Shown here piece after piece: positions 1-64,000 of a stretch of DNA of 64,000 bases. Within the stretch, counting starts at the first letter, position 1. Every line of letters begins with the position of its first letter. A program made the position numbers and the translations under genes. This stretch comes from Sedimentisphaerales bacterium (GTDB lineage: Bacteria > Planctomycetota > Phycisphaerae > Sedimentisphaerales > UBA12454), in NCBI GenBank assembly GCA_016930635.1, contig JAFGGI010000042.1:66901-130900 (forward strand). Direction: 5' to 3'. The notes under the pieces were generated by a model. It saw nothing but the letters and a program-made list of their open reading frames with translations, was not told the DNA's origin and searched no databases.

Positions 1-56
1 AGGAACAGTATCGTGGTGTATTCTAAAAGACCGAATTGCAGCAGATAGGTATATCT

Positions 57-1067
57 GTGACAAAAGATAATAAAAACGCGAAGGAAAAATTCGTAGTAAT
101 CGGCAGCAATTCTTTTTCCGGTTCGAATTTTGTCGATATTTTACTGGAAAACGGAGCAGAGGTTGTCGGCATCAGCAGGTCCGCTGAGCCAGCCGATGTG
201 TTTTTACCTTACAAAAAACGTAAAAATCCCGCCTTTCAATTCCACAAATTCGATCTGAATCATCATCTTGATGAGATCGTAGAGATTATTCATCTGTTTG
301 CGCCTGACTATGTTGTGAATTTTGCTGCACAGGGGATGGTCGCACAAAGCTGGAACAAGCCCGAGCACTGGTTTGAGACTAACCTGGTGGCGAATGTAAA
401 TCTGCATAACGAGCTGCGCAAGTGTGAGTTCCTAAAAAAATACGTTCAGGTTTCCACGCCTGAGGTTTACGGCAGCTGTGAAGGACTCGTAAAAGAAAGT
501 GCTAACTATAATCCGAGCACACCTTATGCCGTTTCAAAGGCGGCGGCTGATATGAGCCTGATGACTTTTCACCGGACGTACAATTTCCCGGTAGTTTTTA
601 CGCGTTCAGCTAATGTGTACGGTCCCGGCCAGCAGCTTTACCGGATTATTCCAAGGACCATACTTTATTTTCTGACGGGCAGGAAACTGCAGCTGCACGG
701 AGGCGGACATTCGGTACGTTCATTCATTCATATTAAAGATGTGGCCGATGGGACCTTAAAGGCAGCTCGAAACGGGGAGGCTGGTGAGATATTTCATTTT
801 TCCACATCGCAAAACATTTCCATCAGGTCGCTTGTGGAAATGATAGCAAAGCAGATGGAAGTTTCGTTCGATGATAACGTTGAAGTAGCCGAGGACAGGT
901 GCGGTAAGGATGCTGCGTATCTGCTGGATAATTCAAAGGCAAAAATATTACTGGACTGGGAAGATAAAATAACTTTGGAACAGGGAATCAAAGAGACTAT
1001 TGCCTGGGTCAGCAACAATTTGGATGCACTTGAAAAACAGGCTTTGGAATACATACATAAACCGTAA
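57..1067 (+). CDS. NAD-dependent sugar-nucleotide epimerase/dehydratase (extended SDR)
   Basis: Extended short-chain dehydrogenase of the GDP-mannose/dTDP-glucose 4,6-dehydratase group, acting on a nucleotide sugar in the cytoplasm. With the GTG start at 57 the protein has 336 residues. The Rossmann loop reads GSNSFSG (residues 16-22), a variant of GxxGxxG. The catalytic pair is Y157/K161 (YAVSK). The segment STPEVYG (133-139) has Pro where RmlB dehydratases have the catalytic Asp of STDEVYG, so classical 4,6-dehydration is uncertain. GTG 57 is preferred over TTG 36 because an AGG lies about 8 bases upstream and the extra N-terminal residues look uncoupled from the fold. It is first in a close-packed plus-strand run. 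Substrate is not determinable. Confidence 0.85.
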   Translation: MTKDNKNAKEKFVVIGSNSFSGSNFVDILLENGAEVVGISRSAEPADVFLPYKKRKNPAFQFHKFDLNHHLDEIVEIIHLFAPDYVVNFAAQGMVAQSWNKPEHWFETNLVANVNLHNELRKCEFLKKYVQVSTPEVYGSCEGLVKESANYNPSTPYAVSKAAADMSLMTFHRTYNFPVVFTRSANVYGPGQQLYRIIPRTILYFLTGRKLQLHGGGHSVRSFIHIKDVADGTLKAARNGEAGEIFHFSTSQNISIRSLVEMIAKQMEVSFDDNVEVAEDRCGKDAAYLLDNSKAKILLDWEDKITLEQGIKETIAWVSNNLDALEKQALEYIHKP

Positions 1068-1084
1068 ATCAGGGAGATATTAAT

Positions 1085-2035
1085 ATGCACATCCTCGTTA
1101 CAGGAGGTTGCGGCTTTGTTGGGACAGCGCTGACAGAGGGGCTTTTAAACCTGGGTCATGACGTTACTGTTGTGGATATTATGTGGTTCGGTAATTATCT
1201 CGGCGAGCATAAGAACCTAACGGTTCTGAAGGAAGATATCAGAAACACAGAAAATATTCCTATGGATGGGATAGACACTATTATACACTTGGCAAATATC
1301 GCTAACGACCCCTGCGGCGAGCTGGACGCCAAGCTGTCGTGGGAGGTTAATGTGCTAGCAACTATGGGACTGGTTGAGCGAGCGATAAAGTGCAAGGTAA
1401 AGCAGTTTATTTATGCGAGTTCCGGGAGTGTGTACGGCGTTAAGGAAGAGGATAAAGTTACCGAGGAATTGCCGCTGGTGCCTATATCTGATTATAATAA
1501 GACAAAGATGATATCCGAACGGGTGCTGCTGAGCTACCAGGATTCAATCGCTGTTCAGTGTCTCAGGCCTGCGACTATATGCGGGTATTCGAAGCGGTGC
1601 AGGCTGGACCTTTCTGTCAATATGCTGACAATGCAGGCGCTTAGCCGGGGGAAAATTACCGTTTTCGGGGGCGACCAAACAAGACCTAATATCCATCTAA
1701 AGGATATGCTCAGGGTTTATATACATTTTCTTGAATCAGGTCAAAAGGCTACGGGTATTTATAACGCAGGGTTTGAGAATATCTCGATAATGGAGATAGC
1801 ACAGAGGATAAAGGAAAAGATACCGACAGAAATTACCGTTACAGAATCTAATGACCCCCGCTCTTACCGGCTGGATTCGAGCAAGCTACTTGCGACCGGG
1901 TTCGAGCCGAGATACTGTGTTGCCGACGGGATAGGCGATATCATTAAGGCCTATGAGGCGGGGATATTAAAAGATGATGACGGATGCTATAATATAAGAG
2001 TAATGAAGAAACTCGGCGATCTAACTAAATATTAA
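1085..2035 (+). CDS. NAD-dependent epimerase/dehydratase
   Basis: Extended SDR of 316 residues, probably a nucleotide-sugar epimerase or 4-ketoreductase. It shows GGCGFVG near residues 7-13 for NAD(P) binding, an acidic residue (D) ending beta-2, the SSGSVYG segment carrying the catalytic Ser, and YNKTK as the Tyr/Lys pair. Seventeen bases separate it from the preceding epimerase, and AGGGAG stands upstream of the ATG. It could act in series with the preceding gene (dehydratase then reductase or epimerase), but the donor nucleotide cannot be read from sequence. Confidence 0.87.
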   Translation: MHILVTGGCGFVGTALTEGLLNLGHDVTVVDIMWFGNYLGEHKNLTVLKEDIRNTENIPMDGIDTIIHLANIANDPCGELDAKLSWEVNVLATMGLVERAIKCKVKQFIYASSGSVYGVKEEDKVTEELPLVPISDYNKTKMISERVLLSYQDSIAVQCLRPATICGYSKRCRLDLSVNMLTMQALSRGKITVFGGDQTRPNIHLKDMLRVYIHFLESGQKATGIYNAGFENISIMEIAQRIKEKIPTEITVTESNDPRSYRLDSSKLLATGFEPRYCVADGIGDIIKAYEAGILKDDDGCYNIRVMKKLGDLTKY

Positions 2036-2048
2036 TCAGGAGAAGGTA

Positions 2049-2708
2049 ATGGGCCAGGAAATAGATCTTCTTATCGACTATCCAAAGACGAAAAGGCAGG
2101 TAAAAGAACGCGGGGCAGAAAAGACAGAACAAGACCGTGCTATCGCAAGGCAATTCGGGGAGGAATTTTTCGACGGCGACAGGAAACACGGCTACGGCGG
2201 ATACAATTACAATCCGAGATTCTGGCAGCCTGTTGTTCCGGCATTCCAGAGGCATTTTGGTCTGACTGCCAAAAGCTCTGTTCTGGATGTCGGAAGCGGG
2301 AAGGGATTTATGATGCACGATATAGCCGAGATGATACCCGGAATAACCGTAAAAGGTGTCGACATCTCAGAATATGCTATCGAAAACACTATCGAGGATA
2401 TGAAACCGCATGTCCAGGTTGCCAATGCAAAGAAACTGCCTTTTGAAAACAATAGTTTCGACGTCGTGATATCTATTAATACGGTCCATAACCTCGAACG
2501 AGACGAATGCGCACAGGCTCTTAAGGAAATAGAAAGAGTAAGCAGGAAAAACAGCTTCATAACCGTCGATGCATATCACAACGATGAGGAAAAAGAACTG
2601 ATGGAGGCATGGAATTTGACTGCAAAGACCGTTATGCATGTAGATGAGTGGAAACAGTTCTTCGAGAAAATAGGATATACGGGCGATTATTTCTGGTTCA
2701 TTCCATAA
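2049..2708 (+). CDS. Class I SAM-dependent methyltransferase (paralogue A)
   Basis: Methyltransferase of 219 residues. SAM motif I reads LDVGSGKG (around residues 78-85), and the post-I acidic residue lies in GVDIS. The block FDVVISINTVHNL corresponds to motif II. The first 60 residues (KERG, FFDGDR, YGGY, PRFW) and the end (YTGDYFWFI) match closely the gene at 10066-10788, so the two are paralogues that bracket the thiamine/aldolase module. The substrate is unknown. The shared N-terminal signature suggests both act on related intermediates of this pathway rather than on finished glycan. Confidence 0.85.
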   Translation: MGQEIDLLIDYPKTKRQVKERGAEKTEQDRAIARQFGEEFFDGDRKHGYGGYNYNPRFWQPVVPAFQRHFGLTAKSSVLDVGSGKGFMMHDIAEMIPGITVKGVDISEYAIENTIEDMKPHVQVANAKKLPFENNSFDVVISINTVHNLERDECAQALKEIERVSRKNSFITVDAYHNDEEKELMEAWNLTAKTVMHVDEWKQFFEKIGYTGDYFWFIP

Positions 2709-2711
2709 TTT

Positions 2712-3695
2712 ATGAAAACAGCAAAGAAAAACACCTCTGTATTTGTTCAGATGTATCAATTGATGAAGAAGATACGCATAACAGAAGAGGCTATCGCCAA
2801 TCGATATTCTCAATGGAAGATGCGATGTCCCACGCATTTGTGTTCAGGACAGGAAGCTGTTGCAGCGGCGGTTGGGACTATATTAAGGAAAGATGATTTT
2901 GTCGTCAGTATGCATCGCGCACACGGACATTATCTTGGCAAAGGGGGAAATCTTAAAAAAATGCTCGCAGAGATACACGGCAAAGCCGGCGGGTGCAGCG
3001 GCGGCAAAGGCGGGTCGATGCATTTGACAGATAAGAGTGTAAATTTCATGGGCAGCACTGCTATTGTAGGGGGAACAATACCAATTGGAGTTGGACTGGG
3101 ATTATCGATAAAACTGGGAAAGAGCAACCAGGTCAGCGTGGTTTTTCTCGGAGACGGCGCAACTGAAGAGGGAGTTTTTTATGAATCTGTCAATTTTGCC
3201 GCGGTAAAGAAACTGCCCGTTCTGTTTATCTGCGAAAATAATCTTTATTCGGTTTATTCGCCATTAAGTGTTCGCCAGCCTGTGGGCAGGAAGATATCTG
3301 AGATGGTTAATTCTATAGGGATAGAAAGTGAACATGGCGACGGGAATAATGCTGGGGAAGTTTATGATAAAATCCGTCGGGCAGTTGATGCGATAAGGAA
3401 AGACGGCCTGCCGCGATTTCTGGAGTTTGCTACATACCGCTGGCGAGAGCATTGCGGGCCTAATTTTGATAATGATATCGGATATCGAACTGAAGAGGAG
3501 TTTGAGAGCTGGAAGAGACGCGACCCGATAGTGTTATTCGAGGAGAAGCTGCTTACGGATAAGGCCATTTCAAAAAAAATGATCGAAAAAATAGAAGCGG
3601 ATATTCAAAAAGAAGTCGATGAGGCTTTTGATTATGCGGCGAGTTCTGATTTTCCCGCTGATGCGGATGCCTTTGACGGATTATATAAAAATTAA
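2712..3695 (+). CDS. Thiamine-diphosphate dehydrogenase E1 component, alpha subunit
   Basis: Alpha subunit of a 2-oxoacid dehydrogenase-type E1 (PDH/acetoin dehydrogenase family), 327 residues. The thiamine-diphosphate/Mg motif is complete: GDGATEEG at 147-154 and ENN at 175-177. The GGKGGSMH loop (98-104) is also typical. It starts three bases after the upstream stop and is followed by its beta partner. No E2 acyltransferase or E3 gene is in the window, so it may hand its acyl or hydroxyalkyl group to an unusual acceptor. In a glycan locus this is out of place, and I infer a biosynthetic role in making a sugar branch or acyl substituent. Confidence 0.88.
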   Translation: MKTAKKNTSVFVQMYQLMKKIRITEEAIANRYSQWKMRCPTHLCSGQEAVAAAVGTILRKDDFVVSMHRAHGHYLGKGGNLKKMLAEIHGKAGGCSGGKGGSMHLTDKSVNFMGSTAIVGGTIPIGVGLGLSIKLGKSNQVSVVFLGDGATEEGVFYESVNFAAVKKLPVLFICENNLYSVYSPLSVRQPVGRKISEMVNSIGIESEHGDGNNAGEVYDKIRRAVDAIRKDGLPRFLEFATYRWREHCGPNFDNDIGYRTEEEFESWKRRDPIVLFEEKLLTDKAISKKMIEKIEADIQKEVDEAFDYAASSDFPADADAFDGLYKN

Positions 3696-3711
3696 AATGG
3701 ATTTATAAACA

Positions 3712-4761
3712 GTGACTACTTTTGCAGAAGCTATAACCGATGGTTACACCCAGGCGATGGAGATGGACAAGTCTGTTATATGCTTCGGCCTGGGTATAGA
3801 TGATCCGAAAGGGATATTCGGCACAACATTAGGACTGAAGGAAAAATTCGGCGAAGAACGCGTTTTTGATGTTCCTACATCTGAAAATGCGCTGACCGGT
3901 ATCGGTATAGGCGCATCTTTGAACGGTATAAGACCTGTAATGAGTCATCAGCGGCTTGATTTTTTCCTTCTTGCAATGGACCAGCTTGTGAACAATGCGG
4001 CGAAGTGGCATTATATGTTCGGCTCGCAAAGTTCTGTACCTATTACTATCCGGCTGATAGTCGGTCGGGGCTGGGGTCAAGGACCTACTCATTCGCAAAA
4101 TCTCCAGGCATGGTTCGCACATGTGCCGGGGCTTAAAGTTGTGATGCCGAGTATGGCTGCGGATGCGAAGGGTTTATTGCTGTCGAGTATCTTCGATGAT
4201 AATCCTGTGGTTTTTATCGAGCACAGATGGCTGCATAATCTCAAAGGTGATGTGCCTGCTGGAGATTACAGGGTGCCTATCGGAAAGGCGCAAAGGCTGA
4301 GGAAAGGAAGTGATATTTCCATTGTTGCTTTTTCGTATATGACTATAGAGGCGCTGCATGCTATAGAGGTTTTAGAAAAACAGGGTATATCCTGCGATTT
4401 GATCGACTTGCGTTCAATAAGCCCGATAGACTGGGAGATGATATTCGAATCTGTTAAAAAGACCGGCAGACTGATAGCTCTGGATACGGGACCAGAAATC
4501 TGTTCGGTTGCAGGTGAGATAGTTGCGCAAGTCAGTATGGAATGTTTTGATGTTTTGAAACAGGCACCGCAGAGACTGGCGCTGCCGCAATTTCCTACGC
4601 CGACGAGTTTGGCGCTAACGAAAGTTTTTTATAAAAAGGCAGAAGATATCATAGAACTGGCAGGAAAGATGCTGGAAAAAGATATCGATCTGAAAAGTTT
4701 TCAAAGGAGTAAGGATTTTCTGCATGACGTGCCGGGCGATTGGTTTAAGGGTCCTTTTTAG
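3712..4761 (+). CDS. Thiamine-diphosphate dehydrogenase E1 component, beta subunit
   Basis: Beta subunit of the same E1 (transketolase pyrimidine-binding domain then transketolase C-terminal domain), 349 residues, starting at GTG. The segment VPTSENALTGIGIG holds the conserved Glu that activates thiamine in this family. DQLVNNAAKWHYM, GPTHSQ and PGLKVVMPS are typical E1-beta blocks. Sixteen bases follow the alpha stop, so the pair is surely co-translated. Length is slightly above PDH E1-beta because of a C-terminal tail (after about residue 325). Acceptor and substrate are unknown, and pyruvate or another short 2-oxoacid is the family default. Confidence 0.88.
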   Translation: MTTFAEAITDGYTQAMEMDKSVICFGLGIDDPKGIFGTTLGLKEKFGEERVFDVPTSENALTGIGIGASLNGIRPVMSHQRLDFFLLAMDQLVNNAAKWHYMFGSQSSVPITIRLIVGRGWGQGPTHSQNLQAWFAHVPGLKVVMPSMAADAKGLLLSSIFDDNPVVFIEHRWLHNLKGDVPAGDYRVPIGKAQRLRKGSDISIVAFSYMTIEALHAIEVLEKQGISCDLIDLRSISPIDWEMIFESVKKTGRLIALDTGPEICSVAGEIVAQVSMECFDVLKQAPQRLALPQFPTPTSLALTKVFYKKAEDIIELAGKMLEKDIDLKSFQRSKDFLHDVPGDWFKGPF

Positions 4762-4763
4762 TT

Positions 4764-5591
4764 ATGAAAGATAAAAAGAAAGTAGTCGTTATCATTTCAG
4801 TAACCAGTGACATCGGACTTGCGCTGGCGAAGTGGTATTCGAAAGAAGGCTACATTGTCGTCGGGACATATCGCTCGGGAGAGCTGCTGGGCAAGCTGGA
4901 AAATCTTGAGAATTGTCATCTGTTTTCCTGTGATATCAGCAATAAAAAGAATATCGATAAATTTATCAGTTGGTATAAAAAACTGGATATGAGATGGGAT
5001 GTATTTATTTCCTGTCCTTGTACGCCGCTTCCGCTTAAAGCCTTTTTCGAATGTGATTTTGACGAGTGGAGCGATTCCGTACACGTCAACGCTATAGAAC
5101 AATTAAGAATACTGCACCAGATATATCCATATAGAGATGAAAGTAAGATATCAGATATCGTGCTTTTTGCAGGCGGAGGAGTGAATAACGCTGTGATCAA
5201 CTTTTCGGCTTATACGGTTTCTAAAATAATGCTGATCAAGATGTGTGAATTTCTTGATGCTGAGAATAAAAACATTAATATATTTATAGTCGGGCCCGGA
5301 TGGACGAGAACAAAAACGCATGAATTCGTTCTGCAGCATGTCGCCAGGGATGATGAAAGATATCAGAAAATTACTGATTTTCTCAAGAGCGGCAAAGGCA
5401 CGAGTATGGAGGATATTTATAAATGTATCCAATGGCTGTGTGAGCAAGGTAAGGAGGTTGCAAGCGGCAGGAACTTTTCTATCGTTAATGATAAATGGAG
5501 GGAACCTGACAGTAAGAAATTAGCGGATGAGCTTAAAAAAGATCCTGAGATGTACAAGCTTAAGAGACATAAGAACGATTTTTTAATATAA
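4764..5591 (+). CDS. Short-chain dehydrogenase/reductase
   Basis: Classical SDR-type oxidoreductase of 275 residues, two bases after the E1-beta stop. The cofactor loop is divergent: SVTSDIG replaces TGxxxGIG. The catalytic Tyr/Lys is present as YTVSK near residues 152-156, after a sheet ending VLFAGGG where family members have the Ser. The PGWTRT segment follows as expected. Its position between E1-beta and a methyltransferase suggests it reduces or oxidises an intermediate of the same module. The altered glycine loop leaves the cofactor preference open. Confidence 0.8.
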   Translation: MKDKKKVVVIISVTSDIGLALAKWYSKEGYIVVGTYRSGELLGKLENLENCHLFSCDISNKKNIDKFISWYKKLDMRWDVFISCPCTPLPLKAFFECDFDEWSDSVHVNAIEQLRILHQIYPYRDESKISDIVLFAGGGVNNAVINFSAYTVSKIMLIKMCEFLDAENKNINIFIVGPGWTRTKTHEFVLQHVARDDERYQKITDFLKSGKGTSMEDIYKCIQWLCEQGKEVASGRNFSIVNDKWREPDSKKLADELKKDPEMYKLKRHKNDFLI

Positions 5592-5600
5592 GGACAATAT

Positions 5601-6278
5601 ATGGCAAAGGATTTATCACAAAAAGAGGCATTTGCTATAGCCAGCAGTTATCAATTCGATACGGAATCAATTCAGCTGGGACCATGGACATCTTACAGTC
5701 TGCTAAACGACCCCAAGCATATGTGTTTTGTGCTGGCGAGGTATAAATTCTGCGCGAAGATGCTGCAGGGCAAAAAGAATATCCTGGAAATCGGCTGCGG
5801 TGACGGGTTCGGTATACCTATTATTGCCCAGGATGCAGAATATGTGCTGGGTATAGATGTCGATGACAGGTTGATAGACGGCAACAGCGGCAGACTGGAG
5901 AAAATCAAGAATATTGAGTTTAAGAAGATCGATATTTGCCAGGCTGTGCCTGAGCGTAAGTTCGATGCAGTGTTCTCCATCGATGTTATCGAGCATCTCG
6001 ATGCGCCTTTGGAAAAACCTTTTATGGATAATACGTGTCAGTGCCTGAAAGACGACGGTATATGTATTATCGGCTCACCTAATAAAACATCCGAAAAATA
6101 TGCTACCGAAAGGAGCAGGATACAGCATATAAATTTAAAAACCGCCGAGACACTGAGGGAATTACTGAATAAATATTTCGTAAACAGTTTTATATTCTCA
6201 ATGAACGATGAAGTTATTCATACCGGTTATTATCCTATGGCACATTATCTGTTCGGTATTGGAGTAGGCAAGAAGTAA
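5601..6278 (+). CDS. Class I SAM-dependent methyltransferase
   Basis: Methyltransferase of 225 residues with motif I LEIGCGDGFG, an acidic end of beta-2 (GIDVDD) and the FSIDVIEHLD block typical of the UbiE/Methyltransf_11 group. AGGA is placed seven bases before the ATG. It lies inside the thiamine/aldolase module and is unlike the two paralogues at 2049 and 10066. It may methylate a sugar or a small-molecule intermediate; sequence does not decide. Confidence 0.83.
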   Translation: MAKDLSQKEAFAIASSYQFDTESIQLGPWTSYSLLNDPKHMCFVLARYKFCAKMLQGKKNILEIGCGDGFGIPIIAQDAEYVLGIDVDDRLIDGNSGRLEKIKNIEFKKIDICQAVPERKFDAVFSIDVIEHLDAPLEKPFMDNTCQCLKDDGICIIGSPNKTSEKYATERSRIQHINLKTAETLRELLNKYFVNSFIFSMNDEVIHTGYYPMAHYLFGIGVGKK

Positions 6279-6283
6279 TAAAG

Positions 6284-7195
6284 ATGAGTAATAACGGCAG
6301 GATGAAAGTCGCGATATTGGGCAGCGGTAATATAGGGACCGATTTGCTAATGAAAACATTGCGCAGTGATTCTTTAGAGTGTACACGCTTTATAGGAAGG
6401 GACCTGTCTTCCAAAGGAATAACAAAAGCGAAAGAGCTCGGCATAAAAGTTTCTGACAAAAGCATAGATGAGATACTGGAAAATCCTGACTGCTGTCAGC
6501 TTGTCTTCGATGCCACTTCTGCAAGGGACCATTTGCATCACTGGTCGCTGTTGAAAGAAACGGATAAAATCGTAATCGATATGACTCCTTCGAAAGCAGG
6601 AAAAATGATAATCCCTGCGATCAATCTCGATGATGCGGTCAGCTGCAGAAACGTTAATATGATAAGCTGCGGCGGACAGGCCTCTATTCCGCTGGCATAT
6701 ACACTGACAGAGGTATGCAGCGGTATTGAATATATCGAAGTGGTATCGAGTATCGCTTCGAGAAGTGCGGGGCCTGCAACACGGATAAATATCGATGAAT
6801 ATATTGAAAACACCGAGGAAGGGCTTGATGCTTTCTGCAGATGCCGCCGATTTAAAACAATTCTTATACTCAATCCTGCAGAACCCTGTATCGATATGCA
6901 GGCTACTATATCAGCCAAGATGAAAAAGCCTGATATCGAGAAGATAAGAGATGCTGTCAGTCGAATGGAAAAGAAGATCCAGTCTTATGTGCCGGGCTAT
7001 ACAATTATTGTGCCGCCGGTGTATGAAAATAATCGAGTCGTCATTATGGTCAGGGTCCGCGGGCTGGGAGATTATCTGCCAAGTTATGCGGGCAATCTTG
7101 ATATTATAAATTGTGCTGCGATAGCAACGGCAGAGATGTACGCCGATCAAATCCGGAACGGTTTGCTTAATTTATCAAAAGCGAGGACAATATGA
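6284..7195 (+). CDS. mhpF: Acetaldehyde dehydrogenase (acetylating), DmpF/MhpF type
   Basis: CoA-acylating aldehyde dehydrogenase of 303 residues, close to the usual length of about 310. The NAD loop is GSGNIG (13-18), and the catalytic cysteine is C129 in MISCGGQA, the family signature. Conserved late blocks (SRSAGPATR, GYLP-like GDYLPSYAGNLDI) are intact. In known catabolic pathways the enzyme takes acetaldehyde channelled from the aldolase to acetyl-CoA. Its stop overlaps the aldolase start by four bases (ATGA), as expected for the two-subunit complex. Presence in a glycan locus rather than a meta-cleavage operon is the oddity. Confidence 0.9.
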   Translation: MSNNGRMKVAILGSGNIGTDLLMKTLRSDSLECTRFIGRDLSSKGITKAKELGIKVSDKSIDEILENPDCCQLVFDATSARDHLHHWSLLKETDKIVIDMTPSKAGKMIIPAINLDDAVSCRNVNMISCGGQASIPLAYTLTEVCSGIEYIEVVSSIASRSAGPATRINIDEYIENTEEGLDAFCRCRRFKTILILNPAEPCIDMQATISAKMKKPDIEKIRDAVSRMEKKIQSYVPGYTIIVPPVYENNRVVIMVRVRGLGDYLPSYAGNLDIINCAAIATAEMYADQIRNGLLNLSKARTI

Positions 7196-8223
7196 ACGAT
7201 ATTCTGATAATTGATTCCACTCTGCGAGACGGCAATCATGCCACTCGTCATCAGTTGAATAAGGAACAGATATCGAACTATGCTGCTGCGGCAGAGGCGG
7301 CGGCGGTGCCCGTTGTTATTGTCGGACACGGCAACGGTTTGGGGGCTTCTTCTCTGCAGGTAGGCGAGGCTCTTTTGTCCGACCAGGAGATGATAGCAGC
7401 GGCAAGAGAGAATTTAGGCAACTCAAAGCTGGGCGTTTTTATGATACCCGGTTTTGCAACTATAAATAAAGACCTGAGCAGAGCTATCGAAGCAGGCGTT
7501 GAAGTGGTGTTCGCGAGTTCACACTGCACGGAAGCAGATACTACTCAACGGCATATCGGGTATGTCAAAGAAAAGGGTAAAACCGCCTATGGCAATCTTA
7601 TGATGATACATATGGCCTCTAAGGAAAGGCTTATTGAAGAATGCCTCAAGATGCAGTCTTACGGCGCTGATGGTGTTATACTGATGGATTCTTCAGGGGC
7701 ATTTTTGCCGAATGATGTGGCCGAGAGAATAACGGCACTGGTCAATGCCGCGGATATACCTATAGGTTTTCACGCTCATAATAATCTCGGTATGGCTGTC
7801 GCAAACTCTATTGCTGCGGCAGAAGCAGGAGCGACTATTTTAGACTGCTGTGTACGGGGATTCGGTGCGGGGGCGGGGAATGCTATGCTGGAAATAGTCG
7901 TGGCAGTATTGAATAAGATGGGCTATCGGACGGGCATAGACCTTTATAAGGTGTTAGACCTTTCGGATATAGTTAAAAACGAGCTTGCTGAAGTTGCCAA
8001 AGGTGTTGACCCAATCTGTATAGTCAGCGGACTGGCAGGAGTATTTTCCGGATTCGCAAAACATGTCGAAAGAGTGGCTATGCAGTACGGGGTTGACCCT
8101 CGAGATATATTTTTCGAGCTGGGCAGAAGAAAAGTAGTAGCAGGACAGGAAGATATGATAGTCGAGGTTGCAATAGACCTTGCAGATAAAAAAAGGAAAG
8201 CGGAGCAGAAGCAACTGCGATAG
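7192..8223 (+). CDS. mhpE: 4-hydroxy-2-oxovalerate aldolase, DmpG/MhpE type
   Basis: Class II pyruvate aldolase of the DRE-TIM superfamily, 343 residues (family about 340). The signature TLRDGNH gives R12, D13 and H16. Metal ligands H194 and H196 lie in GFHAHNNLG. The C-terminal communication domain that contacts the dehydrogenase is recognisable (YGVDPRDIFFELGRRK, then GGQEDM-like AGQEDM). The known reaction is reversible cleavage of 4-hydroxy-2-oxoacids to pyruvate plus an aldehyde. Translationally coupled to the dehydrogenase. I infer it either feeds acetyl/pyruvyl units or condenses pyruvate with an aldehyde in this locus. Confidence 0.9.
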   Translation: MNDILIIDSTLRDGNHATRHQLNKEQISNYAAAAEAAAVPVVIVGHGNGLGASSLQVGEALLSDQEMIAAARENLGNSKLGVFMIPGFATINKDLSRAIEAGVEVVFASSHCTEADTTQRHIGYVKEKGKTAYGNLMMIHMASKERLIEECLKMQSYGADGVILMDSSGAFLPNDVAERITALVNAADIPIGFHAHNNLGMAVANSIAAAEAGATILDCCVRGFGAGAGNAMLEIVVAVLNKMGYRTGIDLYKVLDLSDIVKNELAEVAKGVDPICIVSGLAGVFSGFAKHVERVAMQYGVDPRDIFFELGRRKVVAGQEDMIVEVAIDLADKKRKAEQKQLR

Positions 8224-8246
8224 AGAATTGTTTTTCGGAGATAATT

Positions 8247-10055
8247 TTGAAACTGACTGATTATGTTGTTCATTTCCTGACAGAACAGGGAGTCAAACAC
8301 GTCTTTGGAGTAACAGGCGGTGCTGCAGTACATCTATTCGATTCGGCTTACAGGAATCCGAAAATTACGCCGGTGTTTACACATCATGAACAGGCTGCTT
8401 CGTTCGCAGTTGAGGCTTATTCACGCGTAAATAATAAGATGGGAGCTGGTTTTTTTACTACAGGTCCGGGCGGTACTAATGCTATTACCGGCTTATGTGC
8501 GGCCTGGCTTGACTCGGTGCCGTGTATTTATATTTCCGGCCAGACACGGTTAGAGCATTCGACACGGAACAAGCCTTTCAGGCAGCTCGGCAGTCAGCAG
8601 ATAGATATTGTTTCGGTAGTTGAGCCTCTTACGAAATATGCGGTTATGGTGGAAGATGCGAAGATGATAAAATATGAAATGCAAAAGGCTGCCTATATCG
8701 CCAAGACGGGCAGACCTGGTCCGGTCTGGGTAGATATTCCTTTGAATTTTCAGTGGACCTTTATAGAGCCTGACGAAATCCCAGGTTTCGACCCTTCTTC
8801 TATGAAGGAAAAAACATTGTCAGAGAGCCAGATAGAAGACTGTATTGAGAAGTGCTATGAACTTATTATAACCTCTAAAAGGCCGATGATATTAGCCGGT
8901 TACGGGATCAGGCTGGGCGGAGCAACAGAGGAATTCAAAACATTTATCAGGAAAACACAGATACCTTTCCTGTCAACGTGGAACGCAAGCGATATTTTAC
9001 CAACCGATGATAAACTGTATATGGGCAGATCCGGTATTGCCGGGCAGAGAGGAGCTAATCTTGCGGTTCAAAACTGTGATTTGCTGATAAGTATAGGTTC
9101 GCATTTGAGTATCCCTATGACGGGCACTAATTACGGTGCCTTTGCACGGGAAGCTAAAATAGTAATGGTAGATATTGACCGTGTAGAGCTGGAAAATGAA
9201 ACTGTGAAGGTACATCTGCCGATACGGCTCGATGTTAAGGTGTTTTTAGAGAAGATGATGCTTAAATGGAACGAGCATAAGCCCAAACAGATAGCTATGT
9301 GGCATGATAAGTGCAGTAAATACAAAACGTATAATGCGCCCCCTGCCGAGTGGAGAGAGCAAAAAGAATTTGTTAATCCGTATATTTTCCTGGATACGCT
9401 GTCCGATGAACTGGCTGGTGATGAGGTTATCTGTATCGACGGCGGCGGGACAGTATTATATATGTCATTTCAGGGGATGAAGATCAAGGCCGGTCAGCGT
9501 TTAATAGTTTCGGCAGGTATCGGGGCTATGGGTTCTGCTATTCCGGAGAGTATCGGGGCATGTTTTGCTAATGACTGCAAACGCACGATATGTCTCAACG
9601 GCGACGGCAGCATGCAGTTCAACATTCAGGAACTGCAAACAATACTTCATCATAATCTTCCAATAAAAATATTCGTCTTTAACAATGATGGATACCTGGC
9701 TATTCGTCATACGCAGGATGGATTCCTGGAAAGCCGATATGCAGGGTCAGATGCCAAAGGCGGTTTGAGCCTGCCTGATTTCAAAAAAATCGCAAGTGCC
9801 TACGGTATAAAGTCGGTACAGATAAATACACATCAGGAAATAAAAGAAAAACTCAAAACGGTATTAGAAGATACAGGACCGGTTGTATGCGAGATAATGG
9901 TTTCAAATACGCAGCAGCTTATACCTCATATGGGTTTTACTCAAAGAAGTGACGGCACTTATGCAGCAAAACCATTGGAGGATATGGAGCCTTTACTCAG
10001 TCGGGCCGAGTTCCTTGAAAATATGATAGTTAAACCTTTAACTGAAGAAAAATAA
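8247..10055 (+). CDS. Thiamine-diphosphate lyase/synthase, acetolactate-synthase (IlvB)-like
   Basis: Single-chain thiamine-diphosphate enzyme of 602 residues with the three-domain acetohydroxyacid-synthase layout: N-terminal pyrimidine-binding domain with the catalytic Glu E48 (THHEQA), central Rossmann-like domain, C-terminal domain with GDGS (about 452-455) and NN (about 479-480). The start is TTG, supported by CGGAG seven bases upstream. Relatives include acetolactate synthases and the branched-sugar enzyme YerE, which adds an acetyl unit from pyruvate to a 4-keto sugar. Since the window also has the CDP-3,6-dideoxyhexose genes, a YerE-like role is an attractive inference, but no substrate-specific residue was identified. 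Confidence 0.85.
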   Translation: MKLTDYVVHFLTEQGVKHVFGVTGGAAVHLFDSAYRNPKITPVFTHHEQAASFAVEAYSRVNNKMGAGFFTTGPGGTNAITGLCAAWLDSVPCIYISGQTRLEHSTRNKPFRQLGSQQIDIVSVVEPLTKYAVMVEDAKMIKYEMQKAAYIAKTGRPGPVWVDIPLNFQWTFIEPDEIPGFDPSSMKEKTLSESQIEDCIEKCYELIITSKRPMILAGYGIRLGGATEEFKTFIRKTQIPFLSTWNASDILPTDDKLYMGRSGIAGQRGANLAVQNCDLLISIGSHLSIPMTGTNYGAFAREAKIVMVDIDRVELENETVKVHLPIRLDVKVFLEKMMLKWNEHKPKQIAMWHDKCSKYKTYNAPPAEWREQKEFVNPYIFLDTLSDELAGDEVICIDGGGTVLYMSFQGMKIKAGQRLIVSAGIGAMGSAIPESIGACFANDCKRTICLNGDGSMQFNIQELQTILHHNLPIKIFVFNNDGYLAIRHTQDGFLESRYAGSDAKGGLSLPDFKKIASAYGIKSVQINTHQEIKEKLKTVLEDTGPVVCEIMVSNTQQLIPHMGFTQRSDGTYAAKPLEDMEPLLSRAEFLENMIVKPLTEEK

Positions 10056-10065
10056 GAGATATAAA

Positions 10066-10788
10066 ATGGCAGAGATAAATTTACTCGACCTGTACCCGCA
10101 TTCGAAACGGCCCATAGAAGAAAGGGGCAAAAAAATACTGGCCGGGGCAGGACAAATCGCGATAAAGGATGAAGAATTAGATAATACCGATATCTTTTTG
10201 GAGCATAAAATGCTGACCATAGCAAGGCGGTTCGGCAAGGAATATTTTGACGGTGACCGCCTTTACGGCTACGGAGGGTATTATTATGATCCGCGTTTCT
10301 GGACGGATACGGTTAAAAAGTTCAGCGAGCACTATAAGCTAACCGAGAAATCCTCTGTTCTGGATGTCGGCTGTGCTAAAGGATTTATGTTATATGATTT
10401 TAAAAAGCTCCTGCCGCAGCTGACGGTGGCGGGTATAGATATTTCCCAATATGCACATGATAATGCTATTGAGGAAATAAAACCATTTATTACAGTTGGC
10501 AACGCAAAGAAATTACCTTATGATGATAACTCGTTCGATGTGGTAATTTCTATAAATACAATCGACCACCTGCCGCAGGAAGAATGCAAACAGGCGCTGA
10601 GTGAAATTCAGCGGGTGGCTAAAAGAAATGCGTTTATTTCGGTAAATGCCTGGCGAAATGAAGAAGAAAAAGAGCGAATGGCGAAATGGAACGTAACTGC
10701 TCTTACCTGTATGCATATCGACGACTGGAAAAAATTATTTTCTGATGTAGAATATACCGGCGATTACTGGTGGTTTATCGCGGACTAA
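10066..10788 (+). CDS. Class I SAM-dependent methyltransferase (paralogue B)
   Basis: Methyltransferase of 240 residues, clearly paralogous to the gene at 2049-2708: shared EERG, FGKEYFDGDR, YGYGGY, DPRFW, SSVLDVG, GNAKKLP, SFDVVISINT and final YTGDYWWFI. It carries about 20 extra residues near positions 25-45 that the other copy lacks. Motif I is LDVGCAKG. It closes the carbon-metabolism module ten bases after the lyase stop. Two copies acting on successive or alternative intermediates would fit, but substrates are unknown. Confidence 0.85.
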   Translation: MAEINLLDLYPHSKRPIEERGKKILAGAGQIAIKDEELDNTDIFLEHKMLTIARRFGKEYFDGDRLYGYGGYYYDPRFWTDTVKKFSEHYKLTEKSSVLDVGCAKGFMLYDFKKLLPQLTVAGIDISQYAHDNAIEEIKPFITVGNAKKLPYDDNSFDVVISINTIDHLPQEECKQALSEIQRVAKRNAFISVNAWRNEEEKERMAKWNVTALTCMHIDDWKKLFSDVEYTGDYWWFIAD

Positions 10789-10832
10789 TATCCGTATCCG
10801 GCATAAAGGAATATGCGAGTTAAGGAGGCATC

Positions 10833-11708
10833 ATGGACACGAAGGAACTGAAAAAAGCAAATTATGAAACAGCGGCTATTGATGTTATCAGGCCTGCTGC
10901 CAAACTTTGCGCTTATGAGCATCTCGATGAAGAGCATATAAGGTCAATGTACCACTGGGAAAAGGACATTACCATTATGGTGACCTGCTATAATGAGAAA
11001 GCAAATATTATCACGACACTGGAGACCATTATTGCAGCACTTAATCAGAGCCATCTTAGCTGGGAGATCATTATTATTGACGATGCCTCGATTGATTCAT
11101 CCGTAGAATGTGTAAGTGAATTTATTTCCAAACATCCTTCATACGATATCAAATTAAAGGTACGGACAGAAAATCGCGGGCTGGCACAGAATTATGCGGA
11201 CGGCATTTTTATGGCCAGGGGTAGATATTATAAACTTATCAGCGGTGACGGCGGAGAACCGCTGGAGACATTCGTTACGATCTTTAATGCTGTGGGCAAA
11301 GCCGATATAGTTATCCCCTACTACACCAAAATAGAGGGACGCTCTTTAGGAAGAAAGATAGTTTCCAGAACTTATGTGCTGCTTGTCAATTTCTTAAGCG
11401 GCCATAAAGTAAAATACTATAACGGCGGACCGGTAATCTCCACTTATAATCTTATGCGATCCTATAGTAAATGCCACGGTTTCAGTTTTCAGGCAGATAC
11501 TGTTACCCGTTTGCTGGATGAGGGCATGAGCTACATAGAAGTGCCGGTTATGTCATATGAACGTCTCGAGGAAGGAAAATCGACGGCTTTTCAGTTAAGG
11601 AATTTCTTGTCTGTCAGTAAGTTGTTCATTGATTTAACTCTCAGGCGTTTAAGCAGAATATATCATCGCCATTTGAAGAAAAGCAAAGCTGTTAATTCGG
11701 CGCGTTAA
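10833..11708 (+). CDS. Family 2 glycosyltransferase (GT-A)
   Basis: GT2 of 291 residues. The N-terminal nucleotide-sugar domain begins TIMVTCYNE (about residue 46), followed by IIIIDDASIDSS; a later SGDGG takes the place of the usual DxD. No C-terminal membrane helices are obvious, so it is probably cytoplasmic or peripheral. AAGGAGG stands four bases before the ATG. It resembles dolichyl-phosphate-mannose-synthase-like transferases and sits upstream of a GtrA-type protein, so it may load a polyprenyl-phosphate sugar donor for flipping and use by the membrane GT-C proteins further downstream. Confidence 0.82.
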   Translation: MDTKELKKANYETAAIDVIRPAAKLCAYEHLDEEHIRSMYHWEKDITIMVTCYNEKANIITTLETIIAALNQSHLSWEIIIIDDASIDSSVECVSEFISKHPSYDIKLKVRTENRGLAQNYADGIFMARGRYYKLISGDGGEPLETFVTIFNAVGKADIVIPYYTKIEGRSLGRKIVSRTYVLLVNFLSGHKVKYYNGGPVISTYNLMRSYSKCHGFSFQADTVTRLLDEGMSYIEVPVMSYERLEEGKSTAFQLRNFLSVSKLFIDLTLRRLSRIYHRHLKKSKAVNSAR

Positions 11709-11734
11709 TTCAAAATCTTTTTGGAATTCCCTGA

Positions 11735-13171
11735 ATGAAAATAGTAATAGCACAGCCTAATTATGCATGGTTCAGCAAGAGGGTATGGAAAATGCCCCCT
11801 TATACGCTGGTTCTGCTCAATGCCTGTCTTGATAAAAAACTCTATGATGTAGAACTGTTCGACCCGAATTACAATAATATGAGCGAGGAGGAGGTCTTTA
11901 ATTTTTTCAAAAAAAGTCAGGCTGATGTTGTCGGCGTCAGTTCTGTCTCAACCGAGTATATACAGGCAGCAAGGAAAATGAACAGCGTTATCAAAAAAGC
12001 ACTGCCAAATACGATATTAATCCAGGGTGGTATTATCCCGACGGTAATACTCGATATCGCAATGAAAGATTTTAATGTCGATTACTGGATTGTCGGTGAA
12101 GGAGAATTTTCATTTCCAAAGCTACTGGCAGAGCTCAAAAAAGAAAAGCCTGATCTGTCTTCAATCGAGGGGCTGGCATACTGGGATAACGGTGAGGCGA
12201 AAATCAATCCGAAAGGCGATTTTATTCAAGACCTGGATTCTGTGCCATATCCCGATTACGGCAATCTCAACTTACTGAACTACGGCAATCAGGTACTTAA
12301 ATATTCGCCCGGGCTTTTGCCCAGACAATATCCCTATGCGGTTACTCTGACATCAAGGGGATGTCCGTATAAATGTATTTTCTGTGCGGCCTCTACGGTG
12401 AGCGGCAGGAAAATCCGCCTGCGAAGTGCAGAAAATATTCTCGGTGAAATCGATGCTCTGTATGAGGCAGGGATACGGGAAATTATATTTCTTGATGACC
12501 ATTTTCTCGGGAGCCGAAAACGCGCTATAGAATTGATGAACGGGTTGGGCGAGCGTAAATACGATCTGACATGGAAGTGCGGGAACCTGGCGATTAATCA
12601 TCTCGATAGAGAAATTATTGAACTAATGAAAGCTACCGGCAGTTATCAGATGACACTATCCATAGAGTCCGGGAACCAGTTCGTTCTGGATAATATAATA
12701 AAGAAACCAATAAAGCTGGATACAGTGCCCGGGGTTCTGGATATGGTAAAGTCGTTCGGGTTCGAAGTAATAGTTAATTTTATTCTGGGGTTTCCCGGCG
12801 AGACGTGGGAGCAGATAAGAGAGACGTTCCGATTCGCAGAAAGTCTTAACGTCGATATAGTCAATTTTCATCTGGCAACACCGCTGCCCAAAACGGAATT
12901 GATGGAGCTGTGTATTAAGACCGATTCTTTGCCGGCGGATTTCGATATCGAGGAGAACGCTGCCTGCGGTTACGGTAAAGGTATAATCAGCACAAAGGAA
13001 TTTTCGCCGGCAGAACTTGAGATACTGCGGGCATTCGAGTGGGATCGTATTAATTTCGCCACTGCCCAACGCCGTGAGGCGATTGCCAAAATAGAAGGTA
13101 TTACAATGGAGGAGTTGGAACAATGGCGGATGAACACGCGGAGGAGATGCGGCGTTAACGTTGTTGCGTAA
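11735..13171 (+). CDS. Radical SAM protein with N-terminal cobalamin-binding-like domain
   Basis: 478 residues: N-terminal B12-binding-like Rossmann domain (about 1-150, including VGVSS and IQGG), then a radical SAM domain with the cluster ligands C210, C214 and C217 in RGCPYKCIFC, and an Elp3-like barrel (FLDDHFLG, SIESGN, FILGFPGET). The classical DxHxxG cobalamin motif is not visible. Relatives are the P-methylase/BchE/hopanoid-type class B proteins, often C-methylases. One of three such genes in the window. Target unknown; a sugar or lipid carbon is plausible given the locus. Confidence 0.85.
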   Translation: MKIVIAQPNYAWFSKRVWKMPPYTLVLLNACLDKKLYDVELFDPNYNNMSEEEVFNFFKKSQADVVGVSSVSTEYIQAARKMNSVIKKALPNTILIQGGIIPTVILDIAMKDFNVDYWIVGEGEFSFPKLLAELKKEKPDLSSIEGLAYWDNGEAKINPKGDFIQDLDSVPYPDYGNLNLLNYGNQVLKYSPGLLPRQYPYAVTLTSRGCPYKCIFCAASTVSGRKIRLRSAENILGEIDALYEAGIREIIFLDDHFLGSRKRAIELMNGLGERKYDLTWKCGNLAINHLDREIIELMKATGSYQMTLSIESGNQFVLDNIIKKPIKLDTVPGVLDMVKSFGFEVIVNFILGFPGETWEQIRETFRFAESLNVDIVNFHLATPLPKTELMELCIKTDSLPADFDIEENAACGYGKGIISTKEFSPAELEILRAFEWDRINFATAQRREAIAKIEGITMEELEQWRMNTRRRCGVNVVA

Positions 13172-13194
13172 GCTAAAAGGAGTTACCTTTCCGT

Positions 13195-13704
13195 ATGAAA
13201 ATCCTTCTTTTCTGTATCGCGTTATTTTTTCTGGCAACTACTTTAAGTATCGGAATAATTAAAATGTTTCGGATCAGCAATCAGCTTATCGTGATGCTGG
13301 CCGTTTTTTTTATGACTTTAGCAGCTGGACTGGGGGCCTGTTATTTATTAAATGAACAATACAGTTTCTTGCCTGCCGGGTTCTGGGAGAATCTGCAGGT
13401 TCTGATATTTTATTTGCCGGTGATGTTCGGCTTTATTTTTACCTATGTGGGCCTGGGCGATGACAGCCCTTCTATGACTATGGCGGCATTTGTCGAGCAT
13501 CGCAAAGACGAAGGCTGCAGTCTGGATGAATTCAAAGAAATTATGAACGATGATATTTTAATTATGTCAAGACTAAGGACTATGACCAAAAGCCGGATGA
13601 TCGTTCTTGATGGTGATAGATACAAAATAACCAAAAAAGGAAAAGTACTTTTTCTGCTGCTTACATTCTGGCCCAAAATCTTGAAACTAAAAGCCGAAGG
13701 ATAG
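13195..13704 (+). CDS. Membrane protein with cytoplasmic winged-helix-like tail
   Basis: Not recognised as a named family. 169 residues: hydrophobic segments at about 3-20, 30-50 and 65-83, then a soluble part with SLDEFKEIM (about 107-115), a helix, and YKITKKGKVLF that reads like the wing and last helix of a winged-helix fold. The following gene begins with the same plan (three hydrophobic segments, MSKKEIL, NGRYYPGK, LFLFWVFEFLK), so the two appear related. AAGGAG lies 12 bases before the start. Role perhaps in anchoring or regulating the GtrA-type protein; this is inference. Confidence 0.7.
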   Translation: MKILLFCIALFFLATTLSIGIIKMFRISNQLIVMLAVFFMTLAAGLGACYLLNEQYSFLPAGFWENLQVLIFYLPVMFGFIFTYVGLGDDSPSMTMAAFVEHRKDEGCSLDEFKEIMNDDILIMSRLRTMTKSRMIVLDGDRYKITKKGKVLFLLLTFWPKILKLKAEG

Positions 13705-13708
13705 ATAT

Positions 13709-14665
13709 ATGCTCTCGCCTGATTCGCCTTTATTAGTATTAACTCCGATCATTGGTTTTGCGGCCGGTGTGCTTGTTCATATAATTTTACTGCGGCTGAA
13801 AAAATCTTTACCAAACATTATCTGTATAATTGCAGGGTTTGTCGTTGGGCTGCCGATAGCTGTATTTATTACGCTGGGCTCTTTCAGCTCGGAGGAAATC
13901 TGCCTTGATCTCTTTGCATCTTTAATCATTAACGCAACTGCTTTTTGTGCTCTTTGGTACTGCTATTTTCATTTCGTAAATATTACCGTGGTTTCTCTGC
14001 GTATCCGTGTCCTGGACGATTTGTACCGATGCGATACAGGAATGTCAAAGAAAGAGATTCTGGGCCGTTACAACGCAGGCGATATAATTACTAACAGGGC
14101 GCAAAGAATGGTAATAAGCAATCAGCTGCTGGAAAAAAATGGGCGATACTATCCCGGCAAAAATAAAATCTTTCTTTTTCTCTTCTGGGTCTTTGAATTT
14201 CTTAAATACACAATATTAGGTCAGGGCAACCAGTTCATTCCCGCAGAGTATCGGCGAAAACCTACATTGTTGGAAATATGTGTTCTGTTCTGGCAGAACC
14301 AGTTTTTAAGATTTTTGTGTATAGGTGTGATAAATACTATTTTCGGCTACAGTATGTATGCAGCACTGGTACTGATCGGACTCAACTATCATCTGGCTCT
14401 AACGGCAGGTACCATCCTGGCAGTATTGTTTAACTATTATACTAACGGAAGATTTGTATTTCTCAATAAAGGCAGGATAGTACTATTAAAGTTTATTCTG
14501 CTGAACATAGTTCTATATTTTTTCAATTTGGTGCTGCTTACCATTTTTGTTGATTATATAGGAGCCGGGAAATTAATCAGCCAGGCTATTATTGTACCGA
14601 TTATAATCGTCACTTCATTTATTATAAATAAGTTATGGGTATTTCGTAAAAAGACTGTAAATTAG
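13709..14665 (+). CDS. GtrA-like membrane protein with extra N-terminal domain
   Basis: 318 residues. The C-terminal part (about 198-318) is a GtrA domain with four hydrophobic segments and the marks FLCIGVINT, FNYYTNGRFVF and INKLWVF; GtrA proteins move polyprenyl-linked sugars across the inner membrane or assist that step. The first 190 residues are an added region with three hydrophobic segments and a winged-helix-like cytoplasmic part, similar in plan to the whole protein encoded just upstream. Usual GtrA proteins have only about 120-150 residues, so this is a fusion. Works plausibly with the GT2 at 10833 and the GT-C proteins at 15756 and 17975. Confidence 0.8.
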   Translation: MLSPDSPLLVLTPIIGFAAGVLVHIILLRLKKSLPNIICIIAGFVVGLPIAVFITLGSFSSEEICLDLFASLIINATAFCALWYCYFHFVNITVVSLRIRVLDDLYRCDTGMSKKEILGRYNAGDIITNRAQRMVISNQLLEKNGRYYPGKNKIFLFLFWVFEFLKYTILGQGNQFIPAEYRRKPTLLEICVLFWQNQFLRFLCIGVINTIFGYSMYAALVLIGLNYHLALTAGTILAVLFNYYTNGRFVFLNKGRIVLLKFILLNIVLYFFNLVLLTIFVDYIGAGKLISQAIIVPIIIVTSFIINKLWVFRKKTVN

Positions 14666-14677
14666 AAGGCTGATAAA

Positions 14678-15709
14678 ATGAAAGCTGCAGTTCTATATAA
14701 AAGCGGATTAGTCGTTGAAGATAATATAGAAATCCCCCCTCTCGGCGATGGACAGGTCCTGGTAAAGGTTGCCTATAGCGGGATCTGTCACAGCCAGTTA
14801 ATGGAGATTCGCGGGTTTCGCGGAGAGGATAAATATCTGCCTCATCTTTTAGGTCATGAAGGTTCGGGAATCGTAGTTGATATCGGCAAAAAGGTAACTA
14901 AAGTAAAACCAGATGACCCGGTGATCCTGACATGGATAAAAGGCGAAGGAATAGAGGCGGGAGGCTGTAAATATCGAAAAGGTAAAACCGTTATCAATGC
15001 AGGGGCTGTGACAACTTTGAATGAATATGCGGTAGTTTCGGAGAACCGCTGTGTAAAACTTCCAAAAGGTGTCCCCTTAAATGTGGCAGTTCTTTTCGGC
15101 TGTGCTATCCCTACAGGTGCGGGTATTGTGTTTAACGAAATAAATCCTGAAGAAAAAAGCAGTATAGCAATATTCGGGCTGGGCGGTATAGGATTAAGCG
15201 CACTGATGGCAGTTGAGTCATTTGACTGCAGTAAAGTTATTGCAGTCGATATTGAAGAGAATAAATTAAAATTAGCCAAAGAGTTCGGAGCTACACACTG
15301 TATCAACGGCAATAAAAAAGACCCAGTAAAAGAAATTATGCAGATTACCGAAGGGGCTGGTGTAGATTACAGCGTAGAGGCGGCAGGAGTTGTCTCGAGT
15401 ATTGAACAGGCTTTCGAGTCTGTCAGGACAAAAGGAGGATTATGTGTATTTGCCACACACCCTAAGGCAGGCGATAAGATCAAACTCGAGCCGCACGCTC
15501 TTATCTCGGGCAAACAAATCAGGGGAAGCTGGGGAGGAGCATCATGTCCCGATAAAGACATTCCGCGTTTTGCCAGGCTTTACACGGACGGCAAGCTGCC
15601 GCTGGAAAAGCTCCTGAGCCATTCATATTGCCTGGATGACGTAAATTGTGCTTTTGATGATTTAGAGAATCGCAAAGTTGCAAGAGCGATTATTAATATA
15701 ACGGAATAA
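14678..15709 (+). CDS. Zinc-type alcohol dehydrogenase (MDR superfamily)
   Basis: Medium-chain dehydrogenase of 343 residues. The catalytic zinc site is seen as C36-H in SGICHSQ and GHEGSG near residue 66. The NAD domain has GLGGIG (about 165-170) and the acidic end VDIEENK. The structural-zinc four-cysteine lobe is missing: the equivalent stretch is GGCKYRKG, with one Cys. Closest in look to class III/S-hydroxymethyl-type dehydrogenases. In this run it could oxidise or reduce an alcohol or aldehyde made by the aldolase/lyase module, but that is inference. Confidence 0.85.
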   Translation: MKAAVLYKSGLVVEDNIEIPPLGDGQVLVKVAYSGICHSQLMEIRGFRGEDKYLPHLLGHEGSGIVVDIGKKVTKVKPDDPVILTWIKGEGIEAGGCKYRKGKTVINAGAVTTLNEYAVVSENRCVKLPKGVPLNVAVLFGCAIPTGAGIVFNEINPEEKSSIAIFGLGGIGLSALMAVESFDCSKVIAVDIEENKLKLAKEFGATHCINGNKKDPVKEIMQITEGAGVDYSVEAAGVVSSIEQAFESVRTKGGLCVFATHPKAGDKIKLEPHALISGKQIRGSWGGASCPDKDIPRFARLYTDGKLPLEKLLSHSYCLDDVNCAFDDLENRKVARAIINITE

Positions 15710-15755
15710 AATTTAGTTTGATTAATCACAGGAAAAGCATAAAAATATTTGCTCA

Positions 15756-17894
15756 ATGAACTTTCTAAAGAAACATATAAATCTGCTGTTCATCTGCGGT
15801 TTGGCTGTTCTTTGCTGGGGCAGGATCCTTACTCTTAAAGGCCTCTGGGTCGAAGACTGGGTGTGGGTGTGGCACTACTTCGGCTCAGGAAATCTATCTG
15901 AATTTATAGAGCCCTGCAGAAGTATGTGTCACGAACTGGGCGGGTCATTGGTTTATCTTAATTTCAAGCTGCTCGATATTGCTGGTGGCAAGGCTACACA
16001 GATATGGAGCGTATTAAAATTCGTGATATTCATTATCAATCCTGTCCTGCTGTATTACATTTTAAAAAATATTTTAAATAAGCAATCCATATTGCCCCAG
16101 GCCATAGCGATTATTTACCTGGTTTCGCCGGTGATAACAAATCTGTGTACACTGGAATTTGTGCGCAGGCTGTATTTGGGCAGTTTTCTTCTGTCTATTC
16201 TGTTTTCAGTTAAAGCAGCATCCAAAAATAAATTCAAACTTCATTATTATGTATTATCTATATTTCTTTTGTCATTTTCTGTATTGGGCATGGAAAGCTA
16301 TATTTTCGTTGAGGTCTGCAGGCCTGTAATTATTTTCTACGTACTCTACAAAATAACAAATGACAGTTTCCTGACGAAAGCTAAAAAAGCAATTGCTCAC
16401 TGGCTGCCCTTTATAGCGATAGCAATGTTCGTATTCATCCGCAATACGGGAATACTGATCCCGCGAAGCGGTATATACGCCGACATTTATAAAGTCGAGC
16501 ATAAAAGCATCTTCCAAATAATCAGCAATTACATAACGGCTCTTCGTTACATATTTGTAGATAATTTGTCACATTTTGCCAGCGGGCTGGGCTCTATAAA
16601 TGAAGACTTTTTTATGATGTTAATGGCAATAGTAGCTGCGGCACTTGCTATATGCATTATTCTGAAAAAAAGCAGTACTGCCTCTAATGTTAAAGAAAAC
16701 GTCCGGTTAAATGAGGCCTTATTAACGGCCGGCTTTGGTTTGTTCCTGGTCTTCGTCGGTTTGTTCCCTTATATAATAGTTCGCAGTTTCCCGGCGTTCG
16801 GCATTCAAAGCAGACATGCACTTGAGGCAAATGTAGGCGCAGCAATATTTATACCATCGCTGCTGGGCGTACTCTATTACAAGGGACTCTTCAAAAAGCA
16901 ATTCGGTTACTTTCTGTTCGGAGCGATCGTCTTTGTAGGTGTATTCGAATGCAATGCCACAATCAAAGCCTACAATAATGACTGGGAACAGCAGCGTTCG
17001 TTCTGGTGGCAGTTTATGTGGCGGGTGCCTGACATTAAAGACGGTACATATTTATTAGTCGATATGCCAAGAGAAGAAAGCGACTATTTCGATGTATGGC
17101 GGGGCCTGGGGGAATTTGCCTGTCCGTTGAATATGCTATACGCAAAATCGTCAGACAAGAAGGAAGTTGATAATCATTTTGCACAATCTTTCGACTATAC
17201 GGCCTTCTATAAAACTGCAGAACAATTTTATCTCGACAATATGGACAAAGAGGCAGTAGAGTATGACTGTTACAAAGGTACAGTTCGGTATTATCCTCCC
17301 AAACTCATGCTCACATCGTATAAAGATGGATATCTGTATCTGAATCACGAAGTTGATAACTCAAATTCGACCAGGACTGTAAATGTGACACCTTTGAAAA
17401 CCAAAATCGCAGATGAGCAGATAATTTATGACAGCACCAATAATGAGTTTCCATACAGATGGCTGCTCGGACCTGAACCTGATAAAACAGGACCTGAAAC
17501 TGTTATGGATAAAATCACAAATAAGATGTTTAATGAAAGAAAAATGCTGAAAGACTGGCGATATTATCGACAAAAAGTAAAACTTGCCGAAGAGTTAAAA
17601 GATTATGACCAAATCGTAAAGCTATACGATGAAGCCGAGTCCTTGGAACTTGTGCCGGATTTGTCAGAATCAATACCGCTTTGCATAATTAAGGCTTTTT
17701 ACATCACCGGCAGGATAGACAAGGCCAATACCCTGCTGAAAACATGGGCATTTTCTCTCGATGCAAGTGCAGAGAAAGCTTTGAGTCTGACAGAATCTGC
17801 TGAAATAATAAATAACGCAAATCTTAATATAGCGATAAAGAAACAAATCGAACATATATGGGGCGGGCCGGCAGTACCAAAGAAATCTGAGTAA
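15756..17894 (+). CDS. Large polytopic membrane protein, GT-C-like, with helical C-terminal domain
   Basis: 712 residues; not assigned to a named family. About ten hydrophobic segments fill residues 1-400. The first loop carries an acidic motif (WVEDWVW, about 31-37), the place where GT-C transferases keep their catalytic Asp/Glu. After the membrane part comes a soluble region, ending in a helical, TPR-like stretch (about 590-690: EELKDYDQIVKLYDEAESL and GRIDKANTLLKTWA). Weak ribosome binding site and 46 bases from the preceding gene. A lipid-linked-sugar-dependent transferase or polymerase is the best guess. Confidence 0.68.
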   Translation: MNFLKKHINLLFICGLAVLCWGRILTLKGLWVEDWVWVWHYFGSGNLSEFIEPCRSMCHELGGSLVYLNFKLLDIAGGKATQIWSVLKFVIFIINPVLLYYILKNILNKQSILPQAIAIIYLVSPVITNLCTLEFVRRLYLGSFLLSILFSVKAASKNKFKLHYYVLSIFLLSFSVLGMESYIFVEVCRPVIIFYVLYKITNDSFLTKAKKAIAHWLPFIAIAMFVFIRNTGILIPRSGIYADIYKVEHKSIFQIISNYITALRYIFVDNLSHFASGLGSINEDFFMMLMAIVAAALAICIILKKSSTASNVKENVRLNEALLTAGFGLFLVFVGLFPYIIVRSFPAFGIQSRHALEANVGAAIFIPSLLGVLYYKGLFKKQFGYFLFGAIVFVGVFECNATIKAYNNDWEQQRSFWWQFMWRVPDIKDGTYLLVDMPREESDYFDVWRGLGEFACPLNMLYAKSSDKKEVDNHFAQSFDYTAFYKTAEQFYLDNMDKEAVEYDCYKGTVRYYPPKLMLTSYKDGYLYLNHEVDNSNSTRTVNVTPLKTKIADEQIIYDSTNNEFPYRWLLGPEPDKTGPETVMDKITNKMFNERKMLKDWRYYRQKVKLAEELKDYDQIVKLYDEAESLELVPDLSESIPLCIIKAFYITGRIDKANTLLKTWAFSLDASAEKALSLTESAEIINNANLNIAIKKQIEHIWGGPAVPKKSE

Positions 17895-17974
17895 AAACCG
17901 GTTGTTTTTTCAGGAAAAACAGTTGCAAAATCCCGGCTGGTGCAATATACATTTCCTTTAGTTCTGGAGTTTTA

Positions 17975-19483
17975 ATGGATTTGAAACACAAACTACTGCT
18001 TTTAATACCTGTGATGAGCCTGCTGGCTGTGGGAACCTACATTATCGCAGAAACATACCTTATCACCAAAGACGGCCCTTTATATATCACACAAGCCAAG
18101 CAGTTCGGCTCAGAACCCCTTGAGGTGATAAAAAACAGCTACTTCGGTTATCCTGCTCTCATCTTTGCTACTCAAAAGATATGTTCGGTATTCGGAGCCC
18201 AGGATGCTGCTACAAGCTGGGCGGTATCCGCACAAAATATAACCCTTTTGTGTATGCTCGCTTCCTTTATACCACTGTACTTTATTGGCAAACATCTTAT
18301 AGGCGAAATGAATACACTTTATTTCCTCATAATTCTTGCTTTTCTCCCCTATCCTGTCAGATTTGCCTGTGATGTTCTGCGGGATTGGCCCTACGTGCTA
18401 TTTTTGAGTCTAAGTTTTGCGGCTTTACTTGCCGGAGCTAAAGGTAAACACTGGTGGATGTTTGGTTTATCAGGCCTTTTGGCAGGATTGGGCTATTTCA
18501 TCAAAATCGATTGCGGCCAAACTATCATCTATGCACTTATATGGCTGGGGCTGTGTTTCATTAAGCCGAGATATCAGATGACCAGAGTCAAAGCTGTTCT
18601 TTGTGCGGTGCTTTTACTTGTCTGTTTTTCGGCAGTGGTACTGCCTTATATGCAAACCAAAGGACAATTCGTTCCTGAGAAAATCCAGGAGCAGATAAAC
18701 GAAAATGAAACAGAGTCACAGAGTACAACAACCGCTACACTTAATGGCGATGATAAGGAAGAAGGACTGGTAAGCTCTCTAATAAATGTCTTTGAGAGGA
18801 CCAGTGAAAATATGTTTCATTACTTTCTCGTATTTGCATTAACAGGCTTTTATATACAATTCATTTTGAAGTTTAAAGAAACAAGCGATATCGAAAAAAC
18901 GTTTATAATAAGTTTTATTTTACTTAATGTCATAATGCTGGGCTGGCTTTCCTACAGTTTTGGTTACTTAAGCAGAAGGCATTGTCTGCCTTTGAGTCTT
19001 CTGTTCTTGCTTTACGCCCCTATCGGCTTGAGAGCTATCGGCGAAAAACTCGACTCGGTTTGCAGTCCGTTGGATAAAAATCCGCCGAAGATCCTTTTAC
19101 CTTTTAAGAGATGTCTTTCTATTCTGGGTTCGAAGACCGTGTTCTGGGTGCACCTGCTTATATTAGTGGGCGTTATTATTTGTCTGCCGACGCTGCTGGG
19201 GCCTAAGCGCAGAGATTTGGCAGGTTTTCTCGATGCGGCATACTGGCTCAATCATTACACAAAGCCGGAGGATTTGATCGTTGTGCCGGATGAGCGAATA
19301 AGTTTTTACGCTGAGAGAAACGGAAGATTAACCCGCGAAGAAATTGGTCTGGGCGGCGCAGATTATGCGGTCGCACTTGTGGAGGGTAAAGACATACCGC
19401 CCGACTGGGGTCAGCAGAAAATATCCTTCCTTATCGACCCGGATAAAAAAGAGGACAGATTAGTAATATATGAGCTAAATTAA
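17975..19483 (+). CDS. GT-C family membrane glycosyltransferase (GT39/83-like)
   Basis: 502 residues with about ten to eleven membrane segments. The first periplasmic loop has TKDGPLYITQAKQF, the acidic catalytic-loop position of ArnT/PMT-type transferases, which use polyprenyl-phosphate sugars on the outer face of the inner membrane. A polar acidic insert (about 228-265, rich in E, S, T) follows the eighth segment, and the C-terminal soluble part is short. GGAG five bases before the ATG fixes the start. Last gene of the first plus-strand run. Specific donor unknown. Confidence 0.75.
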   Translation: MDLKHKLLLLIPVMSLLAVGTYIIAETYLITKDGPLYITQAKQFGSEPLEVIKNSYFGYPALIFATQKICSVFGAQDAATSWAVSAQNITLLCMLASFIPLYFIGKHLIGEMNTLYFLIILAFLPYPVRFACDVLRDWPYVLFLSLSFAALLAGAKGKHWWMFGLSGLLAGLGYFIKIDCGQTIIYALIWLGLCFIKPRYQMTRVKAVLCAVLLLVCFSAVVLPYMQTKGQFVPEKIQEQINENETESQSTTTATLNGDDKEEGLVSSLINVFERTSENMFHYFLVFALTGFYIQFILKFKETSDIEKTFIISFILLNVIMLGWLSYSFGYLSRRHCLPLSLLFLLYAPIGLRAIGEKLDSVCSPLDKNPPKILLPFKRCLSILGSKTVFWVHLLILVGVIICLPTLLGPKRRDLAGFLDAAYWLNHYTKPEDLIVVPDERISFYAERNGRLTREEIGLGGADYAVALVEGKDIPPDWGQQKISFLIDPDKKEDRLVIYELN

Positions 19484-19502
19484 ATTATCAGCCGTTGATA
19501 AT
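19484..19502. terminator. Bidirectional hairpin between convergent genes
   Basis: Perfect 7-base inverted repeat ATTATCA / TGATAAT with a 5-base loop, directly after the plus-strand GT-C stop and just beyond the minus-strand small gene stop. The stem is AT-rich and lacks a long T run, so it is at best a weak terminator for both sides. Confidence 0.35.
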
Positions 19503-19505
19503 CTT

Positions 19506-19721
19506 CTATTTAAGGCAATCACTTCTAAAGCAACAATCCTCTTGAGGACAGTAGCCGTTAGCTGTTTGGAAACAGGCAGCATACCCTTCTGCTGTCTGTA
19601 TAGAGCGTATAAGTTCGGTTTTTCCCATGTTTCCAGGAGTTATACCAAGTTTCTTTGCCTTAGACTTAAGCTGACGGTCGGTTAGCTTCTTGGACTTGGA
19701 TTTGACACCTGTCTTAGCCAT
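19506..19721 (-). CDS. Small SAP/Rho-N-like protein with cysteine-rich tail
   Basis: 71 residues from the ATG at 19721, chosen because AGGAG lies seven bases upstream. A longer frame up to 19760 lacks such support. The basic N-terminus (KTGVKSKSKK) is followed by a SAP-like helix-extended-loop-helix (LKSKAKKLGI, MGKTELIRSIQ), a small nucleic-acid-binding fold. The tail has five cysteines (ACF, YCPQEDCCFRSDC). The family of short conserved SAP-like proteins with an AEG-x-CF and C-x-x-DCL ending is widespread, function unknown. Not evidently part of the glycan pathway. Confidence 0.72.
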   Translation of the reverse strand: MAKTGVKSKSKKLTDRQLKSKAKKLGITPGNMGKTELIRSIQTAEGYAACFQTANGYCPQEDCCFRSDCLK

Positions 19722-20018
19722 ATTTTTCTCCTTGTATTCACTTTTCGCTTTTCTAAACAATAGTTTGCTTCTCTCTTTATCGGCTATTATGGTGTTTTTC
19801 TTCTATTATTTTCCGGCAGAAGTATCCCCTACGTCCGAGAAAAAGCTGATTTTTGGGGTTGCCAAGTGTGATAAGATTAGGATACTAAAAATACAGGAGA
19901 ATTATTAACCACGAATAAATGAGATCGTTATATGGTTGCGGTTGCGAGGCTCGTTTCGGCTGTCGGTAAACGGTTAATCGGTTATTGAATGAAACACTGA
20001 TTACACAGATTTTACGGA
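19722..20018. other. Intergenic interval without recognisable gene
   Basis: About 297 bases upstream of the small SAP-like gene and downstream of the PEP-CTERM gene. It must hold the promoter of the former, but I see no convincing hexamer pair. A plus-strand frame (19690-19908) looks like chance. Confidence 0.5.
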
Positions 20019-20657
20019 TTATTTTCTTTTTATTAATATTAATCCGCCGAGTGTCAATAAGAAGATCGTCGCCGGTTCGGGGATAGGAGCTAAGATGTCC
20101 TGATAGCAGTAGTTATTTGCCGCAGTTCCCATATTCAGCACACGGATATTACCTATATCCTGCCAATCAGAAGCCATAGCAGCGTTATAGTAATCTGCTG
20201 CAACAGAATTCCAATAAATTCCATTACCCACATCATACCCAGGCGCAATTTCATCTTCGAGCGCCCATACAGCATACTGAAACTGAGTGGCATCATAATC
20301 ATCACTAAACGTAATCGCACCGGTCAGATACTGATCGTAAAGCCAGGCGGTTTTCGGTGAGAGCGGATCAGATGTTGCCTCTCCGCCTTTAATAGCTTCA
20401 GTATTGATAACAGCATTGTAATTAATACCAGCACTAATAGGCTCATCCAATTCCAGGCAAAAAGAACCAAATTGAGTCGGAAGCTCCGGCAGGCCGCTGA
20501 GCACCGTAATTATAAGTTCACCATCGTATCCGTAGTTGGGAGTACCATAGCGGCCAATTTGCATTTCTATAGTCCCGTCGGCAAAGGCTGCGGGGATAAA
20601 ATACATAATGATACAAATAGACAGAAGCGCACAGAGAAACTTCTTCTCTCTTGACAT
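20019..20657 (-). CDS. PEP-CTERM sorting-domain protein
   Basis: 212 residues from the ATG at 20657 (a GTG lies just before it); AGGAG is eight bases upstream. N-terminal signal peptide (KKFLCALLSICIIMYFIPAAFA) and a C-terminal PEP-CTERM signal: PIPEPATIFLL, hydrophobic segment, then KRK. Such proteins are processed by exosortase and are usually linked to exopolysaccharide-making loci, as here. The mature part has no motif I recognise, although it looks like the planctomycete PEP-CTERM proteins rich in W, Y and D. Exported, surface-attached or matrix protein by inference. No exosortase gene is in the window. Confidence 0.85.
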   Translation of the reverse strand: MSREKKFLCALLSICIIMYFIPAAFADGTIEMQIGRYGTPNYGYDGELIITVLSGLPELPTQFGSFCLELDEPISAGINYNAVINTEAIKGGEATSDPLSPKTAWLYDQYLTGAITFSDDYDATQFQYAVWALEDEIAPGYDVGNGIYWNSVAADYYNAAMASDWQDIGNIRVLNMGTAANNYCYQDILAPIPEPATIFLLTLGGLILIKRK

Positions 20658-20710
20658 CACTCTAACTCCTTTAACTTACTGGTCGTGTCTTTTCTGAAAA
20701 GCCGTTGTTA

Positions 20711-20920
20711 TTATTTTCTTTTGAGCATCATAGCTCCGATCCCGAGTATTACGACAAATACGTGCTCGGGAACTAAGAGCATAAGAGCCTGGTTCTGGCC
20801 TGCACTTTCAACGCTACAGGTTGCTGTACCTGTTTCAGCGCCGTGATACGCCAGGGCGAAATGGGTGATTACCAGAACTACTACCAGGAATGCACAAAGA
20901 AAATTCTTCGTCCTTCTCAT
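20711..20920 (-). CDS. Short PEP-CTERM-like exported protein
   Basis: 69 residues from the ATG at 20920, with GGAAG about nine bases upstream; a 27-residue upstream extension in frame lacks signal-peptide character. Signal peptide (NFLCAFLVVVLVITHFALA), only about 25 mature residues, then VPEHVFVVILGIGAMMLKRK, which has the PEP-CTERM layout with His in place of Pro. The signal peptide resembles that of the neighbouring PEP-CTERM protein, suggesting duplication and shrinkage. It follows a long leader with a promoter and terminator-like hairpin. Function unknown. Confidence 0.65.
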   Translation of the reverse strand: MRRTKNFLCAFLVVVLVITHFALAYHGAETGTATCSVESAGQNQALMLLVPEHVFVVILGIGAMMLKRK

Positions 20921-20960
20921 TACAACTTCTTCCTTTCCTACTCCTTGCCACTGTTCGGTC

Positions 20961-20994
20961 AGGTCTTTTAAGAGGCAAGTACTAAAAAAGACCT
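20961..20994 (-). repeat. 9-base inverted repeat near a second promoter-like pair
   Basis: AGGTCTTTT and AAAAGACCT pair perfectly across a 16-base loop, about 40 bases upstream of the short PEP-CTERM start. A TTGACA hexamer (21003-21008, minus) lies beside it with a weak TAGTAC 18 bases on, inside the repeat, so the repeat could be an operator or an mRNA hairpin. Confidence 0.4.
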
Positions 20995-21036
20995 TAAACA
21001 AGTGTCAATTGAGGTGGTTTTGTGCGATTTGGACAT

Positions 21037-21080
21037 AAAAAAAACGCGCAAAGGCCAACTATCATTGACAAACGCGTTTT
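21037..21080 (-). terminator. Intrinsic terminator (minus strand)
   Basis: On the minus strand AAAACGCG pairs with CGCGTTTT across a 24-base loop, and eight consecutive T follow. It lies about 160-200 bases beyond the stop of the last gene of the 31-gene run and about 20 bases after the predicted start point of the promoter at 21109-21136. It may end the long transcript or act as an attenuator for the next gene. Confidence 0.6.
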
Positions 21081-21108
21081 CTCCATTACCTCCCTAACTT
21101 CAGCCTGC

Positions 21109-21136
21109 ATTATACCATATTTTACCTATTTGTCAA
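21109..21136 (-). promoter_or_regulatory. Consensus sigma-70-type promoter
   Basis: Minus strand TTGACA (21136-21131) and TATAAT (21114-21109), both perfect hexamers with a 16-base spacer. Predicted start near 21102, so the transcript would run toward 20920 through the terminator-like hairpin. It is the strongest promoter-like sequence I found in the window. Confidence 0.65.
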
Positions 21137-21237
21137 GCCCAAAACGTCCCATAACACACATATTTTATAACTCCTTATTTGGCATGGCGTTACGGAATCG
21201 CAAAAAGTTTTATGGGGCGAGAAGGAGGATTTGCTAT

Positions 21238-23109
21238 TTATTTGGAGATTAGGCTCAAAAGCTCGCCGGCGGCTTTTTCGTCTAATGTCTCCAGGGCTTT
21301 GTGCTGGGCCATTGCGGAGTCTTTATCGCCGATGTTAAGGTAGGCAATGCCAAGATTGAGGTGGGCATCGATAAAATCGGGCTTGATTTTTACGGCATTT
21401 TTGAAGGCCTCTATCGCCTGGGGCCAGCGGGTCAAACCGGCATAACAGACACCAAGATTGCTGTATGCATCGGCGTAATCCGGAGCGATTTTGACAGTTC
21501 GCTCGAAGACATTTATTGCCGGGGCCAAACGGCCCAGATTCAGATAGGCAAGACCAATATTATAATATGCCTTAGCCGATTCTGGATTAATTCTTATGGC
21601 CTGTTGAAATGCATTTATTGAATCAGACCACTGGCCGAGATTGCTGTGGCAAAAACCGATTTGCAGCCAGGCATCACCATCCATCGGCCGAATCTGAGCA
21701 GCTTTGTTGAAACACGACAATGCTTTTGTCCAGTTTTCCTGCGCAGGCTGCTGTAAATAATACGAACCAAACCTGTAGTAGATATCTCCTGCGTAAGAGT
21801 CCTCGCCAAGCGTACTAAGGATGTGCTCAAACAGAGCAGGTGTATTTTTCCAGATGCGTGTCTGGCGGAAACTTAATGCTGCTAAAGTGATTATAATTAT
21901 CAGCAATATAAAAAATGCAGCATAATAAATCGGCTTTGATTTTAGTCTAATAAGAAAAACAGCTACCGCGACAGAAAGACAGAGGGAAACTATCAGCGAA
22001 TAACGGTCATTGGAATAATGCGGGTGTTCGAAAACGCCGAGCACCGGAACAAGCAGTGCCAGATAACAAATCGTAAGCATTAAGGCACCGAGCCATCGCC
22101 GTCTAAAAATAATAAGCAGGATAATACCGCCTATAACTGTGATCGCACTTGCAATGAAAATAGCCGAGACGGCATTGAAATCAACAAGTGATGTATAAAC
22201 CGGTGCAAGATTAACCGGATAAAAGGGGCGCCAGATGTAATAGGCCAGGATATACATAGCCTGCATAAAACGTTCGAACAGACTGAACTCAGAAAGCGGT
22301 ACCAGTCCATATACCACATTATCTTTTACACGGATCATTACTGTTATCAGGGTGATAATAAGTCCAACTGAGATAAATGGTATTTTTTCCAATAACGTTC
22401 TGCGTCCCTCGGCAGAGGTCCACCATTTTAGCCGGAGTTTTCCAAGAGGATAAATATCCAACGCGATAAGAACAACAAAGAAACCTATTACTATAGGATG
22501 TGATAATAATGCGGCGGCAAAAAGAACTGCTGACAGAAAGATGCGCCTAAGATGTGATTTTGAACTTATCTGGTCATTATCCGCCGACAGATAACATAAC
22601 AATGACAGCAGCAGAAAAAACATCGCCTGGGAATAAAAGTTTGCTCCGACCCAGGCTGTTGTTTCAGTACGCAGCGGATGAAGCGACCAGATAAGTGCAC
22701 CAAGGGCAGCGCCTGCGGTAATCCGGCCCGGGCTTATGTCTATTTGCTGCCTGGCACAAATTTTCACCAATAATATCCTCAGGACAAAAAAGACGAGTCC
22801 TGCGTTCAGGCCGTGAAACAGCCAGGGCGACAAATGATAACCAAACGGATTTAATTTCCACAGTTGATAGGTAATGCTGTAATTCAGTGCGGCTAATGGC
22901 GTATATCTTCTGGTAACATCGATATGAGTAAATATCCAGCCAAGATGCTCAATACCTGGGCCGGTAAGATTCGAGTTTTGATAGACCATTCGGTCGTCAT
23001 CCCACATTACAAAATCTGCGCTGAGCACGTGCATAAAAGTAACGAGAGTCAGAACTGTAATAACTGCCGAGATAAATAAAGATGACTTATATGAATGTGA
23101 GTCTGTCAT
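21238..23109 (-). CDS. Polytopic membrane protein with C-terminal TPR repeats (TMTC-like)
   Basis: 623 residues. About ten hydrophobic segments (15-420) with the first-loop motif FVMWDDDRMVYQN, the GT-C-type acidic pair seen in TMTC/PMT-like proteins. The C-terminal part (about 440-610) holds at least four tetratricopeptide repeats (for example AYYNIGLAYLNLGRLAPAI and AYSNLGVCYAGLTRWPQAI). TMTC proteins are O-mannosyl-type transferases in animals; bacterial members are common in Planctomycetota and little studied. Last gene of the 31-gene minus-strand run, 20 bases after the sugar-phosphate transferase gene. It may add sugar to exported proteins or scaffold the glycan machinery. Confidence 0.8.
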   Translation of the reverse strand: MTDSHSYKSSLFISAVITVLTLVTFMHVLSADFVMWDDDRMVYQNSNLTGPGIEHLGWIFTHIDVTRRYTPLAALNYSITYQLWKLNPFGYHLSPWLFHGLNAGLVFFVLRILLVKICARQQIDISPGRITAGAALGALIWSLHPLRTETTAWVGANFYSQAMFFLLLSLLCYLSADNDQISSKSHLRRIFLSAVLFAAALLSHPIVIGFFVVLIALDIYPLGKLRLKWWTSAEGRRTLLEKIPFISVGLIITLITVMIRVKDNVVYGLVPLSEFSLFERFMQAMYILAYYIWRPFYPVNLAPVYTSLVDFNAVSAIFIASAITVIGGIILLIIFRRRWLGALMLTICYLALLVPVLGVFEHPHYSNDRYSLIVSLCLSVAVAVFLIRLKSKPIYYAAFFILLIIIITLAALSFRQTRIWKNTPALFEHILSTLGEDSYAGDIYYRFGSYYLQQPAQENWTKALSCFNKAAQIRPMDGDAWLQIGFCHSNLGQWSDSINAFQQAIRINPESAKAYYNIGLAYLNLGRLAPAINVFERTVKIAPDYADAYSNLGVCYAGLTRWPQAIEAFKNAVKIKPDFIDAHLNLGIAYLNIGDKDSAMAQHKALETLDEKAAGELLSLISK

Positions 23110-23129
23110 ATTCAGCTATTAGCTGTAAA

Positions 23130-24386
23130 CTATTGGCCTCTTCTCGAGAAAATTACAGGTATGGTCTTGCCCAGTATATAAAGATTCAGCAGAAAGGACC
23201 GTTTCTGGATATATATGTAATCGTATCTTGCCTTGTGCCTTGGGTGCAGGTCATACAGGCTTCTTATCTGAGAAAAACCTGTCAGTCCGGGTTTGACGGC
23301 CAGTCTTATCTGTCGCAGTGATTTGTGCAGCTTGGCAAAATGCTGGCGCTCCGGCCGAGGACCGACAAGAGACATATCGCCTTTGATTACATTGATAAGC
23401 TGCGGCAGTTCGTCCAGCCGGGTATCCCGAAGGAAACGACCTATCTTTGTAACACGCGGGTCATTCGCAGCAGCCCAGACAGGGCCGGATTCTTCCTCTG
23501 CATTGTTTATCATAGTTTTGAATTTATAGAGAGTAAATGTTCCGCCATCTTTAGCAATGCGATCCTGCTTGTAAAAAACAGGTCCACGGGAAGTCAGCCT
23601 GATCAATAAAGCTATTACCGCTATTAACGGTAAAAATATTATAAAAAGTATTACGCTGCCGATGACATCAAGGGCTCGTATCATGAATTCTTCATGGTCG
23701 GACTTCCTGCCGATAAAAGTCGTAAGGAACATAAGAGAATTTTCTTCCATAACATTTTCTGAAAGAAGCTCGGCATAAATCGCAGGCCCAAAAACCACAC
23801 TGACCTTGAGCTTCAAAAGCAGGTATATCAACAAATTGAGCTGCTTGTCATCGTGTATTTTTTCGAGTATCACTACCTCATCAATATCCTCATAATGCAT
23901 TAAATCTTCAATATTATCAATGTGCATCCTTTCAAGAAGCTGGTTATCCTCAAGCACCTCAAGAGGTTCGCCTTTACCGATAATTACAACTTTTTTCTTT
24001 AATCGGCCAAAATGGCGAAGGATCAATAAATCAGATAAGTAAGTAAAAAGGATTCCAATAGGAAAGGATATTACAAACACGCTGGAAGGGAAGCTTTCCC
24101 ACCTGGCTCTGAATACATAGACAAGGCCGACGCTGAAAAAGGTACCCATGAAAAATGCGACAAAAACGCTTTTGAATAGTTCCCAGTGTGAGCGGAATCT
24201 GTTTCTGAAAAGTTTCATTATAAAAAAGGCAAGCACATACAGAATTGTCAGGTAGATATAATTTTCTCTATAGGGAGCAAAATTATATTCAGGTATATTA
24301 AAACCATAGCGCAAGGCAAATGCCAGCAGAAATGCAGCATTAACCAGGATCATATCAACAATAAAAATAAGCAATCTTACGAGCAT
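23130..24386 (-). CDS. Polyprenyl-phosphate sugar-1-phosphate transferase (WcaJ/WbaP-like)
   Basis: 418 residues, the initiating enzyme that moves a sugar-1-phosphate to undecaprenyl phosphate. Four N-terminal membrane helices (to about 115), a central Rossmann-like region ([10 protein letters not shown] onward), one further helix (about 235-260), then the catalytic domain with [41 protein letters not shown] and [10 protein letters not shown]. The Asp-Glu catalytic pair is in TRLDELPQ. Being near the end of the transcription unit, it would be expressed last, although its step comes first. The sugar cannot be read from sequence. Confidence 0.92.
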
Positions 24387-24407
24387 GAATAATTCTGGAA
24401 TTCAGTC

Positions 24408-25553
24408 TTATTTTTCAGGTTCTATACCGATATCATAATAATAATCTATCAATAATTTTTCGCAAATTTTTCTATCGAAATATTTTTCAATATTTCTGCG
24501 GGCATTTTCGGCAAGTTCAGCCTGCAATTGCGGTTGCGTAAAAAGCAGATCAATGATTTTTACAAATTCCTCTACGGATTTAGGCCTGGCTAAAAGACCT
24601 GTTTCGTTATGTTTCACGAGTGAGTCTATGCCGGGAATATCGGAGGCTGCTATGACTCTTTTTGCAGCAGCAGCTTCAAGAAGTGAATAAGGCATCCCCT
24701 CGTGCCAGCTGGGCAGGGTAACAATATTACAGGCAGCATAGTATTGATGAATATCTGTCACATAACCAAGAGGAATGATCGTCTCCGGACAAGGATTTTG
24801 TGTGTTGATAATGTCAGATAAATCACAGCCGGCAGTTAAAAGAATCTTTGCGGCATCAGACTGTTTCTTACAGAAAATATCCCAGGCCTTTAAAAGCGTG
24901 TTAAATCCCTTGCGAACAAATGGTCTGCCTACATAAAGAACTGCAAAGGCATTTTCAGGAATACCGAGCTTTTGACGAGCCTTATTCCGGGCTCCATCGC
25001 TGAAATTTTCGATTTTAAACTCATCAAGGTCTATACCACATACCGAACCACAGCCAAGACATAATACTTTCTTATCAGAAACAATTTTATCTTCGACCAT
25101 TTTATCTCTTATTGTTGGGGCAACTGTCAAAATATGTGTCGCAAGAAAGCAGTTGATAAATTCAAGCAGCCAAAGGCCCCATTTTTTGATACCTTTATGG
25201 CCAAGATATGGTGTGCCGTGATTGTGATATATCCTTATCGGCACTTTTGCCAGCCGTCCTGAAAGCAGAGGTATGAAAGATGCCCGGCTTTGATGTGCAT
25301 GAATTGCCGCCGGTTTTACAGCTTTTAATCTTCTGGTCAAGCTAAAGATATTTTTAATCACCGCGAAGGGATTGAGACTGACATCAAATTTTGCAAATTG
25401 TTTCGGGCAATTAATAGCAGAAATAAAATCCGCTAACTGCGTTCTGTTCTCAAGCCATAATTCAGTCTCAAAGCCTGCATTGTTCAAAGCAGATACAAGC
25501 GGTTCGACAAAACGTTTTGCGCTGACTGGATAATGGATAAAATGTATTATCAA
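24408..25553 (-). CDS. Family 4 glycosyltransferase (GT-B)
   Basis: 381 residues, retaining GT-B transferase. The C-terminal nucleotide-binding half has LYVGRPFVRKG and the EX7E pair in WHEGMPYSLLEAA. Its N-terminal half has the WcaA/Fnx-like HAHQSRASF acceptor-side segment. Overlaps the next GT2 start region by four bases (upstream gene stop at 25550). One of a block of glycosyltransferases extending the lipid-linked oligosaccharide on the cytoplasmic face. Confidence 0.9.
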   Translation of the reverse strand: MIIHFIHYPVSAKRFVEPLVSALNNAGFETELWLENRTQLADFISAINCPKQFAKFDVSLNPFAVIKNIFSLTRRLKAVKPAAIHAHQSRASFIPLLSGRLAKVPIRIYHNHGTPYLGHKGIKKWGLWLLEFINCFLATHILTVAPTIRDKMVEDKIVSDKKVLCLGCGSVCGIDLDEFKIENFSDGARNKARQKLGIPENAFAVLYVGRPFVRKGFNTLLKAWDIFCKKQSDAAKILLTAGCDLSDIINTQNPCPETIIPLGYVTDIHQYYAACNIVTLPSWHEGMPYSLLEAAAAKRVIAASDIPGIDSLVKHNETGLLARPKSVEEFVKIIDLLFTQPQLQAELAENARRNIEKYFDRKICEKLLIDYYYDIGIEPEK

Positions 25554-26296
25554 TTTTTTCGGGCCCGCAGGATTTTAAACAGTGAAACGATAAAGCCGGC
25601 AAATAATCGAGGTGATTTTTGGACAACGGCTTCTTTGAAAAGCTGGCTGGAATTTATAACGAAACATTCGCGACTACCTTTGGCCTGGTTCGGATGAACT
25701 CTGTAATCGAGCAGAACATCAGGCAGATTCGCAAATTTCACATTTTTATCTCTGCTTAGTCTTAGCCATAGATCAACATCCTGGCAGAATCTGCTGCCCT
25801 GATATCCGCCAATCTCAAGAATTGTTTTTCGTCTGAACATTACTGATGGATGACAGAAGCAGAATCTGAACGGCAGCTTTCGGCGGATATCTTCGTCGGT
25901 CTGTGGCATCCGGACGATCTTACTCTGGCCACCAAACGATTCAAATGCCGAGCCGAGCACACAAACTTGCGGATGAGAGTCGAGAAACTCTACCTGACGG
26001 GCAAGTCTTTGCGGCTTTGCTATATCATCAGCATCCATTCGTGCTATATATTCAGCTTCGGTCCGTGCCATACCATAATTAAGGTTAAAAGATAACTGTT
26101 TAACGGGCGTTTGAAATGCTTTTATCCGGGCATCATCATAAGATTTTATTATCTCCCACGTTCTGTCCGTCGAGGCATTTTCAACGATAATAAACTCGAA
26201 ATCCGTATAAGTTTGCGCGAGAATACTATCAATCGCCTCTTTTATATATTTCTCGCTGTTATGAGCACATAAAAGTACAGCTACCTTAGCAGGCAT
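25550..26296 (-). CDS. Family 2 glycosyltransferase (GT-A)
   Basis: 248 residues, inverting GT-A transferase with AVLLCAHNSEKYI at the start, FIIVENASTD, and the metal-binding ARMDADD (about residues 86-92). The later GGYQGSRFCQDVDLW gives the acceptor-side ED-like motif. Overlaps both neighbours by a few bases, so tightly coupled. No membrane segment. Sugar donor unknown. Confidence 0.9.
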   Translation of the reverse strand: MPAKVAVLLCAHNSEKYIKEAIDSILAQTYTDFEFIIVENASTDRTWEIIKSYDDARIKAFQTPVKQLSFNLNYGMARTEAEYIARMDADDIAKPQRLARQVEFLDSHPQVCVLGSAFESFGGQSKIVRMPQTDEDIRRKLPFRFCFCHPSVMFRRKTILEIGGYQGSRFCQDVDLWLRLSRDKNVKFANLPDVLLDYRVHPNQAKGSRECFVINSSQLFKEAVVQKSPRLFAGFIVSLFKILRARKN

Positions 26297-27395
26297 TTTT
26301 TATCTTCTCCAGTAACCTGGAATATTCACCAACAATATACTCAAGCGAATATTTATTCTTAATAGTCTCTACTGCTGAGCTGCAAATCGACTCGGCAGGA
26401 TTACTTTTAGCTTTTTTAATAGCTTCAAAAATACTGTTAGAGTCAGTATTTTCGGCAAGATAGCCGTCTATGCCATCTGATATCACTTCATTTATCCCTG
26501 TTACATCAGTCCCGATACATACAAGACCGCAGGCCATTGCTTCAAGCAGACTTTTAGGAAGTGATTCGTGCAATGATGGCAGAACAAAAAATTTATACCT
26601 GTTCATTACCTGTGGCAAAAGATTATTTGCTATACTGCCCTTAAAAGTTAATCTGGCATTAGTTCTATCAGCATAATCTTTAAGTTCTTTTCTCAAAGAT
26701 CCTGCCCCGTATACATCAAGCTGCATATCAGCTTGGGCTGCTGCAGATACAAGATTAAACAGATTCTTCTCTTTGCTTATTCTGCCAACATAGAGCAGCC
26801 TGTCAGGATATTTTTCAACCGAGCTGTCAGGCTTAAACAAGTTTATATCAATATAATTAGGGATAACATAAATATTTTCTTCTGTAATTTTGAATCTGTT
26901 CTTAATAAACTCGGCCTGGCTCTGTGTACTTAACACTGCAAGGTCACAATTTTTATAAGCAAATGTTTCTGCTCTTTTGATAAAGATCTTTTTTAACACA
27001 GATGTATTTTGTGATTCTTTCAATCGGGACCATGTATAGCCTGTCCGGATAATCAGCGGTTTTTTTGCGGTTTTTTTTGCTAATACAGCCGACCAGCTTC
27101 CGGACATCTGATTTGTCATCAAAACATCTACCTTCTGCAGAAAATTTTTCAAAGGCACACCGAAAAGTCCTGGGATTTTAATCACCTCAATATCTGCATG
27201 TAATTTACCTTCCTGCTTCAACTGCTCTGCAATTTTGCTATCTTCGGTGCCGTATGTAATCCATAATACTTTTGACAATACTTGTTTATGCAGAAGTTTT
27301 TCATAAAGTAGTTTTTCTCTGCCGAACAGGCCTGTATCAAGCCATTGTTTGAGAGAAAGACCGAAAGTAAAAAAAAGTGCAAGTTTCATAAGCAC
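26286..27395 (-). CDS. Family 4 glycosyltransferase (GT-B)
   Basis: 369 residues, GT4 family. Nucleotide-sugar half shows LLYVGRISKEKNL, VYGAGSL and the EX7E motif in LHESLPKSLLEAMACG. The N-terminal half is less conserved, with a TNQMSGSW segment. Overlaps the upstream methyltransferase stop by ten bases and the downstream GT2 start by eleven. Confidence 0.9.
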   Translation of the reverse strand: MLMKLALFFTFGLSLKQWLDTGLFGREKLLYEKLLHKQVLSKVLWITYGTEDSKIAEQLKQEGKLHADIEVIKIPGLFGVPLKNFLQKVDVLMTNQMSGSWSAVLAKKTAKKPLIIRTGYTWSRLKESQNTSVLKKIFIKRAETFAYKNCDLAVLSTQSQAEFIKNRFKITEENIYVIPNYIDINLFKPDSSVEKYPDRLLYVGRISKEKNLFNLVSAAAQADMQLDVYGAGSLRKELKDYADRTNARLTFKGSIANNLLPQVMNRYKFFVLPSLHESLPKSLLEAMACGLVCIGTDVTGINEVISDGIDGYLAENTDSNSIFEAIKKAKSNPAESICSSAVETIKNKYSLEYIVGEYSRLLEKIKNAC

Positions 27396-28072
27396 TGGCA
27401 GACGGCATATATTTCGCCGAATCTTATCTCCATCTTTACGATCGTTATCTTTGCCTGGGCAAGTTCTGAGACAAATTCATCGTTAGTATATTCGATAAAG
27501 TGTGTCTTATCGAGACGGTATTCTGACCCAAGATTTTTTTTGTAAACAGTGATCCAGTCCCGCTGCAGTGCAGGGACCCGAATCAAAAACACTTTTTTTG
27601 TTTTTTCTGTCCAGTTGACATTATGAACAAGTCTTTTTAATAATGCTATCCTATCCTCGATATGTTCGAGGAGATTGGACATTACGATACAGTCTATAGC
27701 TTTTTCAGTTCTGCAATCGAAAGAATTTATATCGGCACAGATGTATTCAATATTATCCGCAGAATTATTCTCATGGGCCTTTTGTATTAAATTACGGTCG
27801 ATATCAACCGCATAAACAAATGAAGCCTTGGGTGAGATCTTATTTGCGAGTATTCCTGTATTGCAGCCAATATCAAGCACGCACCAGCCTGATTTGACAT
27901 TGTCACAGAACCATTTCTCATAGTTGAGGATCGAATGTTTTGGATGCACTCCGTTATTTGCTGCTATTGCAAATCGGCTTATCCATCTGTAACAGGCTGA
28001 ATGGAGCCAGAGGAACGGTCTTAAGAACATTCTCGCTGTTATTTTATTTATTATCAGAGATTTTATGGACAT
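27386..28072 (-). CDS. Class I SAM-dependent methyltransferase
   Basis: 228 residues. SAM motif I LDIGCNTGIL, acidic end of beta-2 in AVDIDRN, and CIVMSNLLEHIED as motif II. Sits between two GT4 genes, one-base overlap with the upstream one, which suggests it methylates a sugar residue added by those transferases (terminal or internal O-methylation). Not certain. Confidence 0.83.
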   Translation of the reverse strand: MSIKSLIINKITARMFLRPFLWLHSACYRWISRFAIAANNGVHPKHSILNYEKWFCDNVKSGWCVLDIGCNTGILANKISPKASFVYAVDIDRNLIQKAHENNSADNIEYICADINSFDCRTEKAIDCIVMSNLLEHIEDRIALLKRLVHNVNWTEKTKKVFLIRVPALQRDWITVYKKNLGSEYRLDKTHFIEYTNDEFVSELAQAKITIVKMEIRFGEIYAVCQCL

Positions 28073-29064
28073 TATATTTTATTAACTATTTTCCAGAATA
28101 ATATTTCTGCCAACAGGCATATATAAGCAGCCTTGCCGAACTTTTTACGCGTCGTCTGCTCACATACCTTCTGCATAAAATCATAGTACGCCTTGCCGAC
28201 ACGGTCAATGCTCGGTGCTCTCATGGCAGGTAAACAATAGTCATAGTTGTTTATGATGTTTTCAAGCAAGCGCGGGATGTCCTCTGGTTTATCGAAAAGC
28301 TGGCCGCTTTGTGCAACTATTTCAGGGTTGCTGCTTGAATTCGGCGCAATAACCGGCAGACCGCAGCACATGGCCTCACCAAGCAAATTTGAACATGCTT
28401 CCATACGCGATGCAAAAATAAAAATATCACTTTGCCTGAATTTTTCCGCAAGACCCTTGCTGTCCATCGGCGGCAGATGCTGTAGATTCTTGAACTCTAC
28501 CGGACTGTTTCCTACGAAAGTCATTTGATACCTGGAAAAATCCAGATTTTCATCGAGCCATTTATAAGTTTCAAATCCTTTATTCCAATTTATCGACCAG
28601 CTTGCAGCTACTAATTTGATTTTTCGGTCAGTTGAAAATTGTGCCCGGCCGACAGCATTGAAAATCTTTTCATTAGCCGCATTATGTATAACTGCCTCAA
28701 AAGGTTTTTGCGGCAGTTTCATCTCATGATTTTTCTGCTGAGACCACAAAGACTGAAAAACCGTAGCATCAGCAAGCATCTTATTTACTGTATATATTAT
28801 ATCATCCCGCCTGTCGGAAGGATTATTATACAGTTTCATAGGGCCGTCAATACGATGGATAAATACTTTTTCAGGATACTTATGCTTTGCCGCGGCAACC
28901 TGAGAAATCTGATGATGGCTGTTGAAAAGAACAGCATTCGCCTGGCTGATGTCCTGTTGATAAACATCTTTAGAAATAAAATAGTCCCTCAATGATTTTA
29001 GAAACTGATTGCCTCCACCAAAGGGATCATCGGTAAATTCAAATGCTATATGAACCTTTGTCAC
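28072..29064 (-). CDS. Family 4 glycosyltransferase (GT-B)
   Basis: 330 residues, GT4-like. EX7E motif in MEACSNLLGEAMCCGLPVIA. N-terminal part contains FGGGNQF near residue 18 and FIHRIDGP, typical of a subgroup of bacterial GT4 enzymes working on surface glycans. Ends in a hydrophobic-basic tail. Sugar unknown. Confidence 0.87.
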   Translation of the reverse strand: MTKVHIAFEFTDDPFGGGNQFLKSLRDYFISKDVYQQDISQANAVLFNSHHQISQVAAAKHKYPEKVFIHRIDGPMKLYNNPSDRRDDIIYTVNKMLADATVFQSLWSQQKNHEMKLPQKPFEAVIHNAANEKIFNAVGRAQFSTDRKIKLVAASWSINWNKGFETYKWLDENLDFSRYQMTFVGNSPVEFKNLQHLPPMDSKGLAEKFRQSDIFIFASRMEACSNLLGEAMCCGLPVIAPNSSSNPEIVAQSGQLFDKPEDIPRLLENIINNYDYCLPAMRAPSIDRVGKAYYDFMQKVCEQTTRKKFGKAAYICLLAEILFWKIVNKI

Positions 29065-29070
29065 AGAGTC

Positions 29071-30039
29071 CTACTTTTTCTGCACAATCGTTAAATGCAT
29101 ATCTTTGTCTTTGGCCAGTTGTCCCTGGACAAGTTCAAATTTGTCCCTGATAAAATCAATTACTAAATCTCTCTGCTTAACCGCCTGGAGCGTATCAAGG
29201 CCTTCACCTGAGCCTTTTATATAATCGAAGAATAAAAGACCACCCGGCTGGAGCAACTCATGAAAAGTCTTTGCGATTTCCAAAGGCTGGTTAAGATGCT
29301 CAAAGACAGTAATACAGAATATCACATCGAGCTTGTCGTTAAGCTTCAGAGCAAAATCATCCTCAGGCTTGAGCAGTATCGGCACAACATTGGAACAATA
29401 CCTGAATCTGTACGCAGCATAATGAAAAGCAAGCGTTGGTATATCCGATATATATATCTTAAACTGTAATTTGGGTTTGAAGAATTCGTAAAGTGAAACA
29501 GCAATTGGCGCTGTAGCACAGCCGAACTCAAGCATCTTTAGTTTTTTGAAATCGGGCTTAAGACCTGCAAGTATCCGCAATATCTTTAACTGGTCAATCA
29601 CCGTTTCTCTGCAGACAAGATGCAGCAGCTGATACAGAACTTCAGGCCTTTGCCATGCCTGGCAATGCGATGTCGAGTCGCTGCTGTCTGCTACCTCGCT
29701 GTTTTGAAATTTCATCCTGTAAATATTCTTCAAAAAATACAGGTCATCGAGACCCCATAAAGGCCTGCCTTTTAAAATCTCAGACCAGTATTTTCTGAAT
29801 TCAAGAAACCAGCCCTGGTCAAGTCTTATCTGTCGAAAGCCTTTCAGTGCCAAACTGCGGTATTTAGCCGGTATGATAGGACAGCGATAAATGCGATGCA
29901 GGAAATCACGGGTGAAAGGGACTTTATTGCAAAATGAATCCGCTTCCTTTACGATCGGGAATTCTTTATAAAGCTTCGGTACATTTACCGCCATATTATC
30001 AAAAAAATTCGGCCGCTGATTATCTGATAAAACATCCAT
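29071..30039 (-). CDS. SAM-dependent methyltransferase with long N-terminal region
   Basis: 322 residues. Methyltransferase fold in the C-terminal half: LEFGCATAPIAV as motif I, FCITVFEHLNQPLE as motif II, and LLQPGGLLFFDYI. The first 140 residues have no motif I recognise; they look helical and basic and may bind the acceptor. Between two GT4 genes with overlaps or single-digit gaps, implying a coupled glycosylation-methylation step. Confidence 0.8.
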   Translation of the reverse strand: MDVLSDNQRPNFFDNMAVNVPKLYKEFPIVKEADSFCNKVPFTRDFLHRIYRCPIIPAKYRSLALKGFRQIRLDQGWFLEFRKYWSEILKGRPLWGLDDLYFLKNIYRMKFQNSEVADSSDSTSHCQAWQRPEVLYQLLHLVCRETVIDQLKILRILAGLKPDFKKLKMLEFGCATAPIAVSLYEFFKPKLQFKIYISDIPTLAFHYAAYRFRYCSNVVPILLKPEDDFALKLNDKLDVIFCITVFEHLNQPLEIAKTFHELLQPGGLLFFDYIKGSGEGLDTLQAVKQRDLVIDFIRDKFELVQGQLAKDKDMHLTIVQKK

Positions 30040-31139
30040 TATTTTTCAGCTCCCTTCATATCGACAAATCCTTCAAAAAAATCCCGCCAGAGCGGAATAT
30101 GAGCATTATAAGTATTCGCTTTTGCAGTTTCCCCAGCGTTTGTAATCATATTGTGACGAAACTGTCCGTCATTTAAAAATTTCTCACATGCAAAGGCAAG
30201 AGCCTGTGTATCCTCTATATCTACAATTATCCCGTTTTGCTCGTTTTTAACCAGGTCCATAGCCTGGCCGACACGGGTTGTAACTAAAGGCACACCAGAT
30301 GCCATCGATTCAAGTACTGACTTCGGTCCGCCTTCCTGTCTTGAAGTAACCATATAAACATCAAGACAATGATACAAGCTGCCTATTTTCATATAGTCTT
30401 CAAGAAATACATGTTTATAAGGCACTGCCAATTCCTCTAAACCTTTTTTGACATATCCCCTGGCAGGACCGGCAAGAAGAACAAAAAGCTCAGGTATGGA
30501 GGCCTTCAATATTGATATAGTTTTTAAAAATATATCAGGCCCTTTGACCATCTTAGGATTTAGTCCCTCATTCCAGCCTTCTCCGTCTTTCTGAAACGAG
30601 CCGATGACAACTGCACTTTGGGGAATATCAAAAGCTTTTCTTGCCTGCTCTTTCAACAAAGGACTCTGAATAGAAAAACATTCGCCTTTAATCGCTATTG
30701 GTATCAGAAAAACTTTTTCCGCATCGATGCCGCTCTCTAATATAATATTTTTCATATAAGAATTAGAGGTTTGTATCCGCGTTATTTTATGGTGATATTT
30801 TTTTAAATTATTGAAACACACATCGAATAGTTTCTTGCCGGAGCCCGGATAGCCATGATAATAAGGAAACGCTATTCGGCATTTAGGCAATAAATATCTG
30901 CGGGGGTGTCTCAGAAAATAAACGGATGGATAAAAGATAGCCTGTCTTGGAAAACCAACAAGTATCGGCCCCGATATCCGTCGAGATATCCCCAGCGACT
31001 GCAACACCTCGGACAAAGAGTCTATCTCTCCGCTCGTGACCCACTTAATACCTTCTGTAACAAAAAGGATATCTTTGTACGGCCTGGTGGAAAAAGTAGC
31101 TAAGATATTTCTTAAAGTAGTAGGTTCTAAATTTACCAA
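30039..31139 (-). CDS. Family 4 glycosyltransferase (GT-B)
   Basis: 366 residues, GT4 family with EX7E in RQEGGPKSVLESMASG and the preceding FLEDYMKIGSLYHCLDVY segment. One base overlaps the following methyltransferase. The central part (IGSFQKDGEGW) replaces the more common GRL motif. Function as for the neighbouring transferases, sugar unknown. Confidence 0.88.
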   Translation of the reverse strand: MVNLEPTTLRNILATFSTRPYKDILFVTEGIKWVTSGEIDSLSEVLQSLGISRRISGPILVGFPRQAIFYPSVYFLRHPRRYLLPKCRIAFPYYHGYPGSGKKLFDVCFNNLKKYHHKITRIQTSNSYMKNIILESGIDAEKVFLIPIAIKGECFSIQSPLLKEQARKAFDIPQSAVVIGSFQKDGEGWNEGLNPKMVKGPDIFLKTISILKASIPELFVLLAGPARGYVKKGLEELAVPYKHVFLEDYMKIGSLYHCLDVYMVTSRQEGGPKSVLESMASGVPLVTTRVGQAMDLVKNEQNGIIVDIEDTQALAFACEKFLNDGQFRHNMITNAGETAKANTYNAHIPLWRDFFEGFVDMKGAEK

Positions 31140-31164
31140 AGTCTCATTAAACCTTAATCAGTTT

Positions 31165-32586
31165 TTATTTCTTCGGCAAAAACTTCTTTATCTTTTTGGA
31201 TATAACAGATGTAACACGCTCAAAAAGATAAGAAGGACTGAGAAGGAAAAATATCACAGCAGATTTCAGCAGGCTGTACTGTCTGAACTTGGGATTTATT
31301 ATGTTTCCAAATGGATCCTTCTTTGCTGAATACCTGCCGTTAAACTCAATATCCTTATTGTTTATCCATTCATAATCCGGATTGAGTTCTATAAATTTAG
31401 CACATTCTTCAGTGCCCGGATAAATATCAATACCGATACCCATATAATATTCATTGCGTTTAAGCTTGAGTTTCTTAATAAGTTTTACAGTCTGGAATGT
31501 ATCAAAAAAAGTCTCACCAGGCGTGGAAGACATAAAGGACAGACGGAAATTAATACCGTATTTCCTTAAAAGCTCCAAATTAGGTGCAAGTCTATCGAGC
31601 CTTATACCCTTTTTGAGATTTTTCAGTACTCTTTCACTGCCGGACTCTATGCCAATGAACAGTAATTTAAAACCTGCTTCTGCAAGGGTTGCAATAAGCT
31701 CTTCATCCAAACCGTCAAGCCGGGAATGAGCATGAAACTCAAGGTTGATGCCATTGTCGATAATCGATTTGCATAAAGCCATACAGTACGGTTTTTTAAG
31801 AGTGATAGACTCATCCCTGAATCTGACACTTTTAATATCAGGGTTATCCTTTATCAACAAAGTCAATTCTCTCACCACTGATTCTGCCCCGCGAGTCCTG
31901 TGAGTCTTTTGCCAATAATGATTGCAGTCACAGAAAGTACAATGGAATGGACAGCCTCTCGCGCTGATAACATCGGCATGAGTCAGTGATTTGCTCGTTT
32001 GCTGTGATGAGAAATAAGTCCTGTTTATTATCGGCAAAGACTCAAGACTATCGAGGAGAATAGTTTTTTGATTTTCTACGATCTCGCCGTTCTTTCGCCA
32101 GGTAAGATTGGGAACATCTTCAAAGTCTGTATTTCCTGTAAGGCGTTTTTCACAGAGCATCTTGAAAGGTATCTCACCTTCGAATCTTACAACAGCATCA
32201 ATGCCATCACACTTTGACAGGCATTCTTTGGCTATATAAGAAACATGATTGCCGCCTGCAACAATAAAACAGTTCGGTAGTTTCCGTTTTATCGCATCGG
32301 CCCAGAACAGGCAATTATACATATTAGAGGCATAGGTGCTCATCGCCACCATATCAGGTGAAAAATCCAGGATCTGCTGCATAACTTCATCGTCAACCTT
32401 TAAATACCGCTGCATTATCTTTTCGGCAGGCCAGTTCAATTCAATCCCTTTGATCTGGTAGTCAGGGTAATCCACAAAAGAAGCCAGGCTCACAAGTCCG
32501 AAAGGAATAACAACCTGGTCATAAAAAAAAGAGGTTGAGCTGACACTTAGCAACAGTATTTTGAACTTATCGTTTGTATTATCCAT
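31165..32586 (-). CDS. Radical SAM protein with cobalamin-binding-like N-terminal domain
   Basis: 473 residues. N-terminal B12-type Rossmann region (VSLASFVDYP, VAMSTYASNMY, IVAGGNHVSY), then the radical SAM core with C212, C216 and C219 in RGCPFHCTFC, followed by a typical barrel (FRDESITL, LLFIGIESGSERVL, SFMSSTPGET). A short basic C-terminal tail ends KKIKKFLPKK. Second of three such genes. No classical DxHxxG is visible, so actual cobalamin use is uncertain. Probably a C-methylation, rearrangement or deoxygenation on a sugar or lipid. Confidence 0.85.
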   Translation of the reverse strand: MDNTNDKFKILLLSVSSTSFFYDQVVIPFGLVSLASFVDYPDYQIKGIELNWPAEKIMQRYLKVDDEVMQQILDFSPDMVAMSTYASNMYNCLFWADAIKRKLPNCFIVAGGNHVSYIAKECLSKCDGIDAVVRFEGEIPFKMLCEKRLTGNTDFEDVPNLTWRKNGEIVENQKTILLDSLESLPIINRTYFSSQQTSKSLTHADVISARGCPFHCTFCDCNHYWQKTHRTRGAESVVRELTLLIKDNPDIKSVRFRDESITLKKPYCMALCKSIIDNGINLEFHAHSRLDGLDEELIATLAEAGFKLLFIGIESGSERVLKNLKKGIRLDRLAPNLELLRKYGINFRLSFMSSTPGETFFDTFQTVKLIKKLKLKRNEYYMGIGIDIYPGTEECAKFIELNPDYEWINNKDIEFNGRYSAKKDPFGNIINPKFRQYSLLKSAVIFFLLSPSYLFERVTSVISKKIKKFLPKK

Positions 32587-32622
32587 TTAGCTGTGAAAAT
32601 AATTTAATGGTTAAAGGATGTG

Positions 32623-33612
32623 TTATAACAGTATTTTCTTTTGAGACAGATACTTTATATCATAGTCTACCATCTCAGCAACCAACTGCCCAAAGGAAAC
32701 TGTCGGTTCCCAGCCGAGAGTTTGTTTCGCCTTGGAATAATTACCTTCAAGGATATCAACTTCTGCCGGCCTGAAAAATCTCTGGTCACAGGAAACATAT
32801 TTCTGGTAATCCAGCCCGACATGAGAAAATGCTTTTTCGCAAAACTCCTTGACGGAATGTGTCTCGCCCGTACAGATAACATAATCATCAGGCTGTTTAT
32901 ATTGAAGCATCATCCACATTGCTTTTACATAATCTTTTGCATGACCCCAGTCCCTTTTCGCCTCAAGATTACCAAGCAGAAGTTTATCTTTCAGGCCCAA
33001 TTTGATCATTGCGACATGTGATGTTATTTTTCGGGTAACAAATTCAAACCCCCTTCTGGGCGATTCGTGATTGTACAAAATACCGCTGCAGGCAAAAAGG
33101 TTATAGGCCTCACGATAATTTCTTGCCAGGTCAAAGCCGGCACTTTTGGAAATACCATAAACACTTCGAGGATGAAAAGGCGTTTCTTCATTTTGAGGTA
33201 CTTCATGGACCTTACCGAACATTTCACTCGAGGCAGCAAAATAGAACTTGGCATCAGGCACAACATCGTGAACAGCTGATAGAATATAATGACTGCCGCT
33301 TATGTTTGACTGCAATGTGGAAAACTCATCTTCGAAACTGTAAGAAACGAAGCTCTGTGCGCCAAGATGATATACCTCATCAGGTTTGACCGCTGAGATA
33401 GCCTTGTAAATTGATGGATAACTTTCCAGCGAACCGGAGATGAGCTCCACATCCTGCATCAAATGCAGAATCCTGCTCATCCTGTGTTCCGAGTCTTCCA
33501 GAGCAACACGTCTTACAAAACCATAAACTTTATAACCCTTTTCGAGCAGCAGTTCTGTTAAGTAAGAGCCGTCCTGTCCTGTTATACCTGTTATAAATGC
33601 TTTTTTCATCAC
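32623..33612 (-). CDS. gmd: GDP-mannose 4,6-dehydratase
   Basis: 329 residues; makes GDP-4-keto-6-deoxy-mannose, the precursor of GDP-fucose, rhamnose or perosamine-type sugars. NADP loop GITGQDGSYL at the N-terminus, FVRR, catalytic AASSEMFG, YGISK, and the Gmd-specific NHESPRRG and KRDWGHAKDY blocks. Slightly shorter than typical Gmd (about 340-370). A 4-reductase would be needed; candidates in the window are the epimerase/reductase genes at 1085 and 34448, unproven. Confidence 0.92.
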   Translation of the reverse strand: MMKKAFITGITGQDGSYLTELLLEKGYKVYGFVRRVALEDSEHRMSRILHLMQDVELISGSLESYPSIYKAISAVKPDEVYHLGAQSFVSYSFEDEFSTLQSNISGSHYILSAVHDVVPDAKFYFAASSEMFGKVHEVPQNEETPFHPRSVYGISKSAGFDLARNYREAYNLFACSGILYNHESPRRGFEFVTRKITSHVAMIKLGLKDKLLLGNLEAKRDWGHAKDYVKAMWMMLQYKQPDDYVICTGETHSVKEFCEKAFSHVGLDYQKYVSCDQRFFRPAEVDILEGNYSKAKQTLGWEPTVSFGQLVAEMVDYDIKYLSQKKILL

Positions 33613-33636
33613 TTGAGCCTTAAGCTAAATATACCC

Positions 33637-34455
33637 CTACTGTATCTGCATATCAATAATTTTCTTGCAAATATTCATCCATTTTTCTCTCTCGATATTT
33701 CCGAATATTTGCTTTATAGGTTTTGTAACAACCGGGAGTTTGAGCCACTTAAGATACTTTGCAGCGCCACCGCTGCTGCCCCTGCCAAAATGTGATGCTG
33801 CCAATCGACCGTCATCAGTATAATATTCCTCCACTCCCGTTAAAGATGAAAACGGTCCCTGCTTATAATCGCGCGTGTTTCGTGTAACCAAAATCCTGCC
33901 TTCATATCCAGCCTGTATAAACTTAGGTTTCCATTCCCAACAGGTATCTTCACCTTTGAGTATATCTCGAGGCATACACGAGATATTCAGTTTTCTGTAA
34001 GTCTCCGTCTCAAAGACAACCGCAAACTGAAGAGGGAAATCATCCGTTTTAAGACCCGATCTACCTTTGGCATTGGCACTTCCTGTAATTTTGACCTTGT
34101 CGTTAAGATAACTTATTAACAATTCATCCCAATCTTTTAATAAAAAAGTGCAATCGCTGTCCAGTATCGCGGTGTAAGGCGTAGTAACCTTTGCAAGCAG
34201 TTCCTCAAGAGCCTGTGCATGTGCAAAAGACGCCCGGCTGTCACAAGAATCTCTCCATACAACTTCAATATTCTCCCTGCCTGCGGTTATTCTCTTAAGT
34301 TTTTCAATATGACGGCTCTTTGAACCGTTATCGCTTATAAGGACAAGGTAATTATTTTTTGTAAGTTTCTCCAGAGCATATAGCGACAACTCAACAAAAT
34401 GCGACGTATTATAATTGGTTATAAGCACCGTCATCTTTGGATTACTATCAGACAT
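33637..34455 (-). CDS. Family 2 glycosyltransferase-like protein
   Basis: 272 residues, GT-A fold. LITNYNTSHFVELSL at the N-terminus, LISDNGSKS, and AILDSDCTF as the metal-binding DxD-like motif. The end segment YLKWLKLP is amphipathic. It overlaps the upstream reductase stop by eight bases, so it probably transfers the dideoxysugar made by that block, by inference from position only. Confidence 0.8.
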   Translation of the reverse strand: MSDSNPKMTVLITNYNTSHFVELSLYALEKLTKNNYLVLISDNGSKSRHIEKLKRITAGRENIEVVWRDSCDSRASFAHAQALEELLAKVTTPYTAILDSDCTFLLKDWDELLISYLNDKVKITGSANAKGRSGLKTDDFPLQFAVVFETETYRKLNISCMPRDILKGEDTCWEWKPKFIQAGYEGRILVTRNTRDYKQGPFSSLTGVEEYYTDDGRLAASHFGRGSSGGAAKYLKWLKLPVVTKPIKQIFGNIEREKWMNICKKIIDMQIQ

Positions 34456-35332
34456 TCTTCAGTCCCTGCTGCAAAGATACCTTAGGTTCCCAGCCGATAA
34501 GCTTCTTAGTGCGATTCGGAGGGGTCATTATTTCTCTGTCGCGATATGGACGCTTGCCCCATTGGATATTAAGAGTAAGGTCTTTCGCCCTTTCAAATTC
34601 AGCAACAATTTGCCGCAATGTCATCGGTTTTCCGCTGTACACACCAAAAGTTTCATACTTCTCCGCCTTATTATTTGTCAGTCTCTTAGCAGCTATGACA
34701 AAAGCATCAATCACATCATCTATATAAACCATATCAAGCTTCTGCTCACCTGCCGACATATCAAGTGCCTGTTTTTTTTGCGCAGCATTCTTGAGTATGT
34801 TCAGTAATTTCGGCCTCGGATCGCCCGGCCCATAGGTATCATATAATTCCAAAGTTATTGCTTTTAATGAAGTAGTCTCAACATAAAATCGCAATATATC
34901 AACAAAGGCCTGCTTGGAAGCCGCATATAAACATACCGGATTATAATCGGCATTATCAAAATGCTGCCAGTACGTACCTACATTAACAAATCCGCCAATC
35001 CCTGTTTTAGCTGCCGCTTCAAGAACCTGTGTGCCGAATAATATATTAGACCGTATCAAAGGCTCAACATCTTCAGTCTTATGGCTCGATAAAAAGAGCG
35101 AGGCAAGATGGAAAATAATATCAGGCCTGGCCTTATCAAGGAAACTACAAAGGCTTTCAGTTGTGCTATCGTGACAGAATATATTTATGTTCGACTTTAC
35201 CGATTCCAGCGGTCCAAGAAAAGAAGTGCCTCTCGTAATGACAGATATATCCCAGCCGTTTTTGACAAGTCTTTCGGTCAGATTTCTCCCCACAAAACCG
35301 GTTGCACCCGTTATTAATGCTTTTGTCGTCAG
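34448..35332 (-). CDS. NAD(P)-dependent sugar-nucleotide reductase/epimerase, CTG start inferred
   Basis: Extended SDR. From the first ATG/GTG/TTG (GTG 35293) the protein would begin GRNLTERL and lose its Rossmann loop. In the same frame upstream lie LITGATGFVG and, before that, only CTG at 35332, preceded at seven bases by GAGGA. I therefore infer a CTG start, giving 294 residues. YAASKQ holds the catalytic Tyr/Lys. The upstream RmlC-like gene ends in the same frame at a TAG two codons earlier. Position after RfbH and the epimerase fits a CDP-4-keto-dideoxyhexose 4-reductase (AscF/Abe/Prt-like). Confidence 0.82.
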   Translation of the reverse strand: MTTKALITGATGFVGRNLTERLVKNGWDISVITRGTSFLGPLESVKSNINIFCHDSTTESLCSFLDKARPDIIFHLASLFLSSHKTEDVEPLIRSNILFGTQVLEAAAKTGIGGFVNVGTYWQHFDNADYNPVCLYAASKQAFVDILRFYVETTSLKAITLELYDTYGPGDPRPKLLNILKNAAQKKQALDMSAGEQKLDMVYIDDVIDAFVIAAKRLTNNKAEKYETFGVYSGKPMTLRQIVAEFERAKDLTLNIQWGKRPYRDREIMTPPNRTKKLIGWEPKVSLQQGLKNV

Positions 35333-35335
35333 CGC

Positions 35336-35887
35336 CTATTCCTCAAAAGTAAAAGGTGAATCAAAATCTTTAAATTTTACCAATTTGTCATCTTTGTCCG
35401 AGATAACAGGATCTTTACATGGCCAGTCTATCTTCGCCGAGTCCCAGCGAACTCCGCTGTCAGATTCCGGCACATATGCAGTGGTAACTTTATAAAACAT
35501 CTGTGTATTATCCTGTTGAGAATAAAAGCCATGAGCCAGGCCGCGAGGGATATAAATCATATTACATTTTTCAGGCGAAAGCTCAAAAGATTCATATTTG
35601 CCAAAGGCAGGTGAACCTTTACGCAAATCCAGCACTACATCAAGCGCTTTACCTGCCGGGCAATATACTATCTTTTCATGGTCATGGGGGGGAAGCTGAA
35701 AGTGCATACCCCGCAGTACATTCCTGGCTGAGATTGAATAATATTCCTCAGCAAAATCCGTAGCAAGATTATGCTCCTTAAAAGTCAGTTCATGAAATGT
35801 TTTTATAAACTGCCCCCTTTTGTCCTTAATCGGTTTAAGTACAATTTCGTAACAGCCGGGTATTTTTGTTTCTTTTATCTCAAACAT
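35336..35887 (-). CDS. RmlC-family 3,5- or 5-epimerase, probably CDP-sugar specific
   Basis: 183 residues from the ATG at 35887, which overlaps the RfbH stop by eight bases; a longer frame is spurious. Cupin epimerase with RGMHFQ (catalytic His), KIVYCPAGKALDVVLDLR (Lys and Asp of the active site) and PRGLAHGF. It is a canonical-looking RmlC, unlike the divergent copy at 53601. Location inside the CDP-dideoxyhexose block, after RfbH and before the reductase, matches AscE in CDP-ascarylose pathways. Confidence 0.85.
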   Translation of the reverse strand: MFEIKETKIPGCYEIVLKPIKDKRGQFIKTFHELTFKEHNLATDFAEEYYSISARNVLRGMHFQLPPHDHEKIVYCPAGKALDVVLDLRKGSPAFGKYESFELSPEKCNMIYIPRGLAHGFYSQQDNTQMFYKVTTAYVPESDSGVRWDSAKIDWPCKDPVISDKDDKLVKFKDFDSPFTFEE

Positions 35888-37226
35888 GACTCTTAACAAA
35901 CCCATGAATTTCGTCACTAATATATTCCAGCATTTCCTGGCTAAGACCCGGGTAGACACCGAGCCAGAAAGTATTATTCATTATAAAATCAGTATTTTCC
36001 AGTTTGCCAATGACACGATAACCTTTTTTACTCTTTCTCATCTCATCGAAACAGGGGTGCCTTACTATATTACCTGCAAAAAGCATCCGGGTCTGAATAT
36101 TTTTACTTTCCAGATGTTTAACTATCTGGTCCCTGTTAAATAGTGCTTTATCTTTCACAGTTAACACAAAGCCAAACCAGCTCGGCCTGCTGTTGTCTGT
36201 TGCTTTTGGTAATATCAAAAATTCTTCTATATCTGCGAGTTTATCTGTCAGATACTGCCAGTTTTTTCTCCGCACTTCAATAAAACTGCCAAGTTTTTTT
36301 AATTGCGTACAACCTATCGCGGCCTGCATATCGGTAAGCTTGAGATTGTAACCAAAATGTGAATAGATATATTTATGGTCATAGCCAAAAGGCAGCTCGC
36401 CAAGTTGCTGACTAAATCTCTTGCCGCAGGTATTATCACAGCCACCCTTGCAATAGCAGTCACGTCCCCAGTCTCTAAACGATTTGGCAATCTGCATAAG
36501 CTGCTCATTATCGGTATATACCGCCCCGCCTTCGCCCATAGTAATATGATGAGGCGGATAAAAACTTGATGTACCAAAATCACCAAACGTTCCTGTATAT
36601 TGCCACTGGCCGTTAAGATTGTACTGCGAACCAAGAGCATCGCAGTTGTCCTCTACCAGCCAGAGATTATGCTCATCACAAAAATCTCTTACAGCAGCAA
36701 TATCAAAAGGATTTCCAAGTGTGTGCGCCAGCATTATCGCTTTTGTCTTCTTTGAAAGAGCAGCTTCAAGCTGACCGGCATCTATATTATATGTACCAGG
36801 ACAGACATCAACAAAAACCGGAACTGCTCCGTACTGAACTATCGGTGTAATTGTTGTAGGAAAGCCCGCAGCAACTGTTATTACTTCATCACCTTTTTTT
36901 ATTCGCCGCTTTCCCAGTTTCGGTGATGTCAAAGCCATAAAGGCAATAAGGTTTGCCGAACTGCCGGAATTAGTCAAACAACAACTTTTTACGCTGAGGA
37001 AATTAGCAAATTCTTTTTCAAACTGCCCTGCGAACCTGCCCTCTGTAAGCCAGAAATCTAACGATGCCTCAACCAGGTTACACATATCTTCATGATTGAA
37101 AAACCGGCCGGCATAAGGTATTCGTGTCTTGCCGGACTCAAACGGTTCCGTATTGATACAAAAACTTTGATAGTACTGGGCTACGGAATCAAGAATATTT
37201 TGTTTAAGCAATTTTTTATCACTCAT
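35880..37226 (-). CDS. rfbH: CDP-4-keto-6-deoxyglucose 3-dehydratase (E1, RfbH)
   Basis: 448 residues; PMP-dependent, iron-sulfur dehydratase that removes O3 of CDP-4-keto-6-deoxyglucose. Diagnostic features are all visible: His226 replaces the PLP lysine of DegT aminotransferases (YPPHHITMGEGG), and the [2Fe-2S] cysteine set reads C257-x-C259-x7-C267 with C195 further upstream. It needs an electron-transfer reductase (E3, RfbI/AscD), which I did not find in the window. Eight bases overlap the next gene. Strong assignment. Confidence 0.95.
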   Translation of the reverse strand: MSDKKLLKQNILDSVAQYYQSFCINTEPFESGKTRIPYAGRFFNHEDMCNLVEASLDFWLTEGRFAGQFEKEFANFLSVKSCCLTNSGSSANLIAFMALTSPKLGKRRIKKGDEVITVAAGFPTTITPIVQYGAVPVFVDVCPGTYNIDAGQLEAALSKKTKAIMLAHTLGNPFDIAAVRDFCDEHNLWLVEDNCDALGSQYNLNGQWQYTGTFGDFGTSSFYPPHHITMGEGGAVYTDNEQLMQIAKSFRDWGRDCYCKGGCDNTCGKRFSQQLGELPFGYDHKYIYSHFGYNLKLTDMQAAIGCTQLKKLGSFIEVRRKNWQYLTDKLADIEEFLILPKATDNSRPSWFGFVLTVKDKALFNRDQIVKHLESKNIQTRMLFAGNIVRHPCFDEMRKSKKGYRVIGKLENTDFIMNNTFWLGVYPGLSQEMLEYISDEIHGFVKSHV

Positions 37227-37233
37227 TGTAATT

Positions 37234-38328
37234 TTATTGTGCCCATGTCAGATTTTTTGTTTTCGCATCTGCAACAAATCCATCAATATCTGATTCGGTT
37301 AATATTTTTGATGACTCATAATATGTTAGATACCATTTAACTGTTCTTTCAATTGCCCTGACAACAGGCCAGGTACTATACCATTTTAGATTTTCTTTTG
37401 CTTTTCTGCAATCCAGCTTCAGTAGTTTTGCTTCGTGAGGCTGATCTGGGTCCTGTTCAATTTTAACATCGACCTGTGGCCAATGGACTTTTGCCTCCCG
37501 CACAATCTCTTTCACTAGCAGACCCCGCCCATCATCAGGTCCGAAGTTCCATGCCTGTGCAGCATTCGTATCTCCGCTGCCTAGCCGGCTTCCAAGAAGA
37601 AGATAAGCACTGCTCGGCTCAAGTACATGCTGCCACGGACGAACTGATTCGGGATTTCTTATAACAACCGGCTTTCCGCCAGAAGCAGCTTTAACTATAT
37701 CCGGCATAAGACGATCCTCTGACCAATCGCCGCCGCCTATAACATTTCCCGCACGGGCACTTGCGATGAGCGTGTTATGAGTCTTGCCGAAATTGGCTAC
37801 AGCAAAAAAAGATTTGCGGTAACTGTCAACAACCAGCTCTGTACAACCCTTTGAAGCACTGTAAGGATCATGCCCGCCCATCGGGTCGTCTTCACAATAC
37901 GGTTTTGATCGTTCCAGGTTTTTATAACATTTATCACTGCTGATTATAACAGCCGCCTTGACAGTCCGGCTTTTTCTGACAGCCTCTAAAACATTAACTG
38001 TCCCCATGACATTGGTCCCAAAAGTCGCTTCAGGTTCGTCATAAGAACGTCTCACAAGTGCCTGTGCTGCCAGATGAAAAACTATCTCAGGCTCAAATTT
38101 ATTAAATATATCGATAAGCTTTTCAGCGTCACGAATATCACAGATGTTATGGCCTATTTTAGATTCTAATTTCAACAACTCAAAATGATTCGGCTTAGTT
38201 TCAGGCTCAAGCGCAACTCCGCAAACATCCGCCCCAAGCTGTAACAGCCATTGACAAAGCCACGATCCTTTAAAACCAGTATGGCCTGTAACAAGAACCC
38301 GTTTGTTTTTATAAAAGTTATTGAACAT
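37234..38328 (-). CDS. rfbG: CDP-glucose 4,6-dehydratase
   Basis: 364 residues from the ATG at 38328, the TAATG overlap with RfbF; the N-terminus then aligns with known RfbG proteins. A second in-frame ATG two codons earlier (38334) is possible. VTGHTGFKGSW is the family signature, SSDKCYKN carries the dehydratase Asp-Lys pair, and YSASK the Tyr/Lys. Converts CDP-glucose to CDP-4-keto-6-deoxyglucose, the substrate of the neighbouring RfbH. Confidence 0.94.
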   Translation of the reverse strand: MFNNFYKNKRVLVTGHTGFKGSWLCQWLLQLGADVCGVALEPETKPNHFELLKLESKIGHNICDIRDAEKLIDIFNKFEPEIVFHLAAQALVRRSYDEPEATFGTNVMGTVNVLEAVRKSRTVKAAVIISSDKCYKNLERSKPYCEDDPMGGHDPYSASKGCTELVVDSYRKSFFAVANFGKTHNTLIASARAGNVIGGGDWSEDRLMPDIVKAASGGKPVVIRNPESVRPWQHVLEPSSAYLLLGSRLGSGDTNAAQAWNFGPDDGRGLLVKEIVREAKVHWPQVDVKIEQDPDQPHEAKLLKLDCRKAKENLKWYSTWPVVRAIERTVKWYLTYYESSKILTESDIDGFVADAKTKNLTWAQ

Positions 38329-39134
38329 TACCATTCTTTTGTCCAGGGTGCTTTGCCACTTTCCCAAAGGTCATTAAGCAGCTTATGCTCTCTTGCCGTA
38401 TCCATACACTGCCAGAAACCATTATGAACAAACGCTGCCATCTGCTCATCTTTTGTAGCCTGGTGCATCGGCTGCTGTTCGAGTATCAAATCAGTATCAG
38501 TCGTCAAATATTCGGAGACAAATTTTCTATTGATAACCATAAAACCGCCGTTAATAAAACCTTCCGCCGTCTGCGGTTTCTCATAGAAGCTTTTTATCTG
38601 TCCCTGTTCAAGTTTTATCTCTCCAAATCGGCCGGAAGGATGCACCGCGGTAATGGTCAAAAGCTTGTTCTGCTTCAAATGAAAATCATACAGTGCTTTT
38701 ATATCAACATTTGCCACACCGTCGCCATAGGTCATAAAGAAATCCTCCTCATCTGACGGTATATATTCAGCACCGATAGCAACTCTTCCGCCGGTCATAG
38801 TATTCTCGCCGGTATTCGCAAGCGTTACCTGCCAGTTTTCGCCATTGGTCCCATGATATTTAATATCGCCCTTTTTAGCAAGATTGATAGTAACATCCTG
38901 CGCGTGTGCTTTGTAGTTGAGAAAGTAATCAATGAATACATCCCTTTTATATCCAAGGCAAAGAATGAACCTCTCCACTCCAAACGCAGCATATGTTTTC
39001 ATTATATGCCAGACTATAGGATGAGGCCCTATAGGCACCATCGGCTTAGGCAGCACTTCGGTAACATCACGAATTCGCGTCCCGCGCCCACCGCAAAGTA
39101 TCATAGCTGCGGGCATTTTATTTTTCTTGGTCAT
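38328..39134 (-). CDS. rfbF: Glucose-1-phosphate cytidylyltransferase
   Basis: 268 residues. Nucleotidyltransferase signature ILCGGRGTRIRDVTEVLPKPMVPIG, then MTYGDGVANVD, YEKP and MDTAREHKLL. Makes CDP-glucose, first step of the dideoxyhexose block. One base shared with rfbG. Length as in the family (about 257-265) with a small C-terminal difference. Confidence 0.95.
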   Translation of the reverse strand: MTKKNKMPAAMILCGGRGTRIRDVTEVLPKPMVPIGPHPIVWHIMKTYAAFGVERFILCLGYKRDVFIDYFLNYKAHAQDVTINLAKKGDIKYHGTNGENWQVTLANTGENTMTGGRVAIGAEYIPSDEEDFFMTYGDGVANVDIKALYDFHLKQNKLLTITAVHPSGRFGEIKLEQGQIKSFYEKPQTAEGFINGGFMVINRKFVSEYLTTDTDLILEQQPMHQATKDEQMAAFVHNGFWQCMDTAREHKLLNDLWESGKAPWTKEW

Positions 39135-39144
39135 ATTTATACCT

Positions 39145-39807
39145 CTAATTATTTTTGGCTTTTATTAAAACCAGAAAGTATCCTGTATTAATGTATTTAC
39201 TTAAACCTTTCAGACACTTCGCATCGACCCAGAGACAAAAAGGCTTAAATAACCTCAAAAGCATACGCATTAATTTAAGATAAAACTTTTGAGGATCCTT
39301 TGCCGCATAACTGAAAGCTGCATAACAAATATCATGCCTCACTGAAAACAGTGATCCCATCGCCTCGATCGATACGAGCTTGAAACCAATCTTTTTTACA
39401 AGCTCGACTAATGCTGTTTCTGTCAATCGCTGCCTGTCCAGTTCCCAGTCTCCATGAATAGGACAGAGAAAAGGCACCGATATCAATACATGCCCATTAT
39501 ATTTTAATATCCTGAAGGCTTCCTCCAGCACCGCCGATGGCGATTCGACATATTCAAGCAGTTCCGTCATAATAATAGTATCATAACTTTCACCTTCAAC
39601 ATGTATCCTGGAAGCGTCACAGCAGTAATCAGGTTCTGCTTCAGGATTGATATTGACATATTCCCAACTTTGTGTTTGCTGTTTTGGCGGTCTAAACCTG
39701 CCGCGATTACCTGCCTTGACCCCGCCGATATCGAGAACCCTGCCCTGCATCAGAGAAATATTCTCATTAAGGGCCTTATCAAGTAATGTTCTTCTGCAGG
39801 TTCTCAT
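39145..39807 (-). CDS. SAM-dependent methyltransferase-like protein
   Basis: 220 residues. LDIGGVKAGNRG is a variant motif I with Gly in place of the usual CG, and IIMTELLEYVESPSAV and YNGHVLISVPF resemble the methyltransferase core. The C-terminal 60 residues are hydrophobic and basic, perhaps membrane-associated. Overlaps the deacetylase-like gene by four bases. The divergent SAM loop leaves activity uncertain. Confidence 0.75.
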   Translation of the reverse strand: MRTCRRTLLDKALNENISLMQGRVLDIGGVKAGNRGRFRPPKQQTQSWEYVNINPEAEPDYCCDASRIHVEGESYDTIIMTELLEYVESPSAVLEEAFRILKYNGHVLISVPFLCPIHGDWELDRQRLTETALVELVKKIGFKLVSIEAMGSLFSVRHDICYAAFSYAAKDPQKFYLKLMRMLLRLFKPFCLWVDAKCLKGLSKYINTGYFLVLIKAKNN

Positions 39808-40535
39808 AACTCTTTAACAAAACAATATTCTATATTCTTCTTCTCGAAATATGCTAACCTTCCCTCAAGCCAGCCTATACCATCTATTATCAGCTCCCTG
39901 TCATGAAAAGCAAAAACATTTTCCTCTCCGACTATCCTGACAGAGCCGATAGTTTTAGTTTCAGTATAACAATTGATCAGATTTATTCCAAATTTTTCCG
40001 CTGCCTTTACAGTAGCATCACAAAAAACATTACCTGGCGGAACCAGCGTTGTAACTTTAACCTGAAAATAATCCTGCAGGATATTTTGCGCCCTTTCTAT
40101 ATGCTCATAATGCACATCTTCTTCCAGCCAGCTCCAAAACTCCCTGTGAAAAGTTCTATTTGAAGAAAACAACCTCGGCAAATGCCTCCCGATGACACAA
40201 TGTGTAAGACCATGATTGGCAATTTCAACCAGGCCTTCGTCAAGAGCTTTTTTAATCGCCTCAGCCTGAGAAGGAAACTTTTGAATAAAAGGTATAAGCT
40301 GACCATCCTTTTCAACCCAGCCGGCCGTTACAGATACAGTAAGTTTCGCACCAAATCTTCTTAAAATACTAAAAATACCTTCCCACTGACCAGCCGAGAG
40401 TTCTTCATAAGGCCCCCATGCTTTAAAGGCCGGTAAACATTTCAAAAACAAAATATTCCCGCCCGGAACTTTCGAGTAAACTTCAAATCTTTTGGAGCTT
40501 GCTCCTATGTCATCTATCCTGAGAGCCAGTTTCAT
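39804..40535 (-). CDS. Polysaccharide deacetylase-like (CE4/NodB fold) protein
   Basis: 243 residues. RIDDIG at the start gives the Asp-Asp metal/base motif, and EIANHGLTHC gives H-x3-H as in carbohydrate esterase family 4. VPPGN stands where the third motif is expected, without the usual Arg. No signal peptide, so it acts in the cytoplasm, probably on a nucleotide-sugar or lipid-linked intermediate. Sits between two methyltransferase genes. Confidence 0.78.
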   Translation of the reverse strand: MKLALRIDDIGASSKRFEVYSKVPGGNILFLKCLPAFKAWGPYEELSAGQWEGIFSILRRFGAKLTVSVTAGWVEKDGQLIPFIQKFPSQAEAIKKALDEGLVEIANHGLTHCVIGRHLPRLFSSNRTFHREFWSWLEEDVHYEHIERAQNILQDYFQVKVTTLVPPGNVFCDATVKAAEKFGINLINCYTETKTIGSVRIVGEENVFAFHDRELIIDGIGWLEGRLAYFEKKNIEYCFVKEL

Positions 40536-40536
40536 C

Positions 40537-41433
40537 TCATTTTTTTCTGAATAGGAAAAATATATTTTTTATACCAAAATATTTCTCAAAAACATTTTTT
40601 ACAGCCACACTGCTCCGCCCCATTAACTTGCCTGCCAAAGCATTATATGAATTAACAGGAACTTTTATAACCTTCTGGGCCTGTTCGGATTCTTTCATAT
40701 AATAATTATGCGAAACAGCAGCGAACTCTTTGCAGATATCCGTTATCGAAGCTCCGAAATTTTCAAAAGTATTCTTAATTCCGTTATAATCGAGATAGTT
40801 GATCGTATCAATAAACTCTGCCGGCCTGGCAAGCAGCTTCAAATAAACTTTTGCAAGCGGTTTGGGACATTTGGGAGGAAACAGGATTTTATAATGAGGC
40901 TCTACCGGTATAAAATAGTTGGGAGCTTCCACAAAACCAACACCGCCAGGCTTTAAAACACGAACCATTTCCCTGACAGCATCATTGACATCCCGGACAT
41001 GCTCGAGAACAGAAACAGAAAAAACATAATCAAATTCGCCATCTGCAAAGGGAAGTTTCTCCGCCTCAGTTTGAAAAAACTCAGCCTGCACTTTAAAGAG
41101 TTTCGCTCTTGTCCCGGCCACATCAAGAACATCTCTATCAACATCACATCCTGTACAGTTCGCACCTAATTGCACGCCCGCAATAATATGACCGCCCCAT
41201 CCGCAACCAACATCCAGCATCTTCTTATCTTTTAAACTGACACCGGATATTTCCTCAACCGCTTTTAAGCAGGCCCTGGACCTGGCTACTTCTCTCTTCC
41301 TGTCCTCAATTCTTCTTTCCCAGTCATAAAGACCCAGGCAGTCCAAATAATAATGACGTAGATGCTTTCTTATTTTATCGTCAAACTGCTGCTGCAAATC
41401 TTCAGCCGTACAATTAGAATACATATCGGTCAT
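40537..41433 (-). CDS. SAM-dependent methyltransferase
   Basis: 298 residues. LDVGCGWGGHI as motif I, TGCDVDRD, FVFSVSVLEHVRD-like FDYVFSVSVLEHVRD, and VLKPGGVGFVEAPN. The first 70 residues are helical and charged (RRIEDRKREVARSR). Overlaps the Wzx-like stop by four bases. Confidence 0.85.
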   Translation of the reverse strand: MTDMYSNCTAEDLQQQFDDKIRKHLRHYYLDCLGLYDWERRIEDRKREVARSRACLKAVEEISGVSLKDKKMLDVGCGWGGHIIAGVQLGANCTGCDVDRDVLDVAGTRAKLFKVQAEFFQTEAEKLPFADGEFDYVFSVSVLEHVRDVNDAVREMVRVLKPGGVGFVEAPNYFIPVEPHYKILFPPKCPKPLAKVYLKLLARPAEFIDTINYLDYNGIKNTFENFGASITDICKEFAAVSHNYYMKESEQAQKVIKVPVNSYNALAGKLMGRSSVAVKNVFEKYFGIKNIFFLFRKK

Positions 41434-42863
41434 AAAGCCGGGAAAACTTTCCTGATAGGTAACATTAACTCGTCAAATCTGTCTTTTGTTAATATCCCCA
41501 TATAAAATTCAGCGCCGACAAACAGCAACAAAGCTATTGGCAGCATAAATATCGAATAGTTAAAAAAGTATCCGCCAAAAATGATTACTGCCAGTGGAAG
41601 CCATACGCTGATCAATAATTTGTCTATTCCAAGTCTTCCAAAATGCCGTTTAAGTATGAAAAGTTTCAATACCCCGGCAGGAATGATACACATAATAAAT
41701 TCCGCTATGGGCAGTGCCGCAGCACCGACAGCCACCCCGGAAATTTCCAAAGGTATCAGCAGGTAATAATACCCGAGCATCATAAGAACGCCGATCGGTT
41801 CTATCATGCTGACAAGACGATGCTTTTCAATAGAGTAAATGACATTCGTATAAGGCCTCCAGAAAAGCCTTAAGAGAACCGAAAGCGCAAAAAACTTGAG
41901 AATAAATGCACTCCTGCTGTTTTCAATTCCAAAAACAGTTGCAATAACAAAAGTTGAACTGAATATCAGAATTATAGAAAGAACGCCGCTTATGAAACCA
42001 AGAACCTGAACCAGGTCCTGAAATCGCTTGTGGAAAAAGTCCTGAACATTTGCAATGCGATGGACAATTTCAGTGAACATTGTATTTGTCACAGGCTTGA
42101 TAAGCTTATCTACCGCCGCATAACAACGATGAGCTATGTCATAAAGACCGACTTCATTGACTCCCATTAGCTTGCCAAGAACAAGCTTATCTGCATAAAG
42201 AATAAAGTTTGACGAAATAGTAGAAAAGGCTATCGGCATAGAATAGCTCATATATTTTCTTATATCCGCCCGGCTCGGAAGAAGAAAAACATTGATCTTT
42301 TTCGTTCGAAAATATGCAACTCCCCAGAGAATCGTAACTGCCGGAATTACCACCCTTGTTGAAGCAAGGGCGTAAATACTCAGCCTGGCAAAACAAATAA
42401 ACAAAGTATATACAAAAAATATGATCGATGCCACTATCTCTGCAATAGACATATATGTAAAATCACGCTTGCCGATAAAAGTCGCTGTAAAAAATTGAGC
42501 TATTTTTTCAAACATTAACACAGAAAAAAGAATCCACAACAGCCTGGCATCAGTCCTTCCATCATTAAATTTTAAAAAATATGCCGAGACAAAAATAATT
42601 ACATAGAGCCCAATAAGCAGAACCTTAAAAAAAAGAAAAGCAGCTATGTCCCGACGATTGTCTTCAGAAGCAAGAAACTTATTATAAGCTGTCGAAAACC
42701 CAAGATCAGAAAGGATGCCCAGGACACCTGCAATGCTGTAATAGTAAGTAACCCGGCCCAGAACCTCCGTTCCGAAAATCTTAATTATCAGAACCAGGGT
42801 AATAACACTTATCACAGAAGTAATAACGTTCGTGGCAGTTCGTATATAGATATTTTTTATCAT
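41430..42863 (-). CDS. Polysaccharide flippase (Wzx-like, MATE/MVF superfamily)
   Basis: 477 residues with about twelve to fourteen hydrophobic segments and the loop motif FSTAYNKFLA (residues about 57-66), followed by the pattern of polysaccharide biosynthesis/oligosaccharide flippase proteins. Predicted to translocate the completed undecaprenyl-linked unit. Only one such flippase is in the window, so it is likely the main exporter of the unit made by this long gene run. Confidence 0.87.
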   Translation of the reverse strand: MIKNIYIRTATNVITSVISVITLVLIIKIFGTEVLGRVTYYYSIAGVLGILSDLGFSTAYNKFLASEDNRRDIAAFLFFKVLLIGLYVIIFVSAYFLKFNDGRTDARLLWILFSVLMFEKIAQFFTATFIGKRDFTYMSIAEIVASIIFFVYTLFICFARLSIYALASTRVVIPAVTILWGVAYFRTKKINVFLLPSRADIRKYMSYSMPIAFSTISSNFILYADKLVLGKLMGVNEVGLYDIAHRCYAAVDKLIKPVTNTMFTEIVHRIANVQDFFHKRFQDLVQVLGFISGVLSIILIFSSTFVIATVFGIENSRSAFILKFFALSVLLRLFWRPYTNVIYSIEKHRLVSMIEPIGVLMMLGYYYLLIPLEISGVAVGAAALPIAEFIMCIIPAGVLKLFILKRHFGRLGIDKLLISVWLPLAVIIFGGYFFNYSIFMLPIALLLFVGAEFYMGILTKDRFDELMLPIRKVFPAL

Positions 42864-42876
42864 TGCCGGTTTAATG

Positions 42877-44220
42877 CTATAGGATCTTTTCTACAGCATC
42901 TAAAAATCGCCTGGCAGAATTAAACTCGCTGCTGCCCAGGAAAATATTCAAAAATTCTTCTCTCGTATCTTTGTTATATTTTTCTGTCTGCTCATCCAGA
43001 GACCCCTGCATCTTTTCGCAAAAGGCCTCCCAGTCCTTATCCTCGAAAATATTATATACCTCTGAGACATCTTTCATTTTAAACATCGCATTTTCACCCA
43101 GCCATAATTTATTCCAATATGCACCGTTTAGCCCGGCATCAGAAAAATACATCCGCAATGGAGATATCAGGTTTACTGCAGGCCTCGACATGCCTATCGC
43201 TTCCAGAAAACACAATGACTCGAATCCGACATACATATCGGCAACTGCCAGCAACTCAAGAGTTAAAAAAGGATAAAATCGCCCTTCCTCAAAAGTCATA
43301 TCGATGTATTTTCTTTCACAGCTTTTAAGTTTCCCGTCTTTATGTCTTCGCTTGCAGATTATCAAAGCATTATTTCTGTCAGCAAATTCCCGAATCTTTC
43401 TCAGGGCAACTGCGTAGTTCCTTATCCTGTCATAGTCTTTTATCAACGCCCCTTCCCTGTCGCATGCATGTTTTTTAAATAACTGCTTAAACAGGCCAAG
43501 ATTTATTAGATTCGTCGCAAGGTTATTAAAAAATATCTGCTTATAGAGCCAACTGATCGAATAATCCGCTGCGGGAACCAGCATAATTATCCTCTTATCT
43601 GCGGGAATATTATATTTCTCTAATATCTTTTGGCGTTCAAAGCCCAATTGCTCTACCTGGTCAAATACCGGATTGCCTATAGCAACCGACGCTTCTACAT
43701 ATTTTACTGCTGAGGGATTTACCTTTTCCAGATATTCATCAGTCCACTTACGCCAAAGATCATTTATGACCGTGATCAAATCCCAGTTCGCAAGCAATTT
43801 GCCGCCGTCAGTATCCGCAACCCGTAACTCATCGCCATTCGAACCAAGGACGCACCATTTGATCCCCTTCTTTTTACTTTCAGGCAGAACATAGTTATAT
43901 ATCTCTTTATTTGTATATGCGGTAAATTCAACAACAACTTTTACATCATTTTCATACAATAATTCCAGAAGATGTTTTTCGTCTTTTGCCTGGAGTATTG
44001 TGATTTGATTCAGAACATCATAGCAGCCCAGTTTATCTACTGTCGCTGCAGTGTCGTTTTTATTACCCCAAAATGTATCCCCCGAGGCCGGCACTATCAG
44101 CACCGGCTCCAGCACAAATCCATTTTTCAAATGCTCTGCGATAACAGGGATATAAACTTTAAGATAGTTTTCCCTGGGACAAAGATAAGCAATTTTCCCT
44201 TTGCTTAAATCTGAAGGCAT
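42877..44220 (-). CDS. Uncharacterised GT-B-like protein of a surface-glycan locus
   Basis: 447 residues; I do not recognise a named family with certainty. The layout resembles CDP-glycerol glycerophosphotransferase-like GT-B proteins: an N-terminal half starting KGKIAYLCPREN, and a C-terminal half with LICKRRHKDGKL (about 310-320), DMYVGFESLCFLEAIGMSRPAVN (an S-x-x-x-E-A-type donor-binding loop) and no membrane helix. It is flanked by the flippase and an acetyltransferase. A transferase of the last sugar or of a polyol phosphate is plausible but unproven. Confidence 0.6.
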   Translation of the reverse strand: MPSDLSKGKIAYLCPRENYLKVYIPVIAEHLKNGFVLEPVLIVPASGDTFWGNKNDTAATVDKLGCYDVLNQITILQAKDEKHLLELLYENDVKVVVEFTAYTNKEIYNYVLPESKKKGIKWCVLGSNGDELRVADTDGGKLLANWDLITVINDLWRKWTDEYLEKVNPSAVKYVEASVAIGNPVFDQVEQLGFERQKILEKYNIPADKRIIMLVPAADYSISWLYKQIFFNNLATNLINLGLFKQLFKKHACDREGALIKDYDRIRNYAVALRKIREFADRNNALIICKRRHKDGKLKSCERKYIDMTFEEGRFYPFLTLELLAVADMYVGFESLCFLEAIGMSRPAVNLISPLRMYFSDAGLNGAYWNKLWLGENAMFKMKDVSEVYNIFEDKDWEAFCEKMQGSLDEQTEKYNKDTREEFLNIFLGSSEFNSARRFLDAVEKIL

Positions 44221-44229
44221 CGAGCCGTC

Positions 44230-44781
44230 TTACCCCTTTATCTCTTTCAATATCTCTGCCGGGTTGCCGGCAGCAACTACTCTGTCAGGAACACTTCTTG
44301 TTACTACCGCACCGGCACCAACAACTGCGTTTTCGCCAATCACAACGCCCGGAAGAATTATACAGTTAGCCCCTACCCAACAGCCTTTTTTCAGCACAAC
44401 TCCTTTAGGCTTATTATGCCCCTGGTCTATAATAGGTATCTCAGGATTGTCAAATTTATGATTGCTTATATAAATATGCACTCCCGAACCGATTAATACA
44501 TCATCTTCTATAGTGATGCCGATATCCTCCCCATAGCTGTCTGCAAACAGCATCGTCCCGGGCCTTATTACACATCTTCTGCCAATGCTTATATTGGAAC
44601 ATCCTATCGCATAAGCCCCGGGCCTGAACTCCGCGGTGTCATCAAAATATTTAAACTTACTCTTACAAAGCTTTCGCATCGCCGGCTTAAAATGCAGCCG
44701 CCAATGTGTATAAGGAATATCAGGGCCGATCCTGTCGGCGTTCTTCCAAAATTTAACTCTCTCCAAAATACCTAACGACAT
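44230..44781 (-). CDS. Left-handed beta-helix O-acetyltransferase
   Basis: 183 residues with hexapeptide repeats ((I/V)GxxxxIxPG...). Key blocks: IGRRCVIRPG, DDVLIGSGVHIYISNHKFD (H is the catalytic-type His), and VGANCIILPGVVIG, GAGAVV. Homotrimeric acetyltransferase of the WecD/WbbJ-like type. The N-terminal part (WRLHFKPAMRKL) suggests a substrate-binding extension. It follows the CMP-sugar block, so it may acetylate the nonulosonic-acid-like residue. Confidence 0.87.
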   Translation of the reverse strand: MSLGILERVKFWKNADRIGPDIPYTHWRLHFKPAMRKLCKSKFKYFDDTAEFRPGAYAIGCSNISIGRRCVIRPGTMLFADSYGEDIGITIEDDVLIGSGVHIYISNHKFDNPEIPIIDQGHNKPKGVVLKKGCWVGANCIILPGVVIGENAVVGAGAVVTRSVPDRVVAAGNPAEILKEIKG

Positions 44782-44816
44782 TTTTTAACCCGTTTTTCAA
44801 TATCAGACAGCATCTG

Positions 44817-45587
44817 TCACAGGACAAAGCCGTCATCTACTATAATATTCTGGCCGTTTACATACTGCGAATCATCGGACAATAAATAGATAACCGAACC
44901 GTTCAGGTCTTTTGCCTCGAGCATACCTTTTGAAAGGCCGTAGGAATTATATTTTTCTAAAAATTCCTCAGGCTGATTATTGAGTATCCCGCCGGGGCTT
45001 ATCGCGTTCACACGGATGTTACATCCTGTCAAAGCCTTCGCGAAATACTTTGTCAGATGAATAACCGCAGCCTTTATCGCTGCATACTCCACCGGCATCG
45101 TCATTTCAGTACCTTCATATATCTCAAATCGCGGAGGGATAACACCATATATCGAAGCTATATTTATAATATTGCCGTAACCCTGCTTCTTAAAAACAGC
45201 AATCAATTGCTGACACAGCAAAAAACATCCCCCAAGATTCATATCTATATTCTCACAAAAATCCTCATACGTAACATCCTCGAACTTCCTGCCGTAGTTC
45301 GCATTTTTTGGATATACACTATTGACCAAAGCATCGATTTTCCCGTGTTTTTTCATAAGAGAAGAAGCCATCTTTTCAATCGATGCCTTCGAGGTTATAT
45401 CGAACTCTATAAATTCGGCCTTGCTGCTTTTCAAACTCTTCTGCAACTCTTCCCCCCCGGCTCTATCGGCATCTGCTATCACAGCTATGCCGCCATTTTC
45501 CACAACGGCATTTACAAATTCCCTGCCCAGCAGCCCTGCCCCGCCTGCAACGATAACAACTTTGCCGCCCAGCTTATTTGAGTCCAA
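44817..45587 (-). CDS. Short-chain dehydrogenase (PtmA-like) of nonulosonic-acid block
   Basis: 256 residues from the TTG at 45587, with GGAG seven bases upstream; the ATG at 45620 has no such site and lies inside the upstream gene. Cofactor loop AGGAGLLG instead of TGGxxGIG, catalytic Tyr/Lys in EYAAIKA, and SPGGI after it. Similar to the PtmA-type SDRs found beside CMP-sugar synthetases in legionaminic-acid-like loci. Overlaps the CMP-sugar synthetase gene by 14 bases. Reaction unknown. Confidence 0.85.
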   Translation of the reverse strand: MDSNKLGGKVVIVAGGAGLLGREFVNAVVENGGIAVIADADRAGGEELQKSLKSSKAEFIEFDITSKASIEKMASSLMKKHGKIDALVNSVYPKNANYGRKFEDVTYEDFCENIDMNLGGCFLLCQQLIAVFKKQGYGNIINIASIYGVIPPRFEIYEGTEMTMPVEYAAIKAAVIHLTKYFAKALTGCNIRVNAISPGGILNNQPEEFLEKYNSYGLSKGMLEAKDLNGSVIYLLSDDSQYVNGQNIIVDDGFVL

Positions 45588-46278
45588 GTTTTTTCTCCAT
45601 AAGCAGCTTAACCAGTTCAAAATCTATTTCATCATCGATATCTACCGACCTTTCGCGAGGCATCAGATAAACTTTACTGTTTTCATAATAAACACCTGGC
45701 TTTTTCTTCAGAACATCTTTCCACCAGACATACACAGAAGCATTAAGATCATAGACCGGCGGCGCGCTTTGTCGCGAAGGATAATTACCAGTTTTAACCT
45801 GCACCACTTTACCATCGACAATTTCAACCATATTAAAATACGGATTTCTATAAGAATCAGTAACTGAAAAAACATTATCCGCCTTTTCCTCTACGAGCTT
45901 AACTATACAACTATCGATATCCTCAACCGCTCGCAAAGGAGAAGTAGTATGCAGCATAACAACTATATCGAAATTCTGTCCTTTATCTTCAAACCATTTC
46001 AAACCGTGCAAAAGAGCATCCGTAACAGGCGTATCATCCTGTGCAAGTTCCATCGGCCGCATAAAAGGAACCTCCCCGCCGCAGGATTTCGCGATCTTCG
46101 CTATCTCTTCATCTTCAGTTGAAACCAGCACCGTATCTATATATTTCGAAGCCAGCGCCTGTTCAATAGTATAAGCGATCAGGCTCTTTCCGCAAATTTT
46201 CAGAACGTTTTTCCTTGGCAGTCCCTTGGAACCTCCGCGTGCCGGGATAATACATATGATTTTATGTTCTTTATACAT
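45574..46278 (-). CDS. CMP-nonulosonate (acylneuraminate) cytidylyltransferase
   Basis: 234 residues from the ATG at 46278, with GAGG upstream. Signature IIPARGGSKGLPRKN for CTP binding, then LLHTTSPLR-like VMLHTTSPLR and SVDIDDEIDF near the end. Makes a CMP-activated nine-carbon acidic sugar. Positioned after NeuB, NeuD and aminotransferase genes as in legionaminic/pseudaminic-type loci. Identity of the sugar is not fixed by sequence. Confidence 0.92.
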   Translation of the reverse strand: MYKEHKIICIIPARGGSKGLPRKNVLKICGKSLIAYTIEQALASKYIDTVLVSTEDEEIAKIAKSCGGEVPFMRPMELAQDDTPVTDALLHGLKWFEDKGQNFDIVVMLHTTSPLRAVEDIDSCIVKLVEEKADNVFSVTDSYRNPYFNMVEIVDGKVVQVKTGNYPSRQSAPPVYDLNASVYVWWKDVLKKKPGVYYENSKVYLMPRERSVDIDDEIDFELVKLLMEKKLGLK

Positions 46279-46291
46279 TATTTCCTCACAC

Positions 46292-47227
46292 TCAATTGAT
46301 CGCTTCCAAAACCTTGACCGATTCTTCAAGAGTAGTCAGTAATTTCGTCTCCACGGATATCCCTAAAAACTCTTCCATCTCATCTATATATGTTTTATTC
46401 ATATCGAACAAACTTTTATCGTCGATTATCTCCTCGGTTTCATCCAAGACTTGCTTTATAACATTATTTACAAAATCGCATTCCAGCCGATTCCCATTTT
46501 CACAAATTATCTTTATATACCTTTCTTTCTTCTGCCTTATACAATCTAATCTTACAGTAACAACAAAAGACCGATATTTATACGTTCCGACAAAAACATC
46601 AGGACAATCCATTTCCAATTCACTTACCTTGGCCTTGACAATATTCTTTCCTGTCGGCTCCTTAAAAAGCCACAACATATAATCGATCTCATGTGACAGA
46701 TCCAGGTCGATTCCGCCGCCCTGTCTTTTATCAACACTGTAAGACTTGCGATAATCCTTATAAGGCCTCCATTGCCGAAGGTCCTGGCCCGCACATATAT
46801 CTACCATCCGGATAGCCGAAAGATTTTGCTGTATGAAATCCTTTATTACGCCGAAACAAGGCAGATACCGCATATTATATGCCACAGAGATATTAAGCTT
46901 TTCCTTCTCTGCCAGTTCTAAAATCTTATGCGCCTCTGTCATATCTGCAGCAATGGGCTTTTCTACCAGAAAATTCCTGACTCCCGATTTGGCCAGCTCT
47001 AAAATATCTGCAGGATGCTTATACGTAGCCGAACAAATAACAGCATATTTTATCCCTTCGAATATATCTTCCAGCTTCGATACGAACTTAGCTTCTATCT
47101 GCTCATCAGGATACTGCGTAAGCACAAAAGGTCTTATCCCCATATCAAGCAGATTCTTGGTATGCCTTTTACCAATAGACCCAAAACCAACAACAACTAT
47201 CGCATCATCCACTGACAGATACCTCAA
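46292..47227 (-). CDS. Gfo/Idh/MocA-family oxidoreductase (PtmF-like)
   Basis: 311 residues. N-terminal NAD fold VVGFGSIGKRH, EKP motif in FLVEKPIAADM (about residues 89-99), then the MocA-type C-terminal domain with DLSHEIDY. Members occur in nonulosonic-acid and amino-sugar loci beside a CBS protein and a CMP-sugar synthetase. Overlaps the CBS-DegT stop by four bases. Likely a nucleotide-sugar dehydrogenase; substrate unknown. Confidence 0.87.
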   Translation of the reverse strand: MRYLSVDDAIVVVGFGSIGKRHTKNLLDMGIRPFVLTQYPDEQIEAKFVSKLEDIFEGIKYAVICSATYKHPADILELAKSGVRNFLVEKPIAADMTEAHKILELAEKEKLNISVAYNMRYLPCFGVIKDFIQQNLSAIRMVDICAGQDLRQWRPYKDYRKSYSVDKRQGGGIDLDLSHEIDYMLWLFKEPTGKNIVKAKVSELEMDCPDVFVGTYKYRSFVVTVRLDCIRQKKERYIKIICENGNRLECDFVNNVIKQVLDETEEIIDDKSLFDMNKTYIDEMEEFLGISVETKLLTTLEESVKVLEAIN

Positions 47228-48657
47228 CTGCTTACAGACATCTTTTCTGCAGATTCTTTAATAACTTCTTTTATCACACGAAAAACATCTTCGTTCAGAT
47301 TAGCAGTGGTCGGAAAAGTAATCCCCTGTTCTGACAGCTGGCAGCTTACTCTATTGGAAAATGTATATTTCTTATAGATATCCATCTGGCTCAGAGGATA
47401 GAAGAAAGGCCTGATATCAATTTTTCTTTCCTTCAGCTTCGACATACAGGCCTCTTTGATACCATTTTTAATCAGTACACTTACCAGCCAGGTTATTTTC
47501 TTACGCCTCGGCAGGTCATTCCTCTGGAATTCAATAAGTTTTTCCCGCCCAAGCTCACGTCTGTACCTTTCTTCTATTTTTCCTCTCGCACTTATTATGT
47601 CATCTATCCTTTCAAGCTGCCCAACACCTATAGCAGCCTGCAGATTTGTCATACGGTAATTATACCCTACCACTTCGTGCCAGTATTTTTTCGTCTTGCT
47701 CATGCCGTGGTCACGTATCACTCTCATCTTCTCATCCAGCTTCTCAGAGTCCGTCACGCACATACCGCCCTCGCCAGTCGTAATTATCTTATTGCCAAAA
47801 AAGGAAAAGCATCCGATGTCACCGAAAGATCCGACTTTTTTCCCGTCGAACAGCGCCCCATGTGCTTCTGCACAATCTTCTATAACAAAAAGATTATGTG
47901 CTTTTGCAATATCCATGATCGCCTGTATATCACAAGGTTGGCCGTAAAGATGAACAGGAATGATAGCTTTAGTCTTTGCAGTTATCGCCTTTTCGATCTC
48001 TGCCGGGTCTATGCACCAACTGTCCTTTTCAACATCAACTATCACAGGCGTCCCCTGTGCGTGCAAAACAGAATTAACAGTAGCTGCGAACGTCAAATCA
48101 GGAACGATAACTTCATCGCCCTTTCCCACCCCAAGAGCCATCAGGGCCAGATGCAGAGCAACTGTCCCGTTCGAAACCGCTACACCATATTGGCATTCGC
48201 AAAAATCAGCGAACATTTTCTCAAACTTCCCGAGGTAATCACCGCTGCTTGATATCCATGTCGACAAAAACGCCTCTACCAGATACTCCAGTTCGTTACC
48301 TGTAAGGTCAGGCGATACCAGCGGAACATGAACATTAGTTTTGCACTCAGCGTAATCGACAACCCTGAAACCTTCATCCACCACAGGAATGATGCGGATG
48401 TAAGGACTGAACTTTTTAATTATCTGGCTATATTCTTCGCTCTGCTTCGCATATACGAACTCTTTCTTGACAAGTCCCTCAATACGTTCCGACAAGTTAT
48501 GACCATTCAGCAGCAGCCTTCTTATATCACCATCTGTCAGTATCCCGCAAAGCCTGTCCGCCTCAGTAACAAATACAACTCCCTTGCCGTTGCCGTTGAT
48601 CTTTCTCAGGGCATCTAATAAAGCATCATCTTTTTTACAGAGAAATTTTTCTATCAT
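47224..48657 (-). CDS. CBS-domain / DegT-family aminotransferase fusion
   Basis: 477 residues. Residues 1-110 hold a CBS pair (KGVVFVTEADRLCGILTDGDIRRLL; then IIPVVDEGFRVVDYAEC). Residues about 115-477 are a DegT/DnrJ/EryC1 sugar aminotransferase with the PLP lysine in FFGNKIITTGEGG, VIEDCAEAHGA, and SNGTVALHLAL. In Campylobacter-type loci CBS domains occur on the PtmE nucleotidyltransferase, so linkage to an aminotransferase is unusual. CBS pairs commonly sense adenosine or cytidine nucleotides, which would let product or energy state regulate amination. Upstream gene overlaps by 23 bases. Confidence 0.88.
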   Translation of the reverse strand: MIEKFLCKKDDALLDALRKINGNGKGVVFVTEADRLCGILTDGDIRRLLLNGHNLSERIEGLVKKEFVYAKQSEEYSQIIKKFSPYIRIIPVVDEGFRVVDYAECKTNVHVPLVSPDLTGNELEYLVEAFLSTWISSSGDYLGKFEKMFADFCECQYGVAVSNGTVALHLALMALGVGKGDEVIVPDLTFAATVNSVLHAQGTPVIVDVEKDSWCIDPAEIEKAITAKTKAIIPVHLYGQPCDIQAIMDIAKAHNLFVIEDCAEAHGALFDGKKVGSFGDIGCFSFFGNKIITTGEGGMCVTDSEKLDEKMRVIRDHGMSKTKKYWHEVVGYNYRMTNLQAAIGVGQLERIDDIISARGKIEERYRRELGREKLIEFQRNDLPRRKKITWLVSVLIKNGIKEACMSKLKERKIDIRPFFYPLSQMDIYKKYTFSNRVSCQLSEQGITFPTTANLNEDVFRVIKEVIKESAEKMSVSS

Positions 48658-49504
48658 TTAATATCCCAGCCAATAAATTATATGAATTTTTAGTAGCTTC
48701 CATCGTCCCTGCCACTTCCAGAGTAATTGTCTTGCCGTCCAGGGAATAGTTTTTCAATTCACCAAACAAACTGCTCTCAGCAAGCAAAGGTTCATTCCCG
48801 TCGGACAACCCATCATTATCGCTGCAATGAAGATAATCCGAAACTGATATCATCTTACTTAATTCATCTTTAAAATCCAGCCCCAATGAAGCCGCACTAA
48901 CCTTTAAATGTCCTATATCCAGCAGTAATTTAAAATCAATTCTTTCTTTAAGTTCGACAAAATCATTAAAACCGGTCAGCATCAAAGGATTGACATTATT
49001 AAAAGTCTTCAGGTTGGCATCAGAAATGACATTGTTCTCAATATAAAGCTCTACTGCCCCTGCCGTATTTCTTAGCCTCTCAAATCCCTCACAAAACCGC
49101 TCCAAAGATTTCCCCTTCTCGAACAGCTTTTGCGGATTTAAATTATTACCTATTTCTTCGACCGCTATATTTATAAAATGACCTGCATGAAATCCCATCC
49201 TGTCAGAACCTAACCTTTCGCAAAGCACAACAAGATTTTGAAGATGCGACAACGTTCTTTCATAAATCTCATCATCCAGTGATGCCAGGTTTAACACAAA
49301 AGGCTCCTTCGGAGCCGGAAAATAACTATGACAAAGATAATTCAAATTGTGCTGTGCTTTAAGATTTATAAGATCCTCTTCGATACCATCATAATAATTA
49401 ATATTGCCTGACAACTCTATATTGTTAAATCCGTTCTCAGCCAGCAGCTCGAGGCATTCTGTTAAGTTATTATTATTTAAATAAGCTGTCGAAATATATA
49501 TCAT
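48635..49504 (-). CDS. TIM-barrel sugar-phosphate isomerase/epimerase-like protein
   Basis: 289 residues with xylose-isomerase-like TIM-barrel features: NIELSGNI near the N-terminus, MGFHAGHF, LYIENN, LLLDIGHLKVSA and CSDNDG, giving Glu, Asp and His metal ligands. Family members are sugar-phosphate or keto-sugar isomerases and 2-epimerases. It sits in the nonulosonic-acid-like block where a NeuC-type 2-epimerase would be expected but is absent, so it might supply that step by a different chemistry; inference only. Confidence 0.78.
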   Translation of the reverse strand: MIYISTAYLNNNNLTECLELLAENGFNNIELSGNINYYDGIEEDLINLKAQHNLNYLCHSYFPAPKEPFVLNLASLDDEIYERTLSHLQNLVVLCERLGSDRMGFHAGHFINIAVEEIGNNLNPQKLFEKGKSLERFCEGFERLRNTAGAVELYIENNVISDANLKTFNNVNPLMLTGFNDFVELKERIDFKLLLDIGHLKVSAASLGLDFKDELSKMISVSDYLHCSDNDGLSDGNEPLLAESSLFGELKNYSLDGKTITLEVAGTMEATKNSYNLLAGILNDRKISL

Positions 49505-50121
49505 TTTATCTTCCTGGCAGGATTACCGACATAAGTGCCTGGACTTTCAATATCCTTTACAACTATAGCACCTGCTCCTACAGTAACATCATCACATATA
49601 CGTACCTTATCGATAACCACCGCCGCGGCACCGATAAAGCACCTGTCTCCTATCTGTGCCCTGCCGCAGATTACCGTGCCCACAGAAATATGATTACCGC
49701 TGCCGATGATAACCTCATGCTCCAGCACACATCGTGTATTAATAATATTATTATCACCTAATTTCGCATTCGAATTAATACAGGCCCCCGCAAATATCTG
49801 GTTACAGCAGCCCATTTCAACTCTTTTTTCTATTATCGAATCCGGATGGATAAGTGCCTCCTTATAAAGCTGCCCCCGGTATTCCTCAAACAACCGGCTT
49901 CTTTTAACATTATCTCCGACAGATAATATCAGCAGGTCATCTCCCTTAATTGCACTTATTGTCCCCAGCACATTATACGAATTTATCACTTCTCCATTTG
50001 TGAAATTATCTTCATAAATCCCGAGGATTTTTAATCCGTTTAGCTCTACAAGATTTATCAATGACCTTGTATGTCCCCCTGCACCTATCAGATACACTTC
50101 CTGGCCGGCTTTTTTACTCAT
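49501..50121 (-). CDS. NeuD/PglD-family acetyltransferase
   Basis: 206 residues. N-terminal Rossmann-like domain (VYLIGAGGHTRS) and C-terminal left-handed beta-helix with VISVGTVICG-like HISVGTVICG, IGAAAVV and VGAGAIVVKDIE, ending VGNPARKI. Standard partner of NeuB; acetylates an amino or hydroxyl group of the sugar precursor. His in CVLEHEV is the catalytic residue. Overlaps NeuB by eight bases. Confidence 0.9.
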   Translation of the reverse strand: MSKKAGQEVYLIGAGGHTRSLINLVELNGLKILGIYEDNFTNGEVINSYNVLGTISAIKGDDLLILSVGDNVKRSRLFEEYRGQLYKEALIHPDSIIEKRVEMGCCNQIFAGACINSNAKLGDNNIINTRCVLEHEVIIGSGNHISVGTVICGRAQIGDRCFIGAAAVVIDKVRICDDVTVGAGAIVVKDIESPGTYVGNPARKIK

Positions 50122-51163
50122 CTATAACCTCATCTGCATGATAAGACCTCTTGGCCTTTTGCCCGATAATTTCCTTATAACGTATCGGCGATATCCCCGC
50201 CCCGCCGGTCCTTTTAGCACTCAGATTATCATCGCTGAAAATATCGCCTTCTTTAATATCCTTTGACGCAACCAGGTATTTCTGCAAAGATTTTCTCGTC
50301 TGCGACTCTGAAGGTGTTGGCGATTTTTCCATAGAACCTAAGTATTCTTCCGCTTTTCTTACCCGTATCACGAACTGTTTCAACTCCTCAGGCTCCAAAG
50401 ACATCCTATGGTCAGGCCCTTCGAAACCACTGTCCAGAGTAAAATGTTTTTCAATTATTTTGGCACCTAAAGCAACCGCCAAAGGACATGCCCCGATCCC
50501 TGTCGAATGATCCGAATACCCTGTCAGCATATCAAATTCTTTTTTATATGTCTTGATCACATTCAGATTAACTTCGGCATCTTCTATAGGATAATTGGCA
50601 GTACACTGAAGAAGGATTACATCTTTATTAAAATTGTAAATTTCTTCCAGCCCAGCCTTAACCTCCGAAAGATAAGCCATCCCTGTTGACAGTATAATAG
50701 GCTTTTGTTTCCGGGCGACCCTTTTTAGAAACAGCAGGTTAGTAATATCAGTCGATGCGATTTTATACGCAGGCAAATCTATTTCATCTAATTCATCCAA
50801 ACTGTACTCATCAAATGGAGTCGTCAAAAATATAATACCTTTTTTATCACAGTATCCTTTCAGCTCTTTAGTCTGCTCTTTGGTTATCTCAAGACTTTTT
50901 AGCATATCAAACTGCGATTCGGCTGTATCTGTAGTCTCTTTCTGGTATGGCGCTTTTGTCACATCTTTCAATATCAAATGCTCGGTACTGAAGGACTGAA
51001 ACTTTACCGCATCGGCCCCTGCCTCAACCGCAGCATCTATAAGACCCCGGGCAAGTTTCATATCTCCATTATGATTCACTCCCGCCTCTGCGATAATAAA
51101 GACTTTCGAATCTTCACAGATCTCGAATGAACCGATCTTTATTTTCTTATTGAATTTCATCAT
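50114..51163 (-). CDS. neuB: N-acetylneuraminate/nonulosonate synthase (NeuB family)
   Basis: 349 residues. TIM barrel with IIAEAGVNHNGD, KFQSF, ACKIAS-like AYKIASTD, STGMAYLSEV, GYSDH, and the GPDHRMSL signature; C-terminal antifreeze-like SAF domain (about 285-349, LVASKDIKEGD). Condenses phosphoenolpyruvate with a six-carbon amino sugar to give a nine-carbon acid. Overlaps the radical SAM gene stop (ATGATGA). Could make neuraminic, legionaminic or a related acid; not resolved. Confidence 0.93.
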   Translation of the reverse strand: MMKFNKKIKIGSFEICEDSKVFIIAEAGVNHNGDMKLARGLIDAAVEAGADAVKFQSFSTEHLILKDVTKAPYQKETTDTAESQFDMLKSLEITKEQTKELKGYCDKKGIIFLTTPFDEYSLDELDEIDLPAYKIASTDITNLLFLKRVARKQKPIILSTGMAYLSEVKAGLEEIYNFNKDVILLQCTANYPIEDAEVNLNVIKTYKKEFDMLTGYSDHSTGIGACPLAVALGAKIIEKHFTLDSGFEGPDHRMSLEPEELKQFVIRVRKAEEYLGSMEKSPTPSESQTRKSLQKYLVASKDIKEGDIFSDDNLSAKRTGGAGISPIRYKEIIGQKAKRSYHADEVIDE

Positions 51164-52551
51164 CAGCTCTGCCTGAACCCCCTGAATGCCGCATTCCTTT
51201 CAAGATAAAGCTCTTTAGCCTGCTCAATAAAGGATTTCTTCTGGTTCGTAAAATAATTCTCTATCAGACTCGTATTAGCATCCAGCAGGCAACTGTAAAA
51301 TTCATCTTCGCTCATATCTGTAAAATTAACACTCATCAGATCGGAGTTGACATGCTTATTCTCATAAAAGTCCTCGCAATCTTTCAGCCAGCCCTTCTCA
51401 ATAGCATGATAATAAAGCGGACTTCCCGGATAAGGCGTCACAGGCCTGATAGTCCGCATCTGAGAACCATCGTCATACTTCAATAAAAACTCGACACCCT
51501 TTCTCAGCGTATCTGCACTATCACCAATATTGCCGAATATTATATTATAGCCCGGACTTACCCCCGAACTAAGAGTCGCCTCTATCCCCCTGATAATCTG
51601 CTTGACCGTCAAAGCCTTGTTCATATTTTTTAATACCGCATCATCCATCGCCTCGATACCGTAATTAATGAACACACATCCTGAACGTTTCATCAACTCA
51701 AGCACATCCTTAACAGCATAATTCAGCCTGCCGTTACAGCACCATCTGACATCCACATTGGATTTGATAAAAGACTCACAAAGCTCTGTTACCCTCTCTT
51801 CAGACGACATCAGCAGCTCATCGCCGAAAGCAATATATGTTATCCCGTACGTCTTCTTCAAAAAGAATATCTCTTCGATAATCGCCTCTGAACTCCGAGG
51901 CCGAAATCCCTTATCCATACGGTAGCAGAAATTACATTTGAATTTACATCCCCTGCCCGACAGCAGCCTGGCCACAAAATCCGTCTTTTTCGAATGCGGC
52001 GCCCTCATAAGCCTGTAATAATCCATTGGAAAAAGCTCATACGCCGGCCAGGATATACTGTCAATATCTTCTATGAGCTCTCTTCTTTCATTGACAACCA
52101 CTTTGTCGCCATCGCGAAAGGCAATACCCTTGATTTGCGACAGAGAACTTTTCTTGCCAACCGCGCCCAGCAGTTCAACTATCGTTTCCTCACCTTCACC
52201 CATAACAATAACATCCGCTCCAGTCCTTTTAAGAAAATACTCCGGCTCAGGGGTAGGCCCGTGTCCTCCCATTATATAGAAAGGCCTGTTCTTGGACTGG
52301 TTTATCGCCTCTGAAAGCTTCAAAAGCTTCCTGTACTGATAATATCCTGCGATAATACTTATCCCGACAACATCGAATTTATTATCATCCAGATACCCTC
52401 TTAAATGATCATCAGGATAATGGTGCTGGTCCTGATTATATATCTCTACCTCATAACCTTCCTTCCGCATTACCGCTGCAATATACCCCATCCCCATTGG
52501 AAACTCATGTATATACGAACCGTTATCATAAACAACCAGCAAAATTCTCAT
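51163..52551 (-). CDS. Radical SAM protein with cobalamin-binding-like N-terminal domain
   Basis: 462 residues from the ATG at 52551, with GAGGTG six bases before; a TTG one codon earlier is less likely. N-terminal Rossmann region (VVGISIIAGYY, IMGGHGPTP), radical SAM ligands C202, C206 and C209 in GRGCKFKCNFC, and barrel blocks GDELLMS, NYGIEAMDD and NIIFGNIGDS. First gene of the 31-gene minus-strand run and third radical SAM member in the window. Reaction unknown. Confidence 0.86.
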   Translation of the reverse strand: MRILLVVYDNGSYIHEFPMGMGYIAAVMRKEGYEVEIYNQDQHHYPDDHLRGYLDDNKFDVVGISIIAGYYQYRKLLKLSEAINQSKNRPFYIMGGHGPTPEPEYFLKRTGADVIVMGEGEETIVELLGAVGKKSSLSQIKGIAFRDGDKVVVNERRELIEDIDSISWPAYELFPMDYYRLMRAPHSKKTDFVARLLSGRGCKFKCNFCYRMDKGFRPRSSEAIIEEIFFLKKTYGITYIAFGDELLMSSEERVTELCESFIKSNVDVRWCCNGRLNYAVKDVLELMKRSGCVFINYGIEAMDDAVLKNMNKALTVKQIIRGIEATLSSGVSPGYNIIFGNIGDSADTLRKGVEFLLKYDDGSQMRTIRPVTPYPGSPLYYHAIEKGWLKDCEDFYENKHVNSDLMSVNFTDMSEDEFYSCLLDANTSLIENYFTNQKKSFIEQAKELYLERNAAFRGFRQS

Positions 52552-52713
52552 CAATTACACCTCATCATACTGTCACTCACAATCCCCGCTGAAACTTTAA
52601 TAAGATTTAAATAGACTCCGCCCCCGTCGGTTGTACAAAATACCGCAATAACAAAAGCCTCCTTTGCCATATATGCCTATAAATAAAAATAGCCGAATGG
52701 CCGATTTTCGCAA

Positions 52714-52742
52714 ATAATACCGCTTATAACCCCATTTAGCAA
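52714..52742 (-). promoter_or_regulatory. Candidate promoter of the 31-gene run
   Basis: Minus-strand TTGCTA (52742-52737), 17-base spacer, TATTAT (52719-52714). Four and five of six consensus positions match. Only upstream signal of this quality before the first gene of the long run. Confidence 0.42.
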
Positions 52743-52815
52743 GAGTTTTTAAGCTCACGCAAGGCCCGATAAAATCACCTATATTAATATTATTGCAAAC
52801 AAAACAAGCCCCCAA

Positions 52816-52844
52816 TTGACTTACAACCTAAATGGGTATAAAAT
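52816..52844 (+). promoter_or_regulatory. Promoter of the rml operon
   Basis: TTGACT (52816-52821), 17-base spacer, TAAAAT (52839-52844). Predicted start near 52850, about 28 bases before the GTG of rmlA. Confidence 0.6.
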
Positions 52845-52878
52845 CCTCTCAAATTGCGTTCTTTAAATGGAGAAAGTT

Positions 52879-53604
52879 GTGGATATTAAAGGTATTATTC
52901 TTGCCGGTGGGACAGGTTCACGCCTGATGCCGCTGACAAAAGTTACAAACAAACACTTGTTAGCCGTCGGCCAAAAACCGATGATCTACTATCCTGTTGA
53001 AAAGCTCACTTCCGCAGGAATAGAGGAAATCCTGATAGTAACAGGTGTTGACCATATGGGAGACGTCGTAAATCTGCTCGGCTCAGGAAGGGATTTCTCC
53101 TGCCGGTTCACCTATAAAGTCCAGGACACCGCAGGCGGTATCGCTCACGCCCTCGCACTTGCCGAAGGTTTCGCCGCAAACAGTAATACCGTTACCATCC
53201 TCGGCGACAATCTCTTCGAAGCCTCGCTCAAACCTTATGTCGAAAAATTCATCGCCCAGCAAAAAGGCGCAAGAGTGCTCCTTCAACAAGTCCCCCATCC
53301 GCAGCGGTTCGGCGTAGCTGAAATCGCTGATGGAAAAGTCACTAAAATTACTGAAAAACCCAAAGAGCCCAAAACAAATTACGCCGTTACAGGAATTTAC
53401 TTTTACGATAATAACGTTTTTGACATAATCAGAACCCTAAAACCATCAGACCGAAATGAATTGGAAATCACCGATGTCAACAATACCTATATCCAGCGAG
53501 AGCAGCTCCATTATGACATCCTCACCGGCTGGTGGACCGATGCGGGAACATTCGAGTCGTTAAACAAGGCAAATGAACTGGTTAGTAAGGAGCCGCCGCA
53601 ATGA
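52879..53604 (+). CDS. rmlA: Glucose-1-phosphate thymidylyltransferase
   Basis: 241 residues from the GTG at 52879, chosen because GGAG stands six bases before it; the ATG four codons earlier has no site. Signature GIILAGGTGSRLMPLT, ILGDNLFE, ITEKP, and a WTDAGTFESL end. Makes dTDP-glucose (or another dTDP-sugar). It is the short RmlA form without the C-terminal extension. Overlaps rmlC by four bases. Confidence 0.92.
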   Translation: MDIKGIILAGGTGSRLMPLTKVTNKHLLAVGQKPMIYYPVEKLTSAGIEEILIVTGVDHMGDVVNLLGSGRDFSCRFTYKVQDTAGGIAHALALAEGFAANSNTVTILGDNLFEASLKPYVEKFIAQQKGARVLLQQVPHPQRFGVAEIADGKVTKITEKPKEPKTNYAVTGIYFYDNNVFDIIRTLKPSDRNELEITDVNNTYIQREQLHYDILTGWWTDAGTFESLNKANELVSKEPPQ

Positions 53605-54128
53605 CAAAGAAAATTGCAGATCTAAAAACAGTATTTTCCGATGGTTCAGTCATTATTACAGGTTCGCCGGGGCTTATCAACGGCGTTTTAGCAAAACCAG
53701 CAAAGGTCTTCCCTGATGAAAGAGGCCGGCTCGGAGAAATCCTGCGATGCGACGACGAATTCTTCGAAAAATTCGGCCAGGTCTACTTCACAACAACATA
53801 TCCTGGCGTAGTAAAAGCCTGGCACTGGCACAAAAAACAGACCGACCATTTCTATGTCGTAAAAGGCACCATAAAAGTCGGCCTGTACGACAACAGAGAT
53901 GGCTCAAACACCAAAGGTGCTGTAAATCAGATATATATGAGTCAGTTCTGCCCGGCCGTTTTAAGAATCCCCCCAGGCGTATGCCACGGCTGGATGGGCA
54001 TAGGAACCGAAGAGGCTTACATAGTCAACATGACCACAGAAGCATACGACTACAAACTGCCCGACGAATTCAGAATTCCTGCCCACGATAATGACATACC
54101 ATACGACTGGACACGAAAAGATGGATGA
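53601..54128 (+). CDS. rmlC: dTDP-4-keto-6-deoxyglucose 3,5-epimerase family protein
   Basis: 175 residues. Cupin RmlC family but divergent: AWHWHKKQTDHFYVV takes the place of RGLHFQ, and PPGVCHGW that of PxGFAHGF, with KVGLYDNRDGS and IPYDW at the end. This subgroup is common beside rmlA, rmlB and rmlD. In a complete four-gene set it is the only candidate for the rhamnose epimerase. Overlaps rmlA (4 bases) and rmlD (8 bases). Confidence 0.82.
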   Translation: MTKKIADLKTVFSDGSVIITGSPGLINGVLAKPAKVFPDERGRLGEILRCDDEFFEKFGQVYFTTTYPGVVKAWHWHKKQTDHFYVVKGTIKVGLYDNRDGSNTKGAVNQIYMSQFCPAVLRIPPGVCHGWMGIGTEEAYIVNMTTEAYDYKLPDEFRIPAHDNDIPYDWTRKDG

Positions 54129-54960
54129 GAAAATTGTCCTGCTCGGCGCCAAAGGAATGCTCGGCTCTGATGTATATGACCTATGCACCCAAAACAATTT
54201 GGATATAACCCCTTACGACCTGCCCGAATTCGATATCACCGACCAGGCCCAACTCGAAAAAGTCCTCGAAAATACCAATATTGTAATCAACTGTGCCGCA
54301 TACACAGATGTCGAAAAAGCCGAAACCCAGTCCGAACTGGCCTTTAAAGTCAACGCCGAAGCCGTCGCAAATCTCGCCCAGATCGCTAACAATAAAAATA
54401 TATACGTCATCCACATAAGCACAGATTTCGTATTCGACGGCAAAAAAGAATTACCTTATCTCGAAACCGACCAGACAAATGCTATAAATACTTACGGCAA
54501 AAGCAAACTCGCAGGCGAAGAATCACTAACCGAAAACCACAATTACTTCTCAATAATCCGCGTCCAGTGGACATACGGCAAAAACGGTAATAATTTCATA
54601 ACCAAGATTATCTCTCTCAGTCAGCAGAGAAATAACCTCAAAGTAGTAGACGACCAGTTCGGTTCACCAACCTCTACAAAAGAAGCCGCAAAAATAATCT
54701 GCGAATTCGTCGCCAAAAAACCCAAAGGCATTTTCCACTATACATCAGCAGGTTTCGCAAGCCGATACGACACAGCAAAATTCGTATTCGAAAAACTCAG
54801 AAAAGATATTAAGCTCTCGCCGTGCAAATCAAACGAATTCAAAACCGCAGCAGCCAGGCCCGCAAACAGCAGGTTCTGCTGTGACAAAATACAATCTTTG
54901 CTTGACAAACCGATAAAAGTTTGGCAAAAACCACTTGAAAGGTTTTTAGAAACGTTATGA
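54121..54960 (+). CDS. rmlD: dTDP-4-dehydrorhamnose reductase
   Basis: 279 residues from the ATG at 54121, inside the stop region of rmlC; the ATG at 54091 would add a spurious ten residues. LLGAKGMLGSDVY NADPH loop, NCAAYTDVEKAE, STDFVFDG and YGKSKLAGE are all as in RmlD. Final step to dTDP-L-rhamnose. Four-base overlap (ATGA) with rmlB. Confidence 0.93.
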   Translation: MDEKIVLLGAKGMLGSDVYDLCTQNNLDITPYDLPEFDITDQAQLEKVLENTNIVINCAAYTDVEKAETQSELAFKVNAEAVANLAQIANNKNIYVIHISTDFVFDGKKELPYLETDQTNAINTYGKSKLAGEESLTENHNYFSIIRVQWTYGKNGNNFITKIISLSQQRNNLKVVDDQFGSPTSTKEAAKIICEFVAKKPKGIFHYTSAGFASRYDTAKFVFEKLRKDIKLSPCKSNEFKTAAARPANSRFCCDKIQSLLDKPIKVWQKPLERFLETL

Positions 54961-55976
54961 ATACCAAAAGAATCCTCGTTACAGGCGGTGCAGGTTTCAT
55001 AGGCAGCAATTTCGTCAGGCTGATGCTCAGCGAACAGCCCGATTACTTCATCGTCAACCTCGACAAGCTCACTTACGCAGGCAATCTTAAAAACCTCGAA
55101 GGTTTCCTCAAACACCCAAACCACGTTTTCATAAAAGAAGACATCTGCAACGGCCAGGCTGTCGAAAAGATCATCGATGAGCACAAAATTGAGGTCATCA
55201 TAAACTTCGCCGCTGAAAGCCACGTCGACCGTTCCATCACAGGCCCCAAAATATTCATAGAAACCAACGTAACCGGAACATTAACTCTGCTCCAGGCTGC
55301 CCGGGACAAAAAAATCGAACGCTTCATACAGATCTCAACCGATGAAGTCTACGGCGAACTCGGCCCGACAGGAAAATTCACTGAAGAAACCCCCCTGGCG
55401 CCAAACTCGCCATATTCTGCAAGCAAAGCTTCTGCCGACCTCCTCGTACAGGCATTCGGCCACACCTGGGGCCTTAAATACAATATAACCCGATGCTCGA
55501 ACAACTACGGCCCATACCAGTTCCCCGAAAAAATGATCCCGCTGATGATAAATAACGCTTTAAACAACAAACCCCTGCCCGTTTACGGCGACGGCTTGAA
55601 CGTCCGCGACTGGATACACGTCGAAGACCACTGCAGAGCTGTTTTAAAAGTTCTAACCAACGGTAACCAGGGCGAAGTTTACAACATCGGCTCAAGCAAT
55701 GAAAAAACAAATCTTGAGGTAGTAAAAACAATACTAAAACTCGTCGATAAACCTGAATCCCTGATAACTTTTGTAACTGACCGGCCAGGCCACGACAGAA
55801 GATACGCAATAGATTCGACAAAAACAAATGCCCAGCTAAACTGGCACGCAGAAACAAACTTCGCCCAGGGAATAAAAAATACAATTGACTGGTACCTACA
55901 AAACAAAAAATGGCTCGATGACGTAACAAGCGGAAATTATCAGCAATATTATCAGCAAATGTATGCTGACCGATAA
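54957..55976 (+). CDS. rmlB: dTDP-glucose 4,6-dehydratase
   Basis: 339 residues. VTGGAGFIGSNFV, the diagnostic NFAAESHVDRSI, ISTDEVYGELG and YSASKASADLL, followed by RCSNNYGPYQFPEKMIP. All dehydratase residues (T-D-E, Y-x3-K) are present, in contrast to the first gene of the window. Closes the rml operon, followed by a stem-loop. Confidence 0.96.
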   Translation: MNTKRILVTGGAGFIGSNFVRLMLSEQPDYFIVNLDKLTYAGNLKNLEGFLKHPNHVFIKEDICNGQAVEKIIDEHKIEVIINFAAESHVDRSITGPKIFIETNVTGTLTLLQAARDKKIERFIQISTDEVYGELGPTGKFTEETPLAPNSPYSASKASADLLVQAFGHTWGLKYNITRCSNNYGPYQFPEKMIPLMINNALNNKPLPVYGDGLNVRDWIHVEDHCRAVLKVLTNGNQGEVYNIGSSNEKTNLEVVKTILKLVDKPESLITFVTDRPGHDRRYAIDSTKTNAQLNWHAETNFAQGIKNTIDWYLQNKKWLDDVTSGNYQQYYQQMYADR

Positions 55977-55988
55977 AAAAATCTATTA

Positions 55989-56043
55989 GCCCCCGGACCT
56001 GCCTGCCCTCCGAAGATTTATCGAAGGATGGGTGCCGGGGGGC
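55989..56043 (+). repeat. GC-rich stem-loop after rmlB
   Basis: GCCCCCGGACC at 55989-55999 pairs with GGT-G-CCGGGGGGC at 56031-56043 with one bulge and one extra G, and a second helix can form inside (CCTCCGA with TCGAAGG). A short AAAAAC...GTTTTT repeat follows, with a T-rich tract after it. May be a terminator, an mRNA-stabilising hairpin or a copy of a dispersed repeat. No second copy was seen in this window. Confidence 0.45.
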
Positions 56044-56097
56044 AAAAACACAGTTTTTATTTTGCCTCTTTACGCTTTACTGGCTATTATTCTTACT

Positions 56098-57252
56098 ATG
56101 CACAACGGAAAGATCATCGTAGCAAGGTTCTGGACAAAATTCGGCGGGGATATCCCTTCCAGAACACCGGTCATTCTCGGCATAGACCCTGAAAAATACG
56201 AAACAATAACTATCTATCTCACCAAGAACAGTCCCAACCCCAATATCTTCGAACAAAAAGGCCAAAAGGTCTTCTACATAACCGAAAATTCCGAACTGCC
56301 TTTCTTCAAGCTTCCGGTCCTGTTGAAATTGGCCTCCATTCTCAAAAAAGAACACGTTGACATACTCCACAGCCACAAACACAAAGCCGCTATCTACGGA
56401 ATAACCGCCGGTAAACTTGCACGTGTCCCCATAATCTTAGCCCACGTCCACGGCATGGGCAGAAGCAGAAATCGTCGAAGAAAAATCCTCAATCGTCTAA
56501 TACTGACAAAGGCAGACAGGATCCTCGCCGTCGGACAGGCCGTAAAAGATGACATCCGGAAAAATAACCCTTCCATCAAACCGGAAAATGTTATCAATCT
56601 CGGAAACTCTATAGACTATGATTACTTCGCATCAGACAGTTCGGACAGTGCCGGCGCCCGCAAAAAGTTCGGCCTCTCCAAAAAATCATTCGTCTTCGCT
56701 GCCGCCGGAAGGCTCTCACCGACAAAAGGTCAGCAGTATTTAATAGAGGCATTTGCACAGGTAAAAAAACAACTGCACGATACCGAATTGATAATCGCCG
56801 GAACAGGCGAATTAAAAAATGAACTCGAGAACTTATCTTCCCATCTCGGCTGCAGGTCCTCTGTCCATTTTCTAAACCATGTCGATGATATGCGCCAATT
56901 TTATAGCGCCGCCGATTGCTTCGTCCTGTCCTCTGTAGCCGAAGGTCTGCCTCGATCACTTGCCGAAGCAATAGCATCAGGCACTTTATGCATTGGCACC
57001 AAGGCAGGCGGAATACCGGAAATTCTCAATAATGGAACCGCCGGCCTGGTCGTACCGTCAAAAGACACAGATTCCCTCGCAAAAGCTATGAACAAAGCAG
57101 CAAATATGTCACCCTATGAAAAAAATGCTCTTCTCTCAGCAGCAAAAAAATATATTAAAGAAAATTTCATTCATGATACTATAATAAAAAGGCTCGAAGA
57201 CCTTTACGGCTCCCTTGTTGCGGAGAAAATAGATAAATGCCGAAAATCCTGA
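56098..57252 (+). CDS. Family 4 glycosyltransferase (GT-B)
   Basis: 384 residues from the ATG at 56098. An in-frame GTG at 56032 is inside the stem-loop and its extra residues look unlike a GT4 start. The N-terminal KIIVARFWTKFGG is the usual first strand and loop. HSHKHKAAIYG, FAAAGRLSPTKGQ and the EX7E pair in AEGLPRSLAEAIASG are typical. No clear ribosome binding site. Expected to use a nucleotide sugar, perhaps dTDP-rhamnose given the preceding operon. Confidence 0.87.
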   Translation: MHNGKIIVARFWTKFGGDIPSRTPVILGIDPEKYETITIYLTKNSPNPNIFEQKGQKVFYITENSELPFFKLPVLLKLASILKKEHVDILHSHKHKAAIYGITAGKLARVPIILAHVHGMGRSRNRRRKILNRLILTKADRILAVGQAVKDDIRKNNPSIKPENVINLGNSIDYDYFASDSSDSAGARKKFGLSKKSFVFAAAGRLSPTKGQQYLIEAFAQVKKQLHDTELIIAGTGELKNELENLSSHLGCRSSVHFLNHVDDMRQFYSAADCFVLSSVAEGLPRSLAEAIASGTLCIGTKAGGIPEILNNGTAGLVVPSKDTDSLAKAMNKAANMSPYEKNALLSAAKKYIKENFIHDTIIKRLEDLYGSLVAEKIDKCRKS

Positions 57253-58232
57253 TCTTAACCAGACATATAGAAAGTGCCAGTTTCAGGCAGAGAATAGCCC
57301 TCTATTTCAAAAGCCTTTCTCACGCCGGAATAGAATATGACGTAGAACCTCTGCCTGCGAGCTCTCTTAAAACCATAAAAATACTGAAAAAAGCAGACAG
57401 CTTTGACGCTGTCATACTGCATAAAAAAAGACTGAATCCCGTCCAGAGATTCTCCCTGCGCCGCAATGCAAAAAAAATAATCTACGACTTTGATGATGCT
57501 GTAATGTACGACTACCAGTACCCCGAGATACCGCACATAAAAAAAATGAAAAGATTCGCTGATACTGTAAAAATGGCTGACACTGTACTCGCCGGCAATA
57601 ACTTCCTTGCCAACCTCGCAAAAGAATTTAACAAAAACATCGTAGTCCTCCCTACGGGTCTCGATACAGCCGAGTATAACATGGAAAGAAAACCTTCTAT
57701 TGATAAAAATATTCGACTCGTTTGGATAGGCTCAGGCAGCAACCTGGCCTATCTAAAACAAATCAGACAAGCCATAGAGCAGCTCAGTACCAATTATAAA
57801 AACGTCGTATTGCGGATAATCTGTAATGAGTTCCTTGACATGAGACATACTTCTATCGAAAAAATACAATGGTCTTTGACAAGCCAGATATCCAATCTTG
57901 TAAACAGCGATATAGGTATTGCCCCGCTGCCTGATAATAACTTTACAAGAGGAAAATGCGGCTTTAAGATCCTCCAATATTGTGCCGCCTCACTGCCCGT
58001 CGTAGCAAGTCCGGTAGGCGTCAATGCCGACCTCGTTCAGGACAGGGTAAACGGATTCCTCGCTGAGACCGACTCGCAGTGGTTTGACTGCCTCGACAAG
58101 CTTATCTGCAGCCCCGGCCTCAGGCATAATATGGGAAAGGAAGCAAAAAGAATCGCAGCCGATTATGATGTCTCAATACTCGAAAAAAAGTTCATAGATA
58201 CCATTACAAATACGTTGTCAAATGACTCCTGA
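57237..58232 (+). CDS. GT4-like glycosyltransferase
   Basis: 331 residues with a GT-B fold. SASFRQRI in the N-terminus (conserved in a surface-glycan GT4 subgroup), YDFDDAVMY, LVWIGSGSNLAYL for the nucleotide-sugar half, and GKCGFKILQYCAASLPVVAS as donor loop in place of EX7E. Overlaps the preceding gene by 16 bases and the following by 11, so tightly coupled. Confidence 0.82.
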   Translation: MPKILILTRHIESASFRQRIALYFKSLSHAGIEYDVEPLPASSLKTIKILKKADSFDAVILHKKRLNPVQRFSLRRNAKKIIYDFDDAVMYDYQYPEIPHIKKMKRFADTVKMADTVLAGNNFLANLAKEFNKNIVVLPTGLDTAEYNMERKPSIDKNIRLVWIGSGSNLAYLKQIRQAIEQLSTNYKNVVLRIICNEFLDMRHTSIEKIQWSLTSQISNLVNSDIGIAPLPDNNFTRGKCGFKILQYCAASLPVVASPVGVNADLVQDRVNGFLAETDSQWFDCLDKLICSPGLRHNMGKEAKRIAADYDVSILEKKFIDTITNTLSNDS

Positions 58233-59181
58233 AATCTCAATAATAATAGTCACTTATAACCGCTGCGACCTGCTTATAAACTGCCTCTCAAGCATCTTCG
58301 AAAATCCCCCTTCACGCAGTTTCGAAATCATTATCGTTGATAACGCAAGTACCGATAATTCTGTCCGGATGGTCGAACAGAATTATAAAAATATTAAACT
58401 GATAAAAAACCGGACAAACAAAGGCTTTGCCCCCGCCAACAACCAGGCCCTGAAAATCGCAGCCGGTAAATTTATCCTCTTTTTAAATTCCGATACAACT
58501 GTAACCAAAAACTCAATAGACAACCTGGCCGAATTTCTCGAAAAAACACCAGGCACAGCCCTTTGCACACCCAAACTTATAAATCCAGACGGTTCGGTCC
58601 AGCCGAATGTTTACTCTTTTAATACATTCCGCTCTGTTCTGGCAACATACACCATCTTTAAATATCTGCATCTCTTCAAAAAAAGCAGAAGCATATACAA
58701 AATGAGAGACTTTAAGTACGACTCCATTATTCAAATCGACCGCCCCATGGGTGCCGCTATGATGGCAAAGAAAAATGCCCTCGAAAAAGTGGGAAACTTT
58801 GATGAAAACTTCTTTTTCTTCTTCGAAGAAGTCGACTTGTGTTTCAGACTCAAAAAGGCAGGATTCGAAATCTATTTTGTCCCGAACTCACAGATTACAC
58901 ACATCGGCCGGGCAAGCTCCAAAACTCTGCCCGAGTACAAAACAGATATGATGTTCTACGAAAGTATGTTCTATTATTTCAGAAAGCATCGAGGACAATT
59001 TAATACTTTTTTATTTTCTCTGATATTTAAACCCGCCACCTTGTTATATTATCTAACTAAAACCATTACAAATTTTACTATGGCTCTTTTCACCTTTTTC
59101 CGGGATAAACAAAAACTCGATAAAGCCAAAGAAAATTTCCTATTCCTCTGCAAATGCTCATTAAAATTGTTGGCTTGTTAA
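58222..59181 (+). CDS. Family 2 glycosyltransferase (rhamnosyltransferase-like)
   Basis: 319 residues. IIIVTYNRCDLL, IIIVDNASTDNS, FLNSDTTV as DxD-like motif, and the EEVDLCFRLKKAGFEIYF signature of WbbL/rhamnosyltransferase-type GT2 enzymes. One or two C-terminal hydrophobic segments anchor it. Downstream of the rml operon, so dTDP-rhamnose is a sensible donor guess. Its stop overlaps the convergent fusion gene's stop by four bases (TTAA). Confidence 0.88.
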   Translation: MTPEISIIIVTYNRCDLLINCLSSIFENPPSRSFEIIIVDNASTDNSVRMVEQNYKNIKLIKNRTNKGFAPANNQALKIAAGKFILFLNSDTTVTKNSIDNLAEFLEKTPGTALCTPKLINPDGSVQPNVYSFNTFRSVLATYTIFKYLHLFKKSRSIYKMRDFKYDSIIQIDRPMGAAMMAKKNALEKVGNFDENFFFFFEEVDLCFRLKKAGFEIYFVPNSQITHIGRASSKTLPEYKTDMMFYESMFYYFRKHRGQFNTFLFSLIFKPATLLYYLTKTITNFTMALFTFFRDKQKLDKAKENFLFLCKCSLKLLAC

Positions 59182-61265
59182 ATATTGGCCAGTTTCCTGT
59201 AAACCTTTACAACCTCCCCGGCAGTTCTTTCCCATGTAAACAATTTATTTCTTTCCCTTCCCGCCTTAATAAGCCGCTGAACTAAATCTTTATCCGTCGA
59301 TATCTTCACGATCGCCTCAGATATTGACTCCGTACTGAACGGGTCAACATATAACGCCGCCTCCCCGGCAACTTCAGGCATAGAAGAACAGTTAGAAGTA
59401 ATCACAGGAGCACCGCATGCAAAAGCTTCAAGAATAGGTATTCCAAATCCCTCATAGAGACTTGCAAAAATAAATCCTTGCGCACAGCCCAGCCACAAAC
59501 GGAGATCATCAACGATCCCCGCCCAGACAACATTATTATAAAAACCGGCTTTCAGCTTCCGCGAAAATTCACGCTCCCTTTTGGCAAGCTGCCCGACAAC
59601 TACAAGCTTCATATCCCCGTCCAGTAAATATCGGCAACCCTCGAACGCCTCGACTATCCGGGGTATATTTTTCCGACTGTCAGGTGAAGAAATAACCACA
59701 AGAAAATTATCTAACTTTTCCCCGATAGCCGACGACAGCCTGTCTTTAATTTCCTCCTGTTCGCCGGCCGAATAAAAAACAGGATCAATACCCGGTGCAA
59801 GAGGTACTATATCAACCTTCTCAGTCTTGATGCCGAACACAGAACACAAATCCTCTTTCGTCGATTCGGAAATAGCCAGAAAATGGTCTGCCCTTTTAAC
59901 CGCAGACTCAAAAAATCCGAGCTTTGACCTCTTATATAACCGAGGCAGCTTATAACGTCTCAGATCATATACCGTCATTAAACGAGGCTTGGTCTTGGTA
60001 GGCGGCATTAAATGATGAAAACAATGATAAATATCAAAATCACCTGTCAGAGATTCGAGCTTGGGATAGTCAAAATGATTCCAGAAATTCTCCAGCCACC
60101 GCATCTTGACCGTTAAGGTCTTCTGCTCCGTGATACCGCGAAGCTCATACTTCACAACCTCTTCTGCTCTTGATGCAAATCGGCCCGAATGAAATAATAT
60201 CATTTCGGGCTTCTCCTTAAGTTTGGCAAAACCTTCAAGAATACCCGTCCCGAATGTGTAAAAACCGGAAAACCTGTTCACTAAAACAGGATTAAAATCA
60301 ATCGCTATTTTAATATCCGATATAGACCTCGCCTTTTTAACAGCCAACTGCTGCCGCCCGGCAATATCCTTTTCACCAGTCCGTAACGCCGGGTGAAGCC
60401 TGTTCTGCGCCAGCAAAAGCCAGCAGAAAGATTTCAAATTAAAATGCCTTCGCAAAGAGTCTTTCAAAAGCTCACAGGCTTCCTTTTCCTTCGACTCCCT
60501 GATAGCGCTCCTCGCAGCCCTGTACTGCTCCTTGCTCAATCGACGCATCGCAAGATTGCCGGGAATAATATCTTTGCCGCCCTTGTTAAAGTAAAAATTC
60601 TCCAGCACTTTATACTCTGTATTCCTGTTAACAAAAGACAGTTGAGATATATTGCCGCTATGTCTTCGTCTCTTGAACACGGGCTCCTGAAGACCGATGA
60701 AATCATATTTCATCGAAAGCCTCAGCCACAGATCGTAGTCAGAACACACCGGAAGCGATGCATCGAACCCGCCTTCACCGACCAGCATCCTGTTGGGAAA
60801 AAGAGAACCGCAGGAATGTATCAATATATTCTCAAAAAGGTATCTGGTGATCCTGCCGCTGTAAAGCTTCCGCTTTCTCCTTCGCAGAATATCACCATTC
60901 TCATCGATCGCAACATAAGGCCCGTAAACAATCACGTCGTCAGCCCCGTCAGGCATAGCCTTTATCATTTTTTCAAGCGCATCAGGATACAAAAGATCGT
61001 CTGAATCAAGGAATGATATATACTTTCCTTTCGCAAGCTCGATAAGTTTATTCCTCGCTGCCGCATCGCCGGCATTTTCCTGCCAGTAGTAACGAACGTT
61101 ATAACCGTTATCCTCAAGCATCTTTCTCGTGCCGTCGGTCGAACCGTCATCAACTATAACAACTTCAAAATCCTTATACGTCTGCACAAAAACACTGTCC
61201 AGCGTCTCTTTAAGGAGAAATTCCCTGTTATAGGTTGGAATACAAACACTGATATTCGGCGCCAT
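59178..61265 (-). CDS. Bifunctional GT2-GT4 glycosyltransferase fusion
   Basis: 695 residues. N-terminal GT2 (about 1-260): [33 protein letters not shown]-terminal GT4 (about 330-690): [40 protein letters not shown], and EX7E in [15 protein letters not shown] with [14 protein letters not shown], typical of WbaZ/mannosyltransferase-like GT4. The start is supported by GAGG six bases before the ATG. Two successive sugars may be added by one protein. Thirty-five bases after the ABC exporter. Confidence 0.92.
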
Positions 61266-61300
61266 CCGCTACCTCAATTCCTGCAAACATCACCCCGCGA

Positions 61301-63448
61301 TCAGGTCACTATCAACTGTGTCTCATAAAGGCCTTTGTATAAATTACAGCTCTTTACAAGCTCTTCATGAACACCCTGGGCAATAACTCTGCCGTGATCC
61401 ATAACTATTATCCTGTCAGCCGATATTACTGTGCTGAATCTGTGTGCTATAACAAAACAGGTCCTGCCCTGCATAATCTCCGACAGCGCATCATGAATCT
61501 TCGCTTCACTGTCCGCGTCAACCTGGCTCATCGCCTCATCGAAGATCAATATAGATGGATTCTTCAGCATCGCCCGTGCGATTACTATCCGCTGCAGCTG
61601 CCCCCCGCTAAAGCCCGCGCTGTGTTCACCGATAACCGTATTATAACCGCCAGGCAAAGGCTCGATAAACTCATGTGCATAAGCTCGTCTCGAAGCAGCC
61701 ACTATCTCTTCCATACTCGCATCCATCTTGCCGTAACCGATATTGGCAGCTACCGTATCATTAAACGTAACAACATGCTGACTGACCATACTTATCTGGT
61801 CCCGCAGGCTCTTAAAGCTCATATCACGAATATCGACCCCGTTAAACATCACCTGCCCGACCCGCGGATCATAGAACCGCGGCAGAAGATTAACAAGGGT
61901 CGTCTTGCCCGACCCATTAGGACCCACTACCGCAACGGTCTGTCCTGCATCTATCACAAGATTCAGATCCTCCAGAACATCTTTATCGCTTTTAGGATAA
62001 CGAAAAGATATATTCCTGAATTCTATCCTGTTCCTCAAAACCTCCATTTCCACCGCACCAGGCTTCTCATATTCCGGCGACATATCAATAACCGCATAAA
62101 TCCTCTCCGCCGCGGCATTTGCCTGCTGCACTCTATTCCATACATCGCTGCTCTTGCGAACAGACTCCGCCGTCACGCCAAGCATAACAAGAAGCGTAAA
62201 AAACGCACTCGATTCCATCCTCGAATTCGTCACCCAGTACACCCCGACCATAAGCGCCGTCGAACCCGCTATCATACCAATAATTTCCATTATCGGGCCC
62301 GTCGCCGCATCAACCTTTTCAACCTTCAAAACCCTCTTAAGATATTTCTGATTCACATCATTAAAAACATCCCTCTCATACCCCTGGCGATTATAAACCT
62401 TCACCACCGCGATCGCCTTCATAGCCTCTTCGAGCTTGCCAAGTATCAATGCACTGCTCACCAGCGCCTTTTTGGAAGCCTTTTTTATCTTCCTGCCCAA
62501 AAACTCACCAAACCCTATCGTCGCCGGCGCAATCGCAAGAAAAATAACCACAAGCTGCCAGTTTATAAGCGCTGCAAAAGTCAAAGTGCCAAGCGCCTTC
62601 AAAGGCTCCCGCAAAGCCTTATCGAACAGAACCGTTACCCCCTTCGCACAGTTTGCAATATCATTAACCAGCCTGCTCGTGATATCACTTGTGCCTTCAC
62701 TGGAGAAAAATCCCAAAGGCAGATCCATAGAATGTGAAAAAACATCCGTCCTGAGCTGCGTGATCGCCGTCTGCACAACTTTACTCGCCATATATCTCTG
62801 TACAAATCTCGCAATGCACCGCAAAATCGTAACCACAGACATAAGCAGGATTATCATAATAACAACCTTCAGCATCGTCTCTTTCGACTGCTGCCTCGGC
62901 ACAAAACTTACCAGCCATTGAGCCCAGTCCATATATGCCCGCTTAACGCCGCAGTCCATCTCAAGCTCGACAGGCACAAGTTCCCCCAGCGAATCGTGAC
63001 GCTTGACCTGCAGTTTTAATTTCTCACCGTCACCTGCATTTGCAATTTCACACATAAGCTCAGGCGACAATATCCTCTCATTAACATCATTTACAAGCAA
63101 TTTGCCGGCCCCGACGATCATATCGCCCTGCCGCAGTCTCGCCGCCTGCGCAGCTTCATCATCCTTTATATTTGTAACAAGAAGATAATATGCAATATCC
63201 CTGGTCTGAGTACTCGTATAGTCGGCAGTATCAGGAACATAAAAATCCAGCCCATACCGCCATTCACACACCCGCCTGTCAACCCAGCAGCTAAGCCCTT
63301 CTTCCCCCATCATAACCTTAAGCAAAGGCATAATAGTCGCAAAACTCAGCGAATACAGAACACCTACCGCAAACGCCGAGATAACTATGACTATTACCCT
63401 CGGCCATTGCGGCCGGATATATTTAAATATACGCCCTACTGCGCTCAT
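61301..63448 (-). CDS. MsbA-like ABC exporter with extracytoplasmic PDZ-like insertion
   Basis: 715 residues from the ATG at 63448; a 20-residue upstream extension is doubtful. First membrane helix about 16-40, then an insertion of about 140 residues (45-185) before the second helix, with a PDZ-like pattern at about 88-165 (YYLLVTNIK, AARLRQGDMIVGAG, VNDVNERILSPE, GEKLKLQVKR). Then the ABC-exporter membrane domain and a complete ATPase: Walker A GPNGSGKTT (about 508-516), FSGGQLQR, ILIFDEAMSQVD, IAHRFST. Likely lipid or glycolipid flippase; the insertion is unusual for the family. Confidence 0.9.
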   Translation of the reverse strand: MSAVGRIFKYIRPQWPRVIVIVISAFAVGVLYSLSFATIMPLLKVMMGEEGLSCWVDRRVCEWRYGLDFYVPDTADYTSTQTRDIAYYLLVTNIKDDEAAQAARLRQGDMIVGAGKLLVNDVNERILSPELMCEIANAGDGEKLKLQVKRHDSLGELVPVELEMDCGVKRAYMDWAQWLVSFVPRQQSKETMLKVVIMIILLMSVVTILRCIARFVQRYMASKVVQTAITQLRTDVFSHSMDLPLGFFSSEGTSDITSRLVNDIANCAKGVTVLFDKALREPLKALGTLTFAALINWQLVVIFLAIAPATIGFGEFLGRKIKKASKKALVSSALILGKLEEAMKAIAVVKVYNRQGYERDVFNDVNQKYLKRVLKVEKVDAATGPIMEIIGMIAGSTALMVGVYWVTNSRMESSAFFTLLVMLGVTAESVRKSSDVWNRVQQANAAAERIYAVIDMSPEYEKPGAVEMEVLRNRIEFRNISFRYPKSDKDVLEDLNLVIDAGQTVAVVGPNGSGKTTLVNLLPRFYDPRVGQVMFNGVDIRDMSFKSLRDQISMVSQHVVTFNDTVAANIGYGKMDASMEEIVAASRRAYAHEFIEPLPGGYNTVIGEHSAGFSGGQLQRIVIARAMLKNPSILIFDEAMSQVDADSEAKIHDALSEIMQGRTCFVIAHRFSTVISADRIIVMDHGRVIAQGVHEELVKSCNLYKGLYETQLIVT

Positions 63449-63516
63449 TTCGTAAACTTTCAATAAATTATCGCTAAATACGATAACAGAATAGAGTTCT
63501 CGGGTCAAGAATAGTA

Positions 63517-64000
63517 TTATTCAGGTTTAATGCCCATCACTTTTCTTAGTTTTCTGCCTTTGTCTTCGACCTGGTCCGTTTCAAAATTCAGCACGGCATA
63601 TTCGCCATGATATTTCTTCGCGGCCGCATCATACGCCTTCGCCGCCTCGATCTCATCATCAAAGGAGCCTAAATTCTTCTTTACCCTGTTAGACGATATA
63701 GACACCCGCCATTTCTTACCCGAGCTGGCGAGACGAACGCCCCTGTATTTGGAACTGCTCTTTTTTATTTGTCTAATGTTACAACTATTTTGCGATGGTG
63801 TTGCAAAACGCAGATTAGCTCTGGTATTATTGAGGCCCTGGCGGTCTCTATGGTCAACTATCATTCCTTTAGGCGCCTTCATAATCATTCTGTGCATATA
63901 TATTATTTTTCTGTCCTCCAGACAACCTGCGTAATACGGACCTGGCTCACTGCCCAAAAGTACCCAGCAATATTTTGACATTTCGGGGTAATCTTCGGGG
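63517..64000 (-). CDS. HNH-AP2 composite protein, 5' end beyond the window
   Basis: At least 154 residues from the ATG at 63981, but the frame stays open to the edge (PEDYPE before that Met), matching the usual N-terminus of this family, so the gene is cut by the window. HNH-type nuclease part with YMHRMIM, VDHRDRQGLNNTRANLR and PSQNSCNIR, followed by an AP2 DNA-binding domain (SKYRGVRLASSGKKWRVSI, LGSFDDEIEAAKAYDAAAKKYHGEYAVLNF). Such genes are common in phage and homing contexts and abundant in some Planctomycetota. Not related to the glycan pathway. Confidence 0.87.
   Translation of the reverse strand, partial: PEDYPEMSKYCWVLLGSEPGPYYAGCLEDRKIIYMHRMIMKAPKGMIVDHRDRQGLNNTRANLRFATPSQNSCNIRQIKKSSSKYRGVRLASSGKKWRVSISSNRVKKNLGSFDDEIEAAKAYDAAAKKYHGEYAVLNFETDQVEDKGRKLRKVMGIKPE

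Follow-up and report, generated by a model that had tools for sequence, protein, structure and literature searches.

A surface-glycan locus that may build C-branched, higher-carbon sugars through two thiamine-dependent carboligation modules

Introduction

Among described systems, the erwiniose pathway of Pectobacterium atrosepticum is perhaps the most instructive for the locus presented here. Its YerE-like ThDP lyase, ErwE, prefers 4-hydroxy-2-oxo acids as donors and couples them to CDP-4-keto-3,6-dideoxyglucose (PMC12247030), and erwiniose has 10 carbons (PMC8657720), which implies six plus four. A 2025 review does not say where the hydroxy-2-oxo acids that serve as donors for erwiniose-type long C-branches come from. 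In the yersiniose A pathway an acetolactate synthase-type lyase, YerE, likewise sits within a surface-glycan locus. A further relative, JanthE (PDB 8rph, 8rpi and 8rpj), accepts 4-hydroxy-2-oxovalerate as donor and benzaldehyde as acceptor (PMC12188165); a 2025 paper leaves its physiological substrates unidentified. Pyruvate aldolases and acylating aldehyde dehydrogenases are familiar from meta-cleavage catabolism (DmpFG, BphIJ, MhpEF). For BphI the aldol addition direction has been shown (PMC3962088), and L87N or L87W combined with Y290F is an engineered, (4R)-specific pair of replacements. Finally, the alpha-KADH2 enzymes of antibiotic biosynthesis (AviB1/AviB2, Pau11/Pau12, KbDH and EvdU5/EvdS3) are E1-alpha/beta pairs without E2 or E3 that are expected to add a C2 unit to a keto-sugar. 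Here we describe a locus within a 64,000-nucleotide stretch of a Sedimentisphaerales contig (JAFGGI010000042.1; the window) in which enzymes resembling those of catabolism and amino acid synthesis appear to have been recruited to add carbon branches to a cell-surface sugar.

Results

Seven open reading frames, all on the + strand and with inter-gene gaps of -4 to 23 bases, occupy positions 2712-10055 within the glycan locus, and the contiguity, enzyme identities and catalytic motifs given for them in a preliminary description agree with Pfam/NCBIfam matches and a residue check. E1-alpha (2712..3695; E1_dh, 1e-56; GDG...NN intact) is 64% identical to its counterpart in L019, an Omnitrophota MAG that is the closest syntenic relative, and forms a specialised, non-PDH type of alpha-keto acid decarboxylase pair with E1-beta (3712..4761; Transket_pyr and Transketolase_C), which ends in ...FKGPF. 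They are followed by an SDR oxidoreductase (4764..5591; adh_short), a candidate for reducing the branch ketone that has a 41% homologue at the same relative position in L124, and by the class I SAM methyltransferase MT2 (5601..6278), whose 52% homologue in L124 adjoins the SDR and lyase genes. The DmpF-type acylating acetaldehyde dehydrogenase (6284..7195; AcetDehyd-dimer; TIGR03215, 373 bits) retains Cys129, and the DmpG-type pyruvate aldolase (7192..8223; HMGL-like and DmpG_comm; TIGR03217) retains R12/D13/H16/H194/H196; both score above cut-off. Last comes the acetolactate synthase-like lyase (8247..10055; TPP_enzyme N/M/C), with Glu48, GDGS and NN in place. The operon is longer than these seven genes, and also includes, on the same strand, epiA (36..1067; NAD-dependent 4,6-dehydratase-like, STPEVYG), conserved in L019, L124 and L125; epiB (1085..2035), an NAD-dependent epimerase/reductase recognised by profile match and locus comparison; the methyltransferases MT1 (2049..2708; 74% in L019) and MT3 (10066..10788; 67% in L019, 58% in L125); and a Zn-dependent alcohol dehydrogenase (14678..15709) whose homologues (45-46%) lie within the L019 operon and in L125. 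HldE-like and phosphoheptose-isomerase-like (GmhA-like) genes lie directly upstream of the window start.

Trees had been proposed as a check on the special status of these enzymes, and in them a branch with support 100 separates DmpF, and likewise DmpG, from the sampled catabolic relatives. A YerE-like thiamine lyase is present in all 22 glycan-clade DmpF loci, which span about eight phyla, versus none of the 61 closest catabolic DmpF loci, and 17 of the 22 carry at least two of the CDP-4-keto-3,6-dideoxyhexose genes RfbF/G/H within the locus DNA examined. The linkage also passed an out-of-sample test in two genomes found later (G771 and G878). L124 and L125 have E1 and the lyase without DmpFG within the DNA stretches examined. 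The window pair shares fold, catalytic residues and the docking (communication, or channelling) domain with DmpFG, BphIJ and MhpEF, and both proteins are full-length family members; the window and its relatives are nevertheless glycan loci, where no meta-cleavage context was found for DmpFG, and the window annotation lists no gene for aromatic ring cleavage. Viral contigs searched with DmpF gave no match, and plasmid matches were all below 60% identity (best 47%), the annotated ones bearing catabolic-type names. The literature found for DmpFG together with O-antigen consisted of catabolic papers only.

The acceptor pocket of the aldolase differs as well. Leu87 of BphI is replaced by His, Phe or Tyr and Tyr290 by Phe in 19 of 19 aligned glycan-clade aldolases, whereas the aligned catabolic enzymes have Leu at position 87 in 61 of 61 and Tyr at 290 in 59 of 61. 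At position 87 the aldolases of the window and L019 carry Phe/Tyr, not His; in the window enzyme F83, I85 and F285 stand in place of L87, L89 and Y290. Judged from sequence, this clade-wide replacement resembles the engineered BphI pair, so that a (4R) product, and thus the mirror form of the branch, is predicted.

The lyase has the ThDP decarboxylase fold, with the catalytic Glu and GDG...NN confirmed. Against the PDB it scores 450 bits to JanthE (8rph), its best solved relative, and 278 bits to the best acetolactate synthase, a difference of 172 bits, and in the tree, too, it lies nearer the YerE-like enzyme than the acetolactate synthases of amino acid pathways. It is 37% identical to JanthE, which has CDG where the window lyase has GDG, and its identity to the lyases linked to RfbFGH is only 36-39%; with the L019 lyase it forms a subclade of its own (100/99). 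No IlvN-type small subunit adjoins it and it does not group with IlvB, and a housekeeping IlvB-IlvN pair is located elsewhere on the same contig. We call it YerE-like, with aldehyde-ketone cross-coupling as its putative activity. In Duganella and Rugamonas, DmpFG and RfbFGH adjoin JanthE orthologues (82-92%). The sole carrier of the JanthE family among 196 Oxalobacteraceae genomes was the genome at the centre of the search, suggesting that the pathway is rare.

The window encodes RfbF (glucose-1-phosphate cytidylyltransferase, 38328..39134; TIGR02623, 300.0 bits against a cut-off of 300.25), RfbG (CDP-glucose 4,6-dehydratase, 37234..38367; TIGR02622, 478 bits, above cut-off) and RfbH (CDP-4-keto-6-deoxyglucose 3-dehydrase, 35880..37226; NF011936, 739 bits, above cut-off). 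All three are on the - strand, opposite to the DmpF-DmpG-lyase triad and about 26 kb from it; after them come RmlC-like and SDR genes, which could divert the intermediate to CDP-ascarylose. In nearly all other triad loci on long enough contigs RfbF/G/H adjoin the triad; a search of the 1.3 Mb L019 genome gave no RfbH at E<=1e-100.

As claimed previously, the E1 pair has no E2 or E3 in the locus; two E2-core genes are on other contigs, neither with an E1 beside it, and the E2 genes of the genome include a lipoyl one on contig C25. E1-alpha is the only full E1_dh match above cut-off in the genome, the E1-beta match is likewise the sole one, and POR genes are present. E1-beta falls in a clade (100/100) apart from the E2-linked E1s; this clade holds no E2-linked member and has a conserved C-terminal ...GPF tail. 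Of the two hallmarks of a pyruvate dehydrogenase complex, an E2 and E3 beside the E1 and an E1 that groups with the E2-linked ones, neither was found. The non-PDH side of this tree, which was built without the proven alpha-KADH2 sequences (AviB, KbDH), also holds two pairs from Streptomyces plasmids whose function is unproven. Neighbours of the clade include HddA, HldE-like, GmhA-like, DegT and B12-radical-SAM genes.

The genes were originally taken as a single module. They do co-occur elsewhere, but as two: DmpF-DmpG-lyase, and E1-alpha-beta with heptose-activation genes, are usually apart in genomes. They are combined in the window and in L019, and lie 8-9 kb apart in G386, another genome of the phylum.

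Discussion

In our view the locus is likely to produce one or two higher-carbon surface sugars with C-branches, via two thiamine-dependent carboligation modules; of the products suggested initially, a C-branched sugar is favoured over a hydroxy-acid decoration. In the first module, DmpF would reduce acetyl-CoA to acetaldehyde and channel it to DmpG, which would add pyruvate to give 4-hydroxy-2-oxopentanoate, predicted to be (4R), both enzymes presumably working in the synthetic direction. The lyase would then decarboxylate this donor and transfer a C4 acyl anion onto the keto group of a nucleotide keto-sugar. The most probable acceptor is CDP-4-keto-3,6-dideoxyglucose, supplied by RfbF/G/H, and the product would be an erwiniose-like C10 sugar. 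Donor class, acceptor and product size would thus match those of erwiniose, with a dedicated donor-making pair in addition; ErwE is compared here as an enzyme rather than by gene neighbourhood. YerE, in contrast, builds a C2 branch from pyruvate, for which DmpFG are not required. In the second module, the E1 pair, acting without E2 or E3, would probably take a C2 unit from pyruvate and transfer it to a keto-sugar. The source of this acceptor is probably a nucleotide-activated heptose made by the upstream HldE-like and GmhA-like genes together with epiA/epiB. In gene content the window pair resembles alpha-KADH2, except that it is linked to surface glycans and heptose activation. The SDR, the Zn-dehydrogenase and the methyltransferases could finally reduce and methylate the branches. 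That the E1 pair feeds DmpF directly was considered and rejected, because without E2 it has no known route to acetyl-CoA.

Could the enzymes simply do what their better-known relatives do? It is very unlikely that DmpFG are ordinary catabolic enzymes, in the locus by chance and converting 4-hydroxy-2-oxovalerate to acetyl-CoA and pyruvate: they are complete, with intact catalytic residues and channelling domain, but their separate clade, the altered pocket in every aligned member, the invariable lyase partner and the absence of ring-cleavage genes from the window annotation all speak against it. Still less credible is the lyase as an additional AHAS in branched-chain amino acid synthesis: its superfamily would allow this, but the IlvB-IlvN pair on the same contig, the score difference in favour of JanthE and the lack of an adjoining small subunit count against it. 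An E1 that serves the cell's pyruvate dehydrogenase in trans with distant E2 genes would fit with its being the only one in the genome and with the lipoyl E2 gene on C25; the operon context, the ...GPF tail, the clade without E2-linked members and POR genes that can supply acetyl-CoA make this improbable.

A more serious alternative, possible although we do not favour it, is that a single heptose-derived sugar is the substrate of both carboligases, the window RfbF/G/H serving only a CDP-ascarylose-type side pathway. The genes for E1 and lyase lie in one operon, with the HldE-like and GmhA-like genes upstream of them; RfbFGH lead into RmlC-like and SDR genes on the opposite strand; and L019 yielded no RfbH. 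The adjacency of RfbF/G/H to the triad in nearly all other loci on long enough contigs argues against this alternative. Somewhat more doubtful still is a single doubly extended sugar, in which an activated heptose carries both a C2 branch from E1-alpha/beta and a (4R)-3-hydroxybutanoyl-type C4 branch from the lyase, with aldolase stereochemistry naturally inverted at the two positions engineered in BphI.

A pathway of this kind is already known and the variant described here is new, although theses or non-open papers may contain part of it. The conserved DmpF-DmpG-lyase-RfbFGH linkage offers a direct, testable answer to where erwiniose-type donors come from and what the substrates of JanthE are. 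The fixed L87/Y290 replacement predicts stereochemistry and also serves as a sequence signature with which such sugars can be sought across about eight phyla. The E1 clade that neighbours heptose-activation genes suggests that yet another family of branched surface sugars awaits exploration.

Structure of the operon and co-occurrence of its two modules

The seven contiguous genes of the preliminary description (window 2712-10055) lie at the positions and on the forward strand given there, with intergenic gaps of -4 to 23 bases; family searches bear out every gene assignment, and the catalytic residues it named are found in the sequences. This run is the middle part of a larger operon. Shortly before the window begins there is a nucleotidyltransferase-PfkB kinase fusion whose two HldE domains are in swapped order, and 2 bases before the start ends a phosphoheptose-isomerase-like (GmhA-like) SIS gene (G000:C58:66320-66898, equal to L120:12321-12899). 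The latter apparently has no ATG, GTG or TTG near the 5' end of its reading frame, and an ATT start is possible. The order is then epiA, epiB, MT1, E1-alpha, E1-beta, SDR, MT2, DmpF, DmpG, lyase and MT3. A Zn-dehydrogenase (window 14678-15709) has homologues within the related operon of L019, an Omnitrophota MAG, and in the E1 locus L125.

DmpF-DmpG-lyase (module A) is combined with the E1 pair and its heptose-activation genes (module B) in the window, in L019 and in G386, another genome of the phylum, where the modules are 8-9 kb apart. At L124 and L125, E1 is accompanied by a lyase, with no DmpFG within the fetched stretches. In L019, DmpG is directly followed by the second aldolase of the locus, an HpaI-family pyruvate aldolase (L019:7906-8703), which is perhaps a second donor-making aldolase, consistent with donor synthesis. 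Elsewhere in the window are a sialic/legionaminic-acid-like set on the reverse strand (44817-51163; NeuB-like, CMP-sugar transferase, CBS-DegT fusion, acetyltransferases), a small secreted protein with a PEP-CTERM-like tail (20019-20660, reverse) and a homing-type HNH/AP2-like endonuclease ORF (63517-63981, reverse).

DmpF, DmpG and the lyase form a conserved module

Of the 392 genomes of the phylum that were sampled, only two have a close DmpF: G386 and the genome the window comes from. Scanning named genomes gave 80 DmpF loci, which a clear identity gap separates into 19 at 54-65% (L006-L024) and 61 at 40-48% (L025-L085, the catabolic set); since the latter were picked by similarity to the query, more distant intermediates could be missing. 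A YerE-like lyase is present at all 19 close loci and in G386, and at none of the 61 catabolic loci, two of which have a generic thiamine enzyme that matches at 21%. Most of the lyase-bearing loci also carry RfbF, RfbG and RfbH (CDP-4-keto-3,6-dideoxyglucose genes); L012 and L016 are short contigs, L020 has its rfb genes on the same contig about 20 kb away, and the full set is missing from L018 and L019. Both genomes later picked up by DmpF alone (G771, G878) have the lyase and RfbF/G/H. Counting loci irrespective of relatedness, the lyase accompanies 22/22 glycan-clade loci vs. 0/61 catabolic ones, and at least two rfb genes 17/22 vs. 0/61. The clade spans Bacteroidota, Pseudomonadota, Thermodesulfobacteriota, Bdellovibrionota, Bacillota, Omnitrophota, a methanogen MAG and the window's phylum, and in both the DmpF and the DmpG tree a branch with a support of 100 separates the glycan sequences from the others. 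In the search table, the DmpF match of G878 (L154) runs through a single in-frame TAA, and a Paenibacillus genome (G395) has a second YerE-like lyase adjoining RfbF/G/H in the same region as its triad (L160:14356, reverse).

Aligned to DmpG 1NVM, the aldolases differ at the positions of BphI L87 and Y290, which flank the C4 carbon. None of the 19 glycan-clade sequences in the alignment keeps either residue: L87 is replaced by His in 17, Phe in the window and Tyr in L019, and Y290 by Phe throughout. Catabolic aldolases have Leu at 87 (61/61) and Tyr at 290 (59/61, the others being gaps). Metal and base residues are unchanged. In BphI, the double replacement L87N/Y290F or L87W/Y290F restricts cleavage to the (4R) enantiomer (PMC3962088). 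By analogy, a (4R) product is predicted for the glycan-clade aldolases, the tested variants not having included His, Phe or Tyr at 87.

Proposed donor and acceptor of the lyase

DmpFG is the pair that can make 4-hydroxy-2-oxopentanoate from acetyl-CoA and pyruvate; aldol addition is documented for the DmpG orthologue BphI (PMC3962088). The best solved relative of the window lyase is 8rph (450 bits; next, acetolactate synthase, 278 bits). The structure is that of JanthE, a YerE-like enzyme that can use 4-hydroxy-2-oxovalerate when benzaldehyde is the acceptor; the paper describing it did not identify its physiological substrates (PMC12188165). Its orthologues in Duganella and Rugamonas (82-92% identity) adjoin DmpF-DmpG and RfbF/G/H, and these neighbours suggest its natural donor and acceptor. 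The erwiniose enzyme ErwE rejects pyruvate, prefers 4-hydroxy-2-oxo acids and uses CDP-4-keto-3,6-dideoxyglucose as acceptor (PMC12247030); the ten carbons of erwiniose (PMC8657720) would agree with a dideoxyhexose carrying the C4 unit that remains after decarboxylation of 4-hydroxy-2-oxopentanoate. A 2025 review makes no mention of an aldolase-dehydrogenase donor source; outside the open-access literature covered here, the DmpFG-lyase link may already be published in part.

The acceptor is the weakest step for the window lyase, because the RfbF-RfbG-RfbH genes are about 26 kb away on the other strand and may serve CDP-ascarylose. Together with the RmlC-like and SDR genes that follow them, they make up a set (33637-39134, reverse) resembling a CDP-ascarylose pathway. 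The window and L019 lyases form their own subclade (100/99), and the window lyase shares 36-39% identity with rfb-linked lyases.

The E1 pair belongs to a separate clade

The operon's E1 pair is the sole E1 in the genome, which also has POR genes and, away from this locus, two E2-core genes without E1 neighbours. A 100/100 split of the E1-beta tree places all E2-linked proteins on one side and the window on the other. In PDH, E2 docks at the E1-beta C-terminus, so the C-terminal GPF/GPY tail of many window-side E1-betas, absent on the E2-linked side, would be expected to hinder docking. Window-side genes neighbour HddA-like kinases, HldE-like fusions, GmhA-like isomerases, epiB, DegT aminotransferases and B12 radical SAM genes. 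E1-like pairs without E2 (AviB1/B2, Pau11/12, KbDH) form C2 branches from pyruvate in antibiotics (PMC4753412, PMC12247030). By analogy with these alpha-KADH2 enzymes, the window pair would probably place a C2 branch from pyruvate onto a heptose-derived keto-sugar. Across L124-L149, heptose-activation, DegT and B12 radical SAM genes accompany this E1-alpha/beta clade, with its conserved GPF/GPY C-terminus, in a widespread uncharacterised glycan module.
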